From Chryseobacterium sp. Leaf201 (GTDB lineage Bacteria; Bacteroidota; Bacteroidia; Flavobacteriales; Weeksellaceae), in NCBI RefSeq assembly GCF_001421435.1, contig NZ_LMKA01000052.1:1-64000 (forward strand): 64,000 bases of DNA. Reading direction: 5' to 3'. The position numbers were made by a program, and so were the translations under genes. Every line of letters begins with the position of its first letter. Position 1 is the stretch's first letter. The notes below the pieces were generated by a model. The model made no database searches, was not told the DNA's origin, and was given only the letters and a program-made list of their open reading frames with translations. Shown one piece after another: positions 1 through 64,000 of the stretch.

Positions 1-396
1 AATTGAGTAAATTACATTCTCAGCACTTATAATGCTATTAACCAATTAAGAATTAGAAAAGTTAAAATTGGATTATTATATTTAATAATCTAATTTTATC
101 GGTCCTTTCTTATTCGACTTAAATAAAGTATTCTTCCCTTCCTGAAGCTGAATTATTCTCATAAGGTAACAGATTTTAATTCTCCGACATAACTTTCTGT
201 ACTTTATTTAACAACTTTTCAATAATATATATTCATCATCTTCTCTGTCGTGATAGGAATAAATTAATGGATAAAATATAAGAGGAATTATAATTAATAC
301 AGGGAATCCGTACAAACTTTAACCGTCTGTCCCAACCCTTTCCCGGGTTTCCGCATCTATATCAGTATAAGCTATGATAAACCTAAAAATTATCTT
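1..396. other. AT-rich intergenic stretch
   Basis: I see no convincing gene, RNA or repeat here. The stretch is AT-rich and presumably holds the promoter of the VIT-domain gene that starts at 397, but no clear TAnnTTTG box stands at a good distance. Confidence 0.5.
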
Positions 397-3300
397 ATGA
401 AAACTTTATATATACAATTCCTGTTTCTTGTCTCTTCCGTTTGCTTAGCGCAGGTTCCGGTGATTGAAACGGCGGACGGAAAAGGCGGGTATGCAAAAAA
501 TAAGCAGGTAGTCCTTCAGAAATTAATGATCGAAACCAAGATCACAGGCAGCCTTTCTACTCATGTTGTGACGATGGTCTTTAAAAACAATTCCAATCGG
601 TTAAGAGAAGGGCGCCTGACTTTTCCGCTTCCGGAAGGCATTAATGCCAGCGGATATGCTTTGGATATCAACGGGAAGCTGCGCAGTGCTGTGCCGGTAG
701 AAAAAGAAAAGGCCAAAGAAGTGTATGAAACCATCAGGAAAAGAAATGTTGACCCGGGTGTTCTGGAAAAAGTGGAAGGCAATAACTTCCGGACCACCAT
801 TTACCCGATTGCTGCCAACGGAGGCGAAAGGACGGTTCAGATTACCTATCATGACGAGCTGAAAAGATCAGAAAACGGCTATCTGTATTTTCTGCCCCTG
901 AATTATTCATCTGAAATTCCGGAATTCCATATCAAAACCACTGTTTTTCAGAATGCCGCTCCTCCTCAGCTTGAAGAAAAACCGGACGGCAGCTTTGATT
1001 TTGTGAAAAACGGCAATGCCTGGACTGCAGAGATCCATAAAACCAACTATGTACCGGGGCATAATCTGAGAATCAATATTCCCCGGGGCAGCGACAGTCA
1101 GAATATCCTTATCCAGAAAGCTTCCGGCAATGCATCCTATTTCCTGGCCAACCTGAACATCAGCCCCAATGAACGTCCGAAAAAACTTCCGGGGGAACTG
1201 GCCATCGTATGGGATCATTCATTAAGCGGAATCAAACGTGACCATGCCAAAGAACTGGCTTTGCTGGAAGCCTATTTTCAGACCCATAAAAATCTGTCGG
1301 TAAAAATTTATTTCATCAGCAATACATTTGATGAAGGGAAAAGCTTTACTGTCAGGAACGGGGACTGGAGCCGTTTAAAATCGTATTTGTCACAGGTGAC
1401 CTATGACGGCGGAACTGATTTCGGATTGTTGCAGCCGGTAAAAGGAGATGAGATCCTGTTTTTTACCGACGGGCTGGCTTCTTTCGGAGAACTGAAACTG
1501 GACTGGAAACAACCGGTATATACCGTCTCTTCATCAAATACTGCAAATTTCAACCGGTTGAAATTCATCAGCAACAGAACAGGCGGCGAATTCCTGAACC
1601 TCAATGAAAATGATCCTGAAAAGGAAGTCAGGAAATTACTGTTCAAGCCGCTGAAGTTTTTAGGCATTGAAAGCAATCCGTCCGTTGACGAAGTATATCC
1701 TTCGCTGAAACAGACCATCTCACAGGATTTTGTCCTGACCGGTATTTTAAAAGGAAACCAGGCTGCGGTTAAGCTGAAGTTCGGCTATGGCAACGAAGTG
1801 ACAGAGGTGAAAACCGTCATGCTGGATGCTGCCGGACAATCGGTAAAAGACTGGGAAATTTCAAAATTCTGGGCCCAGAAGAAACTGAACGAACTGGAAA
1901 TATTTGAAAAGCAGAATAAAACCGAAATTAAAAACATCAGCCGGCAGTTTGGCCTGGTCAGCAATTCCATGAGCCTGATGGTACTGGAGAATGTGGAAGA
2001 CTATGTACGGTATGATATTGCCCCGCCTGCAGAGCTGAAAGCATCATTCGATCAAATGGTGAAAAGCAGGCGTGCCGCAAAAGAAGAAAGAGTGAATGAC
2101 CTGATGAGCGATGCCGAAGCCATAACAGAAAACCTGAAAGCATGGTGGAAAAAAGATTACCGTCAAAAGCCCAAACGGTATCCTCAACCTGACCGGGATC
2201 CCGGATACACAGATTCTGTAACCGGAAGACGGGTAAGAATTGAGGAAGTTGTGGTAACGGGCGCATCCGGAAACAGAAGAGAAAACGAAAGCCTACAATC
2301 TGACGAGGCCATAGAGGTTTCGCAGCCTGACAACAGGATTGAAGAAGTGGTGTTAACAGGCGCGTTAGGGATAAAAAGAAGCGCACAATCGGTTACTTCC
2401 GCATCCACTGTTGTGACTTCCGAGCGGGTTCGGGAACAGCCGCAGATCAGTACAAAAGAAATGTCTTCTCTTGCCTCCAGTAATGCAGTGCAAACATTAC
2501 AAGGAAGAGCACCGGGAATAAAAATCAGCACGGGATATGAGCAGGATAAATTATCAGATGTTATGAATTCGGGGAGAATCATTATTTCGGATATACCGTC
2601 AGGCGAAGAATACATGAAGGTGTTCAGGGGGATCAGAAATCCGGAAATGATCTATGGAATATATCTTAAAAACAGAAAAGCATACGAGAACCTGCCTCAG
2701 TATTATTTTGATGTTTCCCAGCTGCTGTTTAAAAATAATGACAGAAAAGCGGGCCTGAAAGTATTGAGCTCCGTCGCTGATCTTGACCTTGAAAACGAAG
2801 AGCTGTATAAATTACTGGCGTACAGGCTGAAACAGGCTGAAGCCTACGACAAGGAATTATTGGCAACCCAAAAGGTCCTGGAATGGAGGCCTTTCGATCC
2901 GCAGAGTTACCGGGATTATGCCCTGGCTCTGGAAGACACCGGAAATTATCAGCAGGCTTTGGATAACCTGTATAAGATTCTCAACCAATCCTATACAAAA
3001 GAACTGGCCGACCGCGACCAGGGAATTGAAGAAACCGTTATCATGGAAATCAACAGGCTGATCAGTAGGTACGGAGATAAGCTCGATCTTAAAAACATCA
3101 ATCCGAAAATCATCGCAGAACTTCCGGTCAACGTAAGGGTAGTGATCAGCTGGAACAAAGATGATACGGACATCGACCTCTGGGTAACGGATCCCAACAA
3201 TGAACGCTGCTATTATTCCCACAAGGAAACGGAAATCGGCGGCAGGCTGAGCAATGATTTTACCAGGGGCTTCGGCCCGGAACAGTTCCTGCTGAAAAAA

Positions 3301-3504
3301 GCCGTTAAAGGAAAATATAAAATCCAGACCAATTTCTTCGGGGAACGTCAGACAGGCATAGCTGGGCCGACAGCAATTATGGCGGAAGTCTTTATCAATT
3401 ATGCCACCGGAAAACAGGAAAGAAAAATAGTGGTGTTCCAGAATCAGCAAACAGATGGAAAAAGAACTGACGACGGTATCCTGATCGGTGAGTTTGAGTT
3501 TTAA
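397..3504 (+). CDS. Secreted VIT/vWA domain protein with TonB-plug-like inserts
   Basis: The protein has 1035 residues and starts with a signal peptide (about residues 1-19, ending CLAQ). A VIT (inter-alpha-trypsin) domain covers about residues 25-160. A von Willebrand A-like domain follows at about 260-420, where the metal site reads DHSLS. Residues about 620-720 hold two copies of a segment like IEEVVVTGA and a stretch resembling SNAVQTLQGRAPGIKI, both typical of TonB-dependent receptor plugs. Tetratricopeptide-like helices follow, and a DUF2135-like C-terminus (about 930-1035, DTDIDLWVTDP) ends the protein. It is probably periplasmic or surface-bound. The role is unknown; the VIT/vWA pairing suggests protein binding. 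It stands alone and is followed by a terminator. Confidence 0.85.
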   Translation: MKTLYIQFLFLVSSVCLAQVPVIETADGKGGYAKNKQVVLQKLMIETKITGSLSTHVVTMVFKNNSNRLREGRLTFPLPEGINASGYALDINGKLRSAVPVEKEKAKEVYETIRKRNVDPGVLEKVEGNNFRTTIYPIAANGGERTVQITYHDELKRSENGYLYFLPLNYSSEIPEFHIKTTVFQNAAPPQLEEKPDGSFDFVKNGNAWTAEIHKTNYVPGHNLRINIPRGSDSQNILIQKASGNASYFLANLNISPNERPKKLPGELAIVWDHSLSGIKRDHAKELALLEAYFQTHKNLSVKIYFISNTFDEGKSFTVRNGDWSRLKSYLSQVTYDGGTDFGLLQPVKGDEILFFTDGLASFGELKLDWKQPVYTVSSSNTANFNRLKFISNRTGGEFLNLNENDPEKEVRKLLFKPLKFLGIESNPSVDEVYPSLKQTISQDFVLTGILKGNQAAVKLKFGYGNEVTEVKTVMLDAAGQSVKDWEISKFWAQKKLNELEIFEKQNKTEIKNISRQFGLVSNSMSLMVLENVEDYVRYDIAPPAELKASFDQMVKSRRAAKEERVNDLMSDAEAITENLKAWWKKDYRQKPKRYPQPDRDPGYTDSVTGRRVRIEEVVVTGASGNRRENESLQSDEAIEVSQPDNRIEEVVLTGALGIKRSAQSVTSASTVVTSERVREQPQISTKEMSSLASSNAVQTLQGRAPGIKISTGYEQDKLSDVMNSGRIIISDIPSGEEYMKVFRGIRNPEMIYGIYLKNRKAYENLPQYYFDVSQLLFKNNDRKAGLKVLSSVADLDLENEELYKLLAYRLKQAEAYDKELLATQKVLEWRPFDPQSYRDYALALEDTGNYQQALDNLYKILNQSYTKELADRDQGIEETVIMEINRLISRYGDKLDLKNINPKIIAELPVNVRVVISWNKDDTDIDLWVTDPNNERCYYSHKETEIGGRLSNDFTRGFGPEQFLLKKAVKGKYKIQTNFFGERQTGIAGPTAIMAEVFINYATGKQERKIVVFQNQQTDGKRTDDGILIGEFEF

Positions 3505-3684
3505 TTATCAGAATAACAGTTTTTCAAATAAAATTATATGGTTTTATTAAGATGTTAAATCTGCTGGATTATATAAGATCGTTTGCTCTGCAGAACTTAA
3601 GAGAATGAAGGTGAAAACACAATAAATGAAATGGTGGAACTGTTTATATAATGGTTGATGTATGATGAAGAAGACAGAGTTTTG

Positions 3685-3713
3685 AGCGCTTGCAGCACTG
3701 CAGGCGCTTTTTT
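3685..3713 (+). terminator. Rho-independent terminator
   Basis: An imperfect hairpin AGCGC-T-TGCAG / CTGCA-G-GCGCT is followed by a run of T. It lies about 180 bases after the VIT gene. Confidence 0.75.
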
Positions 3714-3855
3714 ATTTGATATAAATAAGACTTTTTATAGTCAGAATAAATTAAGCATTTATATTAAAATTTTATCGGATTGATGCCTGTAAATATAATA
3801 ACCTTTCCCGACCTTCCCGACAAAGTTTCTTTACAGCCATAAAGCATTTTCTTTT

Positions 3856-3863
3856 TATCTTTG
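3856..3863 (+). promoter_or_regulatory. TAnnTTTG promoter of deoD
   Basis: TATCTTTG matches the Bacteroidota -7 box exactly and lies 17 bases before the deoD start codon, so the leader is short. Confidence 0.7.
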
Positions 3864-3880
3864 CTCCATTAAATAACAGT

Positions 3881-4591
3881 ATGAGTATTCACATCAGTGC
3901 CGGCAAAGGAGAGATTGCCAAAGTCGTGTTGCAGCCGGGAGATCCGCTCCGCGCACAGTTCATTGCCGAAAAATATCTTGAAAATGCCGAATTGGTCAGC
4001 AAGACAAGAGGGATTTTTTATTACACAGGTTTTTATAAAGGGAAAGAAATAACCGTAGGAGCGAGCGGAATGGGCTTCCCAAGCATCGGGATTTATTCTT
4101 TTGAGCTGTTTACCGAATATGAAGTCGATACCATAATACGGATCGGGACCTGCGGGGCATACAGTACGGATCTTAAGCTTTTTGATATCCTGAATGTAGA
4201 AAAAGCGGCCAGTGAAAGTACCTACGCAAAATATGCCTGGGGAATTGAAGAGGAAATTCTGTCCCACCAGGGAACGATCTTTAATACACTGAACCGGACT
4301 GCCGGTGAACTTGCATTAGAGGCAAAATCCATCAATGTCCACAGCAGTGATATTTTCTACCGGAAAGATCCGACTGTTCCTGCTATTGCTGGTAAGTACA
4401 ACTGTCCGGCCGTGGAAATGGAAGCGTTCGGGTTATTTGCCAATGCGCAGCATTTAGGGAAAAATGCAGCCACCATCCTTACCGTAACGGATATTATCCC
4501 GACCCACGAGAAAATTTCCGCCGGCGAAAGGGAAAGAGCCCTCAGGCCTATGATGGAGCTTGCGCTGGAATCGGCGATTAAAGGACTGTAA
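3881..4591 (+). CDS. deoD: Purine nucleoside phosphorylase, DeoD type
   Basis: DeoD splits purine (deoxy)ribonucleosides with phosphate into the base and (deoxy)ribose-1-phosphate for salvage, in the cytoplasm. The 236 residues match the family length (about 239 in E. coli). Phosphate-binding segments are PGDPLRA near residue 20 and RIGTCGA near 86. The nucleoside site VEMEA lies near 177 and the catalytic aspartate sits in VTDIIP near 203. The ATG at 3881 gives the usual N-terminus. It is monocistronic between its own promoter and a two-way terminator. Confidence 0.93.
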   Translation: MSIHISAGKGEIAKVVLQPGDPLRAQFIAEKYLENAELVSKTRGIFYYTGFYKGKEITVGASGMGFPSIGIYSFELFTEYEVDTIIRIGTCGAYSTDLKLFDILNVEKAASESTYAKYAWGIEEEILSHQGTIFNTLNRTAGELALEAKSINVHSSDIFYRKDPTVPAIAGKYNCPAVEMEAFGLFANAQHLGKNAATILTVTDIIPTHEKISAGERERALRPMMELALESAIKGL

Positions 4592-4620
4592 ATAGTATAT
4601 TTATATACATTTTAACATAC

Positions 4621-4652
4621 AAAAGAGCCTGGCAGATGTGCTGAGCTCTTTT
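4621..4652. terminator. Two-way terminator between deoD and tatD
   Basis: A perfect 8-bp stem AAAAGAGC / GCTCTTTT lies between two converging genes, with T runs readable on both strands. Confidence 0.75.
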
Positions 4653-4653
4653 T

Positions 4654-5439
4654 CTATATCCTGAAAAATTTCCGGGCCGTTTCTGTGGTTTCATCAGCCA
4701 CTTCAGAAATACTGATTTTCTTTAGATGGGCAATCGCCTGGGCCACATAGGGTAGGAATGCAGGTTCATTTCTGCGGTGCTGCATCCGCGGCATATTTTT
4801 CGGCAGCATAAACGGTGCATCGGTCTCAATCATCATACGGTCAAGCGGGACATACCGGATCACTTCTTCCAGATGGCTGAACCGGTTCTGATCGCTTACT
4901 GCTCCCGTGAATCCCAGGTAAAAACCTTTATCAAGATATCTTTTTGCTTCGTTCAGTGTTCCGGTAAAACAATGGACCACCGCTTCCGGCATTGTGGAAC
5001 GGTAATCATCCGTGATATCATTAAACCTTCTGAAAGCAGATCTTTCATGCAGGAAAAGCGGTTTGTTAACTTCAATGGACAGTTCGAGCTGGGCACGGTA
5101 ACACGTTTCCTGAACGGGCCTCGGCGAAAAATCCCGGTCAAAATCAAGTCCGCATTCCCCTACGGAAACCACATGGCTCTGGTCCAGCAATGTTCTGAGC
5201 TCCTGAATACTCTGCCTGGTAAAAGACTTCGCGTCATGAGGATGAATGCCTGCCGTGGAATATAAAATTTCAGGATAATCTTCTGCAATCCCTGCAGATT
5301 CCCTGCTCCCGCGTACGCTTGTGCCGGTAAGGATCATCTGTTCCACACCGTGATCCAGGGCACGGTTGATAATTTCTTCATGTTCGTTGTGAAACTGTTT
5401 ATTGGTTAAATTGATACCGATATCAATCAGTGTATTCAT
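4654..5439 (-). CDS. tatD: TatD-type metal-dependent nuclease
   Basis: This is a 261-residue TIM-barrel hydrolase. The N-terminus DIGINLT is the variant seen in E. coli TatD rather than the DxHxH form of other family members. Metal and active-site segments are AGIHPHDA, GECGLDFDR, VVHCFTG and IETDAPF, and the tail has the typical RRNEPAFLP. TatD proteins are 3'-5' exonucleases on DNA and RNA. Its start overlaps the end of the upstream basic protein gene by 4 bases, so the two are probably translated together. It sits at the end of a minus-strand run that includes tRNA genes, which would suit an RNA-processing role. Confidence 0.9.
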   Translation of the reverse strand: MNTLIDIGINLTNKQFHNEHEEIINRALDHGVEQMILTGTSVRGSRESAGIAEDYPEILYSTAGIHPHDAKSFTRQSIQELRTLLDQSHVVSVGECGLDFDRDFSPRPVQETCYRAQLELSIEVNKPLFLHERSAFRRFNDITDDYRSTMPEAVVHCFTGTLNEAKRYLDKGFYLGFTGAVSDQNRFSHLEEVIRYVPLDRMMIETDAPFMLPKNMPRMQHRRNEPAFLPYVAQAIAHLKKISISEVADETTETARKFFRI

Positions 5440-5753
5440 TTTTTTGAGGTTTTGTTAATTAAAAAATATCCTGTTACATGTGCCCGGCTTATTGAGCTTT
5501 TAAATGATTTTTCAGAATAATAACTTCTGTAATCGGAATCTGTTCTTCCGTTAATTTCTCTTGTAATTTTAGCCCGGATTAACTTTCTCCTTTTTCTTCT
5601 CTGTTTAAAAAATCTGACGGTTTCACTGAGCTGGTCTTCTATTTCAGAACTTTCCGTTCTTCTCCATTTTTTATTGCCGTACTTTTTCAGATAGGGTGGA
5701 ATCTTCCCCCATTCATAACTTCTGAAAGTCCCTTTGTTATATACGTTTTTCAT
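5436..5753 (-). CDS. Small basic protein of unknown function
   Basis: The product has 105 residues and is very rich in Lys and Arg (for example FKQRRKRRKLIRAK near residue 50), with no membrane segment. I do not recognise the family. The charge suggests nucleic acid binding. The 4-base overlap with tatD and the tRNA-like gene 20 bases upstream of its start support a shared transcript. The ATG at 5753 is the natural start. Confidence 0.6.
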   Translation of the reverse strand: MKNVYNKGTFRSYEWGKIPPYLKKYGNKKWRRTESSEIEDQLSETVRFFKQRRKRRKLIRAKITREINGRTDSDYRSYYSEKSFKSSISRAHVTGYFLINKTSKK

Positions 5754-5773
5754 AATGCCATCACTTTAAAACA

Positions 5774-5841
5774 GAAACAGGCAGGATTCGAACCTGCAAC
5801 TTTCCTGTGCGTGGAATGTTTTTCCGTTAAACTACTGTTTC
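5774..5841 (-). tRNA. Divergent tRNA, anticodon GCA (Cys-like)
   Basis: Read on the minus strand, a perfect 7-bp acceptor GAAACAG / CTGTTTC encloses a D-arm (GTTT/AAAC) and a perfect T-arm GCAGG-TTCGAAT-CCTGC. The anticodon stem is only 4 bp (TTCC/GGAA) with loop ACGCACA. This puts GCA at the anticodon, but C instead of the near-universal U at position 33. No CCA is encoded. At 68 bases it is short. It may not be a working elongator. Confidence 0.7.
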
Positions 5842-5846
5842 TTTGA

Positions 5847-7766
5847 TTAGGTTTCAGCTTCCAGAAGGCTGAAATATTCCGTAGCGGTTAACGGCCTTAT
5901 ATTCCCTTCAGGGCTCACCTCTTTTTTTAATTCACAGATGAGCAGGTCTCCCTGCCTTTTCAGGCATCTGATATGCGGAATAATATTTTCATGAATCCTG
6001 AAGGTGGACGCAACAGCCGTTAAAGCATTGTTTTTATACTGCGGTTCTATCCAGAGCCAGTGTTCATTTCCCGTGGACGGGCACCAACATTTTACGGCGT
6101 ACGAATGTTTATCTGTTCCCCGGGAATACAGGCCGAGCCTGCTGTTTTCAACGGCGTATACTTCATAGTGGTTTATCTTTTTTACGGAAGATTCATTTCC
6201 GTTCCTGTCATACTGAAAATAATTTACCGGAATTTGCGCTTCATTGATTTTTAAGGCCCCGAGTTTTTTCATTAAAGTTCCTACGCCCACATAACTGAAA
6301 CAGAAAAGCCTGAATTCACGGTCATAAGAATCAAAAAACGCTTCAGGCTTTATCGGCTCCGTTTTATCCCAGAGTTTTTCAATTTTATTTAAAATGTTCA
6401 GGAAATAAGATGAGCTGTAATTCGTCCATTCCCGTTCATATTCCCGGGTGACAAAATGCTGAAAGCTGCTGTGCCTCAGTTTCAGAACGGAAACCAGCTT
6501 CTGCAGCGAATGGATACAATACCCCGGGACATTATATTCCAATGATGACCCTGAAATGATACATTCGTCCTTTGTGATATAAACCCGGTCTCTCACCTTA
6601 AAATAGATCTTGTCAGCCAGATCTTCATAATCCTCATTCTCATCATAAAGATAATGGTTTACTTCTTTCAGTGACGGAAATTCTGATCCTTTCTGTCGGT
6701 CTGATGTCAGATAATTGATGTACTCCAAAGATCTGAAATGTACGGTGCCGTTAAACACAAGCCTCTGGTTAATTCTTTTCAGATGGTTAAATTCGCAGTA
6801 TTTATGCATGATAAGCGTTCCCGCTTCAACCAGATTTTTTGCAATTATCTGATCCGTATTAAAATTTCCGGTTACTTTCTCAAGCATGTCCAGGTAACAG
6901 GTTTCAGAACCGTGGTTCTGAAGGTTGCCGTGAATTTCATGAAGCATAGGAAAAGCAGCAGCACTGTTGCGGTTGATCATAATGGTTCCTGTTTTTTCCA
7001 GTGCCGGGAAATTGATATAGGAGCCGTTTTCAAAATGAATTTTTCCGGTGGTTTCCTGAAGCTGCGGAAAAGATGCTTTCGTACTTTCAAACCTGAGGCT
7101 GCCCGTAATTTTTTTCAGCACAGGGAAATGATGGGTAAATTCATGCACTGATTTTTCACGGTTTCCCATGACAAGCGGGCCATGAATGAATTCCAGATTC
7201 GGAAAAGAAATATGCTTACCGAAAATAGTAACCGCTCCGAGAATTTCACGATGAGGAAAAACCAGGTCATTGCCAAAAATATCAATATTGAAAATACCGT
7301 CTTCAGGCAGAATATCAATTTCATACTGATGATTAACCGGAATAACGATTCTTCCTTTTTTTAATTTTTTACCCCTTGCGTAAACAGCCGAATTTTTAAG
7401 GTTGATACTTCCTCCGACAGTCATTAAATGCGGGAAGCTGAAATCAATGATACATTTGATGTTTCCTTTTACTTTCTCCAGCCCGTCCAGTGCTGCAGGG
7501 CAGTGCAGCGTAAAATTCCCTTCCACAGTCTTAAGCACGGGAAGTGAACAGCCCGGTGCATCCACAGACAGGTTTCCCTTTACTTTGACAAGGTTCGGAA
7601 AACAGCAGCCTTCACCGCGCAGCAGCAGGTTACCGTTGACTTCCGTGAAATCAAAGACCATGTCCTTAGAATAGATTTCCAAGGATGAGTATTCATCGGT
7701 ATTGATTTCCTGCGCCTCTTTCTCAGAAAAGATTTTACAGTTTTTTATCGCTTTAGTCGTAGGCAT
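5847..7766 (-). CDS. Leucine-rich-like repeat protein
   Basis: The 639-residue protein has an N-terminal half (about residues 25-370) of degenerate repeats of the form FPxLxxVxGNL, about 20-25 residues each, which suggest a solenoid. A conserved-looking C-terminal domain (about 400-630, with KCWCPSTGNEHWLWIEP) follows. No signal peptide is visible, so it is probably cytoplasmic. The function is unknown; the solenoid suggests a binding scaffold. It overlaps the upstream gene by 14 bases, and a tRNA gene lies 5 bases beyond its stop. Confidence 0.75.
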   Translation of the reverse strand: MPTTKAIKNCKIFSEKEAQEINTDEYSSLEIYSKDMVFDFTEVNGNLLLRGEGCCFPNLVKVKGNLSVDAPGCSLPVLKTVEGNFTLHCPAALDGLEKVKGNIKCIIDFSFPHLMTVGGSINLKNSAVYARGKKLKKGRIVIPVNHQYEIDILPEDGIFNIDIFGNDLVFPHREILGAVTIFGKHISFPNLEFIHGPLVMGNREKSVHEFTHHFPVLKKITGSLRFESTKASFPQLQETTGKIHFENGSYINFPALEKTGTIMINRNSAAAFPMLHEIHGNLQNHGSETCYLDMLEKVTGNFNTDQIIAKNLVEAGTLIMHKYCEFNHLKRINQRLVFNGTVHFRSLEYINYLTSDRQKGSEFPSLKEVNHYLYDENEDYEDLADKIYFKVRDRVYITKDECIISGSSLEYNVPGYCIHSLQKLVSVLKLRHSSFQHFVTREYEREWTNYSSSYFLNILNKIEKLWDKTEPIKPEAFFDSYDREFRLFCFSYVGVGTLMKKLGALKINEAQIPVNYFQYDRNGNESSVKKINHYEVYAVENSRLGLYSRGTDKHSYAVKCWCPSTGNEHWLWIEPQYKNNALTAVASTFRIHENIIPHIRCLKRQGDLLICELKKEVSPEGNIRPLTATEYFSLLEAET

Positions 7767-8181
7767 TTTCGTTGAGCTGGGTTATCGGGTTATATTCCTG
7801 CTGGATATACTTTACAAAATATCCTTTCTCTATACAGAGTATGTCATGTTCCTGATGGATAATAAAAGCATCTTCAGGAATAAAAAATACTTCCGTACCA
7901 TCATTTTTGCCGGTTATTTTATAATTCCGGGCTTTCAGGATGTGCTGGTTCCCGGTCTTTTCCAGGCAGTACTCCTTATAATTTTCGGTATGGTCATCAA
8001 TATTTCTGATCCTGTTTTTATTTCTCACGGCCCTTCTCTGAACCGGTGGTATAATTTCCGGTTTTTTCTGAGCAGCCACCTGAAGCTTTTCTTCAGCCAC
8101 TGGCCGTTCTTTCCACTGCATCTGAACAGGCGTTCGGACTTCTTCAATAATTCCGAAAAAAACCAGTAATTTTTTAATCAT
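7753..8181 (-). CDS. Hypothetical protein
   Basis: Starting at the ATG at 8181 (MIKKLLVFFGII) the product has about 142 residues. An upstream TTG start would run into the neighbouring tRNA gene and is less likely. A Pro/Gln/Lys-rich middle is followed by a more ordered C-terminus (NYKITGKNDGTEVFFIPED). I do not recognise the family. The end overlaps the start of the leucine-rich-like gene, so the two are probably translated together. Confidence 0.6.
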   Translation of the reverse strand: MIKKLLVFFGIIEEVRTPVQMQWKERPVAEEKLQVAAQKKPEIIPPVQRRAVRNKNRIRNIDDHTENYKEYCLEKTGNQHILKARNYKITGKNDGTEVFFIPEDAFIIHQEHDILCIEKGYFVKYIQQEYNPITQLNENAYD

Positions 8182-8200
8182 GATATTCTGTTTTTTAATA

Positions 8201-8280
8201 AAGCACAAAAAGGCCGGGATTGAACCGGCAACCTGTCCGGTAAGGACATGTTTTTCCGGATTAAACTACAACTTATGCTT
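8201..8280 (-). tRNA. Aberrant tRNA-like gene, anticodon UAC (Val-like)
   Basis: On the minus strand, AAGCATAA pairs with TTGTGCTT (8 bp, one G-U) at the ends. The T-arm GCCGG-TTCAATC-CCGGC is perfect and the D-arm is recognisable. The anticodon loop CTTACCG gives UAC with C at position 37, and its stem has a mismatch. The 3' acceptor strand carries about four extra bases after the T-arm, so the cloverleaf is distorted. It is the first of four tRNA-like genes within 316 bases. Confidence 0.55.
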
Positions 8281-8287
8281 TTATCCG

Positions 8288-8361
8288 GGAGTACAGCAGG
8301 AATCGAACCTGCATCTCTGATCAGTGAAATCAGTGTCCTTCCGTTTGGAACGATGTACTCC
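8288..8361 (-). tRNA. tRNA-Val(CAC)-like
   Basis: On the minus strand, a perfect acceptor GGAGTAC / GTACTCC surrounds a perfect anticodon stem CTGAT/ATCAG with loop TTCACTG (anticodon CAC) and a T-arm GCAGG-TTCGATT-CCTGC. U at position 37, where a purine is normal, is unusual. CCA is not encoded. Confidence 0.75.
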
Positions 8362-8364
8362 TTA

Positions 8365-8435
8365 GAAACGTACGGGACTCGAACCCGCAGCCTCTGACTT
8401 GGCAGGTCAGTACTCTTCCATTGAGCTACCGTTTC
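8365..8435 (-). tRNA. tRNA-Gly(GCC)-like
   Basis: On the minus strand there is a normal D-arm (GCTC/GAGT), a perfect anticodon stem CTGAC/GTCAG with loop CTGCCAA (anticodon GCC) and T-arm GCGGG-TTCGAGT-CCCGT. The acceptor begins GAAACG, unlike the GCGGG start of ordinary bacterial tRNA-Gly, so charging by glycyl-tRNA synthetase is doubtful. CCA is not encoded. Confidence 0.78.
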
Positions 8436-8444
8436 AGTTTTTGG

Positions 8445-8516
8445 GAAGCGTGCAGGACTCGAACCTGCGGCCTCCGCCGTGACAGGGCGGCATTCTTCCT
8501 GCTGAACTAACGCTTC
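8445..8516 (-). tRNA. tRNA-Asp(GTC)-like
   Basis: On the minus strand, a perfect acceptor GAAGCGT / ACGCTTC, anticodon stem CCGCC/GGCGG with loop CTGTCAC (anticodon GTC) and T-arm GCAGG-TTCGAGT-CCTGC are visible. It begins 8 bases after the stop of the SDR gene, so it probably lies on that transcript. CCA is not encoded. Confidence 0.78.
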
Positions 8517-8523
8517 TCTGTTT

Positions 8524-9888
8524 TTACCAGGGGTGAACTTTATAATTTTTCAGTAAAACACCGCTGAAATAATTCCCTTTAATCCCTTCCGCAACCGGAT
8601 GCAGAATTCTTGCTGCACCGTCTACAGAATCCAGCGGCGGGATATACCCCTGCTCAAACTGTTTTTTTCTTAAGCTTTCCGTTGCTCCCGTGGAGATCCA
8701 TCCAACGTCTACGGCACTCATGTAGATGCAGTCTTTTTCAAATTCTTTTGCCGAAGTAAGCGTCATCATATTCAGGGCAGCTTTGGTCATATTGGTATGC
8801 GGATGGAAAACCGTTTTGTTTTCATAACTGAAAATCCCTTCCGAAGAAGTAACATTGATGATGAATTTTTCTTTAAAAGATGAGTTTTTCATCAGTGGCT
8901 TTAATTCCTTGATCAGGAAATAAGGCGCGATATGATTAATCAGGTTTACCTCTACCAGTTCATACAGGGAAACCTCTTCCAGGGTAGAGTTCCAGCTCGT
9001 TTTATCCCGGTTGTCTACAGGCTGTCCGAAACGGGTAAGGGCAATGTCAGTCTCTTCATTACATGCATATTCCAGTGTCCCGATTTCGGTTGAAACGGCC
9101 GTGGCATTCGGAAACAGTTTTTTATGGTTTTTATATTCCGCCAGCATTTTATTTTCACGTCTGATGACGGAAAGGTAATATTCATCCGGATATTTTATGG
9201 TTTGTGCCGCGTTATTAATCAGCACATCCAGCGTATTGAAATTCGAGGCATAAAAATCTGTGAATTCCTGAACTGCCTTTAAATTCCTGAGGTCCAGACC
9301 ATAGATCCAGAGCCTGTCTTTCCACTTCTCATAATCGGCTTCCTGCTGCAGCGTTTCCAGGGCCAGGGCCGGAAACCGGGTCGTTAAAACCAGGTTGACA
9401 TGGCTTCTCAGCAGTTTCAGGGCTGTTGCCAGCCCAACCTTTACACGGCCTCCCGTCAGGATCACGTTCCGTCCCGAAAGATCTGCTGATAAAAAACGCC
9501 TTTCATAATTTTCTCCAGCACATGTCGGGCACATCCTGGTATAAAAAGAATGGGCATGCCGGTAGCTTTGGTTGCAGCAGTAGCAGTTCTTTGGAATCTG
9601 CAGCCGGGTAAGCTGGGTTTCGTCTTTATGATCGTCATAAAAAACAGAAATTCCTGCAAGGGCTTTCTTCATCAGAAACGATTCAGCACTGACTTCAAGG
9701 TCGTGCGATTTCATTTCCCAATAGCTTTCCTGGCGGTTCTGTTTTCTGGCGTTTTTATGGATCTTGCTAATCAGCCCTGAAAAAACAAGGTTGTCAGGAT
9801 TGGTGAACGGCTCATCTTTCAGGGCATTCAAAACCTTGAGACATGATTCCCATTCATTTTGCGTAAAGTGTTGATGAAAAAAATCCAT
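8524..9888 (-). CDS. SDR-fold protein with a zinc ribbon
   Basis: The protein has 454 residues. After an unfamiliar N-terminus, a four-cysteine zinc ribbon lies near residues 102-130 (CYCC ... CPTC). A short-chain dehydrogenase domain follows with the nucleotide motif TGGRVKVG and the usual NNAA. The catalytic Tyr of YxxxK is replaced: the segment reads TNMTK. It may therefore bind NAD(P) without normal catalysis. Four tRNA genes follow its stop directly. The zinc ribbon could bind RNA, but that is inference. Confidence 0.75.
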   Translation of the reverse strand: MDFFHQHFTQNEWESCLKVLNALKDEPFTNPDNLVFSGLISKIHKNARKQNRQESYWEMKSHDLEVSAESFLMKKALAGISVFYDDHKDETQLTRLQIPKNCYCCNQSYRHAHSFYTRMCPTCAGENYERRFLSADLSGRNVILTGGRVKVGLATALKLLRSHVNLVLTTRFPALALETLQQEADYEKWKDRLWIYGLDLRNLKAVQEFTDFYASNFNTLDVLINNAAQTIKYPDEYYLSVIRRENKMLAEYKNHKKLFPNATAVSTEIGTLEYACNEETDIALTRFGQPVDNRDKTSWNSTLEEVSLYELVEVNLINHIAPYFLIKELKPLMKNSSFKEKFIINVTSSEGIFSYENKTVFHPHTNMTKAALNMMTLTSAKEFEKDCIYMSAVDVGWISTGATESLRKKQFEQGYIPPLDSVDGAARILHPVAEGIKGNYFSGVLLKNYKVHPW

Positions 9889-10064
9889 TGCTTTTTATTT
9901 TACAATGGCAAAATTATCTGTGGAGTGCGCAATGTTTTTACGTACCTGTGAAAAATGTTATGAAATCCTGAATTTATAGCTCTTATCATCTTTTAAAAGA
10001 ACAGGTCAGGTTAATATGCCGACAGACCAGATTAAGTACTTTTTTCTGTGATAATCCCGGATCA

Positions 10065-10715
10065 TTACTCGTTAATAAAAACTTCCAGAAACCCGATCAG
10101 CTGTTCTCCGCCGTGGCTCCACCGGATACCGTGCCCGCCTTTTTCCCTGATTTCAAAAACCAATCCGTGCTTATAATGAAAAAAGACGTTCCACCATGTA
10201 GTGTGGTCTAAAATAAAATGAATTTTCTCCATCACGTTCTGCTGCTTTTGCCTGTTGTTTCCTGTTATGTCTCCCCAGAATTGGTCATCCGTTCTGCCGG
10301 CATGTTTTTCCCATGCCCGCTGTGCGATAGTCACTTCTTTGTTAAAAGGTTTTTCACACGCTTCAATCAGTACAGTCCGCGACGGCGGAATGGCATTTTC
10401 GTCCCGGATGCTGGCTGAGGTAACCCGCTGTCCCAGGATATTCAGCCAGTGCTCAAAAGGAATTTGCTCCATCTGCCGGGCCTTATGTTCATCAGCATCC
10501 CTGCTTTCAAGAATATTAATAAAAATGCGGAAGCTTTCGGCACGGTCGGGTTTTATTTCTTCATGAAAGAAAGGCAGATCCCATTCTAACGTTCCGGTTT
10601 TAAATTTTTGAATGTTACTGCTTATGCTATACAGATGCTCCTCAGCTAAAACAGACTGGTATTTTTCTTTCCAGGCTTCTGAAAATAATGGGAGGTATTT
10701 GTTGAATAAATCCAT
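10065..10715 (-). CDS. Hypothetical protein
   Basis: The 216-residue product is rich in Trp, His and Glu and has no signal peptide or membrane segment. I do not recognise the family. It ends with a compact segment (HGIRWSHGGEQLIGFLEVF). It lies 2 bases downstream of the DUF434 gene on the same strand, so the two are probably one operon. Confidence 0.65.
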   Translation of the reverse strand: MDLFNKYLPLFSEAWKEKYQSVLAEEHLYSISSNIQKFKTGTLEWDLPFFHEEIKPDRAESFRIFINILESRDADEHKARQMEQIPFEHWLNILGQRVTSASIRDENAIPPSRTVLIEACEKPFNKEVTIAQRAWEKHAGRTDDQFWGDITGNNRQKQQNVMEKIHFILDHTTWWNVFFHYKHGLVFEIREKGGHGIRWSHGGEQLIGFLEVFINE

Positions 10716-10717
10716 GA

Positions 10718-11428
10718 TTAAACCATTTTTACCAGGTTAACATCAAGTTTTTCTTCTTCAATTAAGTATCCGGCAAGGTTAAACCAGTTCCGGCAATGGT
10801 CCAGGATCCAGGCATCTGAAGAGACGGCAATATCTGCATGTTCCACGAGAAACCTGTCCGGATTAAATTCCAGTTCAGCTTCCCAGTTCAGCTCATTTTC
10901 ACGGGCAAAATCCAGGACCATCTGTTTGATCCTGCCGCTGTTGGAAACAGGCCTGTCGAAAATCCAGATTAATTTCGAGGCTCCCGACTTTTGAAAGAAT
11001 GCAGCAACGAGTTCGATGGATCTTAAGGTCTGGTTTACTTTTCTGTATGTTCCGTGCACACCGGAAAGATCCCGTAAACAGCTGTCTGCTCCCTGGAATA
11101 TATAAGCCCCGGAAAGCAGGCTTTCCAGGATAATGATGATATTAAAGCCGTCCAGATGCACGGTTGTACTTTGTAATGCGGAAATCTGAAGTTCTTTGTC
11201 TGCCCTGGTCCGGATCTGGGTTTCTGAGGCGGAAGCAGCACGGACTGCCTGGATCTGGCGGGTTTTAAGACGGTAGCGGTTTCCAGTGAGTTCCGAAGAT
11301 GCTTTTTCAGCATATCCTCTGCTTAACAGGTAATGCATGTCCTGAGTTGCCATTTTCAGTTTTCCGGTCTGCTTTTCTGCACCGAAAAGCAGATCGTCAC
11401 CTGTATTTTTTCCGCGGTTTTTTTGCAT
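10718..11428 (-). CDS. DUF434 domain protein, probable PIN-like nuclease
   Basis: The sequence from RGYAEKASSELTGNRYRL onward matches my memory of the DUF434 family. The second half carries spaced acidic positions in VHLDGFNI, IFDRPVSNSG and VSSDAWILDH, as in PIN/NYN-type ribonucleases. I place the start at the ATG at 11428; earlier in-frame starts would extend into the divergent promoter region. A nuclease role on structured RNA is inference, but it suits the tRNA genes in the same run. Confidence 0.7.
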   Translation of the reverse strand: MQKNRGKNTGDDLLFGAEKQTGKLKMATQDMHYLLSRGYAEKASSELTGNRYRLKTRQIQAVRAASASETQIRTRADKELQISALQSTTVHLDGFNIIIILESLLSGAYIFQGADSCLRDLSGVHGTYRKVNQTLRSIELVAAFFQKSGASKLIWIFDRPVSNSGRIKQMVLDFARENELNWEAELEFNPDRFLVEHADIAVSSDAWILDHCRNWFNLAGYLIEEEKLDVNLVKMV

Positions 11429-11570
11429 GCCCAAATGTAAATGTATTTTTTTAAAATAACCAGTGGCCCTAACGTACACAAGAGAGAGGAATATTTTTTT
11501 CGTTAGGAATATAGCCTGAAATATAGGTGGCTAATCATTAAATAAAATTTTATTACCGGGGAAATAATTT

Positions 11571-11578
11571 TATTTTTG
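11571..11578 (+). promoter_or_regulatory. TAnnTTTG promoter of the MoxR-vWA operon
   Basis: TATTTTTG matches the -7 box. A transcript starting about 6 bases later would leave the ATG at 11583 almost leaderless, which supports the start at 11643 for the first gene. Confidence 0.55.
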
Positions 11579-11642
11579 TTAGATGTTGGAAAACCGATCT
11601 CCTTTTTTAAATACCCTGTTTTTGCTCCGCAAGGAAGAAAGC

Positions 11643-12251
11643 ATGACCATTTATACAGACCTTCAGGAAATCTCTGCAAGGGAAGAGGAAGATGCCGCAG
11701 ATTATTTTGAATCTGAATTTGAAAAAGAACGGCTGGAATTTCTGTCGGATCAGGTCAGTTTTCATAAAGAATCCGCAGTATGGGCGGCGAAAGTGCTGTA
11801 TCACAGTGCACAGCTGTGCCTGGTGAGAAAAGATACATCCGGCAGCCTCGGGAAATTAATTCCTGATTTTACCGGAAAAAGGGATGTTTCTTCAATCCTG
11901 TCGGCAGATTTATCGTTAAGGTTTTTGCCGCAGATGATGGCGGTCTTACAAAACGCTGATCCTGAAGATCCGTTGGTCAGGATGCTGGAAACTATCCTGG
12001 TGCAGTTTCATTATTCCGGGATCGGGTCTGATTTGAACCTGGAAAAAGTAAATTGGGAAGAAGAATTGAGCAATACTACCTACCGGAAGTTATACCTTGA
12101 AAGAATTGTAGAGAAAAAAGATTACAGGCTGGCAGAAATCCCATACATCAATCATCTGCTGATGGCGGAATTCGGACTGTATAAAGATGAGTTTTGGAAA
12201 GAATTAAAAATTAGCAACACACAAGAGCATGAGCCAGGAAACCGTATTTGA
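11643..12251 (+). CDS. First gene of the MoxR-vWA operon, unknown function
   Basis: From the ATG at 11643, preceded by GGAAG, the product has about 202 residues; an earlier ATG at 11583 is too close to the promoter. It is acidic and mostly helical in appearance, without membrane segments. I do not recognise it with certainty. Its place suggests one of the accessory bpX-type proteins of MoxR-vWA-beta-propeller systems. Its end overlaps the next gene by 23 bases. Confidence 0.65.
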   Translation: MTIYTDLQEISAREEEDAADYFESEFEKERLEFLSDQVSFHKESAVWAAKVLYHSAQLCLVRKDTSGSLGKLIPDFTGKRDVSSILSADLSLRFLPQMMAVLQNADPEDPLVRMLETILVQFHYSGIGSDLNLEKVNWEEELSNTTYRKLYLERIVEKKDYRLAEIPYINHLLMAEFGLYKDEFWKELKISNTQEHEPGNRI

Positions 12252-12756
12252 TTTTGTAAAAAATCCTACCAAGGAAAATTTTCTGAAATCCAGGGAATTG
12301 GTGATAAACAGTCCGGATTATGATCCTTATTCTGAGGATTTAACCATTATGGAAAAACTGTTTGAGGATAAAGCGTATGAAAAACTGAATTATTATGTTA
12401 CCGTTAATGTGCTGTTAAGCCCCAGAGCACATTTTATAAAATACCTTTCTTTAAAGGAAACCGGAAATACAAAAGCAGCAGAAAGTATCATGTTTATCTG
12501 CTATCATATTTTAAACTGTATTGAAAAGACCGGAGATGGAACCATGCAGAATCCATATATTGTAACCAGGGTTTCAGACGAGACTGATTTTTTACAGTTT
12601 CATCTGAGAAAAAAGCATGTTCAGCAAAAATTAATAGAAAGTGAAGGTAAGTATATGGATGTTTTAACGTTAGAAGATGGATCTGAATTGTATTTCGATA
12701 TCACGGTGCCTTACCGGAGAATTGCTTTTTCCTTTAAAAAAAGAAATGAGGAATAG
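12229..12756 (+). CDS. Second gene of the MoxR-vWA operon, unknown function
   Basis: The 175-residue product has no signal or membrane segment and no motif I recognise. It starts inside the previous gene and ends 29 bases before the MoxR gene, so it is part of the same transcript. Confidence 0.6.
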   Translation: MSQETVFDFVKNPTKENFLKSRELVINSPDYDPYSEDLTIMEKLFEDKAYEKLNYYVTVNVLLSPRAHFIKYLSLKETGNTKAAESIMFICYHILNCIEKTGDGTMQNPYIVTRVSDETDFLQFHLRKKHVQQKLIESEGKYMDVLTLEDGSELYFDITVPYRRIAFSFKKRNEE

Positions 12757-12785
12757 AAAAAGGCGGAAATTTTAAAATGTAATTA

Positions 12786-13919
12786 ATGACTCAGAATATT
12801 GAAAAATTAAATAAAGTCCTTACCTACGTCAAAGACACTTTTGTCGGCAAGAATGATGTGGTAGACCTTTTGGGAATCTGTTTGCTGGCCAGGGAAAACG
12901 CCTTTTTATACGGGCCTCCCGGAACAGCAAAATCTGCTATTGTAAGAACGCTGGCAAAAACCGTTAAAGACGGGAAAAACTTTGAGTACCTGTTGACCCG
13001 TTTTACGGAACCGAACGAAATTTTCGGGCCTTTTGACATCAGGAAGCTGAAAGAAGGGGAACTGCTGACTAATACCGAAGGCATGATGCCGGAAGCCTCC
13101 ATGGTTTTTCTGGATGAGATTTTCAATGCCAATTCTGCCATTCTGAACTCACTCCTGATGGCTTTGAATGAGAAGGTCTTTAAGAGAGGGAAAGAAACCC
13201 GGCATCTTCCGGCCCTGATGTTTGTGGGAGCCAGCAATATGCTTCCGGAAGATGAAGCATTAAATGCCCTGTTCGACCGTTTCCTGATCCGGATCAATGT
13301 GGATTATGTACATCCCGAGCTTCTTCAGCAGGTACTTCTGGCTGGAAGGAAATTGGAAAATGCTACAGAAACGGAAATACCCGAAATTCTCACGGACGAA
13401 ATCAGGGAACTTCAGAGTCTTTGTAAAAGCGTTGATCTAAAACCGGTGTATGAAGTTTACCTCAATACCATCATCAGCCTCAGGAATACAGGCATTGCGA
13501 TTTCCGACCGTAGGGCTGTGAAACTGCAGAACCTGATTGCAGCAAGTGCCCTGATCTGCGGAAGAACCGAAGCCGTTTTATCTGACCTGTGGGTGCTGAA
13601 ACATATCTGGGATACTCAGGAACAGATTGAAATTCTGGAAGGAATCATCAACCGGACCATTGAAAAAGACGATAATCCGAAATCCCATCCGCAGGCACTG
13701 CAGAATAAAGCGCCGAATCCGGAAGAGATCATGAAAGACGTGAAAATCCTGGTCGGAAAATGGGAAAGCGCAACTTTGGGTTTTGAAGAACAGAATGTAA
13801 TCAAAGATAAATTAAGATACCTCCAGACCCGCTGCGACTGGATCAGGAACCCTGAACAGAAACAGTATATTCAACAGGAAATTGAACGTCTATGGCAAAT
13901 GATCCTTCAGAGCCTGTAA
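12786..13919 (+). CDS. MoxR-type AAA+ ATPase
   Basis: MoxR ATPases act as chaperone-like motors that remodel partner proteins, usually together with vWA-domain proteins. The 377-residue protein has Walker A GPPGTAKSA near residue 40, Walker B MVFLDEIFN, sensor 1 ASNMLP and an arginine-finger segment FDRFLIR. The C-terminus carries the lid helices. It overlaps the next gene by 28 bases, a coupling expected for subunits of one complex. Confidence 0.92.
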   Translation: MTQNIEKLNKVLTYVKDTFVGKNDVVDLLGICLLARENAFLYGPPGTAKSAIVRTLAKTVKDGKNFEYLLTRFTEPNEIFGPFDIRKLKEGELLTNTEGMMPEASMVFLDEIFNANSAILNSLLMALNEKVFKRGKETRHLPALMFVGASNMLPEDEALNALFDRFLIRINVDYVHPELLQQVLLAGRKLENATETEIPEILTDEIRELQSLCKSVDLKPVYEVYLNTIISLRNTGIAISDRRAVKLQNLIAASALICGRTEAVLSDLWVLKHIWDTQEQIEILEGIINRTIEKDDNPKSHPQALQNKAPNPEEIMKDVKILVGKWESATLGFEEQNVIKDKLRYLQTRCDWIRNPEQKQYIQQEIERLWQMILQSL

Positions 13920-14635
13920 AAGAATTCTGGGCAGAGCTTCCGCGTGCTGATGAAGATGTTCTCGGTTCGGTTCGTGACTGGAAAAATATCCAGATCGCAC
14001 TGGAAGAAGAGGTGATCTGGCTGAAAGGTTTTACCGCTGAACAGGCTGCTTCACCGGAAATTCAACAGCTGCCCAATCTTTTGCTGTATGAATTGAGAGA
14101 AGGGCTTTTATTTCGGAAAGAGGCACTCGTTCCCAGTAAAAAAGTACGGACTGCATTGCTGTGGACGGCCATTGATCAGGCATTACGGCTGACTTTCCCT
14201 CTGTCCAACAACAATTTTTTCGGGATTGATGAAAAAATTACGGTCAGGCTGAAACCCGGCGAAGAAGTGCAGCCTGCGGTTGCTTTATTATCTCCTATGG
14301 CTGAAATTAAAGACTTGATGATTACCCTGCCTAAATTTAAACTCGAAAAAATAGACTGGACAGTCATTAACAACAGAGCACTGTTTTTAGGAACCCCGTT
14401 ACTGGGTTTCCCGGGAAAAACATACTGGACGAAAGACGGCCATCTTCTGCCGGCAGGTTTTGATTTTGAATTTAAAAATATAAGTATCCTGCTTCAGAAA
14501 AAATACAATGAAACACTGGACCAATGGCTTGTCTGGAACGAAGACGGAAGTTATATATCTGTTACTAAAAACGATTTCCGGAAATTGTCCGTAAGCTCAT
14601 TCCGTCTCACCGAAAAATCACAGGAATGGAATTAG
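13892..14635 (+). CDS. MoxR-vWA system accessory protein
   Basis: The 247-residue product lies between the MoxR ATPase and the vWA protein, overlapping both genes (28 and 10 bases). It has no membrane segment. It resembles the bpX-type accessory domains described for MoxR-vWA-beta-propeller ternary systems, but I cannot assign the exact subfamily. Confidence 0.65.
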   Translation: MANDPSEPVKEFWAELPRADEDVLGSVRDWKNIQIALEEEVIWLKGFTAEQAASPEIQQLPNLLLYELREGLLFRKEALVPSKKVRTALLWTAIDQALRLTFPLSNNNFFGIDEKITVRLKPGEEVQPAVALLSPMAEIKDLMITLPKFKLEKIDWTVINNRALFLGTPLLGFPGKTYWTKDGHLLPAGFDFEFKNISILLQKKYNETLDQWLVWNEDGSYISVTKNDFRKLSVSSFRLTEKSQEWN

Positions 14636-17013
14636 AAGCGTATTTCCAGTCATATGAAGGGTATTTTTGGGAATGGACCACTGATGAAGATGTTCCTGAC
14701 CCTTCGGGCTATCATGAAAACAACCTTATCTCGATCCCGAATGTGGGGGCTATTGCCTACAGGCCTTATGTCATCGAGGTATTAAAGGAACTGAAAGACC
14801 AGGGGTTTCCGCCTTTCGGTGCACTGCTCCTCGTTTTATATGCTCTGCAGGATGGATACCTTAATATGGATGGTGTTTTTTATTATTTAAAAAAACATAG
14901 CGAATCATTCGGGACAGAGAAAAAGGATGATATTGAACCGGCTATGCGTTTCCTGAAGAACTTGAACAGCCTTGGAAGTTCAGTTAAAAAAGGACAGAAT
15001 AAAATGGTCTTATTAAAGACCGTTTTTAAAAATACGCATAACATTCTTTCTGCCGGCAATTCAGAATTAATCATAAAGGTTTTCGAAAAAAGGCCGTACA
15101 AAATTTCCGCATCGGCAGAGAAGAAACCACTGACATTTTCGGTCGTTAACAATGATATTAAAGTTTTAGCACTTCTTCAGAATACATTTTCAACCACGGA
15201 AGCCATCATTGAATCGCTGAAAAGCGTCGTTGATATTCCCGGGTTGGAAGACGAAGTAGTTCAGGAGGAAACCACTGTTGACAACGGAAAAGATTTTATT
15301 CAGGAACTCACTGAAGATCCCAAAACATTCCAGGTCGGAAGCCTGATTAAAAGAATCTGGAGCGGGCTGAAAATTCCGATGCGGCATCTTTCTCCCGGTG
15401 AACAGCCGATTGGAGGGATTTCTGATATGACCAATAAAGGTGATTTTAACAGGATGCTGCTGTCAGAATTTGCCAATGAAGATGAGGTTTTCATGAACCG
15501 GGTGGCCAATCACGAAGCTCTGTACATCCAAAGAGAAGTTCCGCCTGAAGAAAATATTTTTGAAAGGATTATCCTGATTGACACCTCCCTGAAAAACTGG
15601 GGAACCCCGAAAGTCCTGGCGTTTGCATCTGCCATTGCCGTTATCAAACATCCGAAAGCGCATTCGGAATGTAAAATTTTTGCTTTAGGACAAAATATAA
15701 TTCCGATTTCTTTAAATACAACGGATGAAGTCATTGATCATCTGAATCAGGTAAGTCCGGTCTTGGAAGTTTCCCAGGCACTGGAAAAGTTTTTTAATGA
15801 AGAACATACGGAAAAGGAACTGGAAGTTTTTTTCATCACCAATCAGGAAAATTTAGAACATCAGAAGCTTCAGAGAGTCATTCACGAAAACAGGGACCGG
15901 CTGAAATTCCTGGTCACCACTTCCTCAAATGGCGAGCTGAACTTTTACAAACACCATAAAGGCACAAGGAAGCATGTTCAGAAAATGGTGCTCCCACTGA
16001 AAGAACTGTGGGCAAACCCTCCGAAACATAAACAGGGACAGGCAGGTTCCGGAAACGGAATCAAAGTCCTGGTTCCGCAAAACTACCCGCTGCTGTTCCC
16101 AACACCCAAAGACAGGATGAAAACGTTTCTGTATGAAGGGGAATTTTATATTCTAAGCAATAAGAAACAACTGCTGAAAACCTATTTGTCAGACAACTAT
16201 TATAACAGAAATATTTATCAGAATACCAGTATCCAGCGGGGTTGTGAAGTGGTTCTGGAAGATATTTCAGTAAAACCGGGAGGGCAGTTTTCACTCACCA
16301 AAAATAAATCGGGAGACTATATCCTGGCACAGTACCGGCCGGCCAGGAATATACTTTCCAAACTGAACCTGGTTACAAAAGAATATTCTGAACTTAACCT
16401 TACCGGACAGAATATCCCGCCGGGTTACAGGCTGCTTTATTTTAACAAAAGCTTTTACCTGCATGAAGAGCATGCACCTTTTGTTTTTAAGGCCGGTACA
16501 GAAGGGAATATTTCAATTGAACAGGTTAAAAATGATGACGAGATTTATAGGAATGATGTAAAAAACGAAGCTGAAATAAACCGGTTGAAAGACAGAGGAA
16601 TAAAAATATTAAGTAATTTTACCAGAATCGGGATTAACGCTGCAGATGAATTGGTTGTATCCAAATGGGCTTTAACGAAACATGATGAAAATGCCTACAG
16701 CTTTGATAAGAATACAGAGGAGATCACGGTTTGGTCTGCCCAGCATAAAAATAAATTTACTTTCGGCGACGGCAGCGAAGTTGTTACGGATTCCCGCGGA
16801 ATGATGACCTTTATGAGCAGCAATAAAAATATTCCTGCATTTTACGTCCCTTCCACCCATTACGGGTATCTGGCATTGGCTACCGAAAAAGAGTTCGGAG
16901 GTTCGGAATATTACCTGCCGAAGGAAACAAAGCTGAAAGTAAGGGAAATGGACGATATGTATTCTGATTATATGGACGCTTTCATTAAACATATTCTGGA
17001 GTATGGAGCTTAG
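14626..17013 (+). CDS. vWA-beta-propeller protein, MoxR partner
   Basis: The 795-residue protein has an N-terminal accessory region, a vWA-like domain at about residues 300-450 and a C-terminal half of repeating beta-rich blades (about 470-780). The vWA metal motif is altered: ILIDTSLKN keeps the D and first S of DxSxS but not the last Ser, so metal binding may be weak. This is the core partner of the MoxR ATPase in the ternary system. Overlaps of 10-11 bases with both neighbours support a fixed complex. Confidence 0.75.
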   Translation: MELEAYFQSYEGYFWEWTTDEDVPDPSGYHENNLISIPNVGAIAYRPYVIEVLKELKDQGFPPFGALLLVLYALQDGYLNMDGVFYYLKKHSESFGTEKKDDIEPAMRFLKNLNSLGSSVKKGQNKMVLLKTVFKNTHNILSAGNSELIIKVFEKRPYKISASAEKKPLTFSVVNNDIKVLALLQNTFSTTEAIIESLKSVVDIPGLEDEVVQEETTVDNGKDFIQELTEDPKTFQVGSLIKRIWSGLKIPMRHLSPGEQPIGGISDMTNKGDFNRMLLSEFANEDEVFMNRVANHEALYIQREVPPEENIFERIILIDTSLKNWGTPKVLAFASAIAVIKHPKAHSECKIFALGQNIIPISLNTTDEVIDHLNQVSPVLEVSQALEKFFNEEHTEKELEVFFITNQENLEHQKLQRVIHENRDRLKFLVTTSSNGELNFYKHHKGTRKHVQKMVLPLKELWANPPKHKQGQAGSGNGIKVLVPQNYPLLFPTPKDRMKTFLYEGEFYILSNKKQLLKTYLSDNYYNRNIYQNTSIQRGCEVVLEDISVKPGGQFSLTKNKSGDYILAQYRPARNILSKLNLVTKEYSELNLTGQNIPPGYRLLYFNKSFYLHEEHAPFVFKAGTEGNISIEQVKNDDEIYRNDVKNEAEINRLKDRGIKILSNFTRIGINAADELVVSKWALTKHDENAYSFDKNTEEITVWSAQHKNKFTFGDGSEVVTDSRGMMTFMSSNKNIPAFYVPSTHYGYLALATEKEFGGSEYYLPKETKLKVREMDDMYSDYMDAFIKHILEYGA

Positions 17014-18709
17014 AATCACACCCTTTCCGAAAAATAACTATCCTAAAAAAGGGCTTTTAATCAAAGAGTCTTCACCGTTGATATGGCTTCATGAAATGGA
17101 AGTTCTGGGGATAGGATTAAGCAGCGTCAGATCGTTTCCTGTTCCGTCACTTGAACCGAATGTGCTGTACGGCTGTTTTCTGGTTTTCCCGGATCTAGCT
17201 TTGAACGAAATCGGTAAAAATGCTTATTTTCAATGTGTCGGTAACAGGCTTTTCATTCCGGAAAACACAGATTTTTATCCGAAAGTACATCCGGAAGAAT
17301 GGCAAAGTATTGAAACGGAATTTCTTATCATGCATCCTGACTTCGGACTGGTAAAATTAGAGGAAGAAATCCACTGGCTTTCCCTGATCCGGGATCCCGG
17401 ACAGTCAGGAGATCAGGTACGGAAACCGCTGAACGGGGTAAAAATCCCACAGAATATTGAAAGCTTTACGGTGGAAATGGACGATGAAAAAGTCCTGGAA
17501 GCCCTTCAGAAACCGCAAACGGAAGAAGAATGGATGAAAGATCTTCCTTTTGACCTGAAAAAGGTAATGGCAGGCAATAAAAAGGAAATTGAAAAATACC
17601 TGAAATACATTGAGAAATATCCCGACCGGGCAGTAGAGCTTGGGATTCCGCTTGATGTCATGGGGACGTCAAGAGGCAACGGTTTCGGGAAATTTAAATT
17701 TTTAGAAAAAATAGGATTAGGGAAACTGTTTCCAGGAAATACTTCCGGAGAGCGGTCTTTTTCCCCCGCAAAGTACAGCTGGGTCTTATGGTCGGTATTT
17801 ATTATTGTAGGCGTGGTGTGGTTTTCACTCTATCAGATGATTGAATCTCCTCCGTCTGAGGAGACCCCTTCTTCAGGCAAAATTTCAGAGGTTGATGAAA
17901 ATATGATGTCACCGGTTGTAGCTTATCAGTCAGGCGTTACGGATATAGACATGAAGATTGATTCTCTGTACGGGTCAAAAAGGCGGGATCTGCTGAATGA
18001 ACATGAGAGGGCGGCAAGCTGGTACAAGGATCAGGATAATAAAAACAGCTACCGGGAATATCTGAAGAACGGAGGCCGGCCTATTGAAAAGATTTCTGAA
18101 GAAATAGACGGGGTTGCACAGGAAATAAAGAGTTCTGAGGATTCACTCAAAAAAGTATACCATAAAAAAATTGTAAAATACCTGGTGCAGAATGAAGAAA
18201 AGTACAGGAAGAAAATTGCAGATTCACTAAGTAAAGTAAGTTCAGGGAGACCTGCTGATGAAGGTATTGTAAAACATATCTGGAAAAAGAAGCAGGTCCT
18301 GATCGAAGATTCCCTGGGAAGGCTGTACGGGACAAAAGAATATGAGGAGCCTCCATTTAAACCGGAACAGGCAGGAAAATTCCGGGCGTTTGAAAAGGCG
18401 GGTTCCGAAACAAAGCATCATATTCTGGAAATTATTTTCTTAATTGTTCTGATGACGGGGATTGTCGGCTTGTATTCATATTTCGTAAAAAGAAAAAAAC
18501 TGAATATCGGAGGCAGAAACATCCCCGGGAGAACCAAAGCTATCCTGATTTTAATTTTAACAGCCATGCTGGTTTATCTCTTTTATCCCCTTATTGAAAT
18601 GTTCGGATACAACTGGTTTGTCTGGGTGCTGGTGATCTGTGTTGTCCTGCTTCTGTACCGTCTCTTCAGTGATGATAAAACCATTTTAAAATCGGATAAG
18701 GATGAATAA
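17003..18709 (+). CDS. Membrane protein of the MoxR-vWA system
   Basis: The 568-residue protein has a soluble N-terminal domain of about 260 residues, a membrane helix near 265-285 (WVLWSVFIIVGVVWFSLY), a charged coiled-coil-like region at about 310-460 and about three further membrane helices near the C-terminus. It would anchor the complex to the inner membrane. It is probably a bpX-type member; the exact family is not certain. It overlaps the previous gene by 11 bases and the next by 8. Confidence 0.7.
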   Translation: MELRITPFPKNNYPKKGLLIKESSPLIWLHEMEVLGIGLSSVRSFPVPSLEPNVLYGCFLVFPDLALNEIGKNAYFQCVGNRLFIPENTDFYPKVHPEEWQSIETEFLIMHPDFGLVKLEEEIHWLSLIRDPGQSGDQVRKPLNGVKIPQNIESFTVEMDDEKVLEALQKPQTEEEWMKDLPFDLKKVMAGNKKEIEKYLKYIEKYPDRAVELGIPLDVMGTSRGNGFGKFKFLEKIGLGKLFPGNTSGERSFSPAKYSWVLWSVFIIVGVVWFSLYQMIESPPSEETPSSGKISEVDENMMSPVVAYQSGVTDIDMKIDSLYGSKRRDLLNEHERAASWYKDQDNKNSYREYLKNGGRPIEKISEEIDGVAQEIKSSEDSLKKVYHKKIVKYLVQNEEKYRKKIADSLSKVSSGRPADEGIVKHIWKKKQVLIEDSLGRLYGTKEYEEPPFKPEQAGKFRAFEKAGSETKHHILEIIFLIVLMTGIVGLYSYFVKRKKLNIGGRNIPGRTKAILILILTAMLVYLFYPLIEMFGYNWFVWVLVICVVLLLYRLFSDDKTILKSDKDE

Positions 18710-19721
18710 GCAGAGGTTTACAGATAAATTTTTGGCCGCATTTTTTATTCTGGTCTTTCTCAAAGTAATCGGGATGCTTGCGCAGCTGTTTCATGAGAGT
18801 TTCTGGAGCGTGATCGGGAAACTTGTTATTTTCCTGATTGTGGCTGTCATCATTATGATGGTGCTTAAAAACTTTGAGGATAAAGAAAAAGAAAAGGAAT
18901 CAGGCCGCAAAGGCAGGTCGGGCGGCGATAATTTTTATATAGAATCTTCACTTTTCGACAGGATCCGGAATAAATATGAAGAGCTTGCCAGGCAGTATAT
19001 CGCGGAACAGGAATACAAAAAAGCAGCAAAAGTGTACATGAATCTTCTGCAGAACCATTACCGCGCTGCAAAAACGCTGGAAGAAGGAGGCTTTTATAAT
19101 GAAGCAGCCGTAATCTATCTTAAAAAATTAAAAAACAGATCCGAAGCAGCCCAGTGTTATGAAAAAGCAAAACAGTACAGGAAGGCCATTGATCTTTACA
19201 AAGAACTGGAGCAGAAAGAAAAAGTAGGCGATCTGTACAGGGAAATTAACGATATGAAAAATGCCAATGCCTATTATCAGATGGTTGCCGATGATTATGT
19301 GAACAACAGCCAGATGGTAAAAGGGGCACTGGTTTACCGCAAAAAAATGGAGCTGCCCGCAGAGGCCCAAAAAGTACTGCTGAAAGGTTGGAAAGAAAAT
19401 AAGGATGCTTTCAACTGTCTGAATAATTACTTTGCCAATATTTCTGATGTTAAAAAGCTTGGGCAGGAAATCCGGCATCTGTATGAAAAGACCACTTCAG
19501 ACCAGAAGATCACGTATCTTGAAGCGATGAAATATGAATTCAGGAAAAGCCCCGATCTTCAGAAAGCCACACGGGATATCGCCTATGAAATTATTGCCGA
19601 AAAAACAGCTACCCGTTCTGAAATCGTTAATGAACTGAAACATTTCAATCCTGATGATGATATGATCTTAAAGGATATTTCCAGATATAAGACGGGGCGA
19701 AACAGAATGTTCAGGAATTAA
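18702..19721 (+). CDS. Membrane-anchored TPR-like protein
   Basis: The 339-residue protein has two N-terminal membrane helices (about residues 8-55) followed by helical repeats at about 85-240 of tetratricopeptide type, with A/Y-rich spacing such as YIAEQEYKKAAKVYMNLL. TPR regions bind other proteins. It is the penultimate gene of the operon. Confidence 0.7.
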   Translation: MNKQRFTDKFLAAFFILVFLKVIGMLAQLFHESFWSVIGKLVIFLIVAVIIMMVLKNFEDKEKEKESGRKGRSGGDNFYIESSLFDRIRNKYEELARQYIAEQEYKKAAKVYMNLLQNHYRAAKTLEEGGFYNEAAVIYLKKLKNRSEAAQCYEKAKQYRKAIDLYKELEQKEKVGDLYREINDMKNANAYYQMVADDYVNNSQMVKGALVYRKKMELPAEAQKVLLKGWKENKDAFNCLNNYFANISDVKKLGQEIRHLYEKTTSDQKITYLEAMKYEFRKSPDLQKATRDIAYEIIAEKTATRSEIVNELKHFNPDDDMILKDISRYKTGRNRMFRN

Positions 19722-19746
19722 ATAGGTAAGCATTAATACAAAAAAA

Positions 19747-19965
19747 ATGGACTACACCAAAAAATATATTTACTTCAAGCATGAAGGTAAGGATATCTAT
19801 AAAATCATAAAAGAAATGATGACGAGGTACAAAAGTCCATTGTTTGCGATTAGAAAAATAAGGGAAATATTTCCTCAGCTTTCTTTAATGGAAGCCAAAG
19901 AAGTGGTAATCATCGCTACTACCAAGTTTGTCAGACTATCAAAAGAGCTTATTTCCGGATCTTGA
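19747..19965 (+). CDS. Small C-terminal-frameshifted gene
   Basis: The 72-residue reading frame stops at 19965. The +1 frame continues without a break to a stop at 20014 and encodes a natural-looking acidic tail (DYQKSLFPDLEELGKLLNEE). The join would lie near the TTTG at about 19925. One base too many, a sequencing error or a frameshift signal could explain this. The function is unknown. It lies 25 bases after the TPR-like gene. Confidence 0.55.
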   Translation: MDYTKKYIYFKHEGKDIYKIIKEMMTRYKSPLFAIRKIREIFPQLSLMEAKEVVIIATTKFVRLSKELISGS

Positions 19966-20090
19966 AGAATTAGGTAAACTATTGAATGAAGAAGATGAAG
20001 ATGAAAATCTGTAAGGTGGGTTTTAGGATCTTGATACCTCATCATTTATTGGAATATCATAAAATACGTTAAAATATTAATAAAAACATT

Positions 20091-20098
20091 TATCTTTG
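20091..20098 (+). promoter_or_regulatory. TAnnTTTG promoter of the first tiny gene
   Basis: TATCTTTG is an exact -7 match, 14 bases before the ATG at 20112. Confidence 0.6.
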
Positions 20099-20111
20099 CC
20101 TCAACAAAATT

Positions 20112-20240
20112 ATGACAATACAAAGAGCACATATCAATGTCAACCTATGCGGAAGCCCTTCACTAAAGGGATTGTTCGGATATGAATGGATGATATGGAA
20201 TGAGGCGGAATGTGCTTGCTTTGAAAATTATTTACAATAA
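20112..20240 (+). CDS. Tiny gene, 42 residues
   Basis: A 42-residue peptide with three cysteines (NLCGSPSLKGLF ... ECACFENYLQ) lies between an exact promoter and a good terminator, which argues for real expression. I recognise no family. It could be a leader peptide, a small toxin or a regulatory RNA that happens to be open. Confidence 0.4.
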   Translation: MTIQRAHINVNLCGSPSLKGLFGYEWMIWNEAECACFENYLQ

Positions 20241-20270
20241 ACCTGTAAAATTTTATCAAGATATAGTAAA

Positions 20271-20297
20271 AACGCCTCAGTAAACGGGGCGTTTTTT
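20271..20297 (+). terminator. Terminator after the first tiny gene
   Basis: ACGCC and GGCGT form a stem around a short loop, followed by T6. Confidence 0.7.
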
Positions 20298-20622
20298 GTG
20301 TTTTTAAGACGGAAATTATTTAGAATGAAAAAAAATAACCGGAAAAGTGAAAATTATTTAATCAACAATGAACAATTAATACGAAAATAAAGCGTGATCG
20401 ATAACCCAATGAGAGACAGTCATTTAGGTAATTAAGGCATCTGTACCATAGTACGGACAGGAATTCCCTACGCTGGAATTAATATATAAAATACTGATTT
20501 TCAATTCATTAGGTGAAAAATAAATTTGCAGATTAAAAAAAATCATACTTACTTTGCAACCGAAAATTAAAAGCAACACGTTTTTAATCATTCAAAAAAC
20601 ATTTTTAACAAACAGGAATACA
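20298..20622. other. Intergenic region between the tiny genes
   Basis: It is AT-rich with two short palindromes: GTACCATAGTAC near 20445 and AATTCC-7-GGAATT near 20462. A TTACTTTG box near 20548 could be the promoter of the next tiny gene. No gene is visible. Confidence 0.4.
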
Positions 20623-20754
20623 ATGAAACAATTACATAACATAGCTGATTTATATTCAGGACAAAACGGACTGGAGCCGATGGGAGTGGGATATGCATGT
20701 ATTCTTGATAGTGAATTTGTGGATAAAAGGTGCTTATATAATAGCGTCAGTTAA
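20623..20754 (+). CDS. Tiny gene, 43 residues
   Basis: A 43-residue frame (MKQLHNIADLYSGQNG ...) has two cysteines and is followed within 30 bases by a strong terminator. It is not similar to the other tiny gene in sequence but has the same layout. Its function is unknown. Confidence 0.4.
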   Translation: MKQLHNIADLYSGQNGLEPMGVGYACILDSEFVDKRCLYNSVS

Positions 20755-20779
20755 TGAACTGATACGTTAAATAATATGA

Positions 20780-20808
20780 AGCGCCTCCCGAAAAGAGGCG
20801 CTTTTTTT
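20780..20808 (+). terminator. Terminator after the second tiny gene
   Basis: A perfect 8-bp stem AGCGCCTC / GAGGCGCT with a 7-base loop is followed by T6. Confidence 0.8.
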
Positions 20809-20859
20809 ATGTTTCTTCAGTCCTGAAATTCATAAACAGCCCTTCGGGATTACAAAAAC

Positions 20860-20932
20860 AGTTCTGTAGCTCAACTGGATAGAGTGCCGGTTTTCTAAAC
20901 TGGAGGTTAGAGGTTCGATGCCTCTCAGAATT
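20860..20932 (+). tRNA. tRNA-Arg(TCT)-like
   Basis: The acceptor AGTTCTG / CAGAATT (one G-U), D-arm GCTC/GAGT, anticodon stem CCGGT/ACTGG with loop TTTCTAA (anticodon TCT) and T-arm AGAGG-TTCGATG-CCTCT form a full cloverleaf. CCA is not encoded. It opens the accessory tRNA field. Confidence 0.82.
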
Positions 20933-21001
20933 ACAAAGATTCACGGAAAATTTTGGCTCCGGCTGTCTCCCGGAAAAAATATTGAAGTGAATCTGCAAAA
21001 C

Positions 21002-21117
21002 TGGAAAGATAACAGTGGTTGTTTACCTGCCTGGAGGCAGAGGTCACAAGATCAGATGCCGGGAATTCGTGAACCATGAAAACGTTATATAAAGATGGTG
21101 AACAACCCTGCTTTCCA
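21002..21117 (+). tRNA. Interrupted tRNA-like gene 1 (GGA anticodon)
   Basis: A perfect acceptor TGGAAAG / CTTTCCA lies 116 bases end to end. Inside are a D-arm (AACA/TGTT) and an anticodon stem CTGC/GCAG around CTGGAG (anticodon GGA, Ser, in a six-base loop). The T-arm region is then broken by an insertion with ATTCGTGAA and GGTGAACAACCC, the same end motifs as in the two other interrupted units at 21,257 and 21,552. Confidence 0.5.
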
Positions 21118-21125
21118 TAACATTT

Positions 21126-21197
21126 GCTCCATTCGTCTAACGGTTTAGGACGGCTGCCTTTCGAGCAGTAAATAAGGGTTCGATTCCCTTATGGAGT
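21126..21197 (+). tRNA. tRNA-Glu(TTC), copy 1
   Basis: The acceptor GCTCCAT / ATGGAGT, a typical Glu D-arm (TCGTCTAACGG), anticodon loop CTTTCGA (TTC) and T-arm AAGGG-TTCGATT-CCCTT are visible. CCA is not encoded. A second copy at 22,253 carries a compensating acceptor change. Confidence 0.83.
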
Positions 21198-21209
21198 ACA
21201 ATTTTTATT

Positions 21210-21247
21210 AAGTAAAAAGTAAAAGTAAAAAGTAAAAAGTAAAAAGA
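21210..21247 (+). repeat. Tandem AGTAAAA repeat
   Basis: Five or so tandem copies of a 7-8 base unit (aagtaaaa) follow tRNA-Glu copy 1; two such units follow copy 2 near 22,337. It looks like replication slippage in a duplicated spacer. Confidence 0.6.
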
Positions 21248-21256
21248 AATTGAATA

Positions 21257-21348
21257 GGTTTCATAAGCCGAGGCTGAAGGTTCGAAATCCGAAGGATTCG
21301 TGAATACAAAAATTAAATATAAAATTCATGAACAATCCTTCCGAAATT
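21257..21348 (+). tRNA. Interrupted tRNA fragment 2
   Basis: Only a variable-arm-like part and the T-arm of a Tyr/Cys-type tRNA remain (TAAGCCGAGGCTGAAGG-TTCGA). The T-loop is broken by 51 bases (21286-21336) and then closed by CCTTC. The insert begins with a small hairpin AATCC-GAA-GGATT, continues CGTGAA and ends ATGAACAAT. The 5' part of the tRNA seems to be lost, since the spacer seen before tRNA-Leu at 22,376 runs straight into it. Confidence 0.45.
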
Positions 21349-21387
21349 ACAGATAATGAAGTTAATTGTTTCAGAAGAGAAAAAGAA

Positions 21388-21441
21388 AAAGTCTGTCGAG
21401 CGCAGAAGATCTTTATAAAAACACATATACAGACAGGCTTT
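21388..21441 (+). ncRNA. Conserved hairpin RNA, copy 1
   Basis: AAAGTCTGTC pairs with GACAGGCTTT (10 bp, one G-U) around a loop that begins with GAGCGCAGAAG. Copies 2 and 3 follow the next two tRNA units and keep the stem and the GCGCAGAAG loop sequence, which a plain terminator would not need. Confidence 0.5.
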
Positions 21442-21551
21442 CTCTTAACTCTAAATGAATAATGAAGGAAAAGATGAACGTTAATTAAATACAGAAGTGA
21501 GAGATTAGAGATTAGAAATTACTCATTACCAATTATTTATTACCCATAATT

Positions 21552-21680
21552 GATGGTTCGCCGAAGGGGAAGAGCCGGGGCGGTCTGCAAAACCGTTGCG
21601 TAAGCTGAGTGGGTTTGAAATGTGAAACATTCGTGAATTCAAATAAAAAATAAATGGTTATGAACAATCCCATAACCATC
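21552..21680 (+). tRNA. Interrupted class II tRNA 3 (GCA anticodon)
   Basis: This unit is nearly the same as the intact tRNA at 21,848: acceptor GATGGTT / AACCATC, anticodon loop CTGCAAA (GCA, Cys), long variable region. In the T-loop, two bases of the intact copy are replaced by 50 bases (21619-21668). The insert starts with the hairpin AATGT-GAA-ACATT, continues CGTGAA and ends ATGAACAAT. It also holds ATGGTTATG, which can pair with CATAACCAT of the acceptor end. Confidence 0.65.
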
Positions 21681-21719
21681 TCAAAATTAACTCAATGAGA
21701 TGAGTTCCGAAGAAAAGTG

Positions 21720-21774
21720 AAAGTCTGTCAGGCGCAGAAGTTCTTATATCAAACAAAAAAATAAGACAGGCTTT
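21720..21774 (+). ncRNA. Conserved hairpin RNA, copy 2
   Basis: The 10-bp stem AAAGTCTGTC / GACAGGCTTT is conserved, and outside it AAGAAAA can pair with TTTTCTT. The loop begins AGGCGCAGAAGTTCTTATA. Confidence 0.5.
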
Positions 21775-21847
21775 GTTTTTCTTTAAAAACCGGGTAAAAG
21801 TAAGTTGGTAAAATCACCCATTACCAATTGCTTATTATCCAAAAATT

Positions 21848-21928
21848 GATGGTTCGCCGAAGTGGAAGAGTCGGGGCGGTCTGCAAAACCGTTGCGTAAG
21901 CTGAGTGGGTTTGACTCCCATAACCATC
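21848..21928 (+). tRNA. Class II tRNA with Cys anticodon (GCA)
   Basis: The 81-base cloverleaf has acceptor GATGGTT / AACCATC, anticodon stem GCGGT/ACCGT with loop CTGCAAA, a long variable region (TGCGTAAGCTGA) and T-arm GTGGG-TTTGACT-CCCAT. The D-arm and variable region are close to the tRNA-Tyr at 22,087. Normal tRNA-Cys has a short variable loop, so this looks like a Tyr-type body with a Cys anticodon. CCA is not encoded. Confidence 0.78.
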
Positions 21929-21965
21929 TCAAATAACTCAATAAGATGAGTTCCGGAGAAAAGCA

Positions 21966-22019
21966 AAAGTCTGTCAGGCGCAGAAGTTCTTATATCAAAA
22001 CAAAAATATGACAGGCTTT
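21966..22019 (+). ncRNA. Conserved hairpin RNA, copy 3
   Basis: The same 10-bp stem is extended outward (AGAAAA with TTTTCT) to about 16 bp with a small bulge. The loop is almost identical to copy 2. Confidence 0.5.
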
Positions 22020-22086
22020 GTTTTCTTTAAAAACCGGGTAAAAGTAAGTTGGTAAAATTACCCATTGCTTATCAACCATAAAAAAA

Positions 22087-22172
22087 GGAAGTACGCCGAA
22101 GCTGGAGAGTCGGGGCAGACTGTAAATCTGTTGTTTATTGCTGAGCAGGTTCGAATCCTGCTGCTTCCACCA
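22087..22172 (+). tRNA. tRNA-Tyr(GTA)
   Basis: The acceptor GGAAGTA / TGCTTCC, anticodon stem GCAGA/TCTGT with loop CTGTAAA (GTA), a long variable arm and T-arm GCAGG-TTCGAAT-CCTGC form a normal class II tRNA. This is the only tRNA of the field followed directly by ACCA. Confidence 0.85.
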
Positions 22173-22174
22173 AC

Positions 22175-22247
22175 ACCGCTGATAATGTAACGGCAGCATG
22201 CAGGAAATGTACTCTTGTTGTTCAGGTTCGATTCCTGGTCAGTCGGT
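22175..22247 (+). tRNA. Divergent tRNA-like gene, identity unclear
   Basis: Three bases after tRNA-Tyr, ACCGCTG and CAGTCGGT pair with a one-base bulge. The D-arm ATGT/GCAT, anticodon stem CAGGA/TCTTG and T-arm TCAGG-TTCGATT-CCTGG are present. The loop AATGTAC gives TGT with A instead of U at position 33, so decoding is doubtful. Confidence 0.5.
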
Positions 22248-22252
22248 TAATT

Positions 22253-22324
22253 GCTCTATTCGTCTAACGGTTCAGGACGCCTGCCTTTCGAGCAGAAAAT
22301 AAGGGTTCGATTCCCTTATAGAGT
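22253..22324 (+). tRNA. tRNA-Glu(TTC), copy 2
   Basis: It is nearly identical to the copy at 21,126, but the acceptor reads GCTCTAT / ATAGAGT. Both strands changed (C-G to T-A), so the pair is kept, which argues for selection on the folded RNA. Confidence 0.83.
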
Positions 22325-22375
22325 ACAATTTTATTAAGTAAAAAGTAAAAAGAAATTGAATAGGTTTCAAAAACT

Positions 22376-22448
22376 GCGGGAATGGCGGAACTGGCAAACG
22401 CACCTGATTTAGGATCAGGACATTAAGGGTTCGAATCCCTTTTCCCGT
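22376..22448 (+). tRNA. tRNA-Leu(TAG) lacking the long variable arm
   Basis: The acceptor GCGGGAA / TTCCCGT, a Leu-type D-arm (GGCGGAACTGG), anticodon stem CCTGA/TCAGG with loop TTTAGGA (TAG) and T-arm AAGGG-TTCGAAT-CCCTT are clear. The variable region is only about five bases, whereas Leu tRNAs normally have a long arm. CCA is not encoded. Confidence 0.75.
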
Positions 22449-22611
22449 ACAGAATATGAATAATGAGCAATGTGTAATAATCAAAAGTCACAACTCATAA
22501 CTCATCACCCATAACTCAAAAATGGGTGGTTAGAAAAAGCCGAAAATAAAAATCAGGGATCAATGATCATTTATGAATTATAAAAAGTATAAAACTTAAC
22601 ATGTAGAAAAA

Positions 22612-23097
22612 ATGGAAACGCAACAACAAAAATGGCAGAATATGAACGGAAAAATTTTCCGCAACCCTATCACACAGCTGGTAGAAGAAGCCATCCTCCG
22701 AGAACAGGCCAACGGGCACCGGCTGAAAGTGTGTGTGGGATCAGATTCCCATGTATACGGTGATGCTATTAATTATGCTACGGCAGTCGTAATCATCCGC
22801 GAGGGAAAAGGAGCGTTTACCTTTATCAGAAAAGAAAGAGAATTCCAGCGTATCAGTATCAAGGAACGGATGCTGAATGAAGTCAACAAATCTGTAGAGA
22901 TCGCTTATGCCATCTGTGCTGTCCTGGAAACGTATGATGTGGAAATGGAGGTACACGCAGACATTAACACCGACCCTGATTTTAAATCCAATGTCGCTTT
23001 GAAAGACGCCATGGGCTACATTCTGGGAATGGGATATGTATTTAAAGCAAAACCTTATGCATTCGCAAGTTCCAATTGTGCTGATATGATGGTGTGA
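22612..23097 (+). CDS. RNase H-like YkuK-family (DUF458) protein
   Basis: The 161-residue protein matches my memory of the YkuK/DUF458 family, which has an RNase H-like fold. Acidic positions occur in VCVGSDSHVYGD, VHADINTDP and the C-terminal region. It could be a ribonuclease or a nucleic acid binder. It opens the RNA-processing island right after the tRNA field. Confidence 0.75.
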   Translation: METQQQKWQNMNGKIFRNPITQLVEEAILREQANGHRLKVCVGSDSHVYGDAINYATAVVIIREGKGAFTFIRKEREFQRISIKERMLNEVNKSVEIAYAICAVLETYDVEMEVHADINTDPDFKSNVALKDAMGYILGMGYVFKAKPYAFASSNCADMMV

Positions 23098-23218
23098 CGG
23101 AGCGGGAAGCGGGAGGACAGGAGGCGGGAAGTTTTTAACCCATGATATAACCTTCGTGCATCCGCCTCTTTGGCTTTCGTCCAAAAAAAGATAAAAAGAA
23201 CCTTAAAAACTGATAACC

Positions 23219-23994
23219 ATGTATTTTTTAATCCAGGCCAATGTATACTCAGATCCAGATCATTATAAAATTTTTGATGCTCTGGAAGAATTGAATATTG
23301 ATTACGAGGTCATTAATATCCCTCCAAATGCGGAAAGAATTGATTGCGAAACAGACAGGAAAGATGTTTTCGTGTATGGATCGGTAACCATTGCAAGACT
23401 GGCAAAACAAAATACAGAATGGGTTCCCGGTTCTTTTTACGGAGGCAGTCATTTGTATGAGGTGTATTCCAAATATTATGGTGAAAACCTTTTGAATCAT
23501 AATGTTTCCGTTCACAAAATCCCAGAAGCTTTAAACTGGAAAAAAGATGAACTCAAATTCATCAAACCCTACAGTGAAGCGAAGATTTTTACAGGAAAGG
23601 TTTTTAACCGAACAGAATGGGAAGATTTCGTTTTCGAATCACTGGAAAATCAATCCAACAGGATTACAGAAGATGCTCTGGTACAGGTTCTGAAGTAAAG
23701 CAAACCGTGAAAGAAGCCAGGCTCTGGATTGTCGGCGGAAAAATTATAGACGCAGGATATTATAAATTTAATGACCATGCCCCTTTCGAGGAAAAAGTTT
23801 CAGAAGAAGGATTGAATTTCGCCAGTGAAATGATCCGGCTTTTCAATCTTGAAGAAGCTTTTGTCATGGATATCTGTTTAACCGGTGAAGGCTGGAAGAT
23901 TGTTGAAGTCAACTGCATCAACAGCTCCGGGTTTTATCCCAATAGCAACGTGAAAAGTATCATCAGAGCATTGAATATTTACTTTTCAGATTAA
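23219..23994 (+). pseudogene. ATP-grasp protein split by a frameshift
   Basis: The first frame (23219-23698) encodes an N-terminal part and stops at TAA 23696. The -1 frame carries on from about 23686 to 23994 with SEVKQTVKEARLWIVGGK and the ATP-grasp-type metal segment IVEVNCINSSGF. Joined, they form one protein of about 258 residues like the R2K/DUF4343 clade. I see no slippery heptamer at the join, so a one-base indel or a sequencing error is likelier than programmed shifting. The paralogue at 24,007 is intact. Confidence 0.7.
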
Positions 23995-24006
23995 AAGAAT
24001 AACAAC

Positions 24007-24816
24007 ATGAAATATAACAGGATAGCCGTTATCGGCTTGCACGAAGAAGAATACCGGTATATACGGGAACATTTTGAAGGATTGATCATCTGGCATCAGT
24101 CGGTTCCGAAAATAAAAGTTGTAGACGGAATATTATATGTCGAAAAAGCCCAGGGCGTAGGGATGCTGCCGGTAGATAAAGTAATTTATCACGGGATTTT
24201 TGAAAATGATCTCGATTTTATTTCAGGGCTGGCTTTATGGAACGGCCCGTGCTTCCCGAATGCATACGGAATGATGGAATGCAGGCTTAAAATACCCTGC
24301 CTGGTGAAAGCCATGAAGTTTTCTGAATTCAGTTCCCCGAGAGGATTTATTTCAGAAGGTGCCTATGTAACAACAGATACGGAACGGGTTGCCAAATGGG
24401 GGAACTGGCATTGCGGGGAAAATAAGCATAAGTTTTCCGGGAGCTGGGAGAGCACAGAGGATGCGGTACTGGAACCCTATTTTGAAGGTGAAGCCGTGAG
24501 GATCTTGCATATTGGCGGAAAATCCTGGCAGATAAAACTGGAAGGAGATACCTGGTTAAAATCCATTCATCCTGCACAGGTACGGTTCATGGACATTGAC
24601 GAAGGTCTTCTGAGAGATACGCTGAACCTGAAAGACCGGATCGGGATGGATCTCATAGCCAACGACTATATTGTCTGCGAAGACGGAACCAGGCATTTAT
24701 TGGAAATAAACCATATCCCGAACATCACGAGGTTTGAAGAAATAAGGCTCCACTTTTTAGATACCGTTGTCAGCTGGATCCATGAGGATGAAGATAATGA
24801 TGAAGACGGACTTTAA
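24007..24816 (+). CDS. ATP-grasp domain protein
   Basis: The 269-residue protein has an ATP-grasp-like C-terminal half with EPYFEGEAVRILHIGG and the metal-binding HLLEINHIPN near residue 237. ATP-grasp enzymes join a carboxylate to an amine or thiol with ATP; members of the R2K group are found near RNA-repair genes. The substrate is unknown. It starts 12 bases after the split paralogue. Confidence 0.75.
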   Translation: MKYNRIAVIGLHEEEYRYIREHFEGLIIWHQSVPKIKVVDGILYVEKAQGVGMLPVDKVIYHGIFENDLDFISGLALWNGPCFPNAYGMMECRLKIPCLVKAMKFSEFSSPRGFISEGAYVTTDTERVAKWGNWHCGENKHKFSGSWESTEDAVLEPYFEGEAVRILHIGGKSWQIKLEGDTWLKSIHPAQVRFMDIDEGLLRDTLNLKDRIGMDLIANDYIVCEDGTRHLLEINHIPNITRFEEIRLHFLDTVVSWIHEDEDNDEDGL

Positions 24817-24891
24817 AAGTTCCGGTTCTTTTCCGTGAAGGATTAAAACCCATGAAACAATTACTGTATCATATTTTAAAAAATTAAAGCA

Positions 24892-25275
24892 ATGGAACGT
24901 ACAAAAAGATTATTGTTTCTGGACGATATAAGATACCCGCTTGATGCATATCATTATACAGAACAGGATATGTTCCTCAGGGAAGACTGGCATGTTGTCC
25001 GGAATTATGCGCAGTTTGTCAGCAGGATCCTGGAAAAAGGACTTCCGGAAATGATTTCTTTTGATCATGACCTTGCTGATGAGCATTATTTAGAACAGGA
25101 TTCTCAGGAATATGTAGAAAAAACAGGCTACGATTGTGCAAAATGGCTGATAGAATATTGTATGGATCATGATGCGGAACTGCCTGAATTCTACTGCCAT
25201 TCCATGAATCCGGTAGGAAAAGAAAATATCGAAAGCCTGTTAAATAACTTTAAAAAACGTAATGGAGATTTTTAG
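24892..25275 (+). CDS. Cyclic-phosphate-processing receiver-like protein (cREC)
   Basis: The 127-residue receiver-like domain has LFLDDIRYP at the N-terminus, SFDHDLAD in the middle and a conserved-looking CHSMNPVG near the end, the pattern I associate with the cREC family. That family was proposed to act on 2',3'-cyclic phosphate ends in RNA-repair systems. Its end overlaps the DinB gene by 14 bases. Acting before the RNA ligase downstream would make sense, but that is inference. Confidence 0.75.
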   Translation: MERTKRLLFLDDIRYPLDAYHYTEQDMFLREDWHVVRNYAQFVSRILEKGLPEMISFDHDLADEHYLEQDSQEYVEKTGYDCAKWLIEYCMDHDAELPEFYCHSMNPVGKENIESLLNNFKKRNGDF

Positions 25276-25834
25276 ATTAATTCAGCATGTGAAAATGCAT
25301 TTGAAATTCAGTTTTGATGAGCTCGACCGGTGGTTTGAAAAAGATAAAACAATCTTAAATTATAAACCTTCAAACGGAGGCTGGACGGTTCAGCAGATTT
25401 TAGAACACATCAGTCTGACGAACTTTTATCTGTTGATTCTTATTGAAAAAGGTTCAAAAAAAGCAATGCGGAATTATCTTAATCTTGATTTGAATCTTGA
25501 AATAAAGAATTACAGTTTCAATAAAGATAAATTTGATAAAGTAGGTGAGTATGGTGCTTTTGAGTGGGTGAGACCCGAGCATATGGAGCCAAAAGGAGAG
25601 TTGAATTTAAATCAAATCAGAAGTTTGATTTCTCAGCAGTATCATCAGTGCTTAAATTATTTGGAATTGATGGAAAATGGTGAAGGTCTTCTCTGTAAAA
25701 CAACAATGACCGTAAATGAGCTGGGGAAAATCAATGTATATGAATACATTTATTTTCTTTCACTTCATGCCTGGAGACACCTTGCTCAGATGAAAAATAA
25801 TGAGTTAGAAACGATTAAAAATTTAAAAAAATGA
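25262..25834 (+). CDS. DinB-like four-helix protein
   Basis: The 190-residue protein matches the DinB/YfiT-type fold: a histidine in ILEHIS near residue 48 and the pair in LHAWRHLAQ near 170 would bind a metal. DinB-type proteins are diverse and often act as thiol-dependent transferases. It overlaps cREC by 14 bases and the RNA ligase by 4, so it belongs to one operon with them. Confidence 0.78.
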   Translation: MEIFRLIQHVKMHLKFSFDELDRWFEKDKTILNYKPSNGGWTVQQILEHISLTNFYLLILIEKGSKKAMRNYLNLDLNLEIKNYSFNKDKFDKVGEYGAFEWVRPEHMEPKGELNLNQIRSLISQQYHQCLNYLELMENGEGLLCKTTMTVNELGKINVYEYIYFLSLHAWRHLAQMKNNELETIKNLKK

Positions 25835-26844
25835 TTTTCAAAACATATAACACAATAGAAAATGCTTACCAGGCCCGCGTGATTGATCAGATCAGGATGC
25901 AGGGCTTCGGGGATGAGGTTTTCATCGTGCAGGAAAAGGTTCACGGTGCCAATCTCTCTTTCTTTACCGACGGAAAGGAGATTAAGATGGCCAAAAGAAC
26001 CGCTTTCATCGAAAAGGATGAGAAGTTTTACAATGCACATGATATTTTAGAACGTTACAGAAAAAATGTAATTCATATCTTCGAGAAAGTGAAAGCCGTT
26101 TATCCGGATATGGAAACGGTGGTGATCTACGGCGAACTGTTCGGCGGAGGATACAAACATAAAGAAGTAGCGCCTGTAAAAGATGCCATCAAAGTGCAGA
26201 AAGGCATAGAGTATGCGCCGCACAACGAATTTTACGGATTTGATATCAAACTGAACGGCACCACGTATCTGGATACGGATTTAGCCAATCAGATTTTTGA
26301 GGAAACCGGATTCTTCTATGCGAAGATCCTGTTTCAGGGGACTTTGGAAGAGGCTTTGAAGTTTCCGAATGCTTTTGGTTCTAAAATTCCGGCATGGCTG
26401 GGCCTGCCTGAAATTGAAGATAATATGTGTGAAGGGACCATTATTAAAACTTTGAAAACCAGGTATTTTGGAAACGGCGCCAGGGTCATTCTGAAAAATA
26501 AGAACGAGAAATGGACCGAAAAATCAAAAGTAGTCAGAAAAGAAAGGCCCGCCAGGAAAGATGTTCATTTCAGCGGAAAAGCCCGGGAGATTTGGGAAGA
26601 AATCCGGAGCTATGTAACTGTAAACAGGCTGAATAACGTCATGAGCAAAACCGGTGAATTCGAACCTGAAATGATGGGGAAAATAATCGGTCTTTTTTCA
26701 CAGGATGTTCTGGAGGATTTTGAGAAAGATTTCCCGGAAGCTTTCGCAGCCATAGAAAAAGATGAGCAGAAGAGAATCAATAAAAAATTGAATTCTTTGG
26801 TCATTGATCTTGTAAAACAGGAGCTGATGACGCTTAAAATTTAG
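25831..26844 (+). CDS. RNA ligase, T4 Rnl2 type
   Basis: The enzyme seals 3'-OH/5'-phosphate nicks in RNA using ATP. The 337 residues align well with T4 Rnl2 along the whole length. The adenylated lysine lies in QEKVHGANLSF (about residue 36), motif III in YGELFGGG, motif IV in EGTIIKT and motif V in VILKNKN. The C-terminal domain has YVTVNRLNNVMSKTGE, close to the phage protein. It is the central enzyme of the island. Confidence 0.92.
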   Translation: MIFKTYNTIENAYQARVIDQIRMQGFGDEVFIVQEKVHGANLSFFTDGKEIKMAKRTAFIEKDEKFYNAHDILERYRKNVIHIFEKVKAVYPDMETVVIYGELFGGGYKHKEVAPVKDAIKVQKGIEYAPHNEFYGFDIKLNGTTYLDTDLANQIFEETGFFYAKILFQGTLEEALKFPNAFGSKIPAWLGLPEIEDNMCEGTIIKTLKTRYFGNGARVILKNKNEKWTEKSKVVRKERPARKDVHFSGKAREIWEEIRSYVTVNRLNNVMSKTGEFEPEMMGKIIGLFSQDVLEDFEKDFPEAFAAIEKDEQKRINKKLNSLVIDLVKQELMTLKI

Positions 26845-26948
26845 TTTCGGTAATTTTTACCGGAACTTTTTGTGTATTAATAAAAGCCACAGAATTTACC
26901 ATTGAGTCTGTCATTTCATTAGGGATTCAGATATGGAAAAGGAAAAAA

Positions 26949-27917
26949 GTGGCTAATAAAAACTGGAAAAAAATGATACAGGCAGAAATAAAAAGCCTTT
27001 TAAGAGAAGACATCAGCATATTAATAAAAATCCCGAATTCCGGGAAGCATTATCTGTGTGATTGTGGTGAAGCAGGTTTGCTGACGGTAAAAGAAATACA
27101 GTCGGTTTCCGCTCTATTCATCAGCCATACACATATTGACCATTTTTCAAATTTCGACGGAATTTTCAGGCATCAGATCGGAAGCGGAGAAAAAATCGTG
27201 ATCTGCGGACCAAAAAATATCCATAAACAGGTCGAAGCAAGGTTGAAATCCTATACCTGGAATTTAATTGATGAAAAGGCTATTGAATATGAAATCCGGG
27301 AAATTGTTTCAGAAGCGGAAATCAAGGTGTACAAAATCCGCCCGCCGCACTGGAACCCAGAATTTGTCACGACTCAGAATGTCCTTTTTGAAGATGAAAA
27401 TGTAAGTGTTGATTTTGCAGTTCTTGACCATAAAACAGATTCAGTTGCGTATCTGTTTAAGGAAAAAGATTCGGTTACCTTTAATGAAAAGGCTTCCGGG
27501 TTTAAGAAGGGAAAGTGGATCAGTGAACTGAAGACCGCTTTCGAAACTCAGGATTCGGAGAAAGAAATTGAGATTGAAGAAACCGTTTACAAAGTTTCTG
27601 AACTGTTTCATTTTCTGACCCGTAATGAAGGTTACAGGTTAGGTATAATTATGGATCATGCAGTAGCTGAAATCAATTATGAAAAAATAAAAAAAGTCTT
27701 TAGAAAAGCGGACCTGGTGTATATCGAAACCTTTTACAAGGATGAAGATCAGGAATTGGCAGACATTAATTATCACAGCTTTGCTTCGGCATCCGGAAAA
27801 ATCATGAAGGACTGTGAAGTAAAGGAAGCTGTTCCGGTGCATTTTTCCAGAAAATATACGGAAAGCGACCGGATGGAAATTGAAACTGCTTTTTATAAGG
27901 CGTTTCAAGGAAATTAA
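26949..27917 (+). CDS. Metallo-beta-lactamase-fold hydrolase
   Basis: The 322-residue protein has the zinc motif SHTHIDHFSNFDG and later histidines (HWNPE, DHAVAE, HFSRKY), as in RNase Z-type and phosphodiesterase MBL proteins. A tRNA 3'-processing or cyclic-phosphate role fits the neighbours but is not shown. The start is uncertain: GTG at 26949 or ATG at 26973. Confidence 0.75.
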   Translation: MANKNWKKMIQAEIKSLLREDISILIKIPNSGKHYLCDCGEAGLLTVKEIQSVSALFISHTHIDHFSNFDGIFRHQIGSGEKIVICGPKNIHKQVEARLKSYTWNLIDEKAIEYEIREIVSEAEIKVYKIRPPHWNPEFVTTQNVLFEDENVSVDFAVLDHKTDSVAYLFKEKDSVTFNEKASGFKKGKWISELKTAFETQDSEKEIEIEETVYKVSELFHFLTRNEGYRLGIIMDHAVAEINYEKIKKVFRKADLVYIETFYKDEDQELADINYHSFASASGKIMKDCEVKEAVPVHFSRKYTESDRMEIETAFYKAFQGN

Positions 27918-28132
27918 TTAAAATGTTTATTAAACTAAAACCAAAAAAGATTTAACACTTAAGCTGTTTTTAAGTTTAAGTACAGATGTGAAAAAAAACA
28001 CTTAAGTTTTTGAAAATCTTTGATTTTCATCTCATGTAAATTAAAATGTTTTCAAAGCATTTAACTAAAAAATGAATGTGTTCTTAAGCGTTAAAAAAAT
28101 AGGTCTTTTGTGGTTAAAAACAAAATCAAAAA

Positions 28133-28696
28133 ATGAAACCGAATATATTTTTTACAGCAGACCATCATTTTGGTCATGAAAATATTATAAAATTTTCCGA
28201 AAGGCCTTTTGAGTCTCTGGAACACATGAATGAAGAACTCATCAAAAGATGGAATGAGAAAATCGGAACCCAAGATACCGTCTACCATTTAGGCGATGTC
28301 AGTTTAGGCAAACCGGATTTCACCAGAGAATTGCTGGACAGGCTGAACGGAAACATCCACCTGATCAAAGGCAATCATGAAGGGGCAGCACTGACTTATC
28401 CGAAACGTTTTGAATCCATAAGGGATTACCACGAACTGCGGATTGACGAGCCGGAAAACAGCAACGGCAAGCAGAAAATCATTCTGTTTCACTACGCCAT
28501 GCGGACCTGGAACGGTTCACACCGGGGAACGTGGCAGCTCTACGGCCATTCCCACGGAACTTTGCCGGATGATGAAATGGCATTAAGCATTGATGTCGGT
28601 GTGGATTGCCATCACTTTTATCCGGTTTCTTACGAAGAAGTCAGGGAAATGATGAAGAAGAAAAAGTGGGTGCCGCCGTTTGCACCGAGAAATTAA
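28133..28696 (+). CDS. Calcineurin-like phosphoesterase
   Basis: The 187-residue protein begins with the metal motif FFTADHHFGHENII and has HLGDVSLG, LIKGNHEG and YGHSHG in the usual order. The small size and motif spacing match single-domain phosphoesterases that often accompany RNA and DNA repair genes, where they heal ends. Confidence 0.85.
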   Translation: MKPNIFFTADHHFGHENIIKFSERPFESLEHMNEELIKRWNEKIGTQDTVYHLGDVSLGKPDFTRELLDRLNGNIHLIKGNHEGAALTYPKRFESIRDYHELRIDEPENSNGKQKIILFHYAMRTWNGSHRGTWQLYGHSHGTLPDDEMALSIDVGVDCHHFYPVSYEEVREMMKKKKWVPPFAPRN

Positions 28697-28703
28697 TGAG
28701 AGG

Positions 28704-28766
28704 GAAGCCGGGAGGAGGTTTCTGGAGTCTGTTATTCACTTCCGGCCTCCAACTTCCGCTTCCATT
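28704..28766. repeat. GA/CT-rich imperfect palindrome
   Basis: GGAAGCCGGGAGG and CTTCCGGCCTCC-like arms surround a short centre between two genes. Related GA-rich segments occur near 23,100 and 29,335. It looks like a dispersed intergenic repeat of the genome. Confidence 0.4.
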
Positions 28767-28781
28767 ATTTAAATCAGAATT

Positions 28782-29327
28782 ATGAAAACAACAAATGAAA
28801 TACTCATCATCGACTTAGAAGCTACATGCTGGGAACACGACAGGATTCCTGCCGGGCAGAAAGTCGATATCATAGAAATAGGGATTTGCGAACTGAACAG
28901 GGCAACCAAAGCAATTTCCAAAAAGCAGAGCATTTACGTCATTCCCGAACGGTCGAAAATCAGTGGATTCTGTACTGACCTGACAGGGATTACGCCGCAG
29001 CTGATAAATGAAAAAGGAATCCATTTTGAAGAAGCCTGTGAGAAAATCAGGGATGAATACAATTCGCCTTCGCTGGCCTGGGCAGGTTTCGGAAGCTTTG
29101 ATAAAGAGCAGGTTGCAGAACAATGTGATTATCTCGGTATCGAAAATCCTTTTTCCGGAAATTATATCAACATCATGCATCAGTTCAGAGCCTATAACGG
29201 ACTTTATAAAATGATGGGACTGAAAAGAGCCCTCAAGGCCCTGAATATGGATTTTGAAGGGAACCATCACAGCGGTGCGGACGACGCTTACAATGCCGCC
29301 AGAATTTTAAGGGAAATTTTGGAATAA
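28782..29327 (+). CDS. DEDDh 3'-5' exonuclease, copy 1
   Basis: The 181-residue protein has Exo I LIIDLEATCWE, Exo II around WAGFGSFDKEQ and Exo III HHSGADDAYNAARI, the DEDDh set of Eri1/KapD-like exonucleases. These trim RNA 3' ends. Its paralogue follows 99 bases later. Confidence 0.87.
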   Translation: MKTTNEILIIDLEATCWEHDRIPAGQKVDIIEIGICELNRATKAISKKQSIYVIPERSKISGFCTDLTGITPQLINEKGIHFEEACEKIRDEYNSPSLAWAGFGSFDKEQVAEQCDYLGIENPFSGNYINIMHQFRAYNGLYKMMGLKRALKALNMDFEGNHHSGADDAYNAARILREILE

Positions 29328-29334
29328 TTTGGGT

Positions 29335-29403
29335 TGGAAGTCTGAAGCTGGAAGTGAATAATCACCGTCATAAACTTCCATCTTCCTGCTCCCATCTTCC
29401 ACT
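29335..29403. repeat. GA/CT-rich imperfect palindrome
   Basis: GGAAGTCTGAAGCTGGAAG on the left and CTTCCATCTTCC on the right could form a hairpin. It is related in style to the one at 28,704. Confidence 0.35.
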
Positions 29404-29426
29404 TTTTACAACAAATATTTAAACAA

Positions 29427-29978
29427 ATGAAAACAACAGACAATATATTAATTATAGACCTCGAAGCCACATGCTGGGAAGACCGGCCGCCGAGAGGACA
29501 GGAAAGTGAAATCATAGAAATCGGCGTGTGTATCATGGATGCGCAAACCGGTAAGATTTCACGGAATGAGGGCATTTTAGTGAAACCTCAATACTCAAAA
29601 GTGAGTCCGTTCTGTACGGAACTGACTTCCATTACCCAGCAGATGCTGGATGATGAAGGTATTTTACTGGAAGACGCTTTGGATATCCTCAGGGCAGAAT
29701 ACAGTTCTGAAGACCTGACCTGGGCAAGCTACGGAAACTATGACCTGAATATGCTGCAAAACCAGGCAAGAAGATTCAGGGTGGATTATCCTTTGAGTGA
29801 TGACCACATCAATGTGAAAACCTTATTCGGACAAACGCATCCGACCGTCCGTAAAAGTGTCGGTATGGCAAGAGCTTTAGGTGAACTGAATCTTAAGCTG
29901 GAAGGCACCCATCACAGAGGTGTGGATGATGCGAAGAATATTGCGAAAATATTGCACTGGTGCCTGAAGCAACAGTAA
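29427..29978 (+). CDS. DEDDh 3'-5' exonuclease, copy 2
   Basis: The 183-residue paralogue of the previous gene has the same N-terminus (LIIDLEATCWE) and HHRGVDDAKNIAKI at the end. The middle differs clearly, so the two may trim different RNAs. Confidence 0.87.
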   Translation: MKTTDNILIIDLEATCWEDRPPRGQESEIIEIGVCIMDAQTGKISRNEGILVKPQYSKVSPFCTELTSITQQMLDDEGILLEDALDILRAEYSSEDLTWASYGNYDLNMLQNQARRFRVDYPLSDDHINVKTLFGQTHPTVRKSVGMARALGELNLKLEGTHHRGVDDAKNIAKILHWCLKQQ

Positions 29979-30012
29979 TGTAACAGTTTAGCAATCTGAA
30001 AATGTAACAATG

Positions 30013-30039
30013 CTCCCTTTTAAAAAGGGAGTTTTTTTA
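30013..30039. terminator. Terminator between exonuclease and VOC genes
   Basis: CTCCCTTTT pairs with AAAAGGGAG, followed by T7; it lies between converging genes. Confidence 0.75.
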
Positions 30040-30483
30040 TTTCTGATTCAGCCATTCCTCATAAGAAACTACGCCTAACCCCGGTTTTCCGTCGCCTTCC
30101 AGAATGGAAATGAATTCCAGCTGGTTTCCGTCAGGATCATTGAAATAAATGGCCAGAGCCGGCATCCAGGCAAAAACCATGGGTTCTTCAATGCCGTCTT
30201 TGAGAAAATTGTAAGGCTTTAATTTCTTGCTTTTCAAAAACTCAGCACTGTAATTCAGGATGTCTTCCTGATCAGCAGAAAAGGCAAAATGCCTGGCCTG
30301 CAGGTTTTCTTTCTGTTCCCACAAACCCAGCATGGCTTCTTTGTTTTTACCGATCCATAAAAAAGCAATCGGGCGGGTTTCATCCCGATGAGCCAGTTCC
30401 AATCCCAAAACTTCAGTGTAAAACTGCACAGCATTTTCCAGATTGCTTACCTGAATATGGGTTTCATATAATCCTTTAATCAT
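30037..30483 (-). CDS. VOC-family (glyoxalase-like) protein
   Basis: The 148-residue protein starts GLYETHIQVSNLENAVQFY and ends with FNDPDGNQLEFI, the two halves of a vicinal-oxygen-chelate domain with the usual metal positions (His near 8, Glu near 123). The substrate is unknown. It is a minus-strand single gene and seems unrelated to the RNA genes. Confidence 0.85.
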   Translation of the reverse strand: MIKGLYETHIQVSNLENAVQFYTEVLGLELAHRDETRPIAFLWIGKNKEAMLGLWEQKENLQARHFAFSADQEDILNYSAEFLKSKKLKPYNFLKDGIEEPMVFAWMPALAIYFNDPDGNQLEFISILEGDGKPGLGVVSYEEWLNQK

Positions 30484-30588
30484 CGTTTAAATTTTAATGT
30501 ATACAAAGCTAAACAACGGATTTCCAAAAGTTGCCGTCTGCTAATCTCTTTATCTAAACTGAATAATAGAGAGATTTTATTTAAGCTC

Positions 30589-30627
30589 AATCAGCCTGTC
30601 AGGGTTTAAAACCCTGACAGGCTGATT
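30589..30627. repeat. Perfect 19-bp inverted repeat
   Basis: The arms (AATCAGCCTGTCAGGGTTT and its complement) are separated by one base. Such near-perfect palindromes with almost no loop are frequent between Bacteroidota genes. It could act as a two-way terminator or be a mobile palindrome. Confidence 0.65.
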
Positions 30628-30725
30628 GACAGAAAACAGTTCAGGATCAGCAGTTCTGGCTTACATAGAATGAAAAGCTTTTGTCTTTTGGAGTTTCCCT
30701 GAGAAACTTTCCAATAAATTTTAAC

Positions 30726-30761
30726 TGCGCAAAAACACTGCGCAATACCGTCATTACTTTG
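30726..30761 (+). promoter_or_regulatory. Promoter with double TGCGCA box before Ro60
   Basis: Two TGCGCA boxes start 13 bases apart (30726 and 30739) and a TTACTTTG -7-like box follows 9 bases after the second. The same spacing recurs before the RNA repeats at 33,096 and 33,344, so one regulator probably binds all three. Confidence 0.65.
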
Positions 30762-30822
30762 CATCAGAAATCAGGGAGGAAATGATAATCCTCAAAAATG
30801 TTTAACCATAAAAACAGTAACC

Positions 30823-32340
30823 ATGAAATTTAATTTTTTAAGAAAAGAAAATAAAGTAGTGACCAACTACGAAGGCGCGAAAGCATTCACGATGACCCCT
30901 GCAGAAGAACTGTACAGTGCTGTTGTTACAACAGGATTATCAAACACTTCATATGAAAAGGGAACTGACAGGCTGACAAGAATCCAGTCTCTGATCCAGA
31001 AAAACGACCCGGAATTCGTGGCGAAGCTGGCCGTCTATGCAAGGAAAGAAATGTACCTGCGCTCCATTCCATTGGTTCTGACGACCGAACTGGCAAAACA
31101 GGTTTCAGGTACTGACTTGGTAAGCAGAACCGTTGACGGAGTGATCCAAAGAGCAGACGAAATCACGGAATTGCTGGCGTATTACCAATTGGCCAACGAA
31201 AGAACAGAAACGAAAAAGCTGAATAAACTTTCAAAACAGATCCAGAAAGGTCTGGTGAAGTCTTTCAATAAATTTGATGAATACCAGTTCGCAAAATACA
31301 ACAGAAAAGCTGAAGTTACGTTGAAAGACGCATTGTTCCTGGTTCACCCGAAAGCAAAGGATGAAAACCAACAGGCAATCTTCAACAAGATCGTCAACGA
31401 TGCATTGGAAACTCCATACACCTGGGAAGTTGAACTTTCTGTGCTGGGTCAGACAAAATTTGCGGATGATGCAGAAAGAAAATCAGCGTTTAAAAACAAA
31501 TGGGAAGAATTGATTTTCAGCAACAAACTGGGCTATATGGCAACCTTGCGGAATCTCAGAAATATTCTGGAAGCTGGTGTTTCTTCAGATGCAATGTACA
31601 AAGTGTGCAACTATTTGTCGGATGAAAAAGCCGTAAGAAACTCAAAGCAGCTGCCGTTCAGGTTTTTGGCGGCGTATCGCGAATTGAAAGCCATCGATTC
31701 ACCTTACCTGTCCTCGATCCTGGAAGCACTGGAAAATGCGGTAATGGTGAGTGCGAAAAATATCAAAGGTTTTGGTTTCGATGCTTCGGTGGTTATTGCG
31801 GCAGACGTTTCCGGTTCAATGCAGCAGCCGGTTTCCCCGAAATCTAAGATTCTGTTGTATGATATCGGCCTGTTGATGTCGATGATGCTGCAGTCGCAGT
31901 GCAGAAATGTGGTTTCCGGTATGTTCGGCGACCGTTGGAAAAGAGTGCCGATGCCTAAAAACGGAATACTGAGAAATGTGGACGCGTTTTACAAAAGAGA
32001 AGGTGAAGTAGGTTATTCCACAAACGGTTATCTGGTGATTGAAGATTTGATTGCCAGAAAAGAAAGCGTGGATAAAGTAATGCTGTTCACCGATACACAG
32101 CTTTGGAACAGCAACGGCGGCGGAAACTCTTTTGAAAATTCATGGAACCGGTACAAAAGTATCAGTCCCAATGCAAAATTGTATATTTTTGACCTGGCGG
32201 GTTACGGAAAACAGCCGCTGGATGTCAGAAAAAATGATGTATACCTTATCGCAGGCTGGTCCGACAAGACTTTCGATGTACTGAATGCTTTGGAAGACCG
32301 GAAATCTGCGGTAGAAATAATTAAAAAAGTAGTGCTGTAA
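30823..32340 (+). CDS. Ro60 (TROVE-domain) RNA-binding protein
   Basis: Ro60 is a ring-shaped protein that binds misfolded RNA ends and Y RNAs. The 505-residue protein has a TROVE helical-repeat domain at about residues 15-325 and a vWA-like domain at about 330-500, with the intact metal motif ADVSGSMQ near residue 328. Its length is typical of bacterial Ro60 (Rsr). The gene has a special promoter shared with the RNA array downstream, which supplies candidate Y RNAs. Confidence 0.92.
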   Translation: MKFNFLRKENKVVTNYEGAKAFTMTPAEELYSAVVTTGLSNTSYEKGTDRLTRIQSLIQKNDPEFVAKLAVYARKEMYLRSIPLVLTTELAKQVSGTDLVSRTVDGVIQRADEITELLAYYQLANERTETKKLNKLSKQIQKGLVKSFNKFDEYQFAKYNRKAEVTLKDALFLVHPKAKDENQQAIFNKIVNDALETPYTWEVELSVLGQTKFADDAERKSAFKNKWEELIFSNKLGYMATLRNLRNILEAGVSSDAMYKVCNYLSDEKAVRNSKQLPFRFLAAYRELKAIDSPYLSSILEALENAVMVSAKNIKGFGFDASVVIAADVSGSMQQPVSPKSKILLYDIGLLMSMMLQSQCRNVVSGMFGDRWKRVPMPKNGILRNVDAFYKREGEVGYSTNGYLVIEDLIARKESVDKVMLFTDTQLWNSNGGGNSFENSWNRYKSISPNAKLYIFDLAGYGKQPLDVRKNDVYLIAGWSDKTFDVLNALEDRKSAVEIIKKVVL

Positions 32341-32385
32341 AAGGCACTGCTTTTAAAAATAAAACTGATAACCATTAATTTTTTT

Positions 32386-32475
32386 AGGAGCTTAATCCCG
32401 CTTTCCGCTGTATCTTTTTCACCAGCGCTTTTTTCAAGCCATTTCAGAAAAAGGATGCCGCTTCAATCGGGGCTA
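32386..32475. repeat. Dispersed flavobacterial palindromic repeat
   Basis: The segment runs from AGGAGCTTAATCCCGCTTT through a TTTTT...AAAAA arm to GGATGCCGCTTCAATCGGGG. I recognise this layout (ggagct...cccgct...ggatnccgct...tcggggcta) as a repeat found between many Flavobacteriia genes. It follows a leader-like ACTGATAACCAT without a gene start. Confidence 0.65.
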
Positions 32476-32495
32476 AAAATAAAAACCGCATAAAA

Positions 32496-32645
32496 ATGAT
32501 ACAACTTTTTAATGTCATTGAAATTAATCCTTTCAGATATTCGAAAGAAGAATATGAATTGCCCGAACTTTCAGATTCACCAAGCTCTGCATCAAAGGTG
32601 GCAAAAAGCTATATCAACATTAAATCTGGATTTGAATCCAATTAA
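32496..32645 (+). pseudogene. Truncated gene start
   Basis: A 49-residue frame begins like a normal protein (MIQLFNVIEINPFRYSKEEY, then ELPELSD) and then runs out of frame into the next gene, which it overlaps by 95 bases. It looks like the 5' stub of a lost gene joined to other DNA. I do not recognise the family. Confidence 0.4.
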
Positions 32646-33087
32646 GAAAGGTTCTTATTTTGTAGATATTGAAACTGTGGATGATGAAAATTTAAGAATT
32701 ATTTTGAAAGTAGTTTTTAATGATGTCGAAACTGAAGACGAAGATTATCTGATGTTATTTAATGGTGGGTTGATTTTAAAGAAAGATGATAAGATTCTTC
32801 TTGAACCAACTTGCTGTGTAGATCTTGCAGATTTAAAGGATTGGGAATATATTTTTGAAAACAATTCATCAGGCTGGTCACAATTATGGATTGGGCATCC
32901 TTATGTTTTTTATAGAAAAAATGAAGGTAAAATTGAATTTTCAGAGTATACGGAGTTAATGTTAAGTGAATTGGAAAACATACAGCCTGTTTTTGAAGTT
33001 AATGAATCAGAATTAAAAACTGAAATTAATAAAATGAAAGAACGACAAATAAATTTCCATCATAGAGTCGTAAAACTTTTAAAATAA
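32551..33087 (+). CDS. Hypothetical protein between Ro60 and the RNA array
   Basis: From the ATG at 32551 (preceded by AAAGAAG) the product has about 178 residues; 32512 is an alternative start. It is acidic, with strands such as ILKVVFNDVETEDEDYLMLF, and ends in a basic helix. It has no signal or membrane segment and I know no family. Base use is more AT-rich than its neighbours, which suggests later arrival. Confidence 0.6.
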   Translation, partial: NMNCPNFQIHQALHQRWQKAISTLNLDLNPIKKGSYFVDIETVDDENLRIILKVVFNDVETEDEDYLMLFNGGLILKKDDKILLEPTCCVDLADLKDWEYIFENNSSGWSQLWIGHPYVFYRKNEGKIEFSEYTELMLSELENIQPVFEVNESELKTEINKMKERQINFHHRVVKLLK

Positions 33088-33095
33088 ATTTCAAC

Positions 33096-33131
33096 TGCGT
33101 AAAAAGAATGCGTACTACCGCAATAACTTTG
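33096..33131 (+). promoter_or_regulatory. Promoter P1 of the Y-like RNA array
   Basis: TGCGTA boxes at 33096 and 33109 (13 bases apart) are followed after 9 bases by TAACTTTG, an exact TAnnTTTG. The layout is identical to the Ro60 promoter. Confidence 0.7.
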
Positions 33132-33161
33132 CAGCAACAATAACCATAAGAACTTAAAAAT

Positions 33162-33233
33162 AACCGATGCCGTAAGAAAAGAAATCCTTCGACTTCCAAT
33201 TGACACAGAGTCTTTTCGCAAGATTGCTCGGTT
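33162..33233 (+). ncRNA. Y-like RNA a
   Basis: The lower stem AACCGA / TCGGTT encloses TGCCGTAA on the 5' side and GCAAGATTGC on the 3' side. The upper stem is GAAAAGA / TCTTTTC, and CTTCG follows the upper 5' strand. C in TGCC pairs with G in TTGC. The apical part is not tRNA-like. The transcript would start near 33,137. Confidence 0.7.
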
Positions 33234-33238
33234 AAACT

Positions 33239-33321
33239 AACCAATGTCGTCCATAAGAGTTCCATCGTCAAACTTCCAATTTGAATACTATTTAAAAACT
33301 CTTATACCCTGTTACTTGGTT
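33239..33321 (+). ncRNA. Y-like RNA b
   Basis: The lower stem AACCAA / TTGGTT, 5' motif TGTCGTCC, upper stem ATAAGAG / CTCTTAT, CATCG and 3' strand ACCCTGTTAC follow the family plan, with T in TGTC matched by A in TTAC. It lies 5 bases after RNA a. The apical loop is AT-rich and not tRNA-like. Confidence 0.7.
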
Positions 33322-33343
33322 TTAATTTTAAATAAATTTTACC

Positions 33344-33379
33344 TGCGTAAAAAAAATGCGTACTACCGCAATAACTTTG
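33344..33379 (+). promoter_or_regulatory. Promoter P2 of the Y-like RNA array
   Basis: TGCGTA boxes at 33344 and 33357 and TAACTTTG at 33372 repeat P1 exactly in spacing. P1 with RNAs a/b and P2 with RNAs c/d form a tandem duplication of about 250 bases. Confidence 0.7.
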
Positions 33380-33416
33380 CAGCAACAAATAACAATAACC
33401 ATAAGAACTTAAAAAT

Positions 33417-33488
33417 AACCGATGCCGTAAGAAAAGAAATCCTTCGACTTCCAATTGACACAGAGTCTTTTCGCAAGATTGCTCGGTT
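33417..33488 (+). ncRNA. Y-like RNA c
   Basis: It duplicates RNA a in sequence and fold: AACCGA / TCGGTT, TGCCGTAA, GAAAAGA / TCTTTTC and GCAAGATTGC. A short TCGGTTT duplication follows it. Confidence 0.7.
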
Positions 33489-33500
33489 TCGGTTTAAACT

Positions 33501-33581
33501 AACCAATGTCGTCCATAAGAGTTCCATCGATCAAACTTATAACTTGAACAATATCAAAACGCTTATAATTATTACTTGGTT
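33501..33581 (+). ncRNA. Y-like RNA d
   Basis: It duplicates RNA b: lower stem AACCAA / TTGGTT, TGTCGTCC, CATCG, and 3' strand AATTATTAC. The upper stem has one mismatch and the loop has diverged, but the paired ends are unchanged. Confidence 0.65.
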
Positions 33582-33596
33582 TTAAAAGAAATTTCA

Positions 33597-33630
33597 ACAG
33601 CATAAAAAGAATGCGTACTGACGCAATTAC
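33597..33630 (+). promoter_or_regulatory. Decayed promoter copy P3
   Basis: AGCATA and TGCGTA boxes keep the 13-base spacing, but the -7 box reads AATTACAA without TTTG. It may be inactive, or the seven RNAs downstream may be read through from P1 and P2. Confidence 0.5.
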
Positions 33631-33706
33631 AAAAAAAACAATAACAATGAATCATTATAAAAAATGTCTGAAAGAAACACTGTATTGAGGTTAATACTCA
33701 ATACAT

Positions 33707-34000
33707 ATGAAAAAATTTAAGTCACTAAGACAAGCTTTCGGAATCGATAAATACGGATTAATTGATTTCCCGCAGAAAATTTCAAATATCCGGATTTCCA
33801 GAATTTTATATGGAAATGAAATGGGCTGCTCTTATTGTTTCCCACATGGCTATGAAACAATTAATTCAAAAGAAATTAAGTTTCAGAGAAATTGGAAAAA
33901 ATACAGAAAAATCCAATGGAAACTGAAAAGTAAGTGTCGTAAAGCAGAGTTTCTTCGTGGGGACAGCAATACAGGTTCAAATCCTGTTCTCGAAAATTAG
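33707..34000 (+). CDS. Possible small basic protein
   Basis: The first 75 or so residues (KSLRQAFGIDKYGLIDFPQK ... CSYCFPHGYETINSKE) look like a real, Lys/Arg-rich protein, but the last 25 codons run into Y-like RNA 1. An 8-bp inverted repeat (GTATTGAG / CTCAATAC) lies just before the ATG and could hide the ribosome site. I know no family. It may be a real Y RNA partner or a chance frame. Confidence 0.4.
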   Translation: MKKFKSLRQAFGIDKYGLIDFPQKISNIRISRILYGNEMGCSYCFPHGYETINSKEIKFQRNWKKYRKIQWKLKSKCRKAEFLRGDSNTGSNPVLEN

Positions 34001-34056
34001 GGATAGTATAATGGTATCACTCTGTCGGTAAGTCTCTGTTTGATTTTTTACCTTAC
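33930..34056 (+). ncRNA. Y-like RNA 1 with permuted tRNA module
   Basis: The outer helix is GTAAG / CTTAC with TGTCGTAA, upper stem AGCAGAG / CTCTGTT and 3' end TTAC. Inside, GACAG (33962) pairs with CTGTC (34022) as an anticodon stem. Between them come T-arm ACAGG-TTCAAAT-CCTGT, an acceptor stem TCTCGAA / TTAGGGA closed by two bases, and a D-arm with AATGGT. The tRNA order is thus 3' half before 5' half, with no free acceptor end. Confidence 0.75.
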
Positions 34057-34065
34057 GTTAAAAAT

Positions 34066-34136
34066 AATCGATGCCGTAAGAAAGAGTTCCTTCGGCTTTC
34101 ATTGAACTAAAAACTCTTTTTAAAAGTTGCTCGGTT
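34066..34136 (+). ncRNA. Y-like RNA 2
   Basis: The lower stem AATCGA / TCGGTT, TGCCGTAA, upper stem AAAGAGTT / AACTCTTT, CTTCG and 3' strand TAAAAGTTGC follow the plan. It is related to RNAs a and c and has no tRNA module. Confidence 0.7.
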
Positions 34137-34147
34137 TAAATTATTTT

Positions 34148-34267
34148 GCAGGTGCCGTAGATAAAAGTTACTTCGTTATTTTACAAAGGTTCGAATCCTT
34201 TCGCCGAAAGGTGTGGTCGAGTGGCTAGACAGTTTTTAAGTAAAACTTTTATCAATATTTGCCTTGT
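34148..34267 (+). ncRNA. Y-like RNA 3 with permuted tRNA module
   Basis: The lower stem is GCAGG / CTTGT, with TGCCGTAG, upper stem ATAAAAGTT / AACTTTTAT (9 bp) and CAATATTTGC. The module has T-arm AAAGG-TTCGAAT-CCTTT, a short acceptor-like stem CGCC / GGTG closed by a GAAA tetraloop, and a D-arm GTC-GAGTGGCTA-GAC of Ser/Leu type. The GNRA cap shows that no free 3' end is intended. Confidence 0.75.
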
Positions 34268-34296
34268 ATTTTTAGAATAAAATTATAAAATATAAA

Positions 34297-34438
34297 AATC
34301 AAGTGTCGTTTTAGAATCATACTTCGAATATTAATCATTGGGTCACAGGTTCAAATCCTGTCTTCTCTGTTGTAAACGGGAAGTAGCTCAGCGGGTAGAG
34401 CAAATGCACTGAAAGATTCTTAATTTTTTACCTTGATT
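34297..34438 (+). ncRNA. Y-like RNA 4 with permuted tRNA module
   Basis: The lower stem AATCAAG / CTTGATT (7 bp), TGTCGTTT, upper stem AGAATC / GATTCT and TTAC end are present. The module has an anticodon-stem remnant CATT / AATG, T-arm ACAGG-TTCAAAT-CCTGT, acceptor CTTCTC / GGGAAG with a 10-base loop, and D-arm GCTC-AGCGGGTA-GAGC. Confidence 0.75.
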
Positions 34439-34443
34439 ATAAT

Positions 34444-34552
34444 AAAGAGTGTCGTAGAGAAAACTTACTTCGGTACATCTTATGATATTGGTTCAACTCC
34501 AAAAATAAATCTGAAAATGGTTTATATAAGTTTTTTCATTATTTACCTCTTT
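34444..34552 (+). ncRNA. Y-like RNA 5 with a D-arm-less tRNA module
   Basis: The lower stem AAAGAG / CTCTTT, TGTCGTAG, a 10-bp upper stem AGAAAACTTA / TAAGTTTTTT and CATTATTTAC are present. The T-arm is TTGG-TTCAACT-CCAA and the capped acceptor is ATAAATC / GGTTTAT. The D-arm is missing: the acceptor strand runs within one base into the upper stem. Confidence 0.7.
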
Positions 34553-34563
34553 TAATTTTAATA

Positions 34564-34716
34564 AAAACAAGTGCCGTAGAACAGCGTTACTTCGCTATGA
34601 CCGACGGGGTCGCGGGTTCGAGCCCCGCCTCTTCCACAAACAAAACACAGATGGATAAGGGAGAGTAGCTCAGCTGGTTAGAGCACGACTGCGCTTTTTG
34701 ACTGTTGCTTTGTTTT
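34564..34716 (+). ncRNA. Y-like RNA 6 with permuted tRNA module
   Basis: The lower stem AAAACAAG / TTTGTTTT, TGCCGTAG, upper stem AACAGCG / CGCTTTT (one mismatch) and TGACTGTTGC are present. The module has T-arm GCGGG-TTCGAGC-CCCGC, a full 7-bp acceptor CTCTTCC / GGGAGAG closed by 23 bases, and a canonical D-arm GCTC-AGCTGGTTA-GAGC. This is the clearest permuted tRNA of the set. Confidence 0.78.
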
Positions 34717-34721
34717 ATACA

Positions 34722-34854
34722 TAAAGTGCCGTAAGGGAAAGATACATCGTCTCTTTGGGGAGGAATAATGAAGCCGGTAATTCCGGCAAGATTATCCGGT
34801 TCGACTCCGGCTTGACGTGCCCCGCATTTTTTCTTTTCCTGCCTTTTGCCTTTA
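34722..34854 (+). ncRNA. Y-like RNA 7 with a different apical fold
   Basis: The lower stem TAAAG / CTTTA, TGCCGTAA, upper stem GGGAAAGA / TCTTTTCC and TGCCTTTTGC are present, with CATCG after the upper stem. Inside are GGGG / CCCC and AAGCCGG / CCGGCTT helices and a T-arm-like CCGG-TTCGACT-CCGG, but no full tRNA order. It ends the array. Confidence 0.65.
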
Positions 34855-34861
34855 ATACATA

Positions 34862-34896
34862 AAATCCGGAAATGATGCGTATCGTTTCCGGATTTA
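34862..34896. terminator. Terminator of the RNA array
   Basis: AAATCCGGAAA pairs perfectly with TTTCCGGATTT around 12 bases. It also serves the converging HTH gene. Confidence 0.75.
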
Positions 34897-34916
34897 TTTA
34901 TGTTGCTGTGCTCTGT

Positions 34917-35258
34917 TTACTGAGCCTGTATTTTTTCAAATTCTTTTTCAAAAGTCTTTTTCCATTTGGCAATGGTCGTTCTGCTGATCCTGTATTTTTT
35001 AGACATAAAGCTGGTGGACAGGTTGTGTTTCTGCTGATACTGCAGGAGCTTCAGCATGGTCTTCTTGTCATAGGTTTTAAGCTGCTGATTATTTTTCAGG
35101 CTTTCTTTGGATGATTTGAAAATCAGATCGTTGAGTTTTAAAATGTCCTCAGAAGTCTTTAAATTATTCAAAAGCCTCAGGACTTTAGGATCTTTCAGCT
35201 TTTCAGGATCTTTCTCCTTAAGCATATCCTGATAAATTTTTTTATAATTGGGGCGCAT
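34917..35258 (-). CDS. Helix-turn-helix protein, second of a pair
   Basis: The 113-residue protein ends in a transposase-like HTH (FMSKKYRISRTTIAKWKK). I recognise this pair type from Chryseobacterium genomes, where it is present in several copies. It may be a remnant of a mobile element or a regulator. It lies 12 bases after its partner gene. Confidence 0.75.
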   Translation of the reverse strand: MRPNYKKIYQDMLKEKDPEKLKDPKVLRLLNNLKTSEDILKLNDLIFKSSKESLKNNQQLKTYDKKTMLKLLQYQQKHNLSTSFMSKKYRISRTTIAKWKKTFEKEFEKIQAQ

Positions 35259-35270
35259 GATATTCAGGAT

Positions 35271-35687
35271 TTAGGTTTTCTGGAGCCAGCGATGCAGGGT
35301 ACTTTTGGGGATGGAATATTCATTGATAATTTCAACATGCGTCATCTCGCCGGACCTTATCTTACCAATGATAAATTCCTTAATTTCCTGGGTGTAAATA
35401 TTTTTCCGGAAATAGGGGATCTTTTCAGAATTCAGGCTCTTGCTTTTATCAACAGCAGAAGGCGGTGAATATAAAATCAGGTGGGAGCTGTAGATCCTGA
35501 AAAAATCATACTGCAGCAGCTTCGAGAATTTTAAAAGTACTTCTGTATCCACGGAAGCACCGGCATAGATTTTTTCAAGGCTTTCTTCATCCTTTTTCAG
35601 GAAATTACAGACTCTTTCAGTACCGATTTCCAGTTCTTCCACTCTCTCTCTGATGAGTTTTCCTATATGTATTTCTTTGTATAGCAT
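35271..35687 (-). CDS. Helix-turn-helix protein, first of a pair
   Basis: The 138-residue protein starts MLYKEIHIGKLIRERVEELE with an XRE-like N-terminal helical part and ends with a second HTH (YSIPKSTLHRWLQKT). It is the usual partner of the downstream HTH gene. No catalytic transposase domain is present. Confidence 0.75.
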   Translation of the reverse strand: MLYKEIHIGKLIRERVEELEIGTERVCNFLKKDEESLEKIYAGASVDTEVLLKFSKLLQYDFFRIYSSHLILYSPPSAVDKSKSLNSEKIPYFRKNIYTQEIKEFIIGKIRSGEMTHVEIINEYSIPKSTLHRWLQKT

Positions 35688-35699
35688 TATTTAAGTAAA

Positions 35700-36177
35700 C
35701 ATTAGCAGTATGAATACAGCAACAGGCAGTTTATCTGTCTGTAAAAATTGATTGATGGAATAAATAATCTTATCAGATAAATTTTTTCCAGGCTATTACA
35801 GTCATTATTATATTTCTCTGCGAGATGTAAGGAGCAAAAATCATACAATTTGTTCATATCCGTTAGATTGATAAGATTCAGACTGATATTGCTGCTTATT
35901 CCTTAAAATATATCCGGCAAGGTCAGCTGTACAGATTTAAATATCCCTGCTCAATTTCCACAGCTTCATTTTAAGATAACCTGTAAACTGTATTTATTTA
36001 TAATTTCTAAAATTAATCAACTTTAATTTCAAATATAAGAAAATTAGAAATAAAATGATTAAAATCAATTGAAATTAATTATACAAAATAAAATATAGGT
36101 TAAAAATATAAAGCATTAGGGGTGTTTAACAGCATTGTAGGGCTCATAATTGTTTCCGGCAGTGCAGCGGGATAAAG
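35700..36177. other. AT-rich intergenic region
   Basis: I see no gene, tRNA or strong hairpin. It carries the upstream region of the HTH pair and leads to the SulP promoter. Confidence 0.5.
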
Positions 36178-36209
36178 TTTGTGCAAAAAAAATCAAGTGC
36201 CTACCTTTG
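36178..36209 (+). promoter_or_regulatory. Promoter of the SulP transporter gene
   Basis: TTTG at 36178, 20 bases of spacer, and TACCTTTG at 36202 match the -33/-7 consensus. The ATG at 36217 lies about 8 bases downstream, so the mRNA would be almost leaderless; the GTG at 36181 cannot be the start if this promoter is used. Confidence 0.6.
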
Positions 36210-36216
36210 GGGCCTC

Positions 36217-37755
36217 ATGAAAAATACCTTAAGCCTGTTCGATTTTTCGAAAAAAATAAATTATAAAAACGAATTGTTAGCCGGATTTACCGTAGCCATG
36301 ACCATGATTCCGGAGTCGCTTTCATTTGCGATCCTGGCGGGGCTTTCTCCCTTAACAGGTCTGTATGCTGCTTTTATGATGGGGCTGGTTACTGCTGTTT
36401 TAGGCGGCCGGCCCGGTATGGTTTCAGGCGGTGCTGGGGCTACCATCGTGGTACTGATAGCGCTGATCAAGACCCACGGGATAGAATATCTTTTTGCAAC
36501 CGTTGTGCTGGGAGGTGTCCTGCAGCTGATGGTTGGGATATTCCGGTGGGGGAAATTCGTCCGGCTGATTCCGCAACCTGTTATGTACGGTTTCCTGAAT
36601 GGTCTGGCAGTCATTATTTTTATGGCCCAGGTTGAGCAGTTTAAGATTACCGGGGCAGACGGAGCTGTAAGCTGGCTGCAGGGAAGTTCTCTGTATATCA
36701 TGGCCGGATTAACGGCTTTAACAGTTGCCATTGTCTACTTTTTCCCTAAAATTACAAAAGTGGTTCCCGCATCTCTGGTAGCGATTATCCTTGTCTTTGC
36801 CGTGGTTTCGGGATTCGGGATCAGTACTAAGACCGTTGCCGATATCGCCAGCATCAGCGGAACGCTGCCTGAGTTCCATATTCCACAGATTCCTTTTTCG
36901 CTGGATACGCTGCAGGTTATTTTTCCCTATGCGCTGATCATGGCCGGGGTAGGGCTGATTGAATCGCTCCTGACCTTATCCATGGTAGATGAAATTACAA
37001 ATTCAAAAGGCAATGCCAATAAAGAATCGATAGCCCAGGGACTGGCCAATATAACCAACGGCTTCTTCGGCGGCATGGGCGGCTGTGCAATGGTAGCACA
37101 GACCCTGGTGAATCTCAATGCAGGTTCCAGGACGCGGCTTTCAGGGATTATCGCTTCGCTGACTATTTTAGTTATCATTCTTGTGGGTGCTCCGTTCATT
37201 GAGAAAATTCCGATGGCTGCTCTGGTAGGGGTAATGATGGTAGTGGCCATCAGTACTTTCCAGTGGGTATCCATCAGGATTGTCAACAAAATGCCGAAAT
37301 CCGATATTTTTGTCGGGATTACAGTAGCTTTAATTACCATTATCCTTCATAATCTGGCCCTGGCTGTTTTGGTGGGTGTGATTATTTCAGCGCTGGTTTT
37401 TGCATGGGACAATGCAAAAAGAATCCGCGCCAAAAAGCATGTGGATGCTGACGGGATTAAATATTATGAAATTTACGGGCCGCTGTTTTTTGGTTCCGTT
37501 ACTGCTTTTACCGATAAATTTGATCCGTCGGGCGATCCGGAAGTTGTGGTTATTGATTTCAGGGAAAGCCGGATTGTTGATATGAGTGCCATTGATGCCC
37601 TGGATAAACTGTCAAGAAAATACAGTGAAATGGGCAAAAAAATACATTTAAGACACCTCAGCAGAGACTGTATAAAGATGCTGAAAAATGCCGAAGCGGT
37701 TGTTGAAGTAAATATCCAGGAGGATCCGACGTATAAGGTGATGCCTGAAAATTAG
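36217..37755 (+). CDS. SulP-family anion transporter
   Basis: SulP proteins move sulfate, bicarbonate or related anions across the inner membrane. From the ATG at 36217 the protein has 512 residues with about 11-12 membrane helices (start FAGFTVAMTMIPESLSFAIL-like) and a C-terminal STAS domain (about the last 100 residues, VVVIDFRESRIVDMSAIDAL). The exact substrate cannot be told. Confidence 0.9.
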   Translation: MKNTLSLFDFSKKINYKNELLAGFTVAMTMIPESLSFAILAGLSPLTGLYAAFMMGLVTAVLGGRPGMVSGGAGATIVVLIALIKTHGIEYLFATVVLGGVLQLMVGIFRWGKFVRLIPQPVMYGFLNGLAVIIFMAQVEQFKITGADGAVSWLQGSSLYIMAGLTALTVAIVYFFPKITKVVPASLVAIILVFAVVSGFGISTKTVADIASISGTLPEFHIPQIPFSLDTLQVIFPYALIMAGVGLIESLLTLSMVDEITNSKGNANKESIAQGLANITNGFFGGMGGCAMVAQTLVNLNAGSRTRLSGIIASLTILVIILVGAPFIEKIPMAALVGVMMVVAISTFQWVSIRIVNKMPKSDIFVGITVALITIILHNLALAVLVGVIISALVFAWDNAKRIRAKKHVDADGIKYYEIYGPLFFGSVTAFTDKFDPSGDPEVVVIDFRESRIVDMSAIDALDKLSRKYSEMGKKIHLRHLSRDCIKMLKNAEAVVEVNIQEDPTYKVMPEN

Positions 37756-37946
37756 AATGGGCCGGAAATCTGAAGCCGGAAACGTTGAAACTATGAGTTT
37801 GTGCAAAGAAGATCTTGATGATAAATGCCTGAAAATAATATTCTGATCATTTATTTACTCCATTACAGAATAATTTCAGTAACAAGATTCCTGACGTGAT
37901 ACTTACTCTATTACTTTTTCTTTTAGTGTTTCAAAAAATTACAGAG

Positions 37947-37970
37947 GCGGGATAGAAATATCCCGCTTTT
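37947..37970 (+). terminator. Terminator after the SulP gene
   Basis: GCGGGATA pairs with TATCCCGC around a GAAA loop, followed by T4. It is about 190 bases beyond the stop; the region before it holds nothing clear. Confidence 0.7.
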
Positions 37971-38034
37971 CTGTAACTGATTAGATGGTTAAGATAACCC
38001 ATGTGGATTTCTGATAATTTGATGATCAATTATC

Positions 38035-39462
38035 TTAATAAACCACTTTTACAATGCCGTCAGTATGATAAAAGTCTCCTGTTTCCATACCTGCACCTAA
38101 TGCTGCTGCATTGTCAGGCAGATTTTGTAACCCTGTTACTTTCAGATTGGATACCGGTGCTGTTGCGCCAGTACCGATCCCTACTTTGCCCTGGAAAAAG
38201 TTCTTCGTATTTGCACCTTCTGAATAAAGGTTAAATGCAGTGGCAGGATTATCACCCGTGAAACGGTAATTGGATATATAGACGCCGTAGGATCTCGCTA
38301 TAGATACCGATCCTCCACTTTGTGTGCTTTCGATAATCAGGCCGTAAAGGTTATTAATGGTTTTACTGCTGTTGCCTGAAAAGCTTGTTAAAGATCTCAA
38401 AGCGGCTGCCATACCTGTGATATTAATAGATCCTCCCGTTCCTCTTGGCTCAAATTGGTTAGAAGAGCCGATAATTCTCGCAATATTTATAGTACCACCA
38501 TTAGCTGAAGGCCTGGCCGTAAAATGTCCTCCCATTACATCGTCTCCAATTGCAGTAAAGGTAAAGCCTGTGGAGGCAGCAGGAAGTGCATAACCGCTAT
38601 AGGCACGAAGCGCACCACCAATGGTCAGATTACCGTTTGTTGCATTACCGGAAGCATTCGCTATATTGGCATAGGAATATCCCGCCGTAAGATCACCGCC
38701 TATGGCGTTTAAGCTTATATTGTTGGCTATTCCGTGTACATGAGTAGAGCTTCCATTATTTTTTGCACCTGTCAAATTATAATTAAATACGCCACCATAA
38801 CCTCCTCTTGTTACTGTTGAAGTATCTGTTGCGGAAGAGTTTATGCCGATTAAGGTTCCTGCTCCGGAAGTGGAATTATCAAATAACGAGTTAATGATCC
38901 CATATTTAATTCCTTGCTTGTTGGAGCTCAGCTGATTGTAGACACCATACGAAGTGCCGGCTGCTCCGGAAGTATTATTTTCATTAATTTGCAGGTTTGC
39001 AATTGGCGTAATTCCTGGATTTATACCTATGGCTACTTTGCCTGTCTGGTAAATATCCTGAATATTGGAACCGGCGTCATTCGTGGTTCCCGATACTTTC
39101 CAGGGTTCGGAAGCTTTCATTGTCTGCCAAACGGTTCCGTCAAAGTAATAATGTCCGATAGAAGTTACATTTGTGGTCTTGGCGGTAACATCATCTGCTG
39201 TAGATGCGGTTGCGCTGCTGTTATCCAAAGGTGCCGTTACATAAACAATGGTTCCGTTCTGGTCAGCAGTATACAAACCATCTTTAGCCTTCAGTTGCAT
39301 ACCTGTTAATCTGGGAGCAATAAAACCGTCCGGTTTGGTTAGGTCAGAAGGCTTTGCTGCTACATCCAGAGTGGCTTTTGGTGTTTCTGTATCTATCCCT
39401 ACCTGGGAGTAAATAAGTGAGCTTAACGTCAAAGCTCCTAGAAGAATAATTCTTTTTTTCAT
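38035..39462 (-). CDS. Secreted surface protein, repeat-rich
   Basis: The 475-residue protein has a signal peptide (about 1-20, LSSLIYSQVG) and the N-terminal VGIDTETPKATLDV typical of a large flavobacterial family of cell-surface proteins. The middle is rich in Gly, Ser, Asn and Thr with strand-like repeats. The C-terminus repeats VGIGTG and ends with a conserved DFYHTDGIVKVVY. It has no type IX sorting tail. An adhesin-like role is a guess. Confidence 0.75.
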   Translation of the reverse strand: MKKRIILLGALTLSSLIYSQVGIDTETPKATLDVAAKPSDLTKPDGFIAPRLTGMQLKAKDGLYTADQNGTIVYVTAPLDNSSATASTADDVTAKTTNVTSIGHYYFDGTVWQTMKASEPWKVSGTTNDAGSNIQDIYQTGKVAIGINPGITPIANLQINENNTSGAAGTSYGVYNQLSSNKQGIKYGIINSLFDNSTSGAGTLIGINSSATDTSTVTRGGYGGVFNYNLTGAKNNGSSTHVHGIANNISLNAIGGDLTAGYSYANIANASGNATNGNLTIGGALRAYSGYALPAASTGFTFTAIGDDVMGGHFTARPSANGGTINIARIIGSSNQFEPRGTGGSINITGMAAALRSLTSFSGNSSKTINNLYGLIIESTQSGGSVSIARSYGVYISNYRFTGDNPATAFNLYSEGANTKNFFQGKVGIGTGATAPVSNLKVTGLQNLPDNAAALGAGMETGDFYHTDGIVKVVY

Positions 39463-39519
39463 TTTAGCATTTTTTTTAATTAATAATTTGCATTCCTACT
39501 TTGGGTTGCATTGTTTTTT

Positions 39520-39825
39520 TTAATATTCGTTATCCTGCACAGGTATTGCTCCTGGAGGGTGTGGGCGATTTAAAGGTAATTCTGAAATAGAAATGGGTAT
39601 AAAAGAGACATACGGCAGTCTGCTTACTATAGAAGGTATAAAAGCGGTTACGGCTAACCCTGTATAAAATATGGAGCCTGTACCGATGATCATTTTAGTA
39701 TTTTCTCCTGCATGGAAATAATCAGGAGCAGAAAAGGATAGGAATAGCCATACAATCCAAATCAGGCTCATGCTGATCTGGCAGGAACAGAATCTTTCCA
39801 TTGCTTTTATATATTTTTTTTTCAT
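39520..39825 (-). CDS. Hypothetical membrane protein
   Basis: From the ATG at 39825 (MKKKYIKAMERF) the protein has about 101 residues with two membrane-helix-like segments (MSLIWIVWLFLSF and IFYTGLAVTAFIPSIV) and a Pro-rich tail. The family is unknown. It may share a transcript with the surface protein downstream. Confidence 0.5.
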   Translation of the reverse strand: MKKKYIKAMERFCSCQISMSLIWIVWLFLSFSAPDYFHAGENTKMIIGTGSIFYTGLAVTAFIPSIVSRLPYVSFIPISISELPLNRPHPPGAIPVQDNEY

Positions 39826-40065
39826 CAGTGTGTTAATAACAGCCCTGCTTAAGACGGTTAATGGTGCAAATGTAAACAAATTTATTTAATAGCCAAATGA
39901 TGTAAAGTTTTGTTTGTTAACGAGATATGGCTGTGTAAATCTTTTGATTTTGTTTTATGAATGTGAAAAATACAATAATAAACACTTATGAATGCAAAAA
40001 GCAGGATTTTTGAAAAATTAATTGAAAATCAGTAGATTAAAAATTAATGGCCGTATAAATAAAAA

Positions 40066-40088
40066 TCACCTCAGATCATCTGAGGTGA
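40066..40088 (-). terminator. Terminator of the decayed secreted gene
   Basis: TCACCTCAGAT and its complement are separated by one base and followed by T5 on the minus strand. Confidence 0.65.
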
Positions 40089-40113
40089 ATATACAAGGGC
40101 TGGTTTATTAGGA

Positions 40114-40520
40114 TTATTTTTTAAGGAATTTCAGTTTTTTTATGCCTTCTATTTCTATGAAATAAGCACCTGTGATCAATTGTAAAACACTGATTTTTTC
40201 CTGGTCAGTCACATTCCCTTCAGATAAAAGCCTGCCGTTCATATCTGTTATTTTATAGGATTTTGATCCTTTCACTGGAAAACTGGCCTGAATGTAATCT
40301 GTTGCCGGATTAGGAGCTATGCAGAATTGGGGTTGCCGTTCCTGTCTGCAGTGAGTGTTGCGCCATTTACGGTAAGTGTATTGCCGTTGGTGCTTGCGTC
40401 ATTGCCATTTCCGTTAAATCTCCACCAGGCAATCAGACCGGAAGACGGAATATAGTTTGGGGTTTGTGCAGCAGCAAAAAGTACTGCAAGCAAAAATGAT
40501 AATAAAGAGATTTTCTTAAT
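40114..40520 (-). pseudogene. Remnant of a type IX-secreted LamG-like protein
   Basis: On the minus strand a signal peptide (KKISLLSFLLAVLFAAAQ) leads to the LamG-like start PSSGLIAWWRFNGNGND. The frame then breaks near 40335. The other frame continues as a type IX sorting tail (IAPNPATDYIQ ... GAYFIEIEGIKK) to the stop at 40114. The middle of the gene seems deleted and there is no ATG at the expected start, only ATT. Confidence 0.7.
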
Positions 40521-40739
40521 AATTATTTATTTAGTGTGCTAGAAATAGCACTAATATTATCATATGTGGTATTTATATTGTGTTGTATTTAAATTTAAAG
40601 GCTTTTAATTAATTATATGGGATGTAATTGCTTTTTTGGTTATTATATATGTACCGGGTGCCATCATTTTTACAGGCTCATTTTATATGCGGAAATCTTA
40701 AATAATTCTTAAAAAAAATCAGCATAAGTTTAAAAATTC

Positions 40740-40747
40740 TATCTTTG
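40740..40747 (+). promoter_or_regulatory. TAnnTTTG promoter of the Ter operon
   Basis: TATCTTTG lies about 100 bases before the HAD gene; the leader between them shows no strong structure. Confidence 0.55.
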
Positions 40748-40847
40748 GGGAGAGTTGGTAAAATTCAGATAAAAAACTAATGATCAAACCTGAAATCAAT
40801 TCATTTTTTCTAAGAAAAAGCTAAATGAAACTTTAACTTATAAGATT

Positions 40848-41525
40848 TTGAAAACAGATATAGACATCCGCAGTCATTCGCATTTTTCCTTCGATCTGTG
40901 GCTTACCCTCATCAAATCCCATCCTGAATTCAAAGCAAAAAGAGTGGAGCTGTTTTCCTCGTTTTTCGAGGTTGACCAACCGATGGATAAAGTAGCGAAA
41001 GCTGTAAAATATTATGATGATCTCTGCAATACCATCAATGAAGTAATCGGCGGGAATGTGGATACTTTTGAAATTTATCTGCTGATCCTGGGTTCATTAA
41101 ATGTGGACCTTAAACAACTGGACCAGGAGAAATTAAACCGGTTCTACCAAAAAAGCGAAGACCTGTTTCTGGAATATAAGCCGGTGGTGATTTTCGAAAA
41201 TTTACATGAATTTTTTGAAGAAATAAGGAGTCAGGGGAAAACCATCAGTATTCTGAGCAATACAGGCTTTATCAAAGGCAGAACGATGAGGAAATTCCTG
41301 ATGAATGAAAATCTTGATCAGTATATTGATTTCCATGTATATTCCGATGAAACGAACTGCTCAAAGCCCAGCCCTCAGATATTCCGGGAAGTGAAATCCC
41401 TGATTAAAAACCAGGAGGTGGATCTGCACCGCATCCTGCACATCGGAGACAACCCGGTTGCAGATTACAAGGGCGCAAAAGATTTCGGCTTTAATGCACA
41501 CCTGCTCAAACACCCAATATTATAA
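40848..41525 (+). CDS. HAD-family hydrolase of the Ter operon
   Basis: The 225-residue protein has HAD motifs FDLWLTL (I, second Asp replaced by Trp-Leu context), SNTGF (II), a Lys in SKPSP (III) and HIGDNPVADYKGA (IV). In motif I the nucleophile Asp is present but the usual DxD second Asp is Trp. The start is a TTG. HAD proteins are a regular part of TerD-type operons. The end lies 4 bases before the next start. Confidence 0.8.
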   Translation: MKTDIDIRSHSHFSFDLWLTLIKSHPEFKAKRVELFSSFFEVDQPMDKVAKAVKYYDDLCNTINEVIGGNVDTFEIYLLILGSLNVDLKQLDQEKLNRFYQKSEDLFLEYKPVVIFENLHEFFEEIRSQGKTISILSNTGFIKGRTMRKFLMNENLDQYIDFHVYSDETNCSKPSPQIFREVKSLIKNQEVDLHRILHIGDNPVADYKGAKDFGFNAHLLKHPIL

Positions 41526-41529
41526 TAAT

Positions 41530-42354
41530 ATGAACAGAAGATACAGCTTACATCCCATTCATTCGGCCGATGAGTTCACTTTTTCGCCGGAAGAATACAG
41601 CTATTTTAAATATGGCGACAAGGCGTACGCGGAGAAATTTGCCAAAGAACTATTCAATGGCTTCGTTGCCGAACACAGCAGCCTTTTGGATACGGAAAAA
41701 GAAATCGTAGTGTTGCCAAGCCCTTACATGGCCATTCCTACCGCTTCCAATTTTCTATGTTTTTACTTTAAGAAATATCTTGATTTTTACCTGTTTAAAA
41801 AAGGAAGGAAATCAAGCATCTTATCAAAAATCAACAGAAACCATACCTATACCACAGATTATGGAAATCTGAGTTTTGAAGACCGGAAAAATTTAATTTC
41901 CAATGACACCTATTACCTGGACAGGGATTTTCTTAAGGGAAAACTTTGTATTTTTATAGACGATATTAAAATAACGGGAAGCCATGAGTATACCGTAAAT
42001 AAAATCCTGGAGCAGTATAACGTAGAAGGGGACTTCCTTTTTATGTACTATGCTGAACTGATGAATTTTGATATCGATCCGAAGATTGAAAACTTTTTTA
42101 ATTACTATGCTGTGAACAGTGTGGAACATATTGCAGAAGTGATGGTGAAACCCAGTTTCCAGTTCAATACAAGGATTGTAAAATATATTTTAGGCCTGGA
42201 ATCAGGTAAATTTGACTATCTTTCGTCTAAAGTAAAAAAAGAACAGATGGATCACCTGCTTGAGCTGGCGATCAGCAACAATTATCATTTAATAAAAGAT
42301 TACGAAAACAATATAAACACTTTAACACAAACTGAATTATATTATGGCTATTAA
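41530..42354 (+). CDS. Phosphoribosyltransferase-like protein of the Ter operon
   Basis: The 274-residue protein from the ATG at 41530 has a PRTase-type motif LCIFIDDIKITGSHE near residue 138. TerD-linked operons encode such enzymes, proposed to make a nucleoside-like metabolite. It overlaps the first TerD gene by 11 bases. Confidence 0.78.
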   Translation: MNRRYSLHPIHSADEFTFSPEEYSYFKYGDKAYAEKFAKELFNGFVAEHSSLLDTEKEIVVLPSPYMAIPTASNFLCFYFKKYLDFYLFKKGRKSSILSKINRNHTYTTDYGNLSFEDRKNLISNDTYYLDRDFLKGKLCIFIDDIKITGSHEYTVNKILEQYNVEGDFLFMYYAELMNFDIDPKIENFFNYYAVNSVEHIAEVMVKPSFQFNTRIVKYILGLESGKFDYLSSKVKKEQMDHLLELAISNNYHLIKDYENNINTLTQTELYYGY

Positions 42355-42898
42355 CTTACAGAAAGGACAGAGAGAAAATATAAACGCTCCTAAATTCACC
42401 GTTGGATTAGGATGGGATATTAACAACACCTCAACAGGAACAGGCTTCGATTTGGATGCTTCCCTGTTTTTACTGGACGAAAATAAAAAACTGGTTTCAG
42501 ATAACCATTTTATTTTTTACAACAACCTGGAGTCTCCGGACAAAGCGGTTATTCACACAGGGGACAACCTTACAGGAGACGGATCAGGAGATGATGAGCA
42601 GATCAATATTGATTTAACCAAAATTGATGATGCCGTAAAGGAAATCACGATCGTGGTAACCATTCACGAGGCAGATGCCAGAAGACAGAATTTCGGGCAG
42701 GTAAGAAACTCTTTCATCAGGATTTTCAATACCGAAACCAATGAAGAGATCTTAAAATATGAACTGGATGAAGATTTCTCCATTGAAACCGCTGTGGAGT
42801 TCGGAAGAATTTACAACAGAAACGGAGAATGGAAATTCGAGGCCGTAGGAAGCGGACAGCGAGAAGGTCTTGACAAATTTGTATCAATGTATCAATAA
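42344..42898 (+). CDS. terD: TerD-family protein, copy 1
   Basis: The 184-residue protein has the TerD calcium-binding pattern: GLGWDINN, DLDASLFLLDEN and HTGDNLTGDGSGDDEQI. TerD proteins belong to stress and tellurite-resistance modules. It starts MAINLQKGQR, like the second copy at 45,124. Confidence 0.9.
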   Translation: MAINLQKGQRENINAPKFTVGLGWDINNTSTGTGFDLDASLFLLDENKKLVSDNHFIFYNNLESPDKAVIHTGDNLTGDGSGDDEQINIDLTKIDDAVKEITIVVTIHEADARRQNFGQVRNSFIRIFNTETNEEILKYELDEDFSIETAVEFGRIYNRNGEWKFEAVGSGQREGLDKFVSMYQ

Positions 42899-42903
42899 TC
42901 ACT

Positions 42904-44073
42904 ATGGATAATCAACCTAACCAACCTATAGACCCGCTTCAGTCCATTGAACCGCTTAAAACCTTTGAGCCTGCACCACAGCAGCAGCCTGTGCCGGCAG
43001 CTAATCAGGGGTCTGCACCGGTAGTGGTAGACCGGGACGGAAACGTCAACCTGTCTCAGTTACAGGTAGAAGAGCGCAGGAAATATGAAGTGCTTGCAGA
43101 TTCCATTGATGAAACCAACCCGGGATCAATCGTAAACTTCGGAGCTGATCTTCAGCGGACACTTTCCAACCAGAGTGACAGTTTCCTGGGGAATGTAAGA
43201 CGTTCCAATTCCGGAGAAGTGGGAGAGCTGATCAATAATTTATTGGTCGAGCTTAATTACGTGGATGTTGAAGAACTCAACCAGAATAAGTTCAAAAGCT
43301 TTCTAAGCAAGCTGCCGTTCATGAAAACGCTGATGACGCAGGTGGAGAATTTATTCGCGAAATATGACAAGATCATCAACAATATCGATCAGATTGCCTA
43401 CAAAGTAAATGCGGGAATCATTACTTCGACAAAAGATAATGCCGTACTGCAGACGATTTTTGAAAGCAATGTGAACGCGATCAAGCAGATTGAAGAACTG
43501 GTGATTGCCGGAAACCTAAGGATGGAAAAAGCAGCGGCCGAGCTTGCAACAATGGAGGCTGCTCCGCAGAACTATCAGGATTATGAAATTGCAGACAAAA
43601 GGGATTTCATCGCGAGATTGGACCGCAGGCTGGCAGACCTTAAAGTGGTACGCCTTATCATGATGCAGTCGCTTCCGCAGATCAGGCTCGTACAGAACAA
43701 CAACGTTTCCATTGCCGAAAAAGCGCAGACGATCTTAACGACCACGCTGCCGCTTTGGAAAAACCAGCTTTCACTGGCCGTGGCCATGTACAGGCAGCAG
43801 CAGAGCATTGAGATCCAGCAGAAGGTTTCTGCCACCACAGAGGAAATCCTGAAGAAAAATGCAGAGCGTCTGGGCCAGAACTCAATCAATGTAGCCAGAG
43901 CCAATGAACAGACCGTAGTTTCTGTGGAAACCTTGAGAGAGACCACTTCAAAACTGATCAGTACCCTGAATGAAGTAAAACAGATCCAGAAGCAGGGAGC
44001 GGAAGGAAGAAGAAAGCTGGATCAGGACCTGATGACGCTGGAGCACGAACTGAAAGCAAACGTAAGAGGATAA
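42904..44073 (+). CDS. telA: TelA-like toxic anion resistance protein
   Basis: The 389-residue protein is mostly alpha-helical and Gln/Glu-rich after a Pro/Gln-rich N-terminus, with the family's typical core (FLSKLPFMKTLMTQVENLF, then KNQLSLAVAMYRQQQ). It is cytoplasmic. It lies 5 bases after terD. Confidence 0.87.
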   Translation: MDNQPNQPIDPLQSIEPLKTFEPAPQQQPVPAANQGSAPVVVDRDGNVNLSQLQVEERRKYEVLADSIDETNPGSIVNFGADLQRTLSNQSDSFLGNVRRSNSGEVGELINNLLVELNYVDVEELNQNKFKSFLSKLPFMKTLMTQVENLFAKYDKIINNIDQIAYKVNAGIITSTKDNAVLQTIFESNVNAIKQIEELVIAGNLRMEKAAAELATMEAAPQNYQDYEIADKRDFIARLDRRLADLKVVRLIMMQSLPQIRLVQNNNVSIAEKAQTILTTTLPLWKNQLSLAVAMYRQQQSIEIQQKVSATTEEILKKNAERLGQNSINVARANEQTVVSVETLRETTSKLISTLNEVKQIQKQGAEGRRKLDQDLMTLEHELKANVRG

Positions 44074-44088
44074 TAATACCCTGAAAAG

Positions 44089-45036
44089 GTGGATGATGAA
44101 GCTGTAAACATACTGTCCCAAAGTAAAAGAAGATTAACAAGACTTAAGCTTCTTGCCAATTTTTTTGAAAATGCCGATATAATCTCGATCTATATTAAAA
44201 CCGATGTTATACACCATCTTTTTCAGGAAAATAAGGCACTTGATTACAGTAAGCTTGAGCTGTTCCACCTGCAGTATACCGACAGCCTCATCGAACTTCT
44301 GACGAAGATTAAAAGGCAGAAGGAAAATGATATGCTGGCGGTAATCAATGAAATTGATGTCAACAACAAATACATTTCAGGCTTTGAAGAAAAGCAGGCT
44401 GATGGTTTTGAAACAGACCGGAGGATGTACAGCGGTATATTTTCCAACCAGTTAAAAAACCTGTATAAAGACCTTACGGAAGATAAATTCCGGCTGAACT
44501 GGGAAAACGTGCTGTATTTCTATAAAAAGTATGCAGCCGAATTTTACAGGACCGGGGTGGATGAAGAACTGCTGAAGTCCGGTTCATTTCCGGCATATCA
44601 GTACCATGATTATCAGATTGAAAGGAAATTACTGGGAAGGCTTAATATCCAGAACTTTAAGGTCCGTTTTGTCTGTGGGTACAATATCTCGGGGAATGAG
44701 TATGAACTGTTTAAGCTGTTTCAGACCGATGACTGTTTTATATTTGATATTGAAGGCAGGAAGATGTACCTGATTGATCCCAAAAAACTGGAGAAACTGG
44801 ATACAATGCCCAATGAATCGAACCGGCAGACCCTCGTTCAGCAGCTGCGGAACAAAAACCAGAAGCTGGAGGAAACCATCGGGGAAAGAAAAAGAATGCT
44901 GCCGGACCAGGTGATCACCGTTTTGCAGGATTATCTGAGGAACCTGGAAAATGTAGACATCATGAGCAGGATATTCGACATCAATGAAGAAACCAATATC
45001 CTTCGTGCGATGCTGAATTTAAACCTGAATAATTAA
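44089..45036 (+). CDS. Hypothetical protein of the Ter operon
   Basis: The 315-residue, helical, charged protein starts with GTG 15 bases after telA. I do not know a named family, but the position within the operon is clear. A coiled-coil-like stretch lies near residues 250-290. Confidence 0.65.
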   Translation: MDDEAVNILSQSKRRLTRLKLLANFFENADIISIYIKTDVIHHLFQENKALDYSKLELFHLQYTDSLIELLTKIKRQKENDMLAVINEIDVNNKYISGFEEKQADGFETDRRMYSGIFSNQLKNLYKDLTEDKFRLNWENVLYFYKKYAAEFYRTGVDEELLKSGSFPAYQYHDYQIERKLLGRLNIQNFKVRFVCGYNISGNEYELFKLFQTDDCFIFDIEGRKMYLIDPKKLEKLDTMPNESNRQTLVQQLRNKNQKLEETIGERKRMLPDQVITVLQDYLRNLENVDIMSRIFDINEETNILRAMLNLNLNN

Positions 45037-45123
45037 CAATGAACCCAAATCGTGAAACCGTAAGACATTAAATTTAAAGCTGACGAGCGGTTTTGCAGAA
45101 TAATAATACTAAACATAAAAATA

Positions 45124-45735
45124 ATGGCGATTAACTTACAGAAAGGTCAGAGGATCAACCTGACAAAAGAAAACGGAACAACGCTTACGCAGGCTTGTGT
45201 AGGGATCAACTGGGGAGCAATAGAGAAAAAAAGCTTCTTCGGAGGAACTTCAAAAGAAGCTGTGGATCTTGACGGAAGCTGTATTTTATACGATTCAAAT
45301 AAAAATGCCACGGAAGTAGTCTACTTCGGCAACCTGAAATCCAAAAACGGATCTGTAAAGCACAGCGGGGATGATTTAACAGGTGACGTAAACGGGGATG
45401 ACGGGCTTGACAATGAAGTAATTACCGTAGATTTCAGCGGTCTGGATTCCAGTGTTGAACATGTTGCTTTGGTTTTGAACAGCTATAAAGGACAGGATTT
45501 CGGGACTATTCCTTTCGCGTCAATCAGGATTTACGAAGGAACGCCTACCAATGTAAGAGAAGTTTTCGCTAAATATGATATTGCCAATGATGCTTCTTTC
45601 AAAGGTCATGTAGCAATGGTAATGGGCGTGTTCTACAAGAAAAATGGAGAGTGGAAGTTCAATGCCGTAGGAGATCCTACAAAAGACAGGAAACTGGAGG
45701 AGACTGTTGAAACTGTAAAGCAGAGGTATCTGTAG
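45124..45735 (+). CDS. terD: TerD-family protein, copy 2
   Basis: The 203-residue protein has GINWGAIE, DLDGSCILYDSN and HSGDDLTGDVNGDDG, again the TerD calcium sites. It differs enough from copy 1 that the two may form a mixed complex. Confidence 0.9.
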   Translation: MAINLQKGQRINLTKENGTTLTQACVGINWGAIEKKSFFGGTSKEAVDLDGSCILYDSNKNATEVVYFGNLKSKNGSVKHSGDDLTGDVNGDDGLDNEVITVDFSGLDSSVEHVALVLNSYKGQDFGTIPFASIRIYEGTPTNVREVFAKYDIANDASFKGHVAMVMGVFYKKNGEWKFNAVGDPTKDRKLEETVETVKQRYL

Positions 45736-45873
45736 ACATACAAACGGTTAAATAGATATCGGGATAAACAGGCTTAATCCGGTTTTACCCCTGATAAAAT
45801 TTAAATATCAAAAATCAGCAATAACTGTCTGTTGTACAGCTATTGCTTTTATGTATCATAAGCACATTAGAAA

Positions 45874-46920
45874 GTGGACACACATCAAAGTATTTTAGAT
45901 CTTCATCCCGGTCTGGTTTGGGGATTTGCGGTAACAGTTGTTATCATGTTGCTCCTGGATTTAGGGGTTTTCAACAAAAAGAGTCATGAAGTTTCCTCTA
46001 AGGAAGCCACCATCTGGTCAATTGTATGGATCTCGCTGTCTATGGTTTTTTCCGGAGTGGTCTATTGGGTTTATAATTCAGATATAGGTCCGGAAAGTCA
46101 TGCGCTGGCAGTAGAGAAATTTACCCAATATCAGGCGGCGTACTGGATTGAGAAAGCCCTTTCGGTAGATAACCTGTTTGTATTCATCCTGGTTTTCGGG
46201 TTTTTTAAAGTCCCGAAATACCTTCACCACAAGGTTCTTTTCTGGGGGATTATCGGGGCACTGATTTTCAGGGCAATATTCATCTTTGCGGGAGTGGGTT
46301 TAATCAATCTGACCTATCTTCCTGAAATGAATATTTTCGGGCATGCAGTGAAGATTAACGTTGTCATGGCGCTGTTCGGTCTGTTCCTGGTGTATGCCGG
46401 AATTAAATCCTGGGGAGGTGGTGACGGTGATGAAGATGAAGACTACAGCAATACCGCAGGAGCAAGGCTGATTAAAAGATTCTGGAAAGTTTCTGATAAT
46501 TATGCCGGAGATAAGTTCTTCACCGTTCAGAACGGAGTTAAAATGGCAACGCCGCTTCTGGTAGTGGTTGCAGTAATTGAATTTACGGATGTGCTTTTTG
46601 CGGTGGACTCCATCCCTGCGATCTTTGCCATCTCCAATGACCCTTTTATCCTTTACACATCCAATATTTTTGCGATTTTAGGATTAAGGTCACTGTATTT
46701 CCTGCTGGCAAACTTTATCCACATGTTCAGCAAGCTGCCTTACGGTCTGGCCGTGATCCTTACTTTTATCGGTATAAAGATGCTTATTGCACCGTGGATT
46801 CATATTCCGTCTCCGGTTTCATTGGGAATTGTAGGTGGGGTTCTGGTCATTTCCGTTCTTTTATCAATTATGTTCCCTGATAAAAAAGAAGATGACGGGC
46901 AGCAAAAACTCGGACAATAA
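45874..46920 (+). CDS. terC: TerC-family membrane protein
   Basis: The 348-residue protein has about 8-9 membrane helices and the TerC signature (EKALSVDNLFVF and FAVDSIPAIFAI), whose acidic residues lie in the membrane and probably carry metal ions. A GTG start at 45874 is used. It completes the Ter operon. Confidence 0.9.
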   Translation: MDTHQSILDLHPGLVWGFAVTVVIMLLLDLGVFNKKSHEVSSKEATIWSIVWISLSMVFSGVVYWVYNSDIGPESHALAVEKFTQYQAAYWIEKALSVDNLFVFILVFGFFKVPKYLHHKVLFWGIIGALIFRAIFIFAGVGLINLTYLPEMNIFGHAVKINVVMALFGLFLVYAGIKSWGGGDGDEDEDYSNTAGARLIKRFWKVSDNYAGDKFFTVQNGVKMATPLLVVVAVIEFTDVLFAVDSIPAIFAISNDPFILYTSNIFAILGLRSLYFLLANFIHMFSKLPYGLAVILTFIGIKMLIAPWIHIPSPVSLGIVGGVLVISVLLSIMFPDKKEDDGQQKLGQ

Positions 46921-46933
46921 ACTACTAAATAGA

Positions 46934-46967
46934 AAGGCTTTACAATATATGTAGAGCCTTTTTTTAT
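46934..46967 (+). terminator. Terminator of the Ter operon
   Basis: AAGGCTTTACA pairs with TGTAGAGCCTT (one G-U) and T7 follows. Confidence 0.75.
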
Positions 46968-47010
46968 TTATGACTGAATCTGATTGATCGAATAGGTAAG
47001 TAATGAATGG

Positions 47011-48012
47011 TTACCGTTCGTATTTCAGCAGCTTATTGATCTTACGCCGGGTCTGGATTGAAACTTTGTACGCTTCATCCCTCAGTTTCTGGATTTTCCC
47101 TACAGGCTGAAAAAAAAGCTTGTTTTCAAAAGGATTGAATGACAGCATTTCGTTATCGCAGGCTTTAGCATCCAGAAGTGAATTCCTGTCAGTTTTCACT
47201 TCCCCGATTTTTATATAAGGCGACTTTTTCCACTCCACATTCAGCTGATTGACAGGCTGGTTTTTTAAATCGTAGCAGATCTGGATCAGAACATCAGCGG
47301 TAAAATCCTGGTTCGTTAAATAATTTTCAATTGCATCCTTCACTTTCAGTTTCTTCCCGAAATGCCTGTCCACAGACTGCGGTTTCAGTTTAATCTTCAT
47401 CATGTGGTCTCCCAGGCGGTATACCCCGACAGAATGGAAGTCGAATGATAAAAGAAAATCATTCCTTTTGTTCCAGAGCTTAATTATATTCTTCACAAAA
47501 GAAGCGGTAAACGTAGAAGGGATGACTTTGATAATCTGCAGCATCAGGGAAAAGGAACTCCATTTTTTAACAAAGAACTGGTTCACCGAAGTAAACAGTT
47601 TTAAAAAAGTACTTACCGAGTTGATCGGGAATAAAGGAAAATTAACCAAAGGGTAATTCGCAATGAGCGTACCGTTGTTGTCCTTTATTTTAACGGCAAA
47701 TCCATATGCAGGAATATCTTTTCTGCCACGCGTAACCTTAAGGTGCGCATTGGAAAACCTGATCGTTAAATCATATTTTTCATCATCAAAAAAAGGCTGG
47801 AATTCCTCAGGAATATTTTTGGCAATTAGAAATTTGCCTTTTACAACCGCATAGGTCTTTGCATGGGCATTCCGGGTGGCGTAGTTAACGTCACTTGTCG
47901 TGGGTGACTGTTCAACGAAATCTGAAATACTTTTTTTATTAATTTCAAGAAGTTTTTCTTCGTCTGCAGTCAGCTTATCGTATTCCTTATTATATTTTAA
48001 TGGATTTGGCAT
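47011..48012 (-). CDS. Catalase-like (heme-fold) protein
   Basis: The 333-residue protein resembles the short catalase-related group: NAHAKTYAVVKGKF with the His of the distal site, LTIRFSNAH, an AYGFAVKI segment and a C-terminal PVGKIQKLRDEAYK. Length is well below the 480 or more residues of full catalases. It may bind heme, but activity cannot be told. Confidence 0.7.
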   Translation of the reverse strand: MPNPLKYNKEYDKLTADEEKLLEINKKSISDFVEQSPTTSDVNYATRNAHAKTYAVVKGKFLIAKNIPEEFQPFFDDEKYDLTIRFSNAHLKVTRGRKDIPAYGFAVKIKDNNGTLIANYPLVNFPLFPINSVSTFLKLFTSVNQFFVKKWSSFSLMLQIIKVIPSTFTASFVKNIIKLWNKRNDFLLSFDFHSVGVYRLGDHMMKIKLKPQSVDRHFGKKLKVKDAIENYLTNQDFTADVLIQICYDLKNQPVNQLNVEWKKSPYIKIGEVKTDRNSLLDAKACDNEMLSFNPFENKLFFQPVGKIQKLRDEAYKVSIQTRRKINKLLKYER

Positions 48013-48219
48013 TTAGTTTTTGAGTCCAATTATAACGCCAAGTTTTTGAAACTGTGTTAATACAGTATTAATGATATTTGAACTTTCTCAACAATAAAGG
48101 TTTATGGTTAACGGATTTAAGTTTAAAATTCTGAAAACAAAAAGGTTAGGCAGAATAAAGCAGTCTTAGATTGAAAAGTTCTCACTTTGCAGCATTCATC
48201 GTTACGCCTTAAAAAATGC

Positions 48220-48227
48220 TATATTTG
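48220..48227 (+). promoter_or_regulatory. TAnnTTTG promoter of the FKBP gene
   Basis: TATATTTG lies 15 bases before the ATG at 48243. Confidence 0.6.
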
Positions 48228-48242
48228 TAAAAAATATCAATT

Positions 48243-48677
48243 ATGGGCGTAGCAGATATGTTATTTAAGCGTAAAAAAGAGCAGGCAGAAAAGAACCTGA
48301 ATGACGGTAAAGAGTACATGGAAGAATATGGCAAGCGTGAAACTGTGGTTCAGCTGCCAAGCGGACTTCAGTATGAGATCATCAAAGAAGGAGACGGAGA
48401 AAAGCCGGGCCCGAGGTCTACCGTAAAATGCCACTACCACGGAACCACGATTTCCGGAAAAGTTTTCGACAGTTCTGTGAAAAGAGGAACTCCCGCTTCA
48501 TTCCCGTTGAATAAAGTAATTAAAGGATGGACGGAAGCTTTACAGCTGATGCCTGCAGGAAGCAAATGGAGACTGATTATCCCGCCGCATTTAGCGTATG
48601 GAGATCAGCAGATCAGCAAGGAAATCGGGCCGAACAGTACCCTTGTTTTTGAAGTTGAGTTGCTGGAAATTAAATAA
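48243..48677 (+). CDS. FKBP-type peptidyl-prolyl isomerase
   Basis: The 144-residue protein has a charged N-terminal helix and a C-terminal FKBP domain (about 35-143) with VKCHYHGTTISGKVFDSS, GWTEALQLMPAGSKW and TLVFEVELLEI. It speeds proline turns during folding. No signal peptide is visible, so it is cytoplasmic. Confidence 0.92.
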   Translation: MGVADMLFKRKKEQAEKNLNDGKEYMEEYGKRETVVQLPSGLQYEIIKEGDGEKPGPRSTVKCHYHGTTISGKVFDSSVKRGTPASFPLNKVIKGWTEALQLMPAGSKWRLIIPPHLAYGDQQISKEIGPNSTLVFEVELLEIK

Positions 48678-48698
48678 ACCCACCTTAAAAATAGCTTA

Positions 48699-48729
48699 AA
48701 ATTTACCCGGAATCCGGGTAAATTTTTTT
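48699..48729 (+). terminator. Terminator after the FKBP gene
   Basis: AAATTTACCCGG pairs with CCGGGTAAATTT around AAT, followed by T4. Confidence 0.8.
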
Positions 48730-48821
48730 ATTTCCGTATTTTAGTCAGGAGATTAATTAAAAACAGTTGAGTAATCACAACAGAATTAAACCTGTATTGC
48801 TGATTGATAAAATACAATGAA

Positions 48822-49772
48822 ATGAAAAAGCTGATTTGCATTTTAACGGCCCTCTGTGTGCTGACTTCCTGTATTTCCAGGAAAAACCAGGCCATCAGGC
48901 AGAATATCCTTACTTTAAGGGACAGTTACTGCAAAGCGCCCTTTAAATACAATTATTCAGATAAAATACCGTCTTACAATTCAGATTCCATTATTGCGGC
49001 CAACCGTGAACTGACGGATAACTTTTCTGACCAGAGCATCCTGATTTTAAATGCCCTGGATAATCTGGATGAGGTTCATGAAATCATGGAGCTTAAAAAA
49101 GACACTTCCCTTGCCTCCCAGGTAAAAGTTTTACAGCTCAAAAGCAGGATCAACAGCAAAATAACCATTGCTCTGACGGAACTGGATGCAGTAGCCGCAG
49201 AATTTGACTGTGAAGGGGAGCGGGTGGCACAGATCGGCAATTATGTGGATAACCTGAATGATTCCAGGAATAACAGACTGATCCTATATTCCATTGTCAC
49301 GGGAGCGGCCGCATCCATCGCAGGCGGAATTGTGAAAGATGATGCATGGAGCAGTGCCATTGATATCGGCGGCGGTGCCTTGGGTGCAGGATTCGGTCTG
49401 GCTACCTTCAATCCCAAAGGAAAAAAAGTGGAATTCATCCACCAGAGGAATTTATTGAGGGACATCTGGAAAGAAAAACTGGAATCCCTTAATTTCCCGC
49501 CTTTTATCTGGTATATGTATACAGAAAAGAAATTTTCAAACAAAGAAAAACATTCCATTATCAGCAGCATGAAACAGCGGTGGCTGCATTATCAGTTTGA
49601 TGATGATCAGAACGCCGCGGACCGTTCCGTTATTTTCAGTGACGGAGGATATTACCGTTCCGGTGACCTGCACAACAGGGCGGCTATGCTGAACCAGATG
49701 CAGTCGGCAACACGCACCATCAATCAGAATATCAATTACCTGCTTCTTGATCTGGATAAGCTGATCTTATAG
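48822..49772 (+). CDS. Predicted lipoprotein
   Basis: From the ATG at 48822 the 316-residue protein has a lipobox (CVLTSC, Cys near residue 17). A helical region follows, then a hydrophobic Gly-rich stretch near residues 160-190 (VTGAAASIAGGIVKD), then another helical part. The family is unknown. Confidence 0.7.
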   Translation: MKKLICILTALCVLTSCISRKNQAIRQNILTLRDSYCKAPFKYNYSDKIPSYNSDSIIAANRELTDNFSDQSILILNALDNLDEVHEIMELKKDTSLASQVKVLQLKSRINSKITIALTELDAVAAEFDCEGERVAQIGNYVDNLNDSRNNRLILYSIVTGAAASIAGGIVKDDAWSSAIDIGGGALGAGFGLATFNPKGKKVEFIHQRNLLRDIWKEKLESLNFPPFIWYMYTEKKFSNKEKHSIISSMKQRWLHYQFDDDQNAADRSVIFSDGGYYRSGDLHNRAAMLNQMQSATRTINQNINYLLLDLDKLIL

Positions 49773-49859
49773 TCTGGGAAGGAATAAAACCGGATTTTTA
49801 TTTAAACCGGAGGTTAAAAGCGTCTGAATCTGTACATTTGCTGCTGATTATTGTTACGG

Positions 49860-50435
49860 ATGTCAGAATTAAAAAAAATCAGGGAAGAACAGAACCTCAC
49901 CCAGGAAGAACTGGCCGAAAAGTCAGGTATTTCCGTCAGGACGATTCAGCGGATTGAAGCAGGAGCCGATCCTAAAGGGTACACGCTGAAAACTTTGGCC
50001 TTAAGCCTTAACATCACTGAAAAAGAGTTATTGGCTCAGGATATTCCGGCAGAGATAGAAATAAAAGCTGAAGAGCCTGTTCTTGCAGGAGAAAAAGAAA
50101 GGCCTGTTAACTACACTCAGGTTAAAATGATTAATATTTCTTCGCTTCCTTTTGCGTGGTTCCCGGTTGCTAATTTCCTGCTGCCGTTATTGGTGATGTT
50201 TTTCACAAAACAGAAATCTTCAATAGCAAAACAGATTATTTCCCTCCAGATATTCCTGGCCGTCATTTCGCCGGTTATTTTTATGATGGTCGCTTTTCTT
50301 AAGCTTGGGTCGAACTCTGTTCTCATCACCATGATCCTGCTGACCCTTGCCAATATATACATAATCCTAAGAAATGCATATGAAATAGACAGGAAACAGA
50401 AACTTTTCTATAAGCTGAATTTCAGCATCATATAA
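49860..50435 (+). CDS. XRE-type regulator with membrane helices
   Basis: The 191-residue protein has an N-terminal XRE HTH (LTQEELAEKSGISVRTIQRIE) and about three membrane helices from residue 95 on. The start at ATG 49860 gives the classic N-terminus. Membrane-bound regulators of this kind may sense envelope signals; the target is unknown. Confidence 0.8.
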   Translation: MSELKKIREEQNLTQEELAEKSGISVRTIQRIEAGADPKGYTLKTLALSLNITEKELLAQDIPAEIEIKAEEPVLAGEKERPVNYTQVKMINISSLPFAWFPVANFLLPLLVMFFTKQKSSIAKQIISLQIFLAVISPVIFMMVAFLKLGSNSVLITMILLTLANIYIILRNAYEIDRKQKLFYKLNFSII

Positions 50436-50521
50436 ACCTGGCAGGCAATTGTCAGGTCTTTGTCAGGTTAAATTTTCAGGCTTTATTTAATTATTTCTGA
50501 ATCTTTGCCAAAAATAATCCA

Positions 50522-51991
50522 ATGACAAAACATACCTGCATCAGCATCTTTATTTTCTTCCTTTTCATCGGGAGCCTGAAAGCCCAAATTGATAAAAACT
50601 CACCTTTATTTATTGAACTGAAAAAACAGGACAGCCTCTTTTTTGAGCGCGGCTTCAATAACTGTGATATGACCTACCTGGAAAAATCAGTAGCCGGAGA
50701 TCTTAAGTTTTACCATGACAAAGGCGGTTTTCAGGATAAAAAATTATTTCTCGAGAGAACAAGACAGAATATCTGTTCCAATCCTGATCAGAAGCCCATC
50801 CGTAAAGTAATAGAAAGCAGCCTGGAGGTTTTCCCTCTGTATAATAACGGGAATCTGTATGGTGCGGTACAGTCCGGGGAACATCAGTTTTATATCCGGG
50901 AAAGGAATAAGGAAGATGTATTGGGAGGCCGGGCAAGATTCACGACGGTCTGGGTGAAAAAGGATGGAAACTGGATGATGAGTAATGTCCTCAGCTATGA
51001 TCACCAACAGCCGGATAAGGCACAAATTACAGACCCTCTCGAACAATTGATGAAGAATAACAACATTCCGACTTTAGGATTGGGCATTATAGAAGGTGGT
51101 AAACTGACACAGGTAAAAGTATACGGAACGCTTGACGGCAAAGCAGCGGCACCTTACAACAGTCTTTTTAATGTGGCGTCTTTAACCAAACCGATAACTG
51201 CAATGGTTGCCCTACGGCTGGTAAGCCTCGGGAAATGGAGCCTTGATGAACCGCTTTATCATTACTGGACGGATCCTGATCTTGCCAAGGATCCCCGGCA
51301 TAAAAAATTAACCACAAAATTGGTTTTAAGCCACCAGACCGGTTTCCCGAACTGGAGATGGCAGCGTAAAGATAATACGTTAAGTTTTGAATCTAATCCC
51401 GGAACCCGCTACCAATACTCAGGAGAAGGTTTTGAATATCTTCGGAAAGCAATCGAAAACAAATTCCATAAAAGCCTGGAACAGCTGGCAAAAGAACTTA
51501 TCTTCCAGCCTCTGAATATGAATGACACCAGCTATGTCTGGAAAGAGAAAAAAGACTCGGAAAGAATGGTTACAGGTTACGACAGAAATGGGAAACCTTA
51601 TGAAACGGTAAAGAATAAAACAGCGAATGCAGCAGATGATCTCATCACTTCGGTAGAAGATTACGGTAAATTTTTAGTAGCTGTACTGAATAACGACGAC
51701 CTGCTGTCACCAGCCGTTTTTGAAGCGGTGAAAACCAGGCAGGTTAAGATCAAAAACGATAAATATTTCGGGCTTGGCTTTGAAATATATGACTTGGAAA
51801 ACCATGAGATCGCCCTTTCCCACGGCGGTTCCGATAAAGGTGTCAATACTATTGCTTTTCTTCTGCCCGAAACAAAACAGGGCATTGTCATTTTCACCAA
51901 TGTTGAAAACGGATATACCGTTTATGAAGCCCTGATCAATCAATACTTTGGCGAGGCAGGAAAGAAGATTGTAGACATAGAAACAAAGTAA
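50522..51991 (+). CDS. Serine hydrolase (class C beta-lactamase fold), secreted
   Basis: The 489-residue protein has a signal peptide (about 1-21), an N-terminal SnoaL/DUF4440-like domain (about 30-165) and a beta-lactamase-type domain (about 170-480). The active-site Ser and Lys lie in VASLTKPITAM; the Tyr motif reads YSGEG, and the third motif HGGSD. Domain fusion of this type is common in Bacteroidota. It may be an esterase or peptidase; antibiotic resistance cannot be inferred. Confidence 0.85.
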   Translation: MTKHTCISIFIFFLFIGSLKAQIDKNSPLFIELKKQDSLFFERGFNNCDMTYLEKSVAGDLKFYHDKGGFQDKKLFLERTRQNICSNPDQKPIRKVIESSLEVFPLYNNGNLYGAVQSGEHQFYIRERNKEDVLGGRARFTTVWVKKDGNWMMSNVLSYDHQQPDKAQITDPLEQLMKNNNIPTLGLGIIEGGKLTQVKVYGTLDGKAAAPYNSLFNVASLTKPITAMVALRLVSLGKWSLDEPLYHYWTDPDLAKDPRHKKLTTKLVLSHQTGFPNWRWQRKDNTLSFESNPGTRYQYSGEGFEYLRKAIENKFHKSLEQLAKELIFQPLNMNDTSYVWKEKKDSERMVTGYDRNGKPYETVKNKTANAADDLITSVEDYGKFLVAVLNNDDLLSPAVFEAVKTRQVKIKNDKYFGLGFEIYDLENHEIALSHGGSDKGVNTIAFLLPETKQGIVIFTNVENGYTVYEALINQYFGEAGKKIVDIETK

Positions 51992-52014
51992 GGTTAAATA
52001 AAATAAAATGAAAT

Positions 52015-52043
52015 AAATTACAGTTAAATCTTAACTGTAATTT
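52015..52043. promoter_or_regulatory. 13-bp inverted repeat before the Rrf2 gene
   Basis: AAATTACAGTTAA and its complement are separated by 3 bases. It could end transcription of the serine hydrolase gene or be an operator. Confidence 0.5.
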
Positions 52044-52068
52044 ATTTTGTTACAATTAAAAAATTATT

Positions 52069-52076
52069 TACCTTTG
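52069..52076 (+). promoter_or_regulatory. TAnnTTTG promoter of the Rrf2 gene
   Basis: TACCTTTG lies 14 bases before the ATG. A TTACAATTAA sequence just upstream (near 52050) recurs near 52531 before the oxidoreductase gene and is a candidate Rrf2 binding site. Confidence 0.6.
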
Positions 52077-52089
52077 TCGGGTAATCAAG

Positions 52090-52500
52090 ATGAGTAACAC
52101 AAGATTTGCAACAGCAGTACATATCATGACACTCCTGGCGGACAGCCCGCAGGATTGGCTTACCTCTGAATGGATGGCAGGAAGCATTAACATTAATCCT
52201 GTAATGGTACGCAAAGAACTGAGTGTTCTGAGAGAAGCCGGTTTGGTGATCAGCAGACAGGGAAAAGAAGGTGGAAGTCAGCTATCCAGAAATGCGGAGG
52301 CCATTACGATTGCGGAGATTTATGCTGCGGTGAAAAATACGGATGTCTTAGGTAAAAAGAACCAGAAGCTCAATCCGCTTTGCCCGGTCGGAAAAGAAAT
52401 CAATAATCATTTAAACGACCTGTTTAAGGAAACAGATCAGCTGGTTATACAATTTCTTGGAAATAAAACCCTTAAAGAATTTACAGATCATTTCAGTTAA
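52090..52500 (+). CDS. Rrf2-family regulator
   Basis: The 136-residue protein has the winged-helix N-terminus of Rrf2 (RFATAVHIMTLLADS, then MVRKELSVLREAGLVISRQG with wing GKEGGSQLS). It has only one Cys in the usual Cys region (LNPLCPVGKE), so an iron-sulfur cluster of the three-Cys type is unlikely. It probably controls the next gene. Confidence 0.85.
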   Translation: MSNTRFATAVHIMTLLADSPQDWLTSEWMAGSININPVMVRKELSVLREAGLVISRQGKEGGSQLSRNAEAITIAEIYAAVKNTDVLGKKNQKLNPLCPVGKEINNHLNDLFKETDQLVIQFLGNKTLKEFTDHFS

Positions 52501-52556
52501 ATTTTTTTGATTATAAATGTAACAAAAATTATTACAATTAATTTAAATAAAAAATT

Positions 52557-53207
52557 ATGAAAAAAGTAGCAGTAATCGGAGCCACAGGATTTGTGGGTAC
52601 ACAGGTAGTTAAAGAATTATCAGACAGAGGATACGAAGTGGAAGCGGTCGTAAGGGATGCCTCAAAAGTTCAGCAGAATGAAAAAGTAACGGCAAAGAGT
52701 GTTGATGTAAACCATGTTGAGGAATTAGCGGAAGCTTTAAAAGGGAATGATGCGGTCATCAGTACATTCAATGCAGGCTGGACCAATCCAAACCTGTATG
52801 ATGATTTCCTGAACGGTTCCGTGAATATTGAAAAAGCAGTGGAACAGTCAGGGGTAAAAAGATTCATTACCGTTGGCGGGGCAGGCAGTCTGTTCATTGA
52901 CGGAAAACAACTGGTTGACGGTCCGGATTTCCCTGCCGATATCAAACCGGGAGCTACTGCCGCAAGAGATTACCTGAACAAAATTAAAGAAAACAATACG
53001 TTGGACTGGACGTTCTTCAGCCCGGCTATCGAAATGCATCCCGGAACGGCAGGCGTAAGAACAGGAAGCTACAGGACAGCCCTTGAAAATCCGGTATTTG
53101 ATGAAAACGGACGAAGCGTGCTTTCGGTAGAAGATGTTGCGGTAGCACTGGTAGATGAACTGGAGCAGAATAATCATATCCGTGAGCGTTTTACAGCGGC
53201 CTATTAA
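52557..53207 (+). CDS. NAD(P)H-binding oxidoreductase
   Basis: The 216-residue protein starts with a Rossmann motif VAVIGATGFVGTQVV and belongs to the atypical SDR (NmrA/YwnB-like) group. The pair of an Rrf2-type regulator and such an enzyme is common, often with a response to reactive electrophiles. It lies 56 bases after the regulator. Confidence 0.85.
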   Translation: MKKVAVIGATGFVGTQVVKELSDRGYEVEAVVRDASKVQQNEKVTAKSVDVNHVEELAEALKGNDAVISTFNAGWTNPNLYDDFLNGSVNIEKAVEQSGVKRFITVGGAGSLFIDGKQLVDGPDFPADIKPGATAARDYLNKIKENNTLDWTFFSPAIEMHPGTAGVRTGSYRTALENPVFDENGRSVLSVEDVAVALVDELEQNNHIRERFTAAY

Positions 53208-53230
53208 ATCTTTTTAGAATCGGCTTAAAA

Positions 53231-53269
53231 AATTACGGCGGCCTCGTTCTGAACGAGGCCGCCGTAATT
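53231..53269. terminator. Two-way terminator, 19-bp palindrome
   Basis: AATTACGGCGGCCTCGTTC and its complement are separated by one base, between converging genes. The form matches the palindrome at 30,589 with another sequence. Confidence 0.7.
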
Positions 53270-53292
53270 GCTCAATATAATCATTTAATCTC

Positions 53293-54312
53293 TTATAAAT
53301 TCATAAACAGTTTCGGGTTTACAGGCGTATTGTTTCTATGCACTTCATAATGAAGGTGCGGGCCTGTAGAGCGTCCGGAATTTCCTGATTTGGCAATTAC
53401 CTGTCCCACTTTTACCTTGTCGTTCACTTTAACCACCAGCTGGGACAAATGTCCGTAAAGCGTTGCCAGTCCGTTTCCGTGGGATACGATCACACAGTTT
53501 CCGTAACCGCCTTTCTGGCCTGAGAAAATGACTGTTCCGGCAGCCGTTGCCACCACATCTGAACCGAACGGCACTGCGATATCCAGTCCTTTATGAAACT
53601 GCATCTGGTCCGCTTCCGCCGGAGGATTGTTCCTTTCTGCCGGTTTTTCCGCACTGCTGCCTGCTGTATTTTTTGTTGATGGAGCTGCAGGAGCAGGAGT
53701 TGCAGGAGCCGCTTTCGGCGTTACCATCACCTTGACCTGTCTTTTCTCGCCATAACTGTCGGTAACCTCAATAATTCTTTCTACCGGTTCAGCCTTTACT
53801 TCCGGAACAGCAGGAGCCGCGGCAGGCTTTGGTGTATTCCCCGGAGTGGACTTTACAGAGGCCAAAACGGTTTTAAAAGGGATCGGATTCTTTCGGATCC
53901 CGAAATTTGATGAAATATATCCTTCAGTAGGCATTCCCAGAGGTACCTGCATCAGTTTTTTTTGAAGGTCCATCAGGTACTGGCTGTACCGGTTGGCCTG
54001 CTTGGCCAGGTAAATGGAATTGGAAATACTGTCTTTACTCAGGATCGTCAGTCTTTCGCTGGGCACATCTTTGGATTTCAGGAAAGAATTCAGTTCTGTA
54101 ACCGTCTGATCTACCAAAGTAAGATCCGTTTTCATTTTTAAATAATCAACACTGTCTTTTTCAGTATTTATTTTAACAAGATTTACTTCATAATTTTTAT
54201 CGTCTTTTTCAGAATACAGTTTGGCAATGAACATGCCCTGTGCAAAAACTACTGATAAAAGCCCTCCCAGAAGGATGTTTATGTTCCTTTTGCTGCTTAG
54301 AAAGTTTTTCAT
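53293..54312 (-). CDS. M23-family peptidoglycan peptidase
   Basis: The 339-residue protein has an N-terminal membrane anchor, a coiled-coil part (about 30-130), an Ala/Pro-rich linker (about 155-225) and a C-terminal LytM/M23 domain with HKGLDIAVPFG and GPHLHYEVH zinc motifs. It cuts peptidoglycan cross-bridges in the periplasm or activates such enzymes. Confidence 0.9.
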   Translation of the reverse strand: MKNFLSSKRNINILLGGLLSVVFAQGMFIAKLYSEKDDKNYEVNLVKINTEKDSVDYLKMKTDLTLVDQTVTELNSFLKSKDVPSERLTILSKDSISNSIYLAKQANRYSQYLMDLQKKLMQVPLGMPTEGYISSNFGIRKNPIPFKTVLASVKSTPGNTPKPAAAPAVPEVKAEPVERIIEVTDSYGEKRQVKVMVTPKAAPATPAPAAPSTKNTAGSSAEKPAERNNPPAEADQMQFHKGLDIAVPFGSDVVATAAGTVIFSGQKGGYGNCVIVSHGNGLATLYGHLSQLVVKVNDKVKVGQVIAKSGNSGRSTGPHLHYEVHRNNTPVNPKLFMNL

Positions 54313-54538
54313 TTTTCTTCTCTTAGTATATTACAAAACGGTTTAAGCCTGCAAATTTAATTAAAAATATACTTTATGGCATATTTTTAACAACACTTTA
54401 AGTATTTAAGTAAATAACGGGGAATTAGATATTTAATTGTGATTAAATATTAATTTTATCCGAAACCAGATTTTATCATGCATCGAAAGGCATGCTTCAA
54501 TCTTTGTTTTAATATATTTGCAATTCATATTTTCTATC

Positions 54539-55582
54539 ATGGCTAAAAAGAAAACGGATACAGAATCTAAATCGAATACGAAAAAAAGCAAAAATGATGT
54601 TGCGGTAGGGGTTGTCGGGAGCGGAAGTTTTGCAACGGCTATTGTAAAAATGCTTGTTGAAAACTGTAAAGTAGTGCATTGGTGCGTAAGAAATGAATAT
54701 GTAAAAGGAGCCATTGAGCAGAGAGGCCATAATCCGACATATCTTACGGCAGTTAATTTTAACCTTAAAAATTTAAAGCTGACTACCGATATCAATGAGC
54801 TGGTATCTGCCTGTGATACCATTGTGCTGGCCACGCCGTCAATCTATCTTTCTGATATGATGGATAATATGACCTGTGAGTACAAAGATAAGATTTTTGT
54901 TTCTGCCATTAAAGGGATTATCCCTAAAGTAAACGATGTGGTAGCCCATTACCTGAGAGATGAATTCAAGATCGGGTTCAGGAACCAGGCGGTGATTGCC
55001 GGGCCGTGTCACGCCGAAGAGGTAGCCATGGAAAGGCTTTCCTACCTTACGGTTGCTACCGTAGAAGAAGAAACTTCCCAGAAACTGGTAGACATATTCA
55101 ATTCTGATTTTATCAAGATGCGTTCCAGCAAAGATATCTTAGGAAACGAGTACAGTGCAATTCTTAAGAATATTTTCGCTATCGGAGCCGGGATCGCCAG
55201 CGGCCTTGGATACGGAGACAACTTTACGGCTGTTTTCGTTTCAAATGCCATCCGGGAAATGGAGACTTTCCTTGAAGCCATCTATGAAGCACCGCGGGAC
55301 GTGAATGAAAGTGCCTATTTAGGGGATTTACTCGTAACAGCGTATTCATTGTTTTCAAGAAACAGGAACCTCGGAAATCTGATCGGGAAAGGCTATACGG
55401 TGAAATCTGCAATTCAGTCCATGAACATGGTGGCAGAAGGATATTATGCGGCGGATTCCATTTATAAGACATCCAAAGAAAAAGGGCTCGCCCTTCCGAT
55501 TATCGATACCATCTACGGAATCCTGTATGAAGGGAAAAATGCAGAAAAGCAATACAAAAAACTCACAACAAAACTAAATTAA
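54539..55582 (+). CDS. gpsA: Glycerol-3-phosphate dehydrogenase [NAD(P)+]
   Basis: GpsA makes sn-glycerol-3-phosphate for phospholipid synthesis. From the ATG at 54539 the protein has 347 residues, with a Lys-rich N-terminal tail, the nucleotide motif VVGSGSFATA, the substrate segment GPCHAEEVA and the catalytic Lys in ILKNIFAIGAGIASGLG. An earlier start at 54518 is less likely. Confidence 0.92.
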   Translation: MAKKKTDTESKSNTKKSKNDVAVGVVGSGSFATAIVKMLVENCKVVHWCVRNEYVKGAIEQRGHNPTYLTAVNFNLKNLKLTTDINELVSACDTIVLATPSIYLSDMMDNMTCEYKDKIFVSAIKGIIPKVNDVVAHYLRDEFKIGFRNQAVIAGPCHAEEVAMERLSYLTVATVEEETSQKLVDIFNSDFIKMRSSKDILGNEYSAILKNIFAIGAGIASGLGYGDNFTAVFVSNAIREMETFLEAIYEAPRDVNESAYLGDLLVTAYSLFSRNRNLGNLIGKGYTVKSAIQSMNMVAEGYYAADSIYKTSKEKGLALPIIDTIYGILYEGKNAEKQYKKLTTKLN

Positions 55583-55816
55583 TTCAGGCAGGCCGGACTG
55601 TTTAGAGAATTTGCATCTGACGTTTAAAACCGTTACTTAATGGTGTTTTCTTTATTCCGGATGGAATAAGGGTTGAGATTTTACGCCTTAATGGCTTTGC
55701 CTGTACTCCATAAGCTATATCAAGGTTCATATAAAATAAGATTGTTAAACTTTTTAAACAAGTCTTTACTCTGAGAACTTTTCACGAAATTTGATATCAT
55801 ATTTAAATTTTAAATT

Positions 55817-57322
55817 ATGTCACAATCGCTTACAAGCAGAACGCCGAAACCGAAATACGACGTTGTTCTTATCGGTGGCGGAATCATGAGTGCCACTTTA
55901 GCTACTTTATTACATGAATTTAATCCGGATCTGGATATTGCCATATTTGAAAGACTGGGCAGGTTTGCCAAGGAAAGCACCGCAGCCTGGAACAATGCAG
56001 GAACAGGGCATTCTGCATTTTGTGAACTTAATTATACGCCTGAAAAGCCTGACGGAACCATAGATATTTCCAAAGCGGAAAGCATTGCCGAACAGTTTGA
56101 GATCTCCAAACAGTTCTGGTCTTATTTAATTACCAAAGGATATATCCACGAGCCCAAAGACTTTATCAATTCATGTCCGCACATGAGCCTGGTATTCGGT
56201 GAAAAAGATGCTGAATATTTAAAGAAGCGTCATGAAATCATGTCCGGTTCTGCTCTGTTTAAAGGAATGGAATTTTCTACCGATCATGAAAAGCTGAAAG
56301 AATGGATTCCACTGGTAATGAGCAAAAGAAATCCTTCAGAAGTGATGGCGGCTACAAAAATGGATCTGGGTACAGACGTTAATTTCGGGACCCTGACCAG
56401 AAAAATGGGCAGGCACCTGCTGGAAGATTCCAATGTGGAGGTTTTCCTCTACCATGAAATAAAAGACATTGATCCGAAAGAAGACGGAACCTGGGAAATG
56501 AAGGTGAAAGACAGGATCAACAACCATAAGCAGGAAGTGGAAGCCGGCTTCGTTTTCATCGGTGCAGGCGGTTACGCACTGCCGCTGCTGGAAAGTTCCG
56601 ATATCAAAGAAAGCGAGGGCTACGGAGGGTTCCCGGTTTCCGGACAGTGGCTGGTTACCCACAATCAGGAACTGGTAGAGAAACATCAGGCGAAAGTATA
56701 TACCCAGGCGACTGTTGATGCGCCTCCTATGTCTGTTCCGCATTTGGATTTAAGGATTATTGACGGCCAGAAAGCCTTACTGTTCGGCCCTTTTGCCGGA
56801 TTTTCAACAAAATTTCTGAAGGAAGGAAGCTATCTTGACCTTCCTGAAAGTGTCAATACAAAAAACATAAAATCTCTTTTCGGGGCCTGGTGGCATAATA
56901 TTGCGCTGACAAAATACCTGGTTCAGCAGGTAGCCATGAACAAAGCCCAGCGGATACAGCACCTCAGGGAGTTTGTTAAAGATGCCAGAGAAGAGGACTG
57001 GGAACTGAAAGTGGCCGGACAAAGGGTGCAGATCATCAAAAAAGATGAAAAAGCAGGCGGCAAGCTGGAGTTCGGTACTGAAGTGGTGGTCAATAAAGCC
57101 GGAACCATTGCTTCCCTTTTAGGTGCTTCTCCCGGTGCATCAACGGCAGTCTATGCCATGCTGAATGTCCTTGAAAGGTGCTTTCCTGAAAAACTGCACG
57201 GGGAATGGAAAGAAAAATTAGTGGAGATGATCCCTTCCTACGGTCAGAAGCTTTCTGCAAATCCTGAGCTTACAGAAAAAGTGAGGAACTATACAAAGGA
57301 AAAATTAAAACTTGAATACTAA
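55817..57322 (+). CDS. mqo: Malate:quinone oxidoreductase
   Basis: Mqo oxidises malate to oxaloacetate and passes electrons to the quinone pool at the inner membrane, in the TCA cycle. The 501-residue protein has the FAD motif VVLIGGGIMSATLA near residue 14, the family segment NNAGTGHSAFCELNYTP, and the C-terminal GASPGASTAVYAML. Length fits the family. Confidence 0.94.
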   Translation: MSQSLTSRTPKPKYDVVLIGGGIMSATLATLLHEFNPDLDIAIFERLGRFAKESTAAWNNAGTGHSAFCELNYTPEKPDGTIDISKAESIAEQFEISKQFWSYLITKGYIHEPKDFINSCPHMSLVFGEKDAEYLKKRHEIMSGSALFKGMEFSTDHEKLKEWIPLVMSKRNPSEVMAATKMDLGTDVNFGTLTRKMGRHLLEDSNVEVFLYHEIKDIDPKEDGTWEMKVKDRINNHKQEVEAGFVFIGAGGYALPLLESSDIKESEGYGGFPVSGQWLVTHNQELVEKHQAKVYTQATVDAPPMSVPHLDLRIIDGQKALLFGPFAGFSTKFLKEGSYLDLPESVNTKNIKSLFGAWWHNIALTKYLVQQVAMNKAQRIQHLREFVKDAREEDWELKVAGQRVQIIKKDEKAGGKLEFGTEVVVNKAGTIASLLGASPGASTAVYAMLNVLERCFPEKLHGEWKEKLVEMIPSYGQKLSANPELTEKVRNYTKEKLKLEY

Positions 57323-57330
57323 ACCCCTGT

Positions 57331-57395
57331 AATGAGCAATGGGTGATAATCAATTATCTTTACAGATTACTTATTACCCATTACTTATCATTAAA
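57331..57395. repeat. Dispersed imperfect palindrome
   Basis: AATGAGCAATGGGTGATAA and TTATTACCCATTACTTATCATT form an imperfect hairpin. Similar TTACCCATTAC segments occur at 21,520-21,545, 21,815-21,840 and 22,455-22,520, so it is a repeat of this genome. Confidence 0.5.
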
Positions 57396-57401
57396 ATTAA
57401 G

Positions 57402-57803
57402 ATGTCTGATACCCTTGTAAAACCGGTTATTGTAAAAGAACTCTTAGAATCCCTTCAGGCAAAAATAGAAGAGGAGCAGCAGGTCATTGTCCATTGCTGT
57501 TTTCCGGCATCACCGTTTTTGGGGAACCTGATCAGGATCTGGAATACCACTTATCTTTATGATAACCAGTCGGAGCACAAAAGCCGCCTCATTCATGCGG
57601 AAAACATTACCATTTACCCGAACTGGACACCCGTTCCGTTTATGAGAGACTTTTGGTTCACCCTCGTTTTTTCAGGTCTCCCGAAAGACTGTAAAAGTTT
57701 TGATCTGAAAGAAGTCATCCCTGAAGAAGGCGGATTTTTTGTAGAATCAATCAAACGAAATTCTTCAGATATTTACCGCGTGAAGATTTCTGAATCTTAT
57801 TAA
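57402..57803 (+). CDS. Hypothetical protein
   Basis: From the ATG at 57402 the 133-residue protein has no signal peptide. Segments VIVHCCFPASPFLGNLIRIW and FMRDFWFTLVFSGLP are distinctive but I do not know the family. Confidence 0.65.
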   Translation: MSDTLVKPVIVKELLESLQAKIEEEQQVIVHCCFPASPFLGNLIRIWNTTYLYDNQSEHKSRLIHAENITIYPNWTPVPFMRDFWFTLVFSGLPKDCKSFDLKEVIPEEGGFFVESIKRNSSDIYRVKISESY

Positions 57804-57837
57804 CCCATCCAAGCCGGCTCAATCAAAAAAACGAAAT

Positions 57838-58266
57838 ATGAAAATCAAAATTCTGTCTTTTCTAATGATGATATTTTTCTTTGGAAATACATCGGCACAG
57901 GAAATTAAAAAGCATCTTTATAAAGGTAACATCGATAAATACCCGGTAACATTATACCTTGTTGAAGAAATATCCGGATGCCCGACTACGCATTACAGCG
58001 GCATGTATAAATATGATAATGCAAGCGAATGGCTGTATCTCGAAATTTCAGACGATGAAGAAAATAAGCTGGTCATGGTGGAAGGAGGAATCACTGGAAT
58101 CATCAGTGTGAAAAGAAATGGTGAAAATCTTACCGGCTATTGGATTTCACCGGACGGAAACAAGAAACTGAATGTAACCCTAAAAAAAGCTCCGGTCAAC
58201 AGCAAAACCCTGAAGCCTTACGAAGAATGGTACGACCAGGTAAACTATGAAATGAATGATTGCTGA
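57838..58266 (+). CDS. Small secreted protein
   Basis: The 142-residue protein has a signal peptide (about 1-20, FFGNTSAQ) and a beta-rich body (YKGNIDKYPVTLYLVEE) with two or three Cys. Function unknown. Confidence 0.65.
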   Translation: MKIKILSFLMMIFFFGNTSAQEIKKHLYKGNIDKYPVTLYLVEEISGCPTTHYSGMYKYDNASEWLYLEISDDEENKLVMVEGGITGIISVKRNGENLTGYWISPDGNKKLNVTLKKAPVNSKTLKPYEEWYDQVNYEMNDC

Positions 58267-58326
58267 TAAAACATTCAACGCTGCTGAAGTTCATATTCAA
58301 AAAATCAAAGTTAACACGTTCCATCA

Positions 58327-58938
58327 ATGAAAAATTACCTGTTCATCTTTTTGCTGTTCCCGATAATAAGCTTTGCCCAGAAAGCCTCAAAAGAAAAGCT
58401 GGAAGTAGAAAAGTTTCAGAAAGCACTGAACAAAGAATATCTGGATCCGAAAGAAACGCCTCTGCGGGGAGATCATTTCACGAATTTTAAAGCGCACCCG
58501 TTCTTTCCGGTTGATTTAAAATACAGGGTTACGGCAAAACTTTTAAAAACAGAAAATGCAGAACCTTTTGGTCTTCCCACTTCATCCGGCAAAACAAAAC
58601 CGTACCGGGAATACGGCAAGGCCACATTTACTTTAGAAGGAAAATCATATACGTTAACCCTATACCAAAGCCTGGATTTGATAAAACAGGCAAAATACAG
58701 AAATTACCTTTTCCTGCCTTTCCGGGATCTGACCAATGAAAAAGAAACCTACGGCGGAGGAAAATACCTTGACCTTACCATCCCGAAAGGCAATCTCATT
58801 GTGCTGGATTTTAATAAATCCTACCATCCTTACTGTGCCTATAATGCTTATGATTACAACTGTCCGGTTGTGCCTGAAGAAAACAGGCTGCCGGTAGAAA
58901 TCCGTGCGGGCGTTATGTATGAAGATATCTATCATTAA
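58327..58938 (+). CDS. DUF1684 domain protein, secreted
   Basis: The 203-residue protein has a signal peptide (FAQ end near residue 18) and the DUF1684 segments YREYGKATFTLEGKSYTLTLYQ, FLPFRDLT and GGGKYLDL with HPYCAYN and YNCPVVPEEN. The family's role is unknown. Confidence 0.83.
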   Translation: MKNYLFIFLLFPIISFAQKASKEKLEVEKFQKALNKEYLDPKETPLRGDHFTNFKAHPFFPVDLKYRVTAKLLKTENAEPFGLPTSSGKTKPYREYGKATFTLEGKSYTLTLYQSLDLIKQAKYRNYLFLPFRDLTNEKETYGGGKYLDLTIPKGNLIVLDFNKSYHPYCAYNAYDYNCPVVPEENRLPVEIRAGVMYEDIYH

Positions 58939-58941
58939 CCT

Positions 58942-59472
58942 ATGGTGAGCCTGCAGTTTTACAGCGAAAAAGATTTTAACGGAGTAAATTATCCGCTGGA
59001 TCAGATCCAGGCAGGATATACTTCCACTGCGGCATCTGCACTGAAGAGAATCTCAGAAAGGAATACCGGTCTGGAATTTGCCGTTACCGTTTTCAGCAAT
59101 GAAAAGCCTGCCGGTTTTTTTACCCTGGATTTCGGTGATGATAAGCTTGATGCAACAGACAACCCGAATTCCGTACTGCTGCGTTCTCTATCCGTTAATC
59201 CGGAGTTTCAGGGGAAGGGAATAGGGAAAGCCGTCATGCTGCAGATCGATGCTTTCGTGCGTAAAAATTTTAAAGAATGCAATGAAATTGTCCTGGCGGT
59301 AAACCATGATAACAGTTCTGCTTACGAACTGTACTGTAAAGCAGGGTATCATGACGGAGGCCGGACCAAAACCGGCAGAAACGGGCTGCAATATCTGATG
59401 CATAAAAACTTTAAGAAATTTTTAATCCGTATTTTTATGTTTGGCGTGATCCTTTCTTCTAAACTCAGGTAA
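58942..59472 (+). CDS. GNAT-family acetyltransferase
   Basis: The 176-residue protein has the acetyl-CoA motif NPEFQGKGIGKAVM near residue 89 and VNHDNSSAYELYCKAGYH further on. The substrate is unknown. It starts 3 bases after the DUF1684 gene. Confidence 0.87.
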   Translation: MVSLQFYSEKDFNGVNYPLDQIQAGYTSTAASALKRISERNTGLEFAVTVFSNEKPAGFFTLDFGDDKLDATDNPNSVLLRSLSVNPEFQGKGIGKAVMLQIDAFVRKNFKECNEIVLAVNHDNSSAYELYCKAGYHDGGRTKTGRNGLQYLMHKNFKKFLIRIFMFGVILSSKLR

Positions 59473-59487
59473 TTCAAATCATAAAAC

Positions 59488-60297
59488 ATGGAAATCTCTC
59501 TTCAAAATCAGGTCGCTGTAGTTACAGGAAGCTCCAGCGGAATCGGTTCCGGAATCGCAAAATCACTGGCTTCGGCCGGCGCAACCGTTGTTATTAACCA
59601 TTCCTCAGAAAGGTCAGCCGCAGAAGCCGAAGCCGTTCTCAAAGAAATTACCGAAGCAGGCGGAAAAGGAATAGTCTGTCAGTGTGATGTTTCCAAAGAA
59701 GACCAGGTGGTAAAAATGTTTCAGGACGTGGTTTCACAGCTCGGGACTGTCGATATCCTGGTTAACAATGCAGGTGTTCAGAAAGATGCCAAATTTACTG
59801 AAATGACCCTCGACCAGTGGAATACCGTGATCGGCATCAACCTTACCGGCCAGTTTCTCTGTGCAAGAGAGGCCATTAAAGAATTTCTCCGCCGCGGAAT
59901 CGATCCTTCTCGCTCCGTTGCCTGCGGAAAAATTATCCATATCAGTTCGGTGCACGAAGTTATTCCATGGGCAGGACATGCCAACTATGCTGCGAGTAAA
60001 GGGGCAATCAGAATGTTGATGCAGACGCTGGCGCAGGAATACGGAGCCGATAAAATCCGTGTTAATTCCATCTGTCCCGGTGCCATTCAGACACCCATCA
60101 ATAAAGATGCCTGGAGCACTCCCGATGCATTAAATTCACTCATGACCTTAGTTCCCTACAACAGGATCGGTCAGCCGCAGGATATCGGGAACCTTGCTGT
60201 TTTTCTGGCAAGCGACTTTGCAGACTATATCACCGGAGCCAGTATTTTCGTTGATGGCGGCATGACTACTTTTGAGAGCTTCTCAACAGGAGGATAG
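59488..60297 (+). CDS. SDR oxidoreductase, glucose 1-dehydrogenase-like
   Basis: The 269-residue protein has TGSSSGIGSGIA, the NNAG motif and the active site Ser/YAASK (residues near 150-172), all intact. Sequence style (GKIIHISSVHEVIPWAGHANYAASK) is that of glucose 1-dehydrogenases. The glucosidase gene that follows could supply glucose. Confidence 0.88.
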   Translation: MEISLQNQVAVVTGSSSGIGSGIAKSLASAGATVVINHSSERSAAEAEAVLKEITEAGGKGIVCQCDVSKEDQVVKMFQDVVSQLGTVDILVNNAGVQKDAKFTEMTLDQWNTVIGINLTGQFLCAREAIKEFLRRGIDPSRSVACGKIIHISSVHEVIPWAGHANYAASKGAIRMLMQTLAQEYGADKIRVNSICPGAIQTPINKDAWSTPDALNSLMTLVPYNRIGQPQDIGNLAVFLASDFADYITGASIFVDGGMTTFESFSTGG

Positions 60298-60463
60298 GCT
60301 TTTGGCGCACATTTCCGGCTTTCACTACTCGCTTTTTTGTGCCTGCCACATTATCCGAAGCTTACAAAAAGAGCTCAGACATGCCGTTCAATCCGGGGCG
60401 CAAAACAAGTAGATAGAAGCCGGAGACATTTGACACTAAAAAAACACAGATATTTAAAAAATT

Positions 60464-63118
60464 ATGAAAGAAAAAGACCGGTTATCAGACGCTGCATGGA
60501 AAAAATGGGGACCTTATGTAAGCAACAGGGAATGGGGGCTTGTGCGTGAAGATTACAGTGAAAACGGCGATGCCTGGAACTATACCAACCATGATACTGC
60601 AGAAGCCAAAACATACCGCTGGGGAGAAGAAGGCATCTGCGGGATATGTGACGATCTGCAGAAACTGGTTTTTTCGGTAGGGTTCTGGAACAAAAAGGAT
60701 AAGATGGTTAAAGAAAGGTTTTTCGGCCTTTCCAACGGTCAGGGCAACCATGGCGAAGATGTAAAGGAATACTTTTATTACCTGGATTCTACACCCACCC
60801 ATTCGTATATGAAGATGTTATACAAATATCCTCAGAATGCGTTTCCTTACGAAGACCTGATCAATACCAATGCTGAGAAAACCAAACAGGATCCCGAATA
60901 TGAGCTTATTGATACCGGAATTTTCGACCGGAATGAATATTTCGATATTTTTATAGAATACGCAAAAGAAAGTGAGCATGATATACTGGTAAAGCTTACC
61001 ATTGTTAATAAATCTGAAAATGAAGCTCCGCTGATTATATTGCCTACCGTATGGTTCCGAAATACATGGAGTTGGGGATATGATGCCTATAAACCCCGCA
61101 TGGTTTCTGAAGAGGCAAACCGAATCAGCCTAAGTCATAAAGATTTGGAAATTAAACATATATATGCCGGCCAATCTACAAAAGTTCTTTTTTGCGATAA
61201 TGAAACGAATAATGAACGGCTTTATCAATCTCCCAATACAATTAAGTACAGCAAAGACGGCATCAATGACTTTATCATCAACGGAAATACACAGTCCGTC
61301 AACCCGAAAAATAGCGGAACCAAAGCATCGTTCCTAATAGACGAAACATTTCAGCCGAAAGAGGTAAAAACGTTTGAATTCAGGATTTCAGATGAAGACT
61401 TAGACCAGCCTTTCAAAGATTTCAGAGATATTTTTGAATCCAGAAAAGAAGAAGCAGATGTATTTTATGAAGACATCCAGGACGGAATAGAAACGGAGGA
61501 TGAAAAACTTGTTCAGCGACAGGCTTTTGCCGGAATGCTCTGGAATAAAATGTTCTACCATTACAATGTTGAAAAATGGCTGAAAGGTGATCCTGGGCAG
61601 GTGCCTCCGCCGAAATCCCGTGAAAAAATCCGTAATGCCGAATGGAAGCATCTCAACAATGAACACATCATTTCAATGCCTGACAAATGGGAATATCCCT
61701 GGTACGCTACCTGGGATCTTGCTTTTCACTCGATCAGTTTTGCCCTCATTGACCCTGATTTTGCAAAACATCAGCTGAAACTCTTCCTGTTTGAATGGTA
61801 CATGCATCCGAACGGCCAGCTGCCTGCCTACGAATGGGATTTCAGTGATGTAAATCCGCCGGTTCATGCCTGGGCAGTCTTCCGGGTTTTTAAAATTGAT
61901 GAATATTTAAAAGATAAACCGGACATAGCTTTCCTGGAAAGTACATTCCAGAAACTGCTGATGAATTTTACCTGGTGGGTCAATAAAAAGGACATCAACG
62001 GAAATAATATTTTTGAAGGCGGTTTTTTAGGTCTTGATAACATCGGGGCTTTTGACCGTAATGCAGAACTGCCCAACGGAGAACACCTGGAGCAGTCTGA
62101 CGGTACGAGCTGGATGGCTATGTTCGCCTTAAATATGATGAGGATCGCCATGGAGCTGGCCCTCTATAATAAAGTGTATGAAGAAATGGCCATAAAGTTC
62201 TTTGAACATTTTCTTTCCATCGCAAATTCCCTGGACAATATGGGTGAAGAATGCTTCAGCCTCTGGGATGAGCAGGATGAGTTTTTTTATGATGCTATTT
62301 CTTCCGGGCACGGCAATCACATGTATCTGAGATTGAGAACGATTGTCGGGCTGATCCCGATGTTTGCCGTTGAGGTAATTGATGATGCCATGATTGAGAA
62401 CCTCCCGGATTTTAAGAAAAGAATGCAGTGGGTACTTGAAAATAAGCCGGAACTGGCAGCTTTGGTTTCCCATTGGGATGTAAAAGGTCAGGATTCCAAA
62501 CATCTGCTTTCACTACTTAGAGGGCACCGACTGAAAAGGCTGTTGCACAGAATGCTGAATCCGGATGAGTTTTTAAGTGAATTTGGAGTCCGTGCCTTAT
62601 CAAAAGAATATGAAGACAATCCTTACACCTTGAAACTGAACGGAACCGATTACACCGTTAAATATACACCTGCAGAAAGTGACAGTGCGCTTTTCGGAGG
62701 AAACAGCAACTGGCGAGGCCCGGTCTGGTTTCCCATCAATTTCCTGATTATTGAGAGCCTGCAGCGCTTTTTCTTTTATTACAGCCCTGATTTTCTGGTG
62801 GAATATCCTACAGGAAGTGGAAAGTATTCAAATTTAGATGAGATTGCAGATGCTTTAAGTAAACGGCTTTCAAAGTTATTTTTAAAAGATGAGAACGGCA
62901 ACCGCCCCTTCAACGGACAGTATCCGAGATTTCAGACGGATCCGGATTTTAAAGATTATATCCTGTTTTATGAATATTTTCACGGGGACAACGGCCGTGG
63001 AGTAGGCGCTTCCCACCAGACGGGATGGACCGGCCTGATCACCAAAATCCTGATGCCGAGATTCTCAAAAAAGAAAATTGCAGAAGCAGAAACGGAATCC
63101 CCGAAAACTGATGATTAA
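60464..63118 (+). CDS. GH63/MGH1-like glucosidase
   Basis: The 884-residue protein resembles the mannosyl-oligosaccharide glucosidase-like (GH63, MGH1) family: GLVREDYSENGDAWNY near the start, WDLAFHSISFALIDPDFA with an acid near 425, and GGNSNWRGPVWFPINF and GTSHQTGW-like segment (GASHQTGWTG) near the end. No signal peptide is visible, so it acts on internal sugars, probably with the SDR gene upstream. Confidence 0.87.
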   Translation: MKEKDRLSDAAWKKWGPYVSNREWGLVREDYSENGDAWNYTNHDTAEAKTYRWGEEGICGICDDLQKLVFSVGFWNKKDKMVKERFFGLSNGQGNHGEDVKEYFYYLDSTPTHSYMKMLYKYPQNAFPYEDLINTNAEKTKQDPEYELIDTGIFDRNEYFDIFIEYAKESEHDILVKLTIVNKSENEAPLIILPTVWFRNTWSWGYDAYKPRMVSEEANRISLSHKDLEIKHIYAGQSTKVLFCDNETNNERLYQSPNTIKYSKDGINDFIINGNTQSVNPKNSGTKASFLIDETFQPKEVKTFEFRISDEDLDQPFKDFRDIFESRKEEADVFYEDIQDGIETEDEKLVQRQAFAGMLWNKMFYHYNVEKWLKGDPGQVPPPKSREKIRNAEWKHLNNEHIISMPDKWEYPWYATWDLAFHSISFALIDPDFAKHQLKLFLFEWYMHPNGQLPAYEWDFSDVNPPVHAWAVFRVFKIDEYLKDKPDIAFLESTFQKLLMNFTWWVNKKDINGNNIFEGGFLGLDNIGAFDRNAELPNGEHLEQSDGTSWMAMFALNMMRIAMELALYNKVYEEMAIKFFEHFLSIANSLDNMGEECFSLWDEQDEFFYDAISSGHGNHMYLRLRTIVGLIPMFAVEVIDDAMIENLPDFKKRMQWVLENKPELAALVSHWDVKGQDSKHLLSLLRGHRLKRLLHRMLNPDEFLSEFGVRALSKEYEDNPYTLKLNGTDYTVKYTPAESDSALFGGNSNWRGPVWFPINFLIIESLQRFFFYYSPDFLVEYPTGSGKYSNLDEIADALSKRLSKLFLKDENGNRPFNGQYPRFQTDPDFKDYILFYEYFHGDNGRGVGASHQTGWTGLITKILMPRFSKKKIAEAETESPKTDD

Positions 63119-63223
63119 TTATAAGAGATTAAAATTTATCTCAGTTAGTAATAAGACTTATTTTATTTAGAATAAATTTTTGAAAGTGTAAGATCTTGAT
63201 TTTCATTAATTGAATTATGTCCT

Positions 63224-63910
63224 CTATTCAAATATCTGCTGGATGACTTCCAGCGAAGGCGGTGTCTGGAAATCTGTAATATGATAATGATAATAGACCA
63301 GAAGGCTGTCTAACAGATCCTTTCTGTAAGCCGACGGGATTTTTACGCGGTAGGGATCCGGAGCAGAAATGATCATTTTCCAGACGGCAGAAACCTCTTC
63401 ACTGAACAGCTGGTGCATCGGTTCAGCAGAAAATGTCCCGGTCTCCGGATCAAGAAAATTCCCGGCATTAAGCAGAGGGGCAACTCCGTGAATTTTTAAA
63501 ATCTTAATTAAAAAAATGTAGTGAGCCTGATAATTCCGGTTTTCAAGCTCATTGATAAATTCACGAATGCTGAAAAATATATTCTGATTTTTATTTTCGT
63601 GCCTGAGGTTCTGATTCAGAAAATCTGAAATAAAAAATACAACGGTGCTGCATTTTATATCCGTATAAATATCACTGCTTTTTACCATTTCAAATTTTGA
63701 GATGGTCTGTATGCCGTTTCCTTTTACCGGAAGCAAGGAAAAACTCAGGTGGCTTAACGGCAGAAGCAGGGCTTTCTTCTTATTCTTTTTGGTATAAATC
63801 CCTTTTAAGAAATAAGACTGGAAGCCGTCATCTTCTGTAAAACAATGCAGGACCGCATCATTTTCTCCATATTTTATGTGAGATAATAAAAAACCGTTCT
63901 GTGAATTCAT
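63224..63910 (-). CDS. recO: DNA repair protein RecO
   Basis: RecO helps RecA load on single-stranded DNA. The 228-residue protein has the N-terminal OB-like start GFLLSHIKYGENDAVLHCFT and a helical C-terminus. Its start codon shares one base with the stop of the upstream gene (TAATG), so they are translated together. Confidence 0.88.
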   Translation of the reverse strand: MNSQNGFLLSHIKYGENDAVLHCFTEDDGFQSYFLKGIYTKKNKKKALLLPLSHLSFSLLPVKGNGIQTISKFEMVKSSDIYTDIKCSTVVFFISDFLNQNLRHENKNQNIFFSIREFINELENRNYQAHYIFLIKILKIHGVAPLLNAGNFLDPETGTFSAEPMHQLFSEEVSAVWKMIISAPDPYRVKIPSAYRKDLLDSLLVYYHYHITDFQTPPSLEVIQQIFE

Positions 63911-64000
63911 TAATTGACTACCGCAATCTTAGCTGTTGCTTTATCAGATCCGTCTTCATTGGTCATCAGTACAAAATAGATCCCTGAAGCCACCCTTGAA
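63910..64000 (-). CDS. porZ: End of a probable PorZ (type IX secretion) gene
   Basis: Only the last 29 codons are in the window: SRVASGIYFVLMTNEDGSDK, then ATAKIAVVN and stop. The end is like a type IX sorting tail. In flavobacteria porZ lies directly before recO, so that is the likely identity. The rest lies beyond the window edge. Confidence 0.55.
   Translation of the reverse strand, partial: SRVASGIYFVLMTNEDGSDKATAKIAVVN

What the first reader, a model, noticed from the sequence alone, without database searches (positions are those of the whole stretch)
33162..34854. Array of eleven Y-like RNAs with perfect covariation downstream of Ro60
Eleven elements (33162, 33239, 33417, 33501, 33930, 34066, 34148, 34297, 34444, 34564, 34722) share one plan: a lower stem; UGYCGU; 12-13 nt including one strand of an upper stem; CWUCG; an apical part; the other strand; and a 3' strand of 9-11 nt ending UURC. 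In all eleven, UGCC goes with UUGC (6 cases) and UGUC with UUAC (5 cases), a C-G to U-A covariation directly above a bulged U. Lower and upper stems also differ in sequence while staying paired. Bacterial Y RNAs bind Ro60 through a bulged helix of this kind, and most genomes have one or two, not eleven packed 5-30 nt apart.
Basis: partly seen in the sequence, partly recalled or inferred. Interest (0 to 1): 0.96.

Follow-up and report, generated by a model that had tools for sequence, protein, structure and literature searches.

The report
Conserved operon of modular Y RNAs
Next to the gene for the RNA-quality-control protein Ro60, this Chryseobacterium-type genome carries eleven predicted small RNAs built on one stem design with different tips, several of which copy parts of tRNA; relatives keep much the same ordered set, one member of which copies a piece of ribosomal RNA.

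Summary
Observation confirmed: a mechanical scan of the window, both strands, finds exactly these eleven elements. Arrays of this kind lie downstream of Ro60 in 36 of 36 fetched family loci and, by the same strict rule, in 77 of 80 named Chryseobacterium, Epilithonimonas and Flavobacterium loci. Chosen without regard to the Y-R pair, 417 of 424 distinct elements keep it. They form about a dozen orthologous classes in nearly fixed order; 11 of 11 classes tested refold to the same bulged stem. Five classes carry permuted tRNA-like tips, as in YrlA. One (16 of 80 loci, not this window) copies up to 33 nt of 23S rRNA helices 69-71. Array and Ro60 share a promoter/operator with only six sites in this genome; the rest front RtcB ligase, the RNA-repair enzyme RlaP and a gene followed by tRNAs. 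Best reading: Y-type RNAs of a Ro60 RNA-repair regulon, with interchangeable tips. Ro60 binding, expression and function are untested. Known kind, new variant. Canonical YrlA arrays exist in other bacteroidotes, so arrays as such are not unique.

The parts
30726..30761 (+). shared promoter/operator TGCGCA-N7-TGCGCA-N9-TTACTTTG in front of Ro60
   Evidence: exact pattern; 1 of only 6 sites (up to 3 mismatches) in the 4.34-Mb genome; a looser form lies upstream of Ro60 in 35 of 37 loci and 67 of 80 named loci
30823..32340 (+). Ro60 / TROVE gene, 505 aa
   Evidence: Pfam TROVE 108 bits; nearest solved chains are TROVE-domain proteins 9l5y and 9kop
33096..33131 (+). promoter/operator before first elements A-B
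33161..33234 (+). Y-like element, class A (short, no tRNA-like tip)
33238..33322 (+). Y-like element, class B (short)
33344..33379 (+). promoter/operator, duplicated copy
33416..33489 (+). Y-like element, duplicate of class A
33500..33582 (+). Y-like element, second class B copy
33581..33643 (+). degenerate third copy of the promoter/operator stretch
   Evidence: 75% identical third member of repeat D3; not matched by the pattern
33928..34058 (+). Y-like element, class C: permuted tRNA-like tip (T arm, acceptor-like hairpin, D arm of Gln type)
34065..34137 (+). Y-like element, class D (short; clusters with A)
34146..34269 (+). Y-like element, class E: permuted tRNA-like tip (T half 21/21 nt as own tRNA-Arg(tct), D arm Cys-like)
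34297..34438 (+). Y-like element, class F: permuted tRNA-like tip (Met/Lys/Gly-like); sub-threshold YrlA match of 33.2 bits (cut-off 69)
34443..34553 (+). Y-like element, class G: T arm only
34565..34715 (+). Y-like element, class H: permuted tRNA-like tip (Ile/Gly/Met-like)
34720..34856 (+). Y-like element, class I: long hairpin plus T arm, not permuted
34862..34895 (+). intrinsic terminator at the end of the array
   Evidence: 15-pair stem and T tail; folding z -5.6 for 34855-34910

Best explanation
The eleven elements are Y-type RNAs. Each folds into a closed stem whose bulged helix (lower stem, bulged U, G-C and Y-R pairs) is the presumed Ro60-binding part; the tip is an interchangeable effector module. 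Short members have only a small tip; others carry permuted tRNA-like bodies of different tRNA types without an anticodon arm; relatives add one with a copy of 23S rRNA helices 69-71. They are made from a promoter/operator shared with Ro60, one RtcB, RlaP and a gene followed by tRNAs, so they belong to an RNA-damage or RNA-repair regulon; a WYL-domain regulator beside rtcB is the candidate switch. Most likely each RNA makes a differently specialised Ro60 particle: the stem is held by Ro60, while the tip gates the ring or brings in a partner that normally binds tRNA or 23S rRNA, so that one Ro60 serves several RNA classes. Shown in silico: conserved structure, classes, order, module similarity, shared promoter-like sequence. 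Inferred: Ro60 binding, processing of a common transcript, induction by damage, module function.
For: Specific scan; arrays in 36 of 36 fetched family loci and 77 of 80 named loci, 434 elements, with 2 elsewhere on the + strand and 5 on the - strand (the two sets share species). Y-R pair kept in 417 of 424 distinct elements chosen without it, with both C-G and U-A inside classes A/D, B, C, F, G, H, I and Q. Covariation: for alignments A2 and A3, 0 of 500 shuffles reach the observed cells paired, cells with double changes or covariation score, and values fall sharply when slid; RNAalifold gives the same lower stem, bulge and two pairs in 11 of 11 classes. Order over 80 named loci: A/D before F 86/86, C before F 45/45, F before H 67/68, K before H 15/15, H before I 49/49 pairs. 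Modules, eight elements sampled per class: best tRNA score above the highest shuffle in 7 of 8 C, 8 of 8 F, 8 of 8 H, 8 of 8 Q, 7 of 8 E; 8 of 8 K score 21-31 against the rRNA operon, highest shuffle 13. Regulon: 6 sites in the genome; RtcB, RlaP and WYL genes beside them; 340 sites in 60 congeners versus 1 for the reversed pattern; 24 of 30 fetched best sites have Ro60, its paralogue, RtcB or RlaP within 1.5 kb. Outside genomes with this Ro60 only two kept a hit of at least 60 bits, and in one of them the UGCCGU box is gone. By eye the stem words CCGA-UGCC/UUGC-UCGG are close to those of canonical YrlA-type elements, CCGA-AUGCC/UUG-UCGG (L226).
Against: No expression, binding or phenotype data. 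Folding energies of single elements are not exceptional. Rfam YrlA is matched at 33 bits against a cut-off of 69, and own tandem tRNA genes reach 34 bits with the same model, so that match proves nothing. The exact YrlA word GGCGAATGC is absent from the window. 122 of 554 5' boxes had no TTNC partner under the rule used, partly because class K is longer than its 190-nt limit; most get a variant 3' word, but that count preferred pairing. Short classes A and B, and J, resemble neither tRNA nor rRNA above shuffles. Sequences come from related species, so counts are not independent. 13 of 80 named loci lack the operator upstream of Ro60, including 10 of 10 Flavobacterium loci. Model R2 also gives 65.9 bits to a canonical YrlA-type element of another bacteroidote, so 60 bits is not proof of class H.
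Confidence: 0.62

Rival explanations
1. The tips are decoys: induced when RNases or ribotoxins cut tRNA or 23S rRNA, they occupy the attacking enzyme with a body that lacks the cut site, while RtcB and RlaP repair what was cut. Ro60 only stabilises them.
For: Same operator as RtcB and RlaP; tips copy tRNA bodies without an anticodon arm and, in class K, 23S H69-H71; Salmonella authors name competitive inhibition of an anticodon nuclease by YrlA as a possibility and found no YrlA fragments (PMC7790460, passages).
Against: No target enzyme identified; short classes and J mimic nothing detectable.
Confidence: 0.25
2. The array titrates or is modified by tRNA/rRNA modification enzymes (T-loop, D-loop, H69-H71 enzymes), acting as a sensor or sponge.
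For: YrlA is reported as substrate of DusA and TruB (PMC8394870, passages); T loops and D arms are kept in C, F, H, E, Q.
Against: Does not explain short classes, nor the shared promoter with RNA repair genes.
Confidence: 0.08
3. Decaying tRNA-derived repeats or mobile hairpins with no function.
For: Tandem duplication of promoter-A-B in the window; tRNA-like pieces; a small gene next door with weak matches to helix-turn-helix and transposase models.
Against: Covariation, nearly fixed class order over dozens of species, permuted order in nearly all scored copies, co-occurrence with Ro60.
Confidence: 0.03

Closest known systems
Bacterial Y RNA YrlA (Rfam RF02553; Salmonella rsr-yrlBA)
   Same: Beside Ro60; long stem closed by both ends; tip a permuted tRNA-like body in the order T arm, acceptor, D arm, as in the Rfam alignment and, for the arms, the review text. 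Stem words related by eye.
   Different: Below the Rfam cut-off (33 of 69 bits); TGYCGT...TTRC instead of CGAATGC...TTGTCG; up to 13 elements per locus and about a dozen classes over the group, including short, non-permuted and 23S-like tips.
YrlA-type arrays behind divergent TROVE genes in other bacteroidotes (genomes G647/L225 and G631/L226)
   Same: Several tRNA-like Y RNAs next to TROVE; L226 also has one short element without a T arm between two tRNA-like ones (by eye).
   Different: Canonical stem words (5 GGCGAATGC in L225, 7 CGAATGC in L226); TROVE proteins only 22-25% identical; short-element model R1 does not match them, although R2 does at 32-66 bits.
RtcR-controlled rsr-yrlBA-rtcBA RNA repair operon of Salmonella
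   Same: Ro60, Y RNAs and RtcB under one control.
   Different: Scattered units under a common operator-like site with a WYL-domain gene beside rtcB; no RtcR in this genome; RlaP joins the regulon.
Vertebrate Y RNAs (recalled)
   Same: Ro60 bound through a bulged helix.
   Different: No tRNA-like tips; few genes.

Membership tests
Bacterial Y RNA (broad sense) | encoded next to a Ro60/TROVE gene | tested here: met
Bacterial Y RNA (broad sense) | 5' and 3' ends paired in a long stem with a conserved bulged helix | tested here: met
Bacterial Y RNA (broad sense) | bound and stabilised by Ro60 | not testable with these tools
   needs pull-down
YrlA (RF02553) | permuted tRNA-like effector domain | tested here: inconclusive
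   met by classes C, E, F, H and Q; not by A, B, D, G, I, J, K
YrlA (RF02553) | score above Rfam gathering cut-off 69 | tested here: not met
   33.2 and 32.8 bits
YrlA (RF02553) | stem word GGCGAATGC seen in canonical elements of L225 and L227 | tested here: not met
   0 matches in the window; 5 in L225, 1 in L227
rtcBA-type RNA repair regulon | co-regulated RtcB | tested here: met
   shared operator-like site in front of one of the two RtcB genes; sequence only
rtcBA-type RNA repair regulon | RtcR sigma-54 activator | tested here: not met
   no PF06956 match in own genome; E. coli control positive
tRNA genes | canonical tRNA found by ARAGORN or by Rfam above cut-off | tested here: not met
   none in 33150-34860; one sub-threshold Rfam tRNA match of 17.9 bits at 34297-34369

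The most novel reading that the evidence does not exclude
One Ro60 protein is served by a heritable library of swappable RNA tips, kept in nearly fixed order and switched on with RNA repair enzymes, in which each tip impersonates a different damaged-target RNA (several tRNA types, 23S rRNA H69-H71), so that the cell can aim Ro60 at, or shield, each part of the translation machinery.
Probability: 0.35. Interest if true: 0.95.

Novelty: new variant of a known kind. Interest (0 to 1): 0.84.

Why it matters
What bacterial Y RNAs and Ro60 do is an open question; by 2020 their function had been studied only in Deinococcus (PMC7790460, passage), with few Y RNAs per species (recalled). Here is a natural series of about a dozen Y-type RNAs on one scaffold, with tips that can be compared one by one, in named, mostly isolated species, under a promoter-like site shared with RtcB and RlaP. 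A 23S-rRNA-mimicking Y-type RNA gives a concrete link to an earlier report of a Ro60 orthologue in 23S rRNA maturation (title seen in reference lists; paper not read). The covariation gives testable binding rules for Ro60.

Tried and rejected
Rfam as proof: YrlA matches are sub-threshold, and own tandem tRNA genes score the same, so they were not counted as evidence. Partial R2 matches (model positions 42-130), which in the own genome fall on neighbouring tRNA genes, were not counted; full-length hits of 43-60 bits were not examined, except one at 46.6 bits (L204: no element by the scan). Anticodon-arm idea for the short classes: 7-nt loops CUUCCAA, CUUUUAA and CUUUCAA look like Gly, Lys and Glu anticodon loops, but many elements lack such a hairpin and similarity to tRNA equals shuffles; kept only as a lead. 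Rest of class K against the next 338 nt of 23S: like shuffles. Folding z-scores: not informative. My first operator regex had the wrong spacing and found nothing; repeated correctly. PADLOC: no match for the eight proteins given except a generic DEDDh exonuclease model. Phages and plasmids hold Ro60 relatives only below 60% identity (94 and 76 records). No paper on such arrays appeared in the listings of ten searches of the open library; the main Y RNA papers (Chen 2014, Wang 2018, Sim and Wolin 2018, Sim 2020) and Burroughs and Aravind 2016 are not held, so a published description there cannot be excluded. On re-checking I found that one search had covered 26 of 30 fetched operator loci; the other four were added. 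The same check showed a second canonical array with a short member (L226), for which I lowered interest from 0.86 to 0.84.
Full report
What is there. The finding lies in a 64-kb piece of a 4.34-Mb genome whose Ro60 is up to 93-94% identical to that of named Chryseobacterium species; I take the host to be Chryseobacterium or very near it (inference). Ro60 is at 30823-32340 (+), Pfam TROVE. Behind it the + strand carries eleven elements. A scan that knows only the two sequence words, the matching Y-R pair and a lower stem finds exactly these eleven in 64 kb on both strands. The array ends in a strong terminator (34862-34895).

Anatomy. Each element: lower stem; bulged U; G-C; Y-R; internal loop; upper stem, with the box CWUCG on the 5' side; a tip (folds). 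The tips differ. Five of the eleven are short. Four (33928, 34146, 34297, 34565) carry, in this order, a T arm, an acceptor-like hairpin and a D arm: a circularly permuted tRNA body with no anticodon arm, the plan of YrlA. Their halves resemble different own tRNAs: Gln-type D arm at 33928; a T half identical over 21 nt to tRNA-Arg(tct) with a Cys-like D arm at 34146; Met/Lys/Gly-like at 34297; Ile/Gly-like at 34565 (against 48 distinct own tRNA sequences). 34443 has a T arm only; 34720 has a long hairpin and a T arm, not permuted. The T-D order was checked over whole classes: the D-like segment lies 3' of the T arm in 35 of 36 C, 74 of 74 F, 66 of 68 H, 5 of 6 Q and 7 of 7 E elements in which the T arm was recognised (of 41, 75, 69, 11 and 10 distinct). 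Isotype labels are best matches only.

Relatives. In a sample of 197 genomes of the family, 43 encode a Ro60 relative. I fetched 36 loci (35 at 81-93% identity and one at 43-45%); 36 of 36 have at least one element downstream of Ro60 on its strand, 192 in all, 0-1 per locus on the other strand. Seven loci of a more divergent Ro60 (about 29%) gave no array by this rule. A separate collection gave 80 named loci, the best 80 of 201 (partly the same species): 77 have elements by the strict rule, 434 in all, with 2 elsewhere on the + strand and 5 on the - strand. Of the three without, one contig ends 201 bases after Ro60, one is 3.5 kb long, and L178 has five elements by the looser 5' box. By the 5' box the 70 other loci have a median of 7 (0-13) and the ten Flavobacterium loci 4-6. 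In 296 genomes of the order, 25 (3 of 90 genera) had this Ro60.

Covariation. To avoid choosing what I wanted to test, I took 5' boxes (TGNCGT plus the CWTC[GA] box) in 81 loci and accepted any TTNC within 190 nt with a lower stem: 554 boxes, 432 paired, 122 not (class K is too long for this rule). Among 424 distinct elements the pair is C-G 206, U-A 189, U-G 22, and not standard in 7. Both C-G and U-A occur inside classes A/D, B, C, F, G, H, I and Q, so the pair has switched repeatedly. For 32 short elements and 25 class-H elements, cells paired, cells with double changes and the covariation score exceed all 500 shuffles and collapse when the partner is slid by one to three columns; for the short set the number of further pair types does not stand out (74 of 500 shuffles reach it). 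RNAalifold on each of 11 classes recovers the same stem, with double changes in 20 of 41 pairs (H), 21 of 38 (C), 25 of 37 (I), 14 of 37 (F), 14 of 40 (Q), 12 of 27 (G), 9 of 21 (A/D), 4 of 17 (B), but only 9 of 70 (K), 3 of 33 (J) and 0 of 35 (E, 7 sequences). These alignments left out elements without a 3' end, with a lower stem under five pairs, or of outlying length (for instance E 7 of 10, K 13 of 16).

Classes and order. Clustering gave about a dozen recurring classes plus small or single outliers (29 clusters at the cut-off used). The order along the 80 named loci is nearly fixed, A-B-C-(D)-F-J-Q-G-K-H-I: A/D before F in 86 of 86 pairs, C before F 45 of 45, F before H 67 of 68, G before H 52 of 54, K before H 15 of 15, H before I 49 of 49; weaker for A/D versus B (58 of 82) and C (29 of 55), which I ascribe to D, and for B versus C (31 of 41) and F versus G (58 of 65). 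The window carries A-B-A-B-C-D-E-F-G-H-I.

A ribosomal mimic. Class K (16 of 80 named loci; its core word is absent from the window) contains CGTAACTATAACGGTCCTAAGGTAGCGAAATTC in Chryseobacterium arachidis (L123), 33 of 33 nt identical to the window genome's own 23S rRNA, the region of helices 69-71 (alignment to the Rfam LSU model, itself below cut-off; helix names recalled). Eight sampled K elements score 21-31 against the rRNA operon, shuffles at most 13. The core word occurs in 15 of 80 loci, on the + strand only. The rest of K is not like 23S.

Link to Ro60. With a class-H model, 36 of 36 genomes with this Ro60 (81% identity or more) have a hit of at least 60 bits and 2 of 161 others do. 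I set 60 bits after seeing the table; the model comes from the same species group, and it also gives 65.9 bits to a canonical YrlA-type element outside the family. The two exceptions: one keeps two elements without Ro60 in the 14 kb fetched; the other keeps a decayed class-H copy that has lost the UGCCGU box.

Regulon. Ro60 and the array share a promoter/operator-like site, two TRCGYA words and a TAnnTTTG-like box (the latter recalled as the Bacteroidota -7 element). Loose forms lie upstream of Ro60 in 35 of 37 loci and downstream of it in 30 of 37, and upstream in 67 of 80 named loci, 0 of 10 in Flavobacterium. In 1.34 Mb there were 185 hits on the + strand (67 upstream, 95 downstream, 23 other) and 12 on the - strand, none in five shuffles. 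In the window's genome the strict pattern with up to three mismatches has six sites: Ro60, the array (two), a short-chain-dehydrogenase gene followed by tRNAs at 9909 (-), RtcB and RlaP. A WYL-domain gene stands beside that rtcB. In 60 congeners there are 340 sites (1-11 each, median 6) against 1 for the reversed pattern; of 30 fetched sites, one per genome, 24 have Ro60, a Ro60 paralogue, RtcB or RlaP within 1.5 kb and 6 do not. In L110-L113 WYL, RtcB, RlaP and the Ro60 paralogue sit together. RtcR is absent from the genome.

Interpretation. The structure, place and co-occurrence make these Y-type RNAs in the broad sense; they are not YrlA by the Rfam cut-off or the exact YrlA stem word, though the words are related by eye. 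Known YrlA ties Ro60 to PNPase, with a tRNA-like tip (PMC8394870, passages), and in Salmonella sits in an rtcBA operon activated by tRNA fragments (same review; PMC7790460, passages). I therefore read the array as a set of Ro60 adaptors in an RNA-repair regulon, each tip presenting another RNA surface. Decoy action is the strongest rival and the two are not exclusive. Nothing here shows binding, induction or function.

How new. Permuted tRNA-like Y RNAs are known. Arrays are not unique: genome G647 has six T arms and five GGCGAATGC words behind a divergent TROVE gene, and G631 seven CGAATGC words, one of them in a short element. I saw no description of multi-class ordered arrays or of a 23S-mimicking member in the listings of ten searches of the open library, but the central Y RNA papers are not held there. 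Hence: new variant of a known kind.

Noticed in passing
window 8203-9944 (-): One of the six operator sites (9909) fronts a short-chain-dehydrogenase-like gene (8524-9888) followed by tRNA-Asp, -Gly, -Val, -Val genes; other, different genes for the same amino acids exist in this genome; possible tRNA replenishment in the same regulon.
   Followed up: partly
window 20860-26844 (+): Array of further tRNAs (Arg, Glu, Cys, Tyr, Glu, Leu) with repeats between them, followed by an Rnl2-family RNA ligase (25831-26844), a cREC cyclic-phosphate-processing protein and, further on, a metallophosphoesterase and two RNase_T exonucleases; parts recur near Ro60 in relatives (Rnl2 in 18, the exonucleases in 35 and 38 of 80 loci).
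   Followed up: partly
L109-L115: A divergent Ro60 paralogue (about 29% identical) has the same operator and, between operator and gene, Y-like RNAs that share the UUACUUCG box but have other stem words.
   Followed up: partly
L225 6737-7500 and L226 6900-10200: Arrays of canonical YrlA-type elements with different tRNA-like tips behind 22-25%-identical TROVE genes in other bacteroidotes; L226 has a short element without a T arm near 7329.
   Followed up: partly
window 32390-32478 (-): Rfam Flavo-1 RNA (65.9 bits) immediately behind Ro60 on the opposite strand.
   Followed up: no
window 33161-33582, tips of short classes: Some hairpins have 7-nt loops (CUUCCAA; in relatives also CUUUUAA, CUUUCAA) that resemble anticodon loops of own tRNA-Gly(tcc), Lys(ttt) and Glu, but not above chance overall.
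   Followed up: partly
window 34917-35687 (-): Two small genes, one with a weak helix-turn-helix match, converge on the array; relatives of them are found in 51 and 50 of 80 named loci, nearly always downstream on the opposite strand.
   Followed up: no
window 11583-19721 and 40848-45735: A MoxR-vWA-bpX ternary system and a TerD/TelA/phosphoribosyltransferase cluster share the neighbourhood.
   Followed up: no
L129, L157, L139, L152, L162: Several contigs end close to Ro60: 0.2-1.7 kb downstream (L129, L157) or within 0.5 kb upstream (L139, L152, L157, L162); cause unknown, copy numbers may be underestimated.
   Followed up: no
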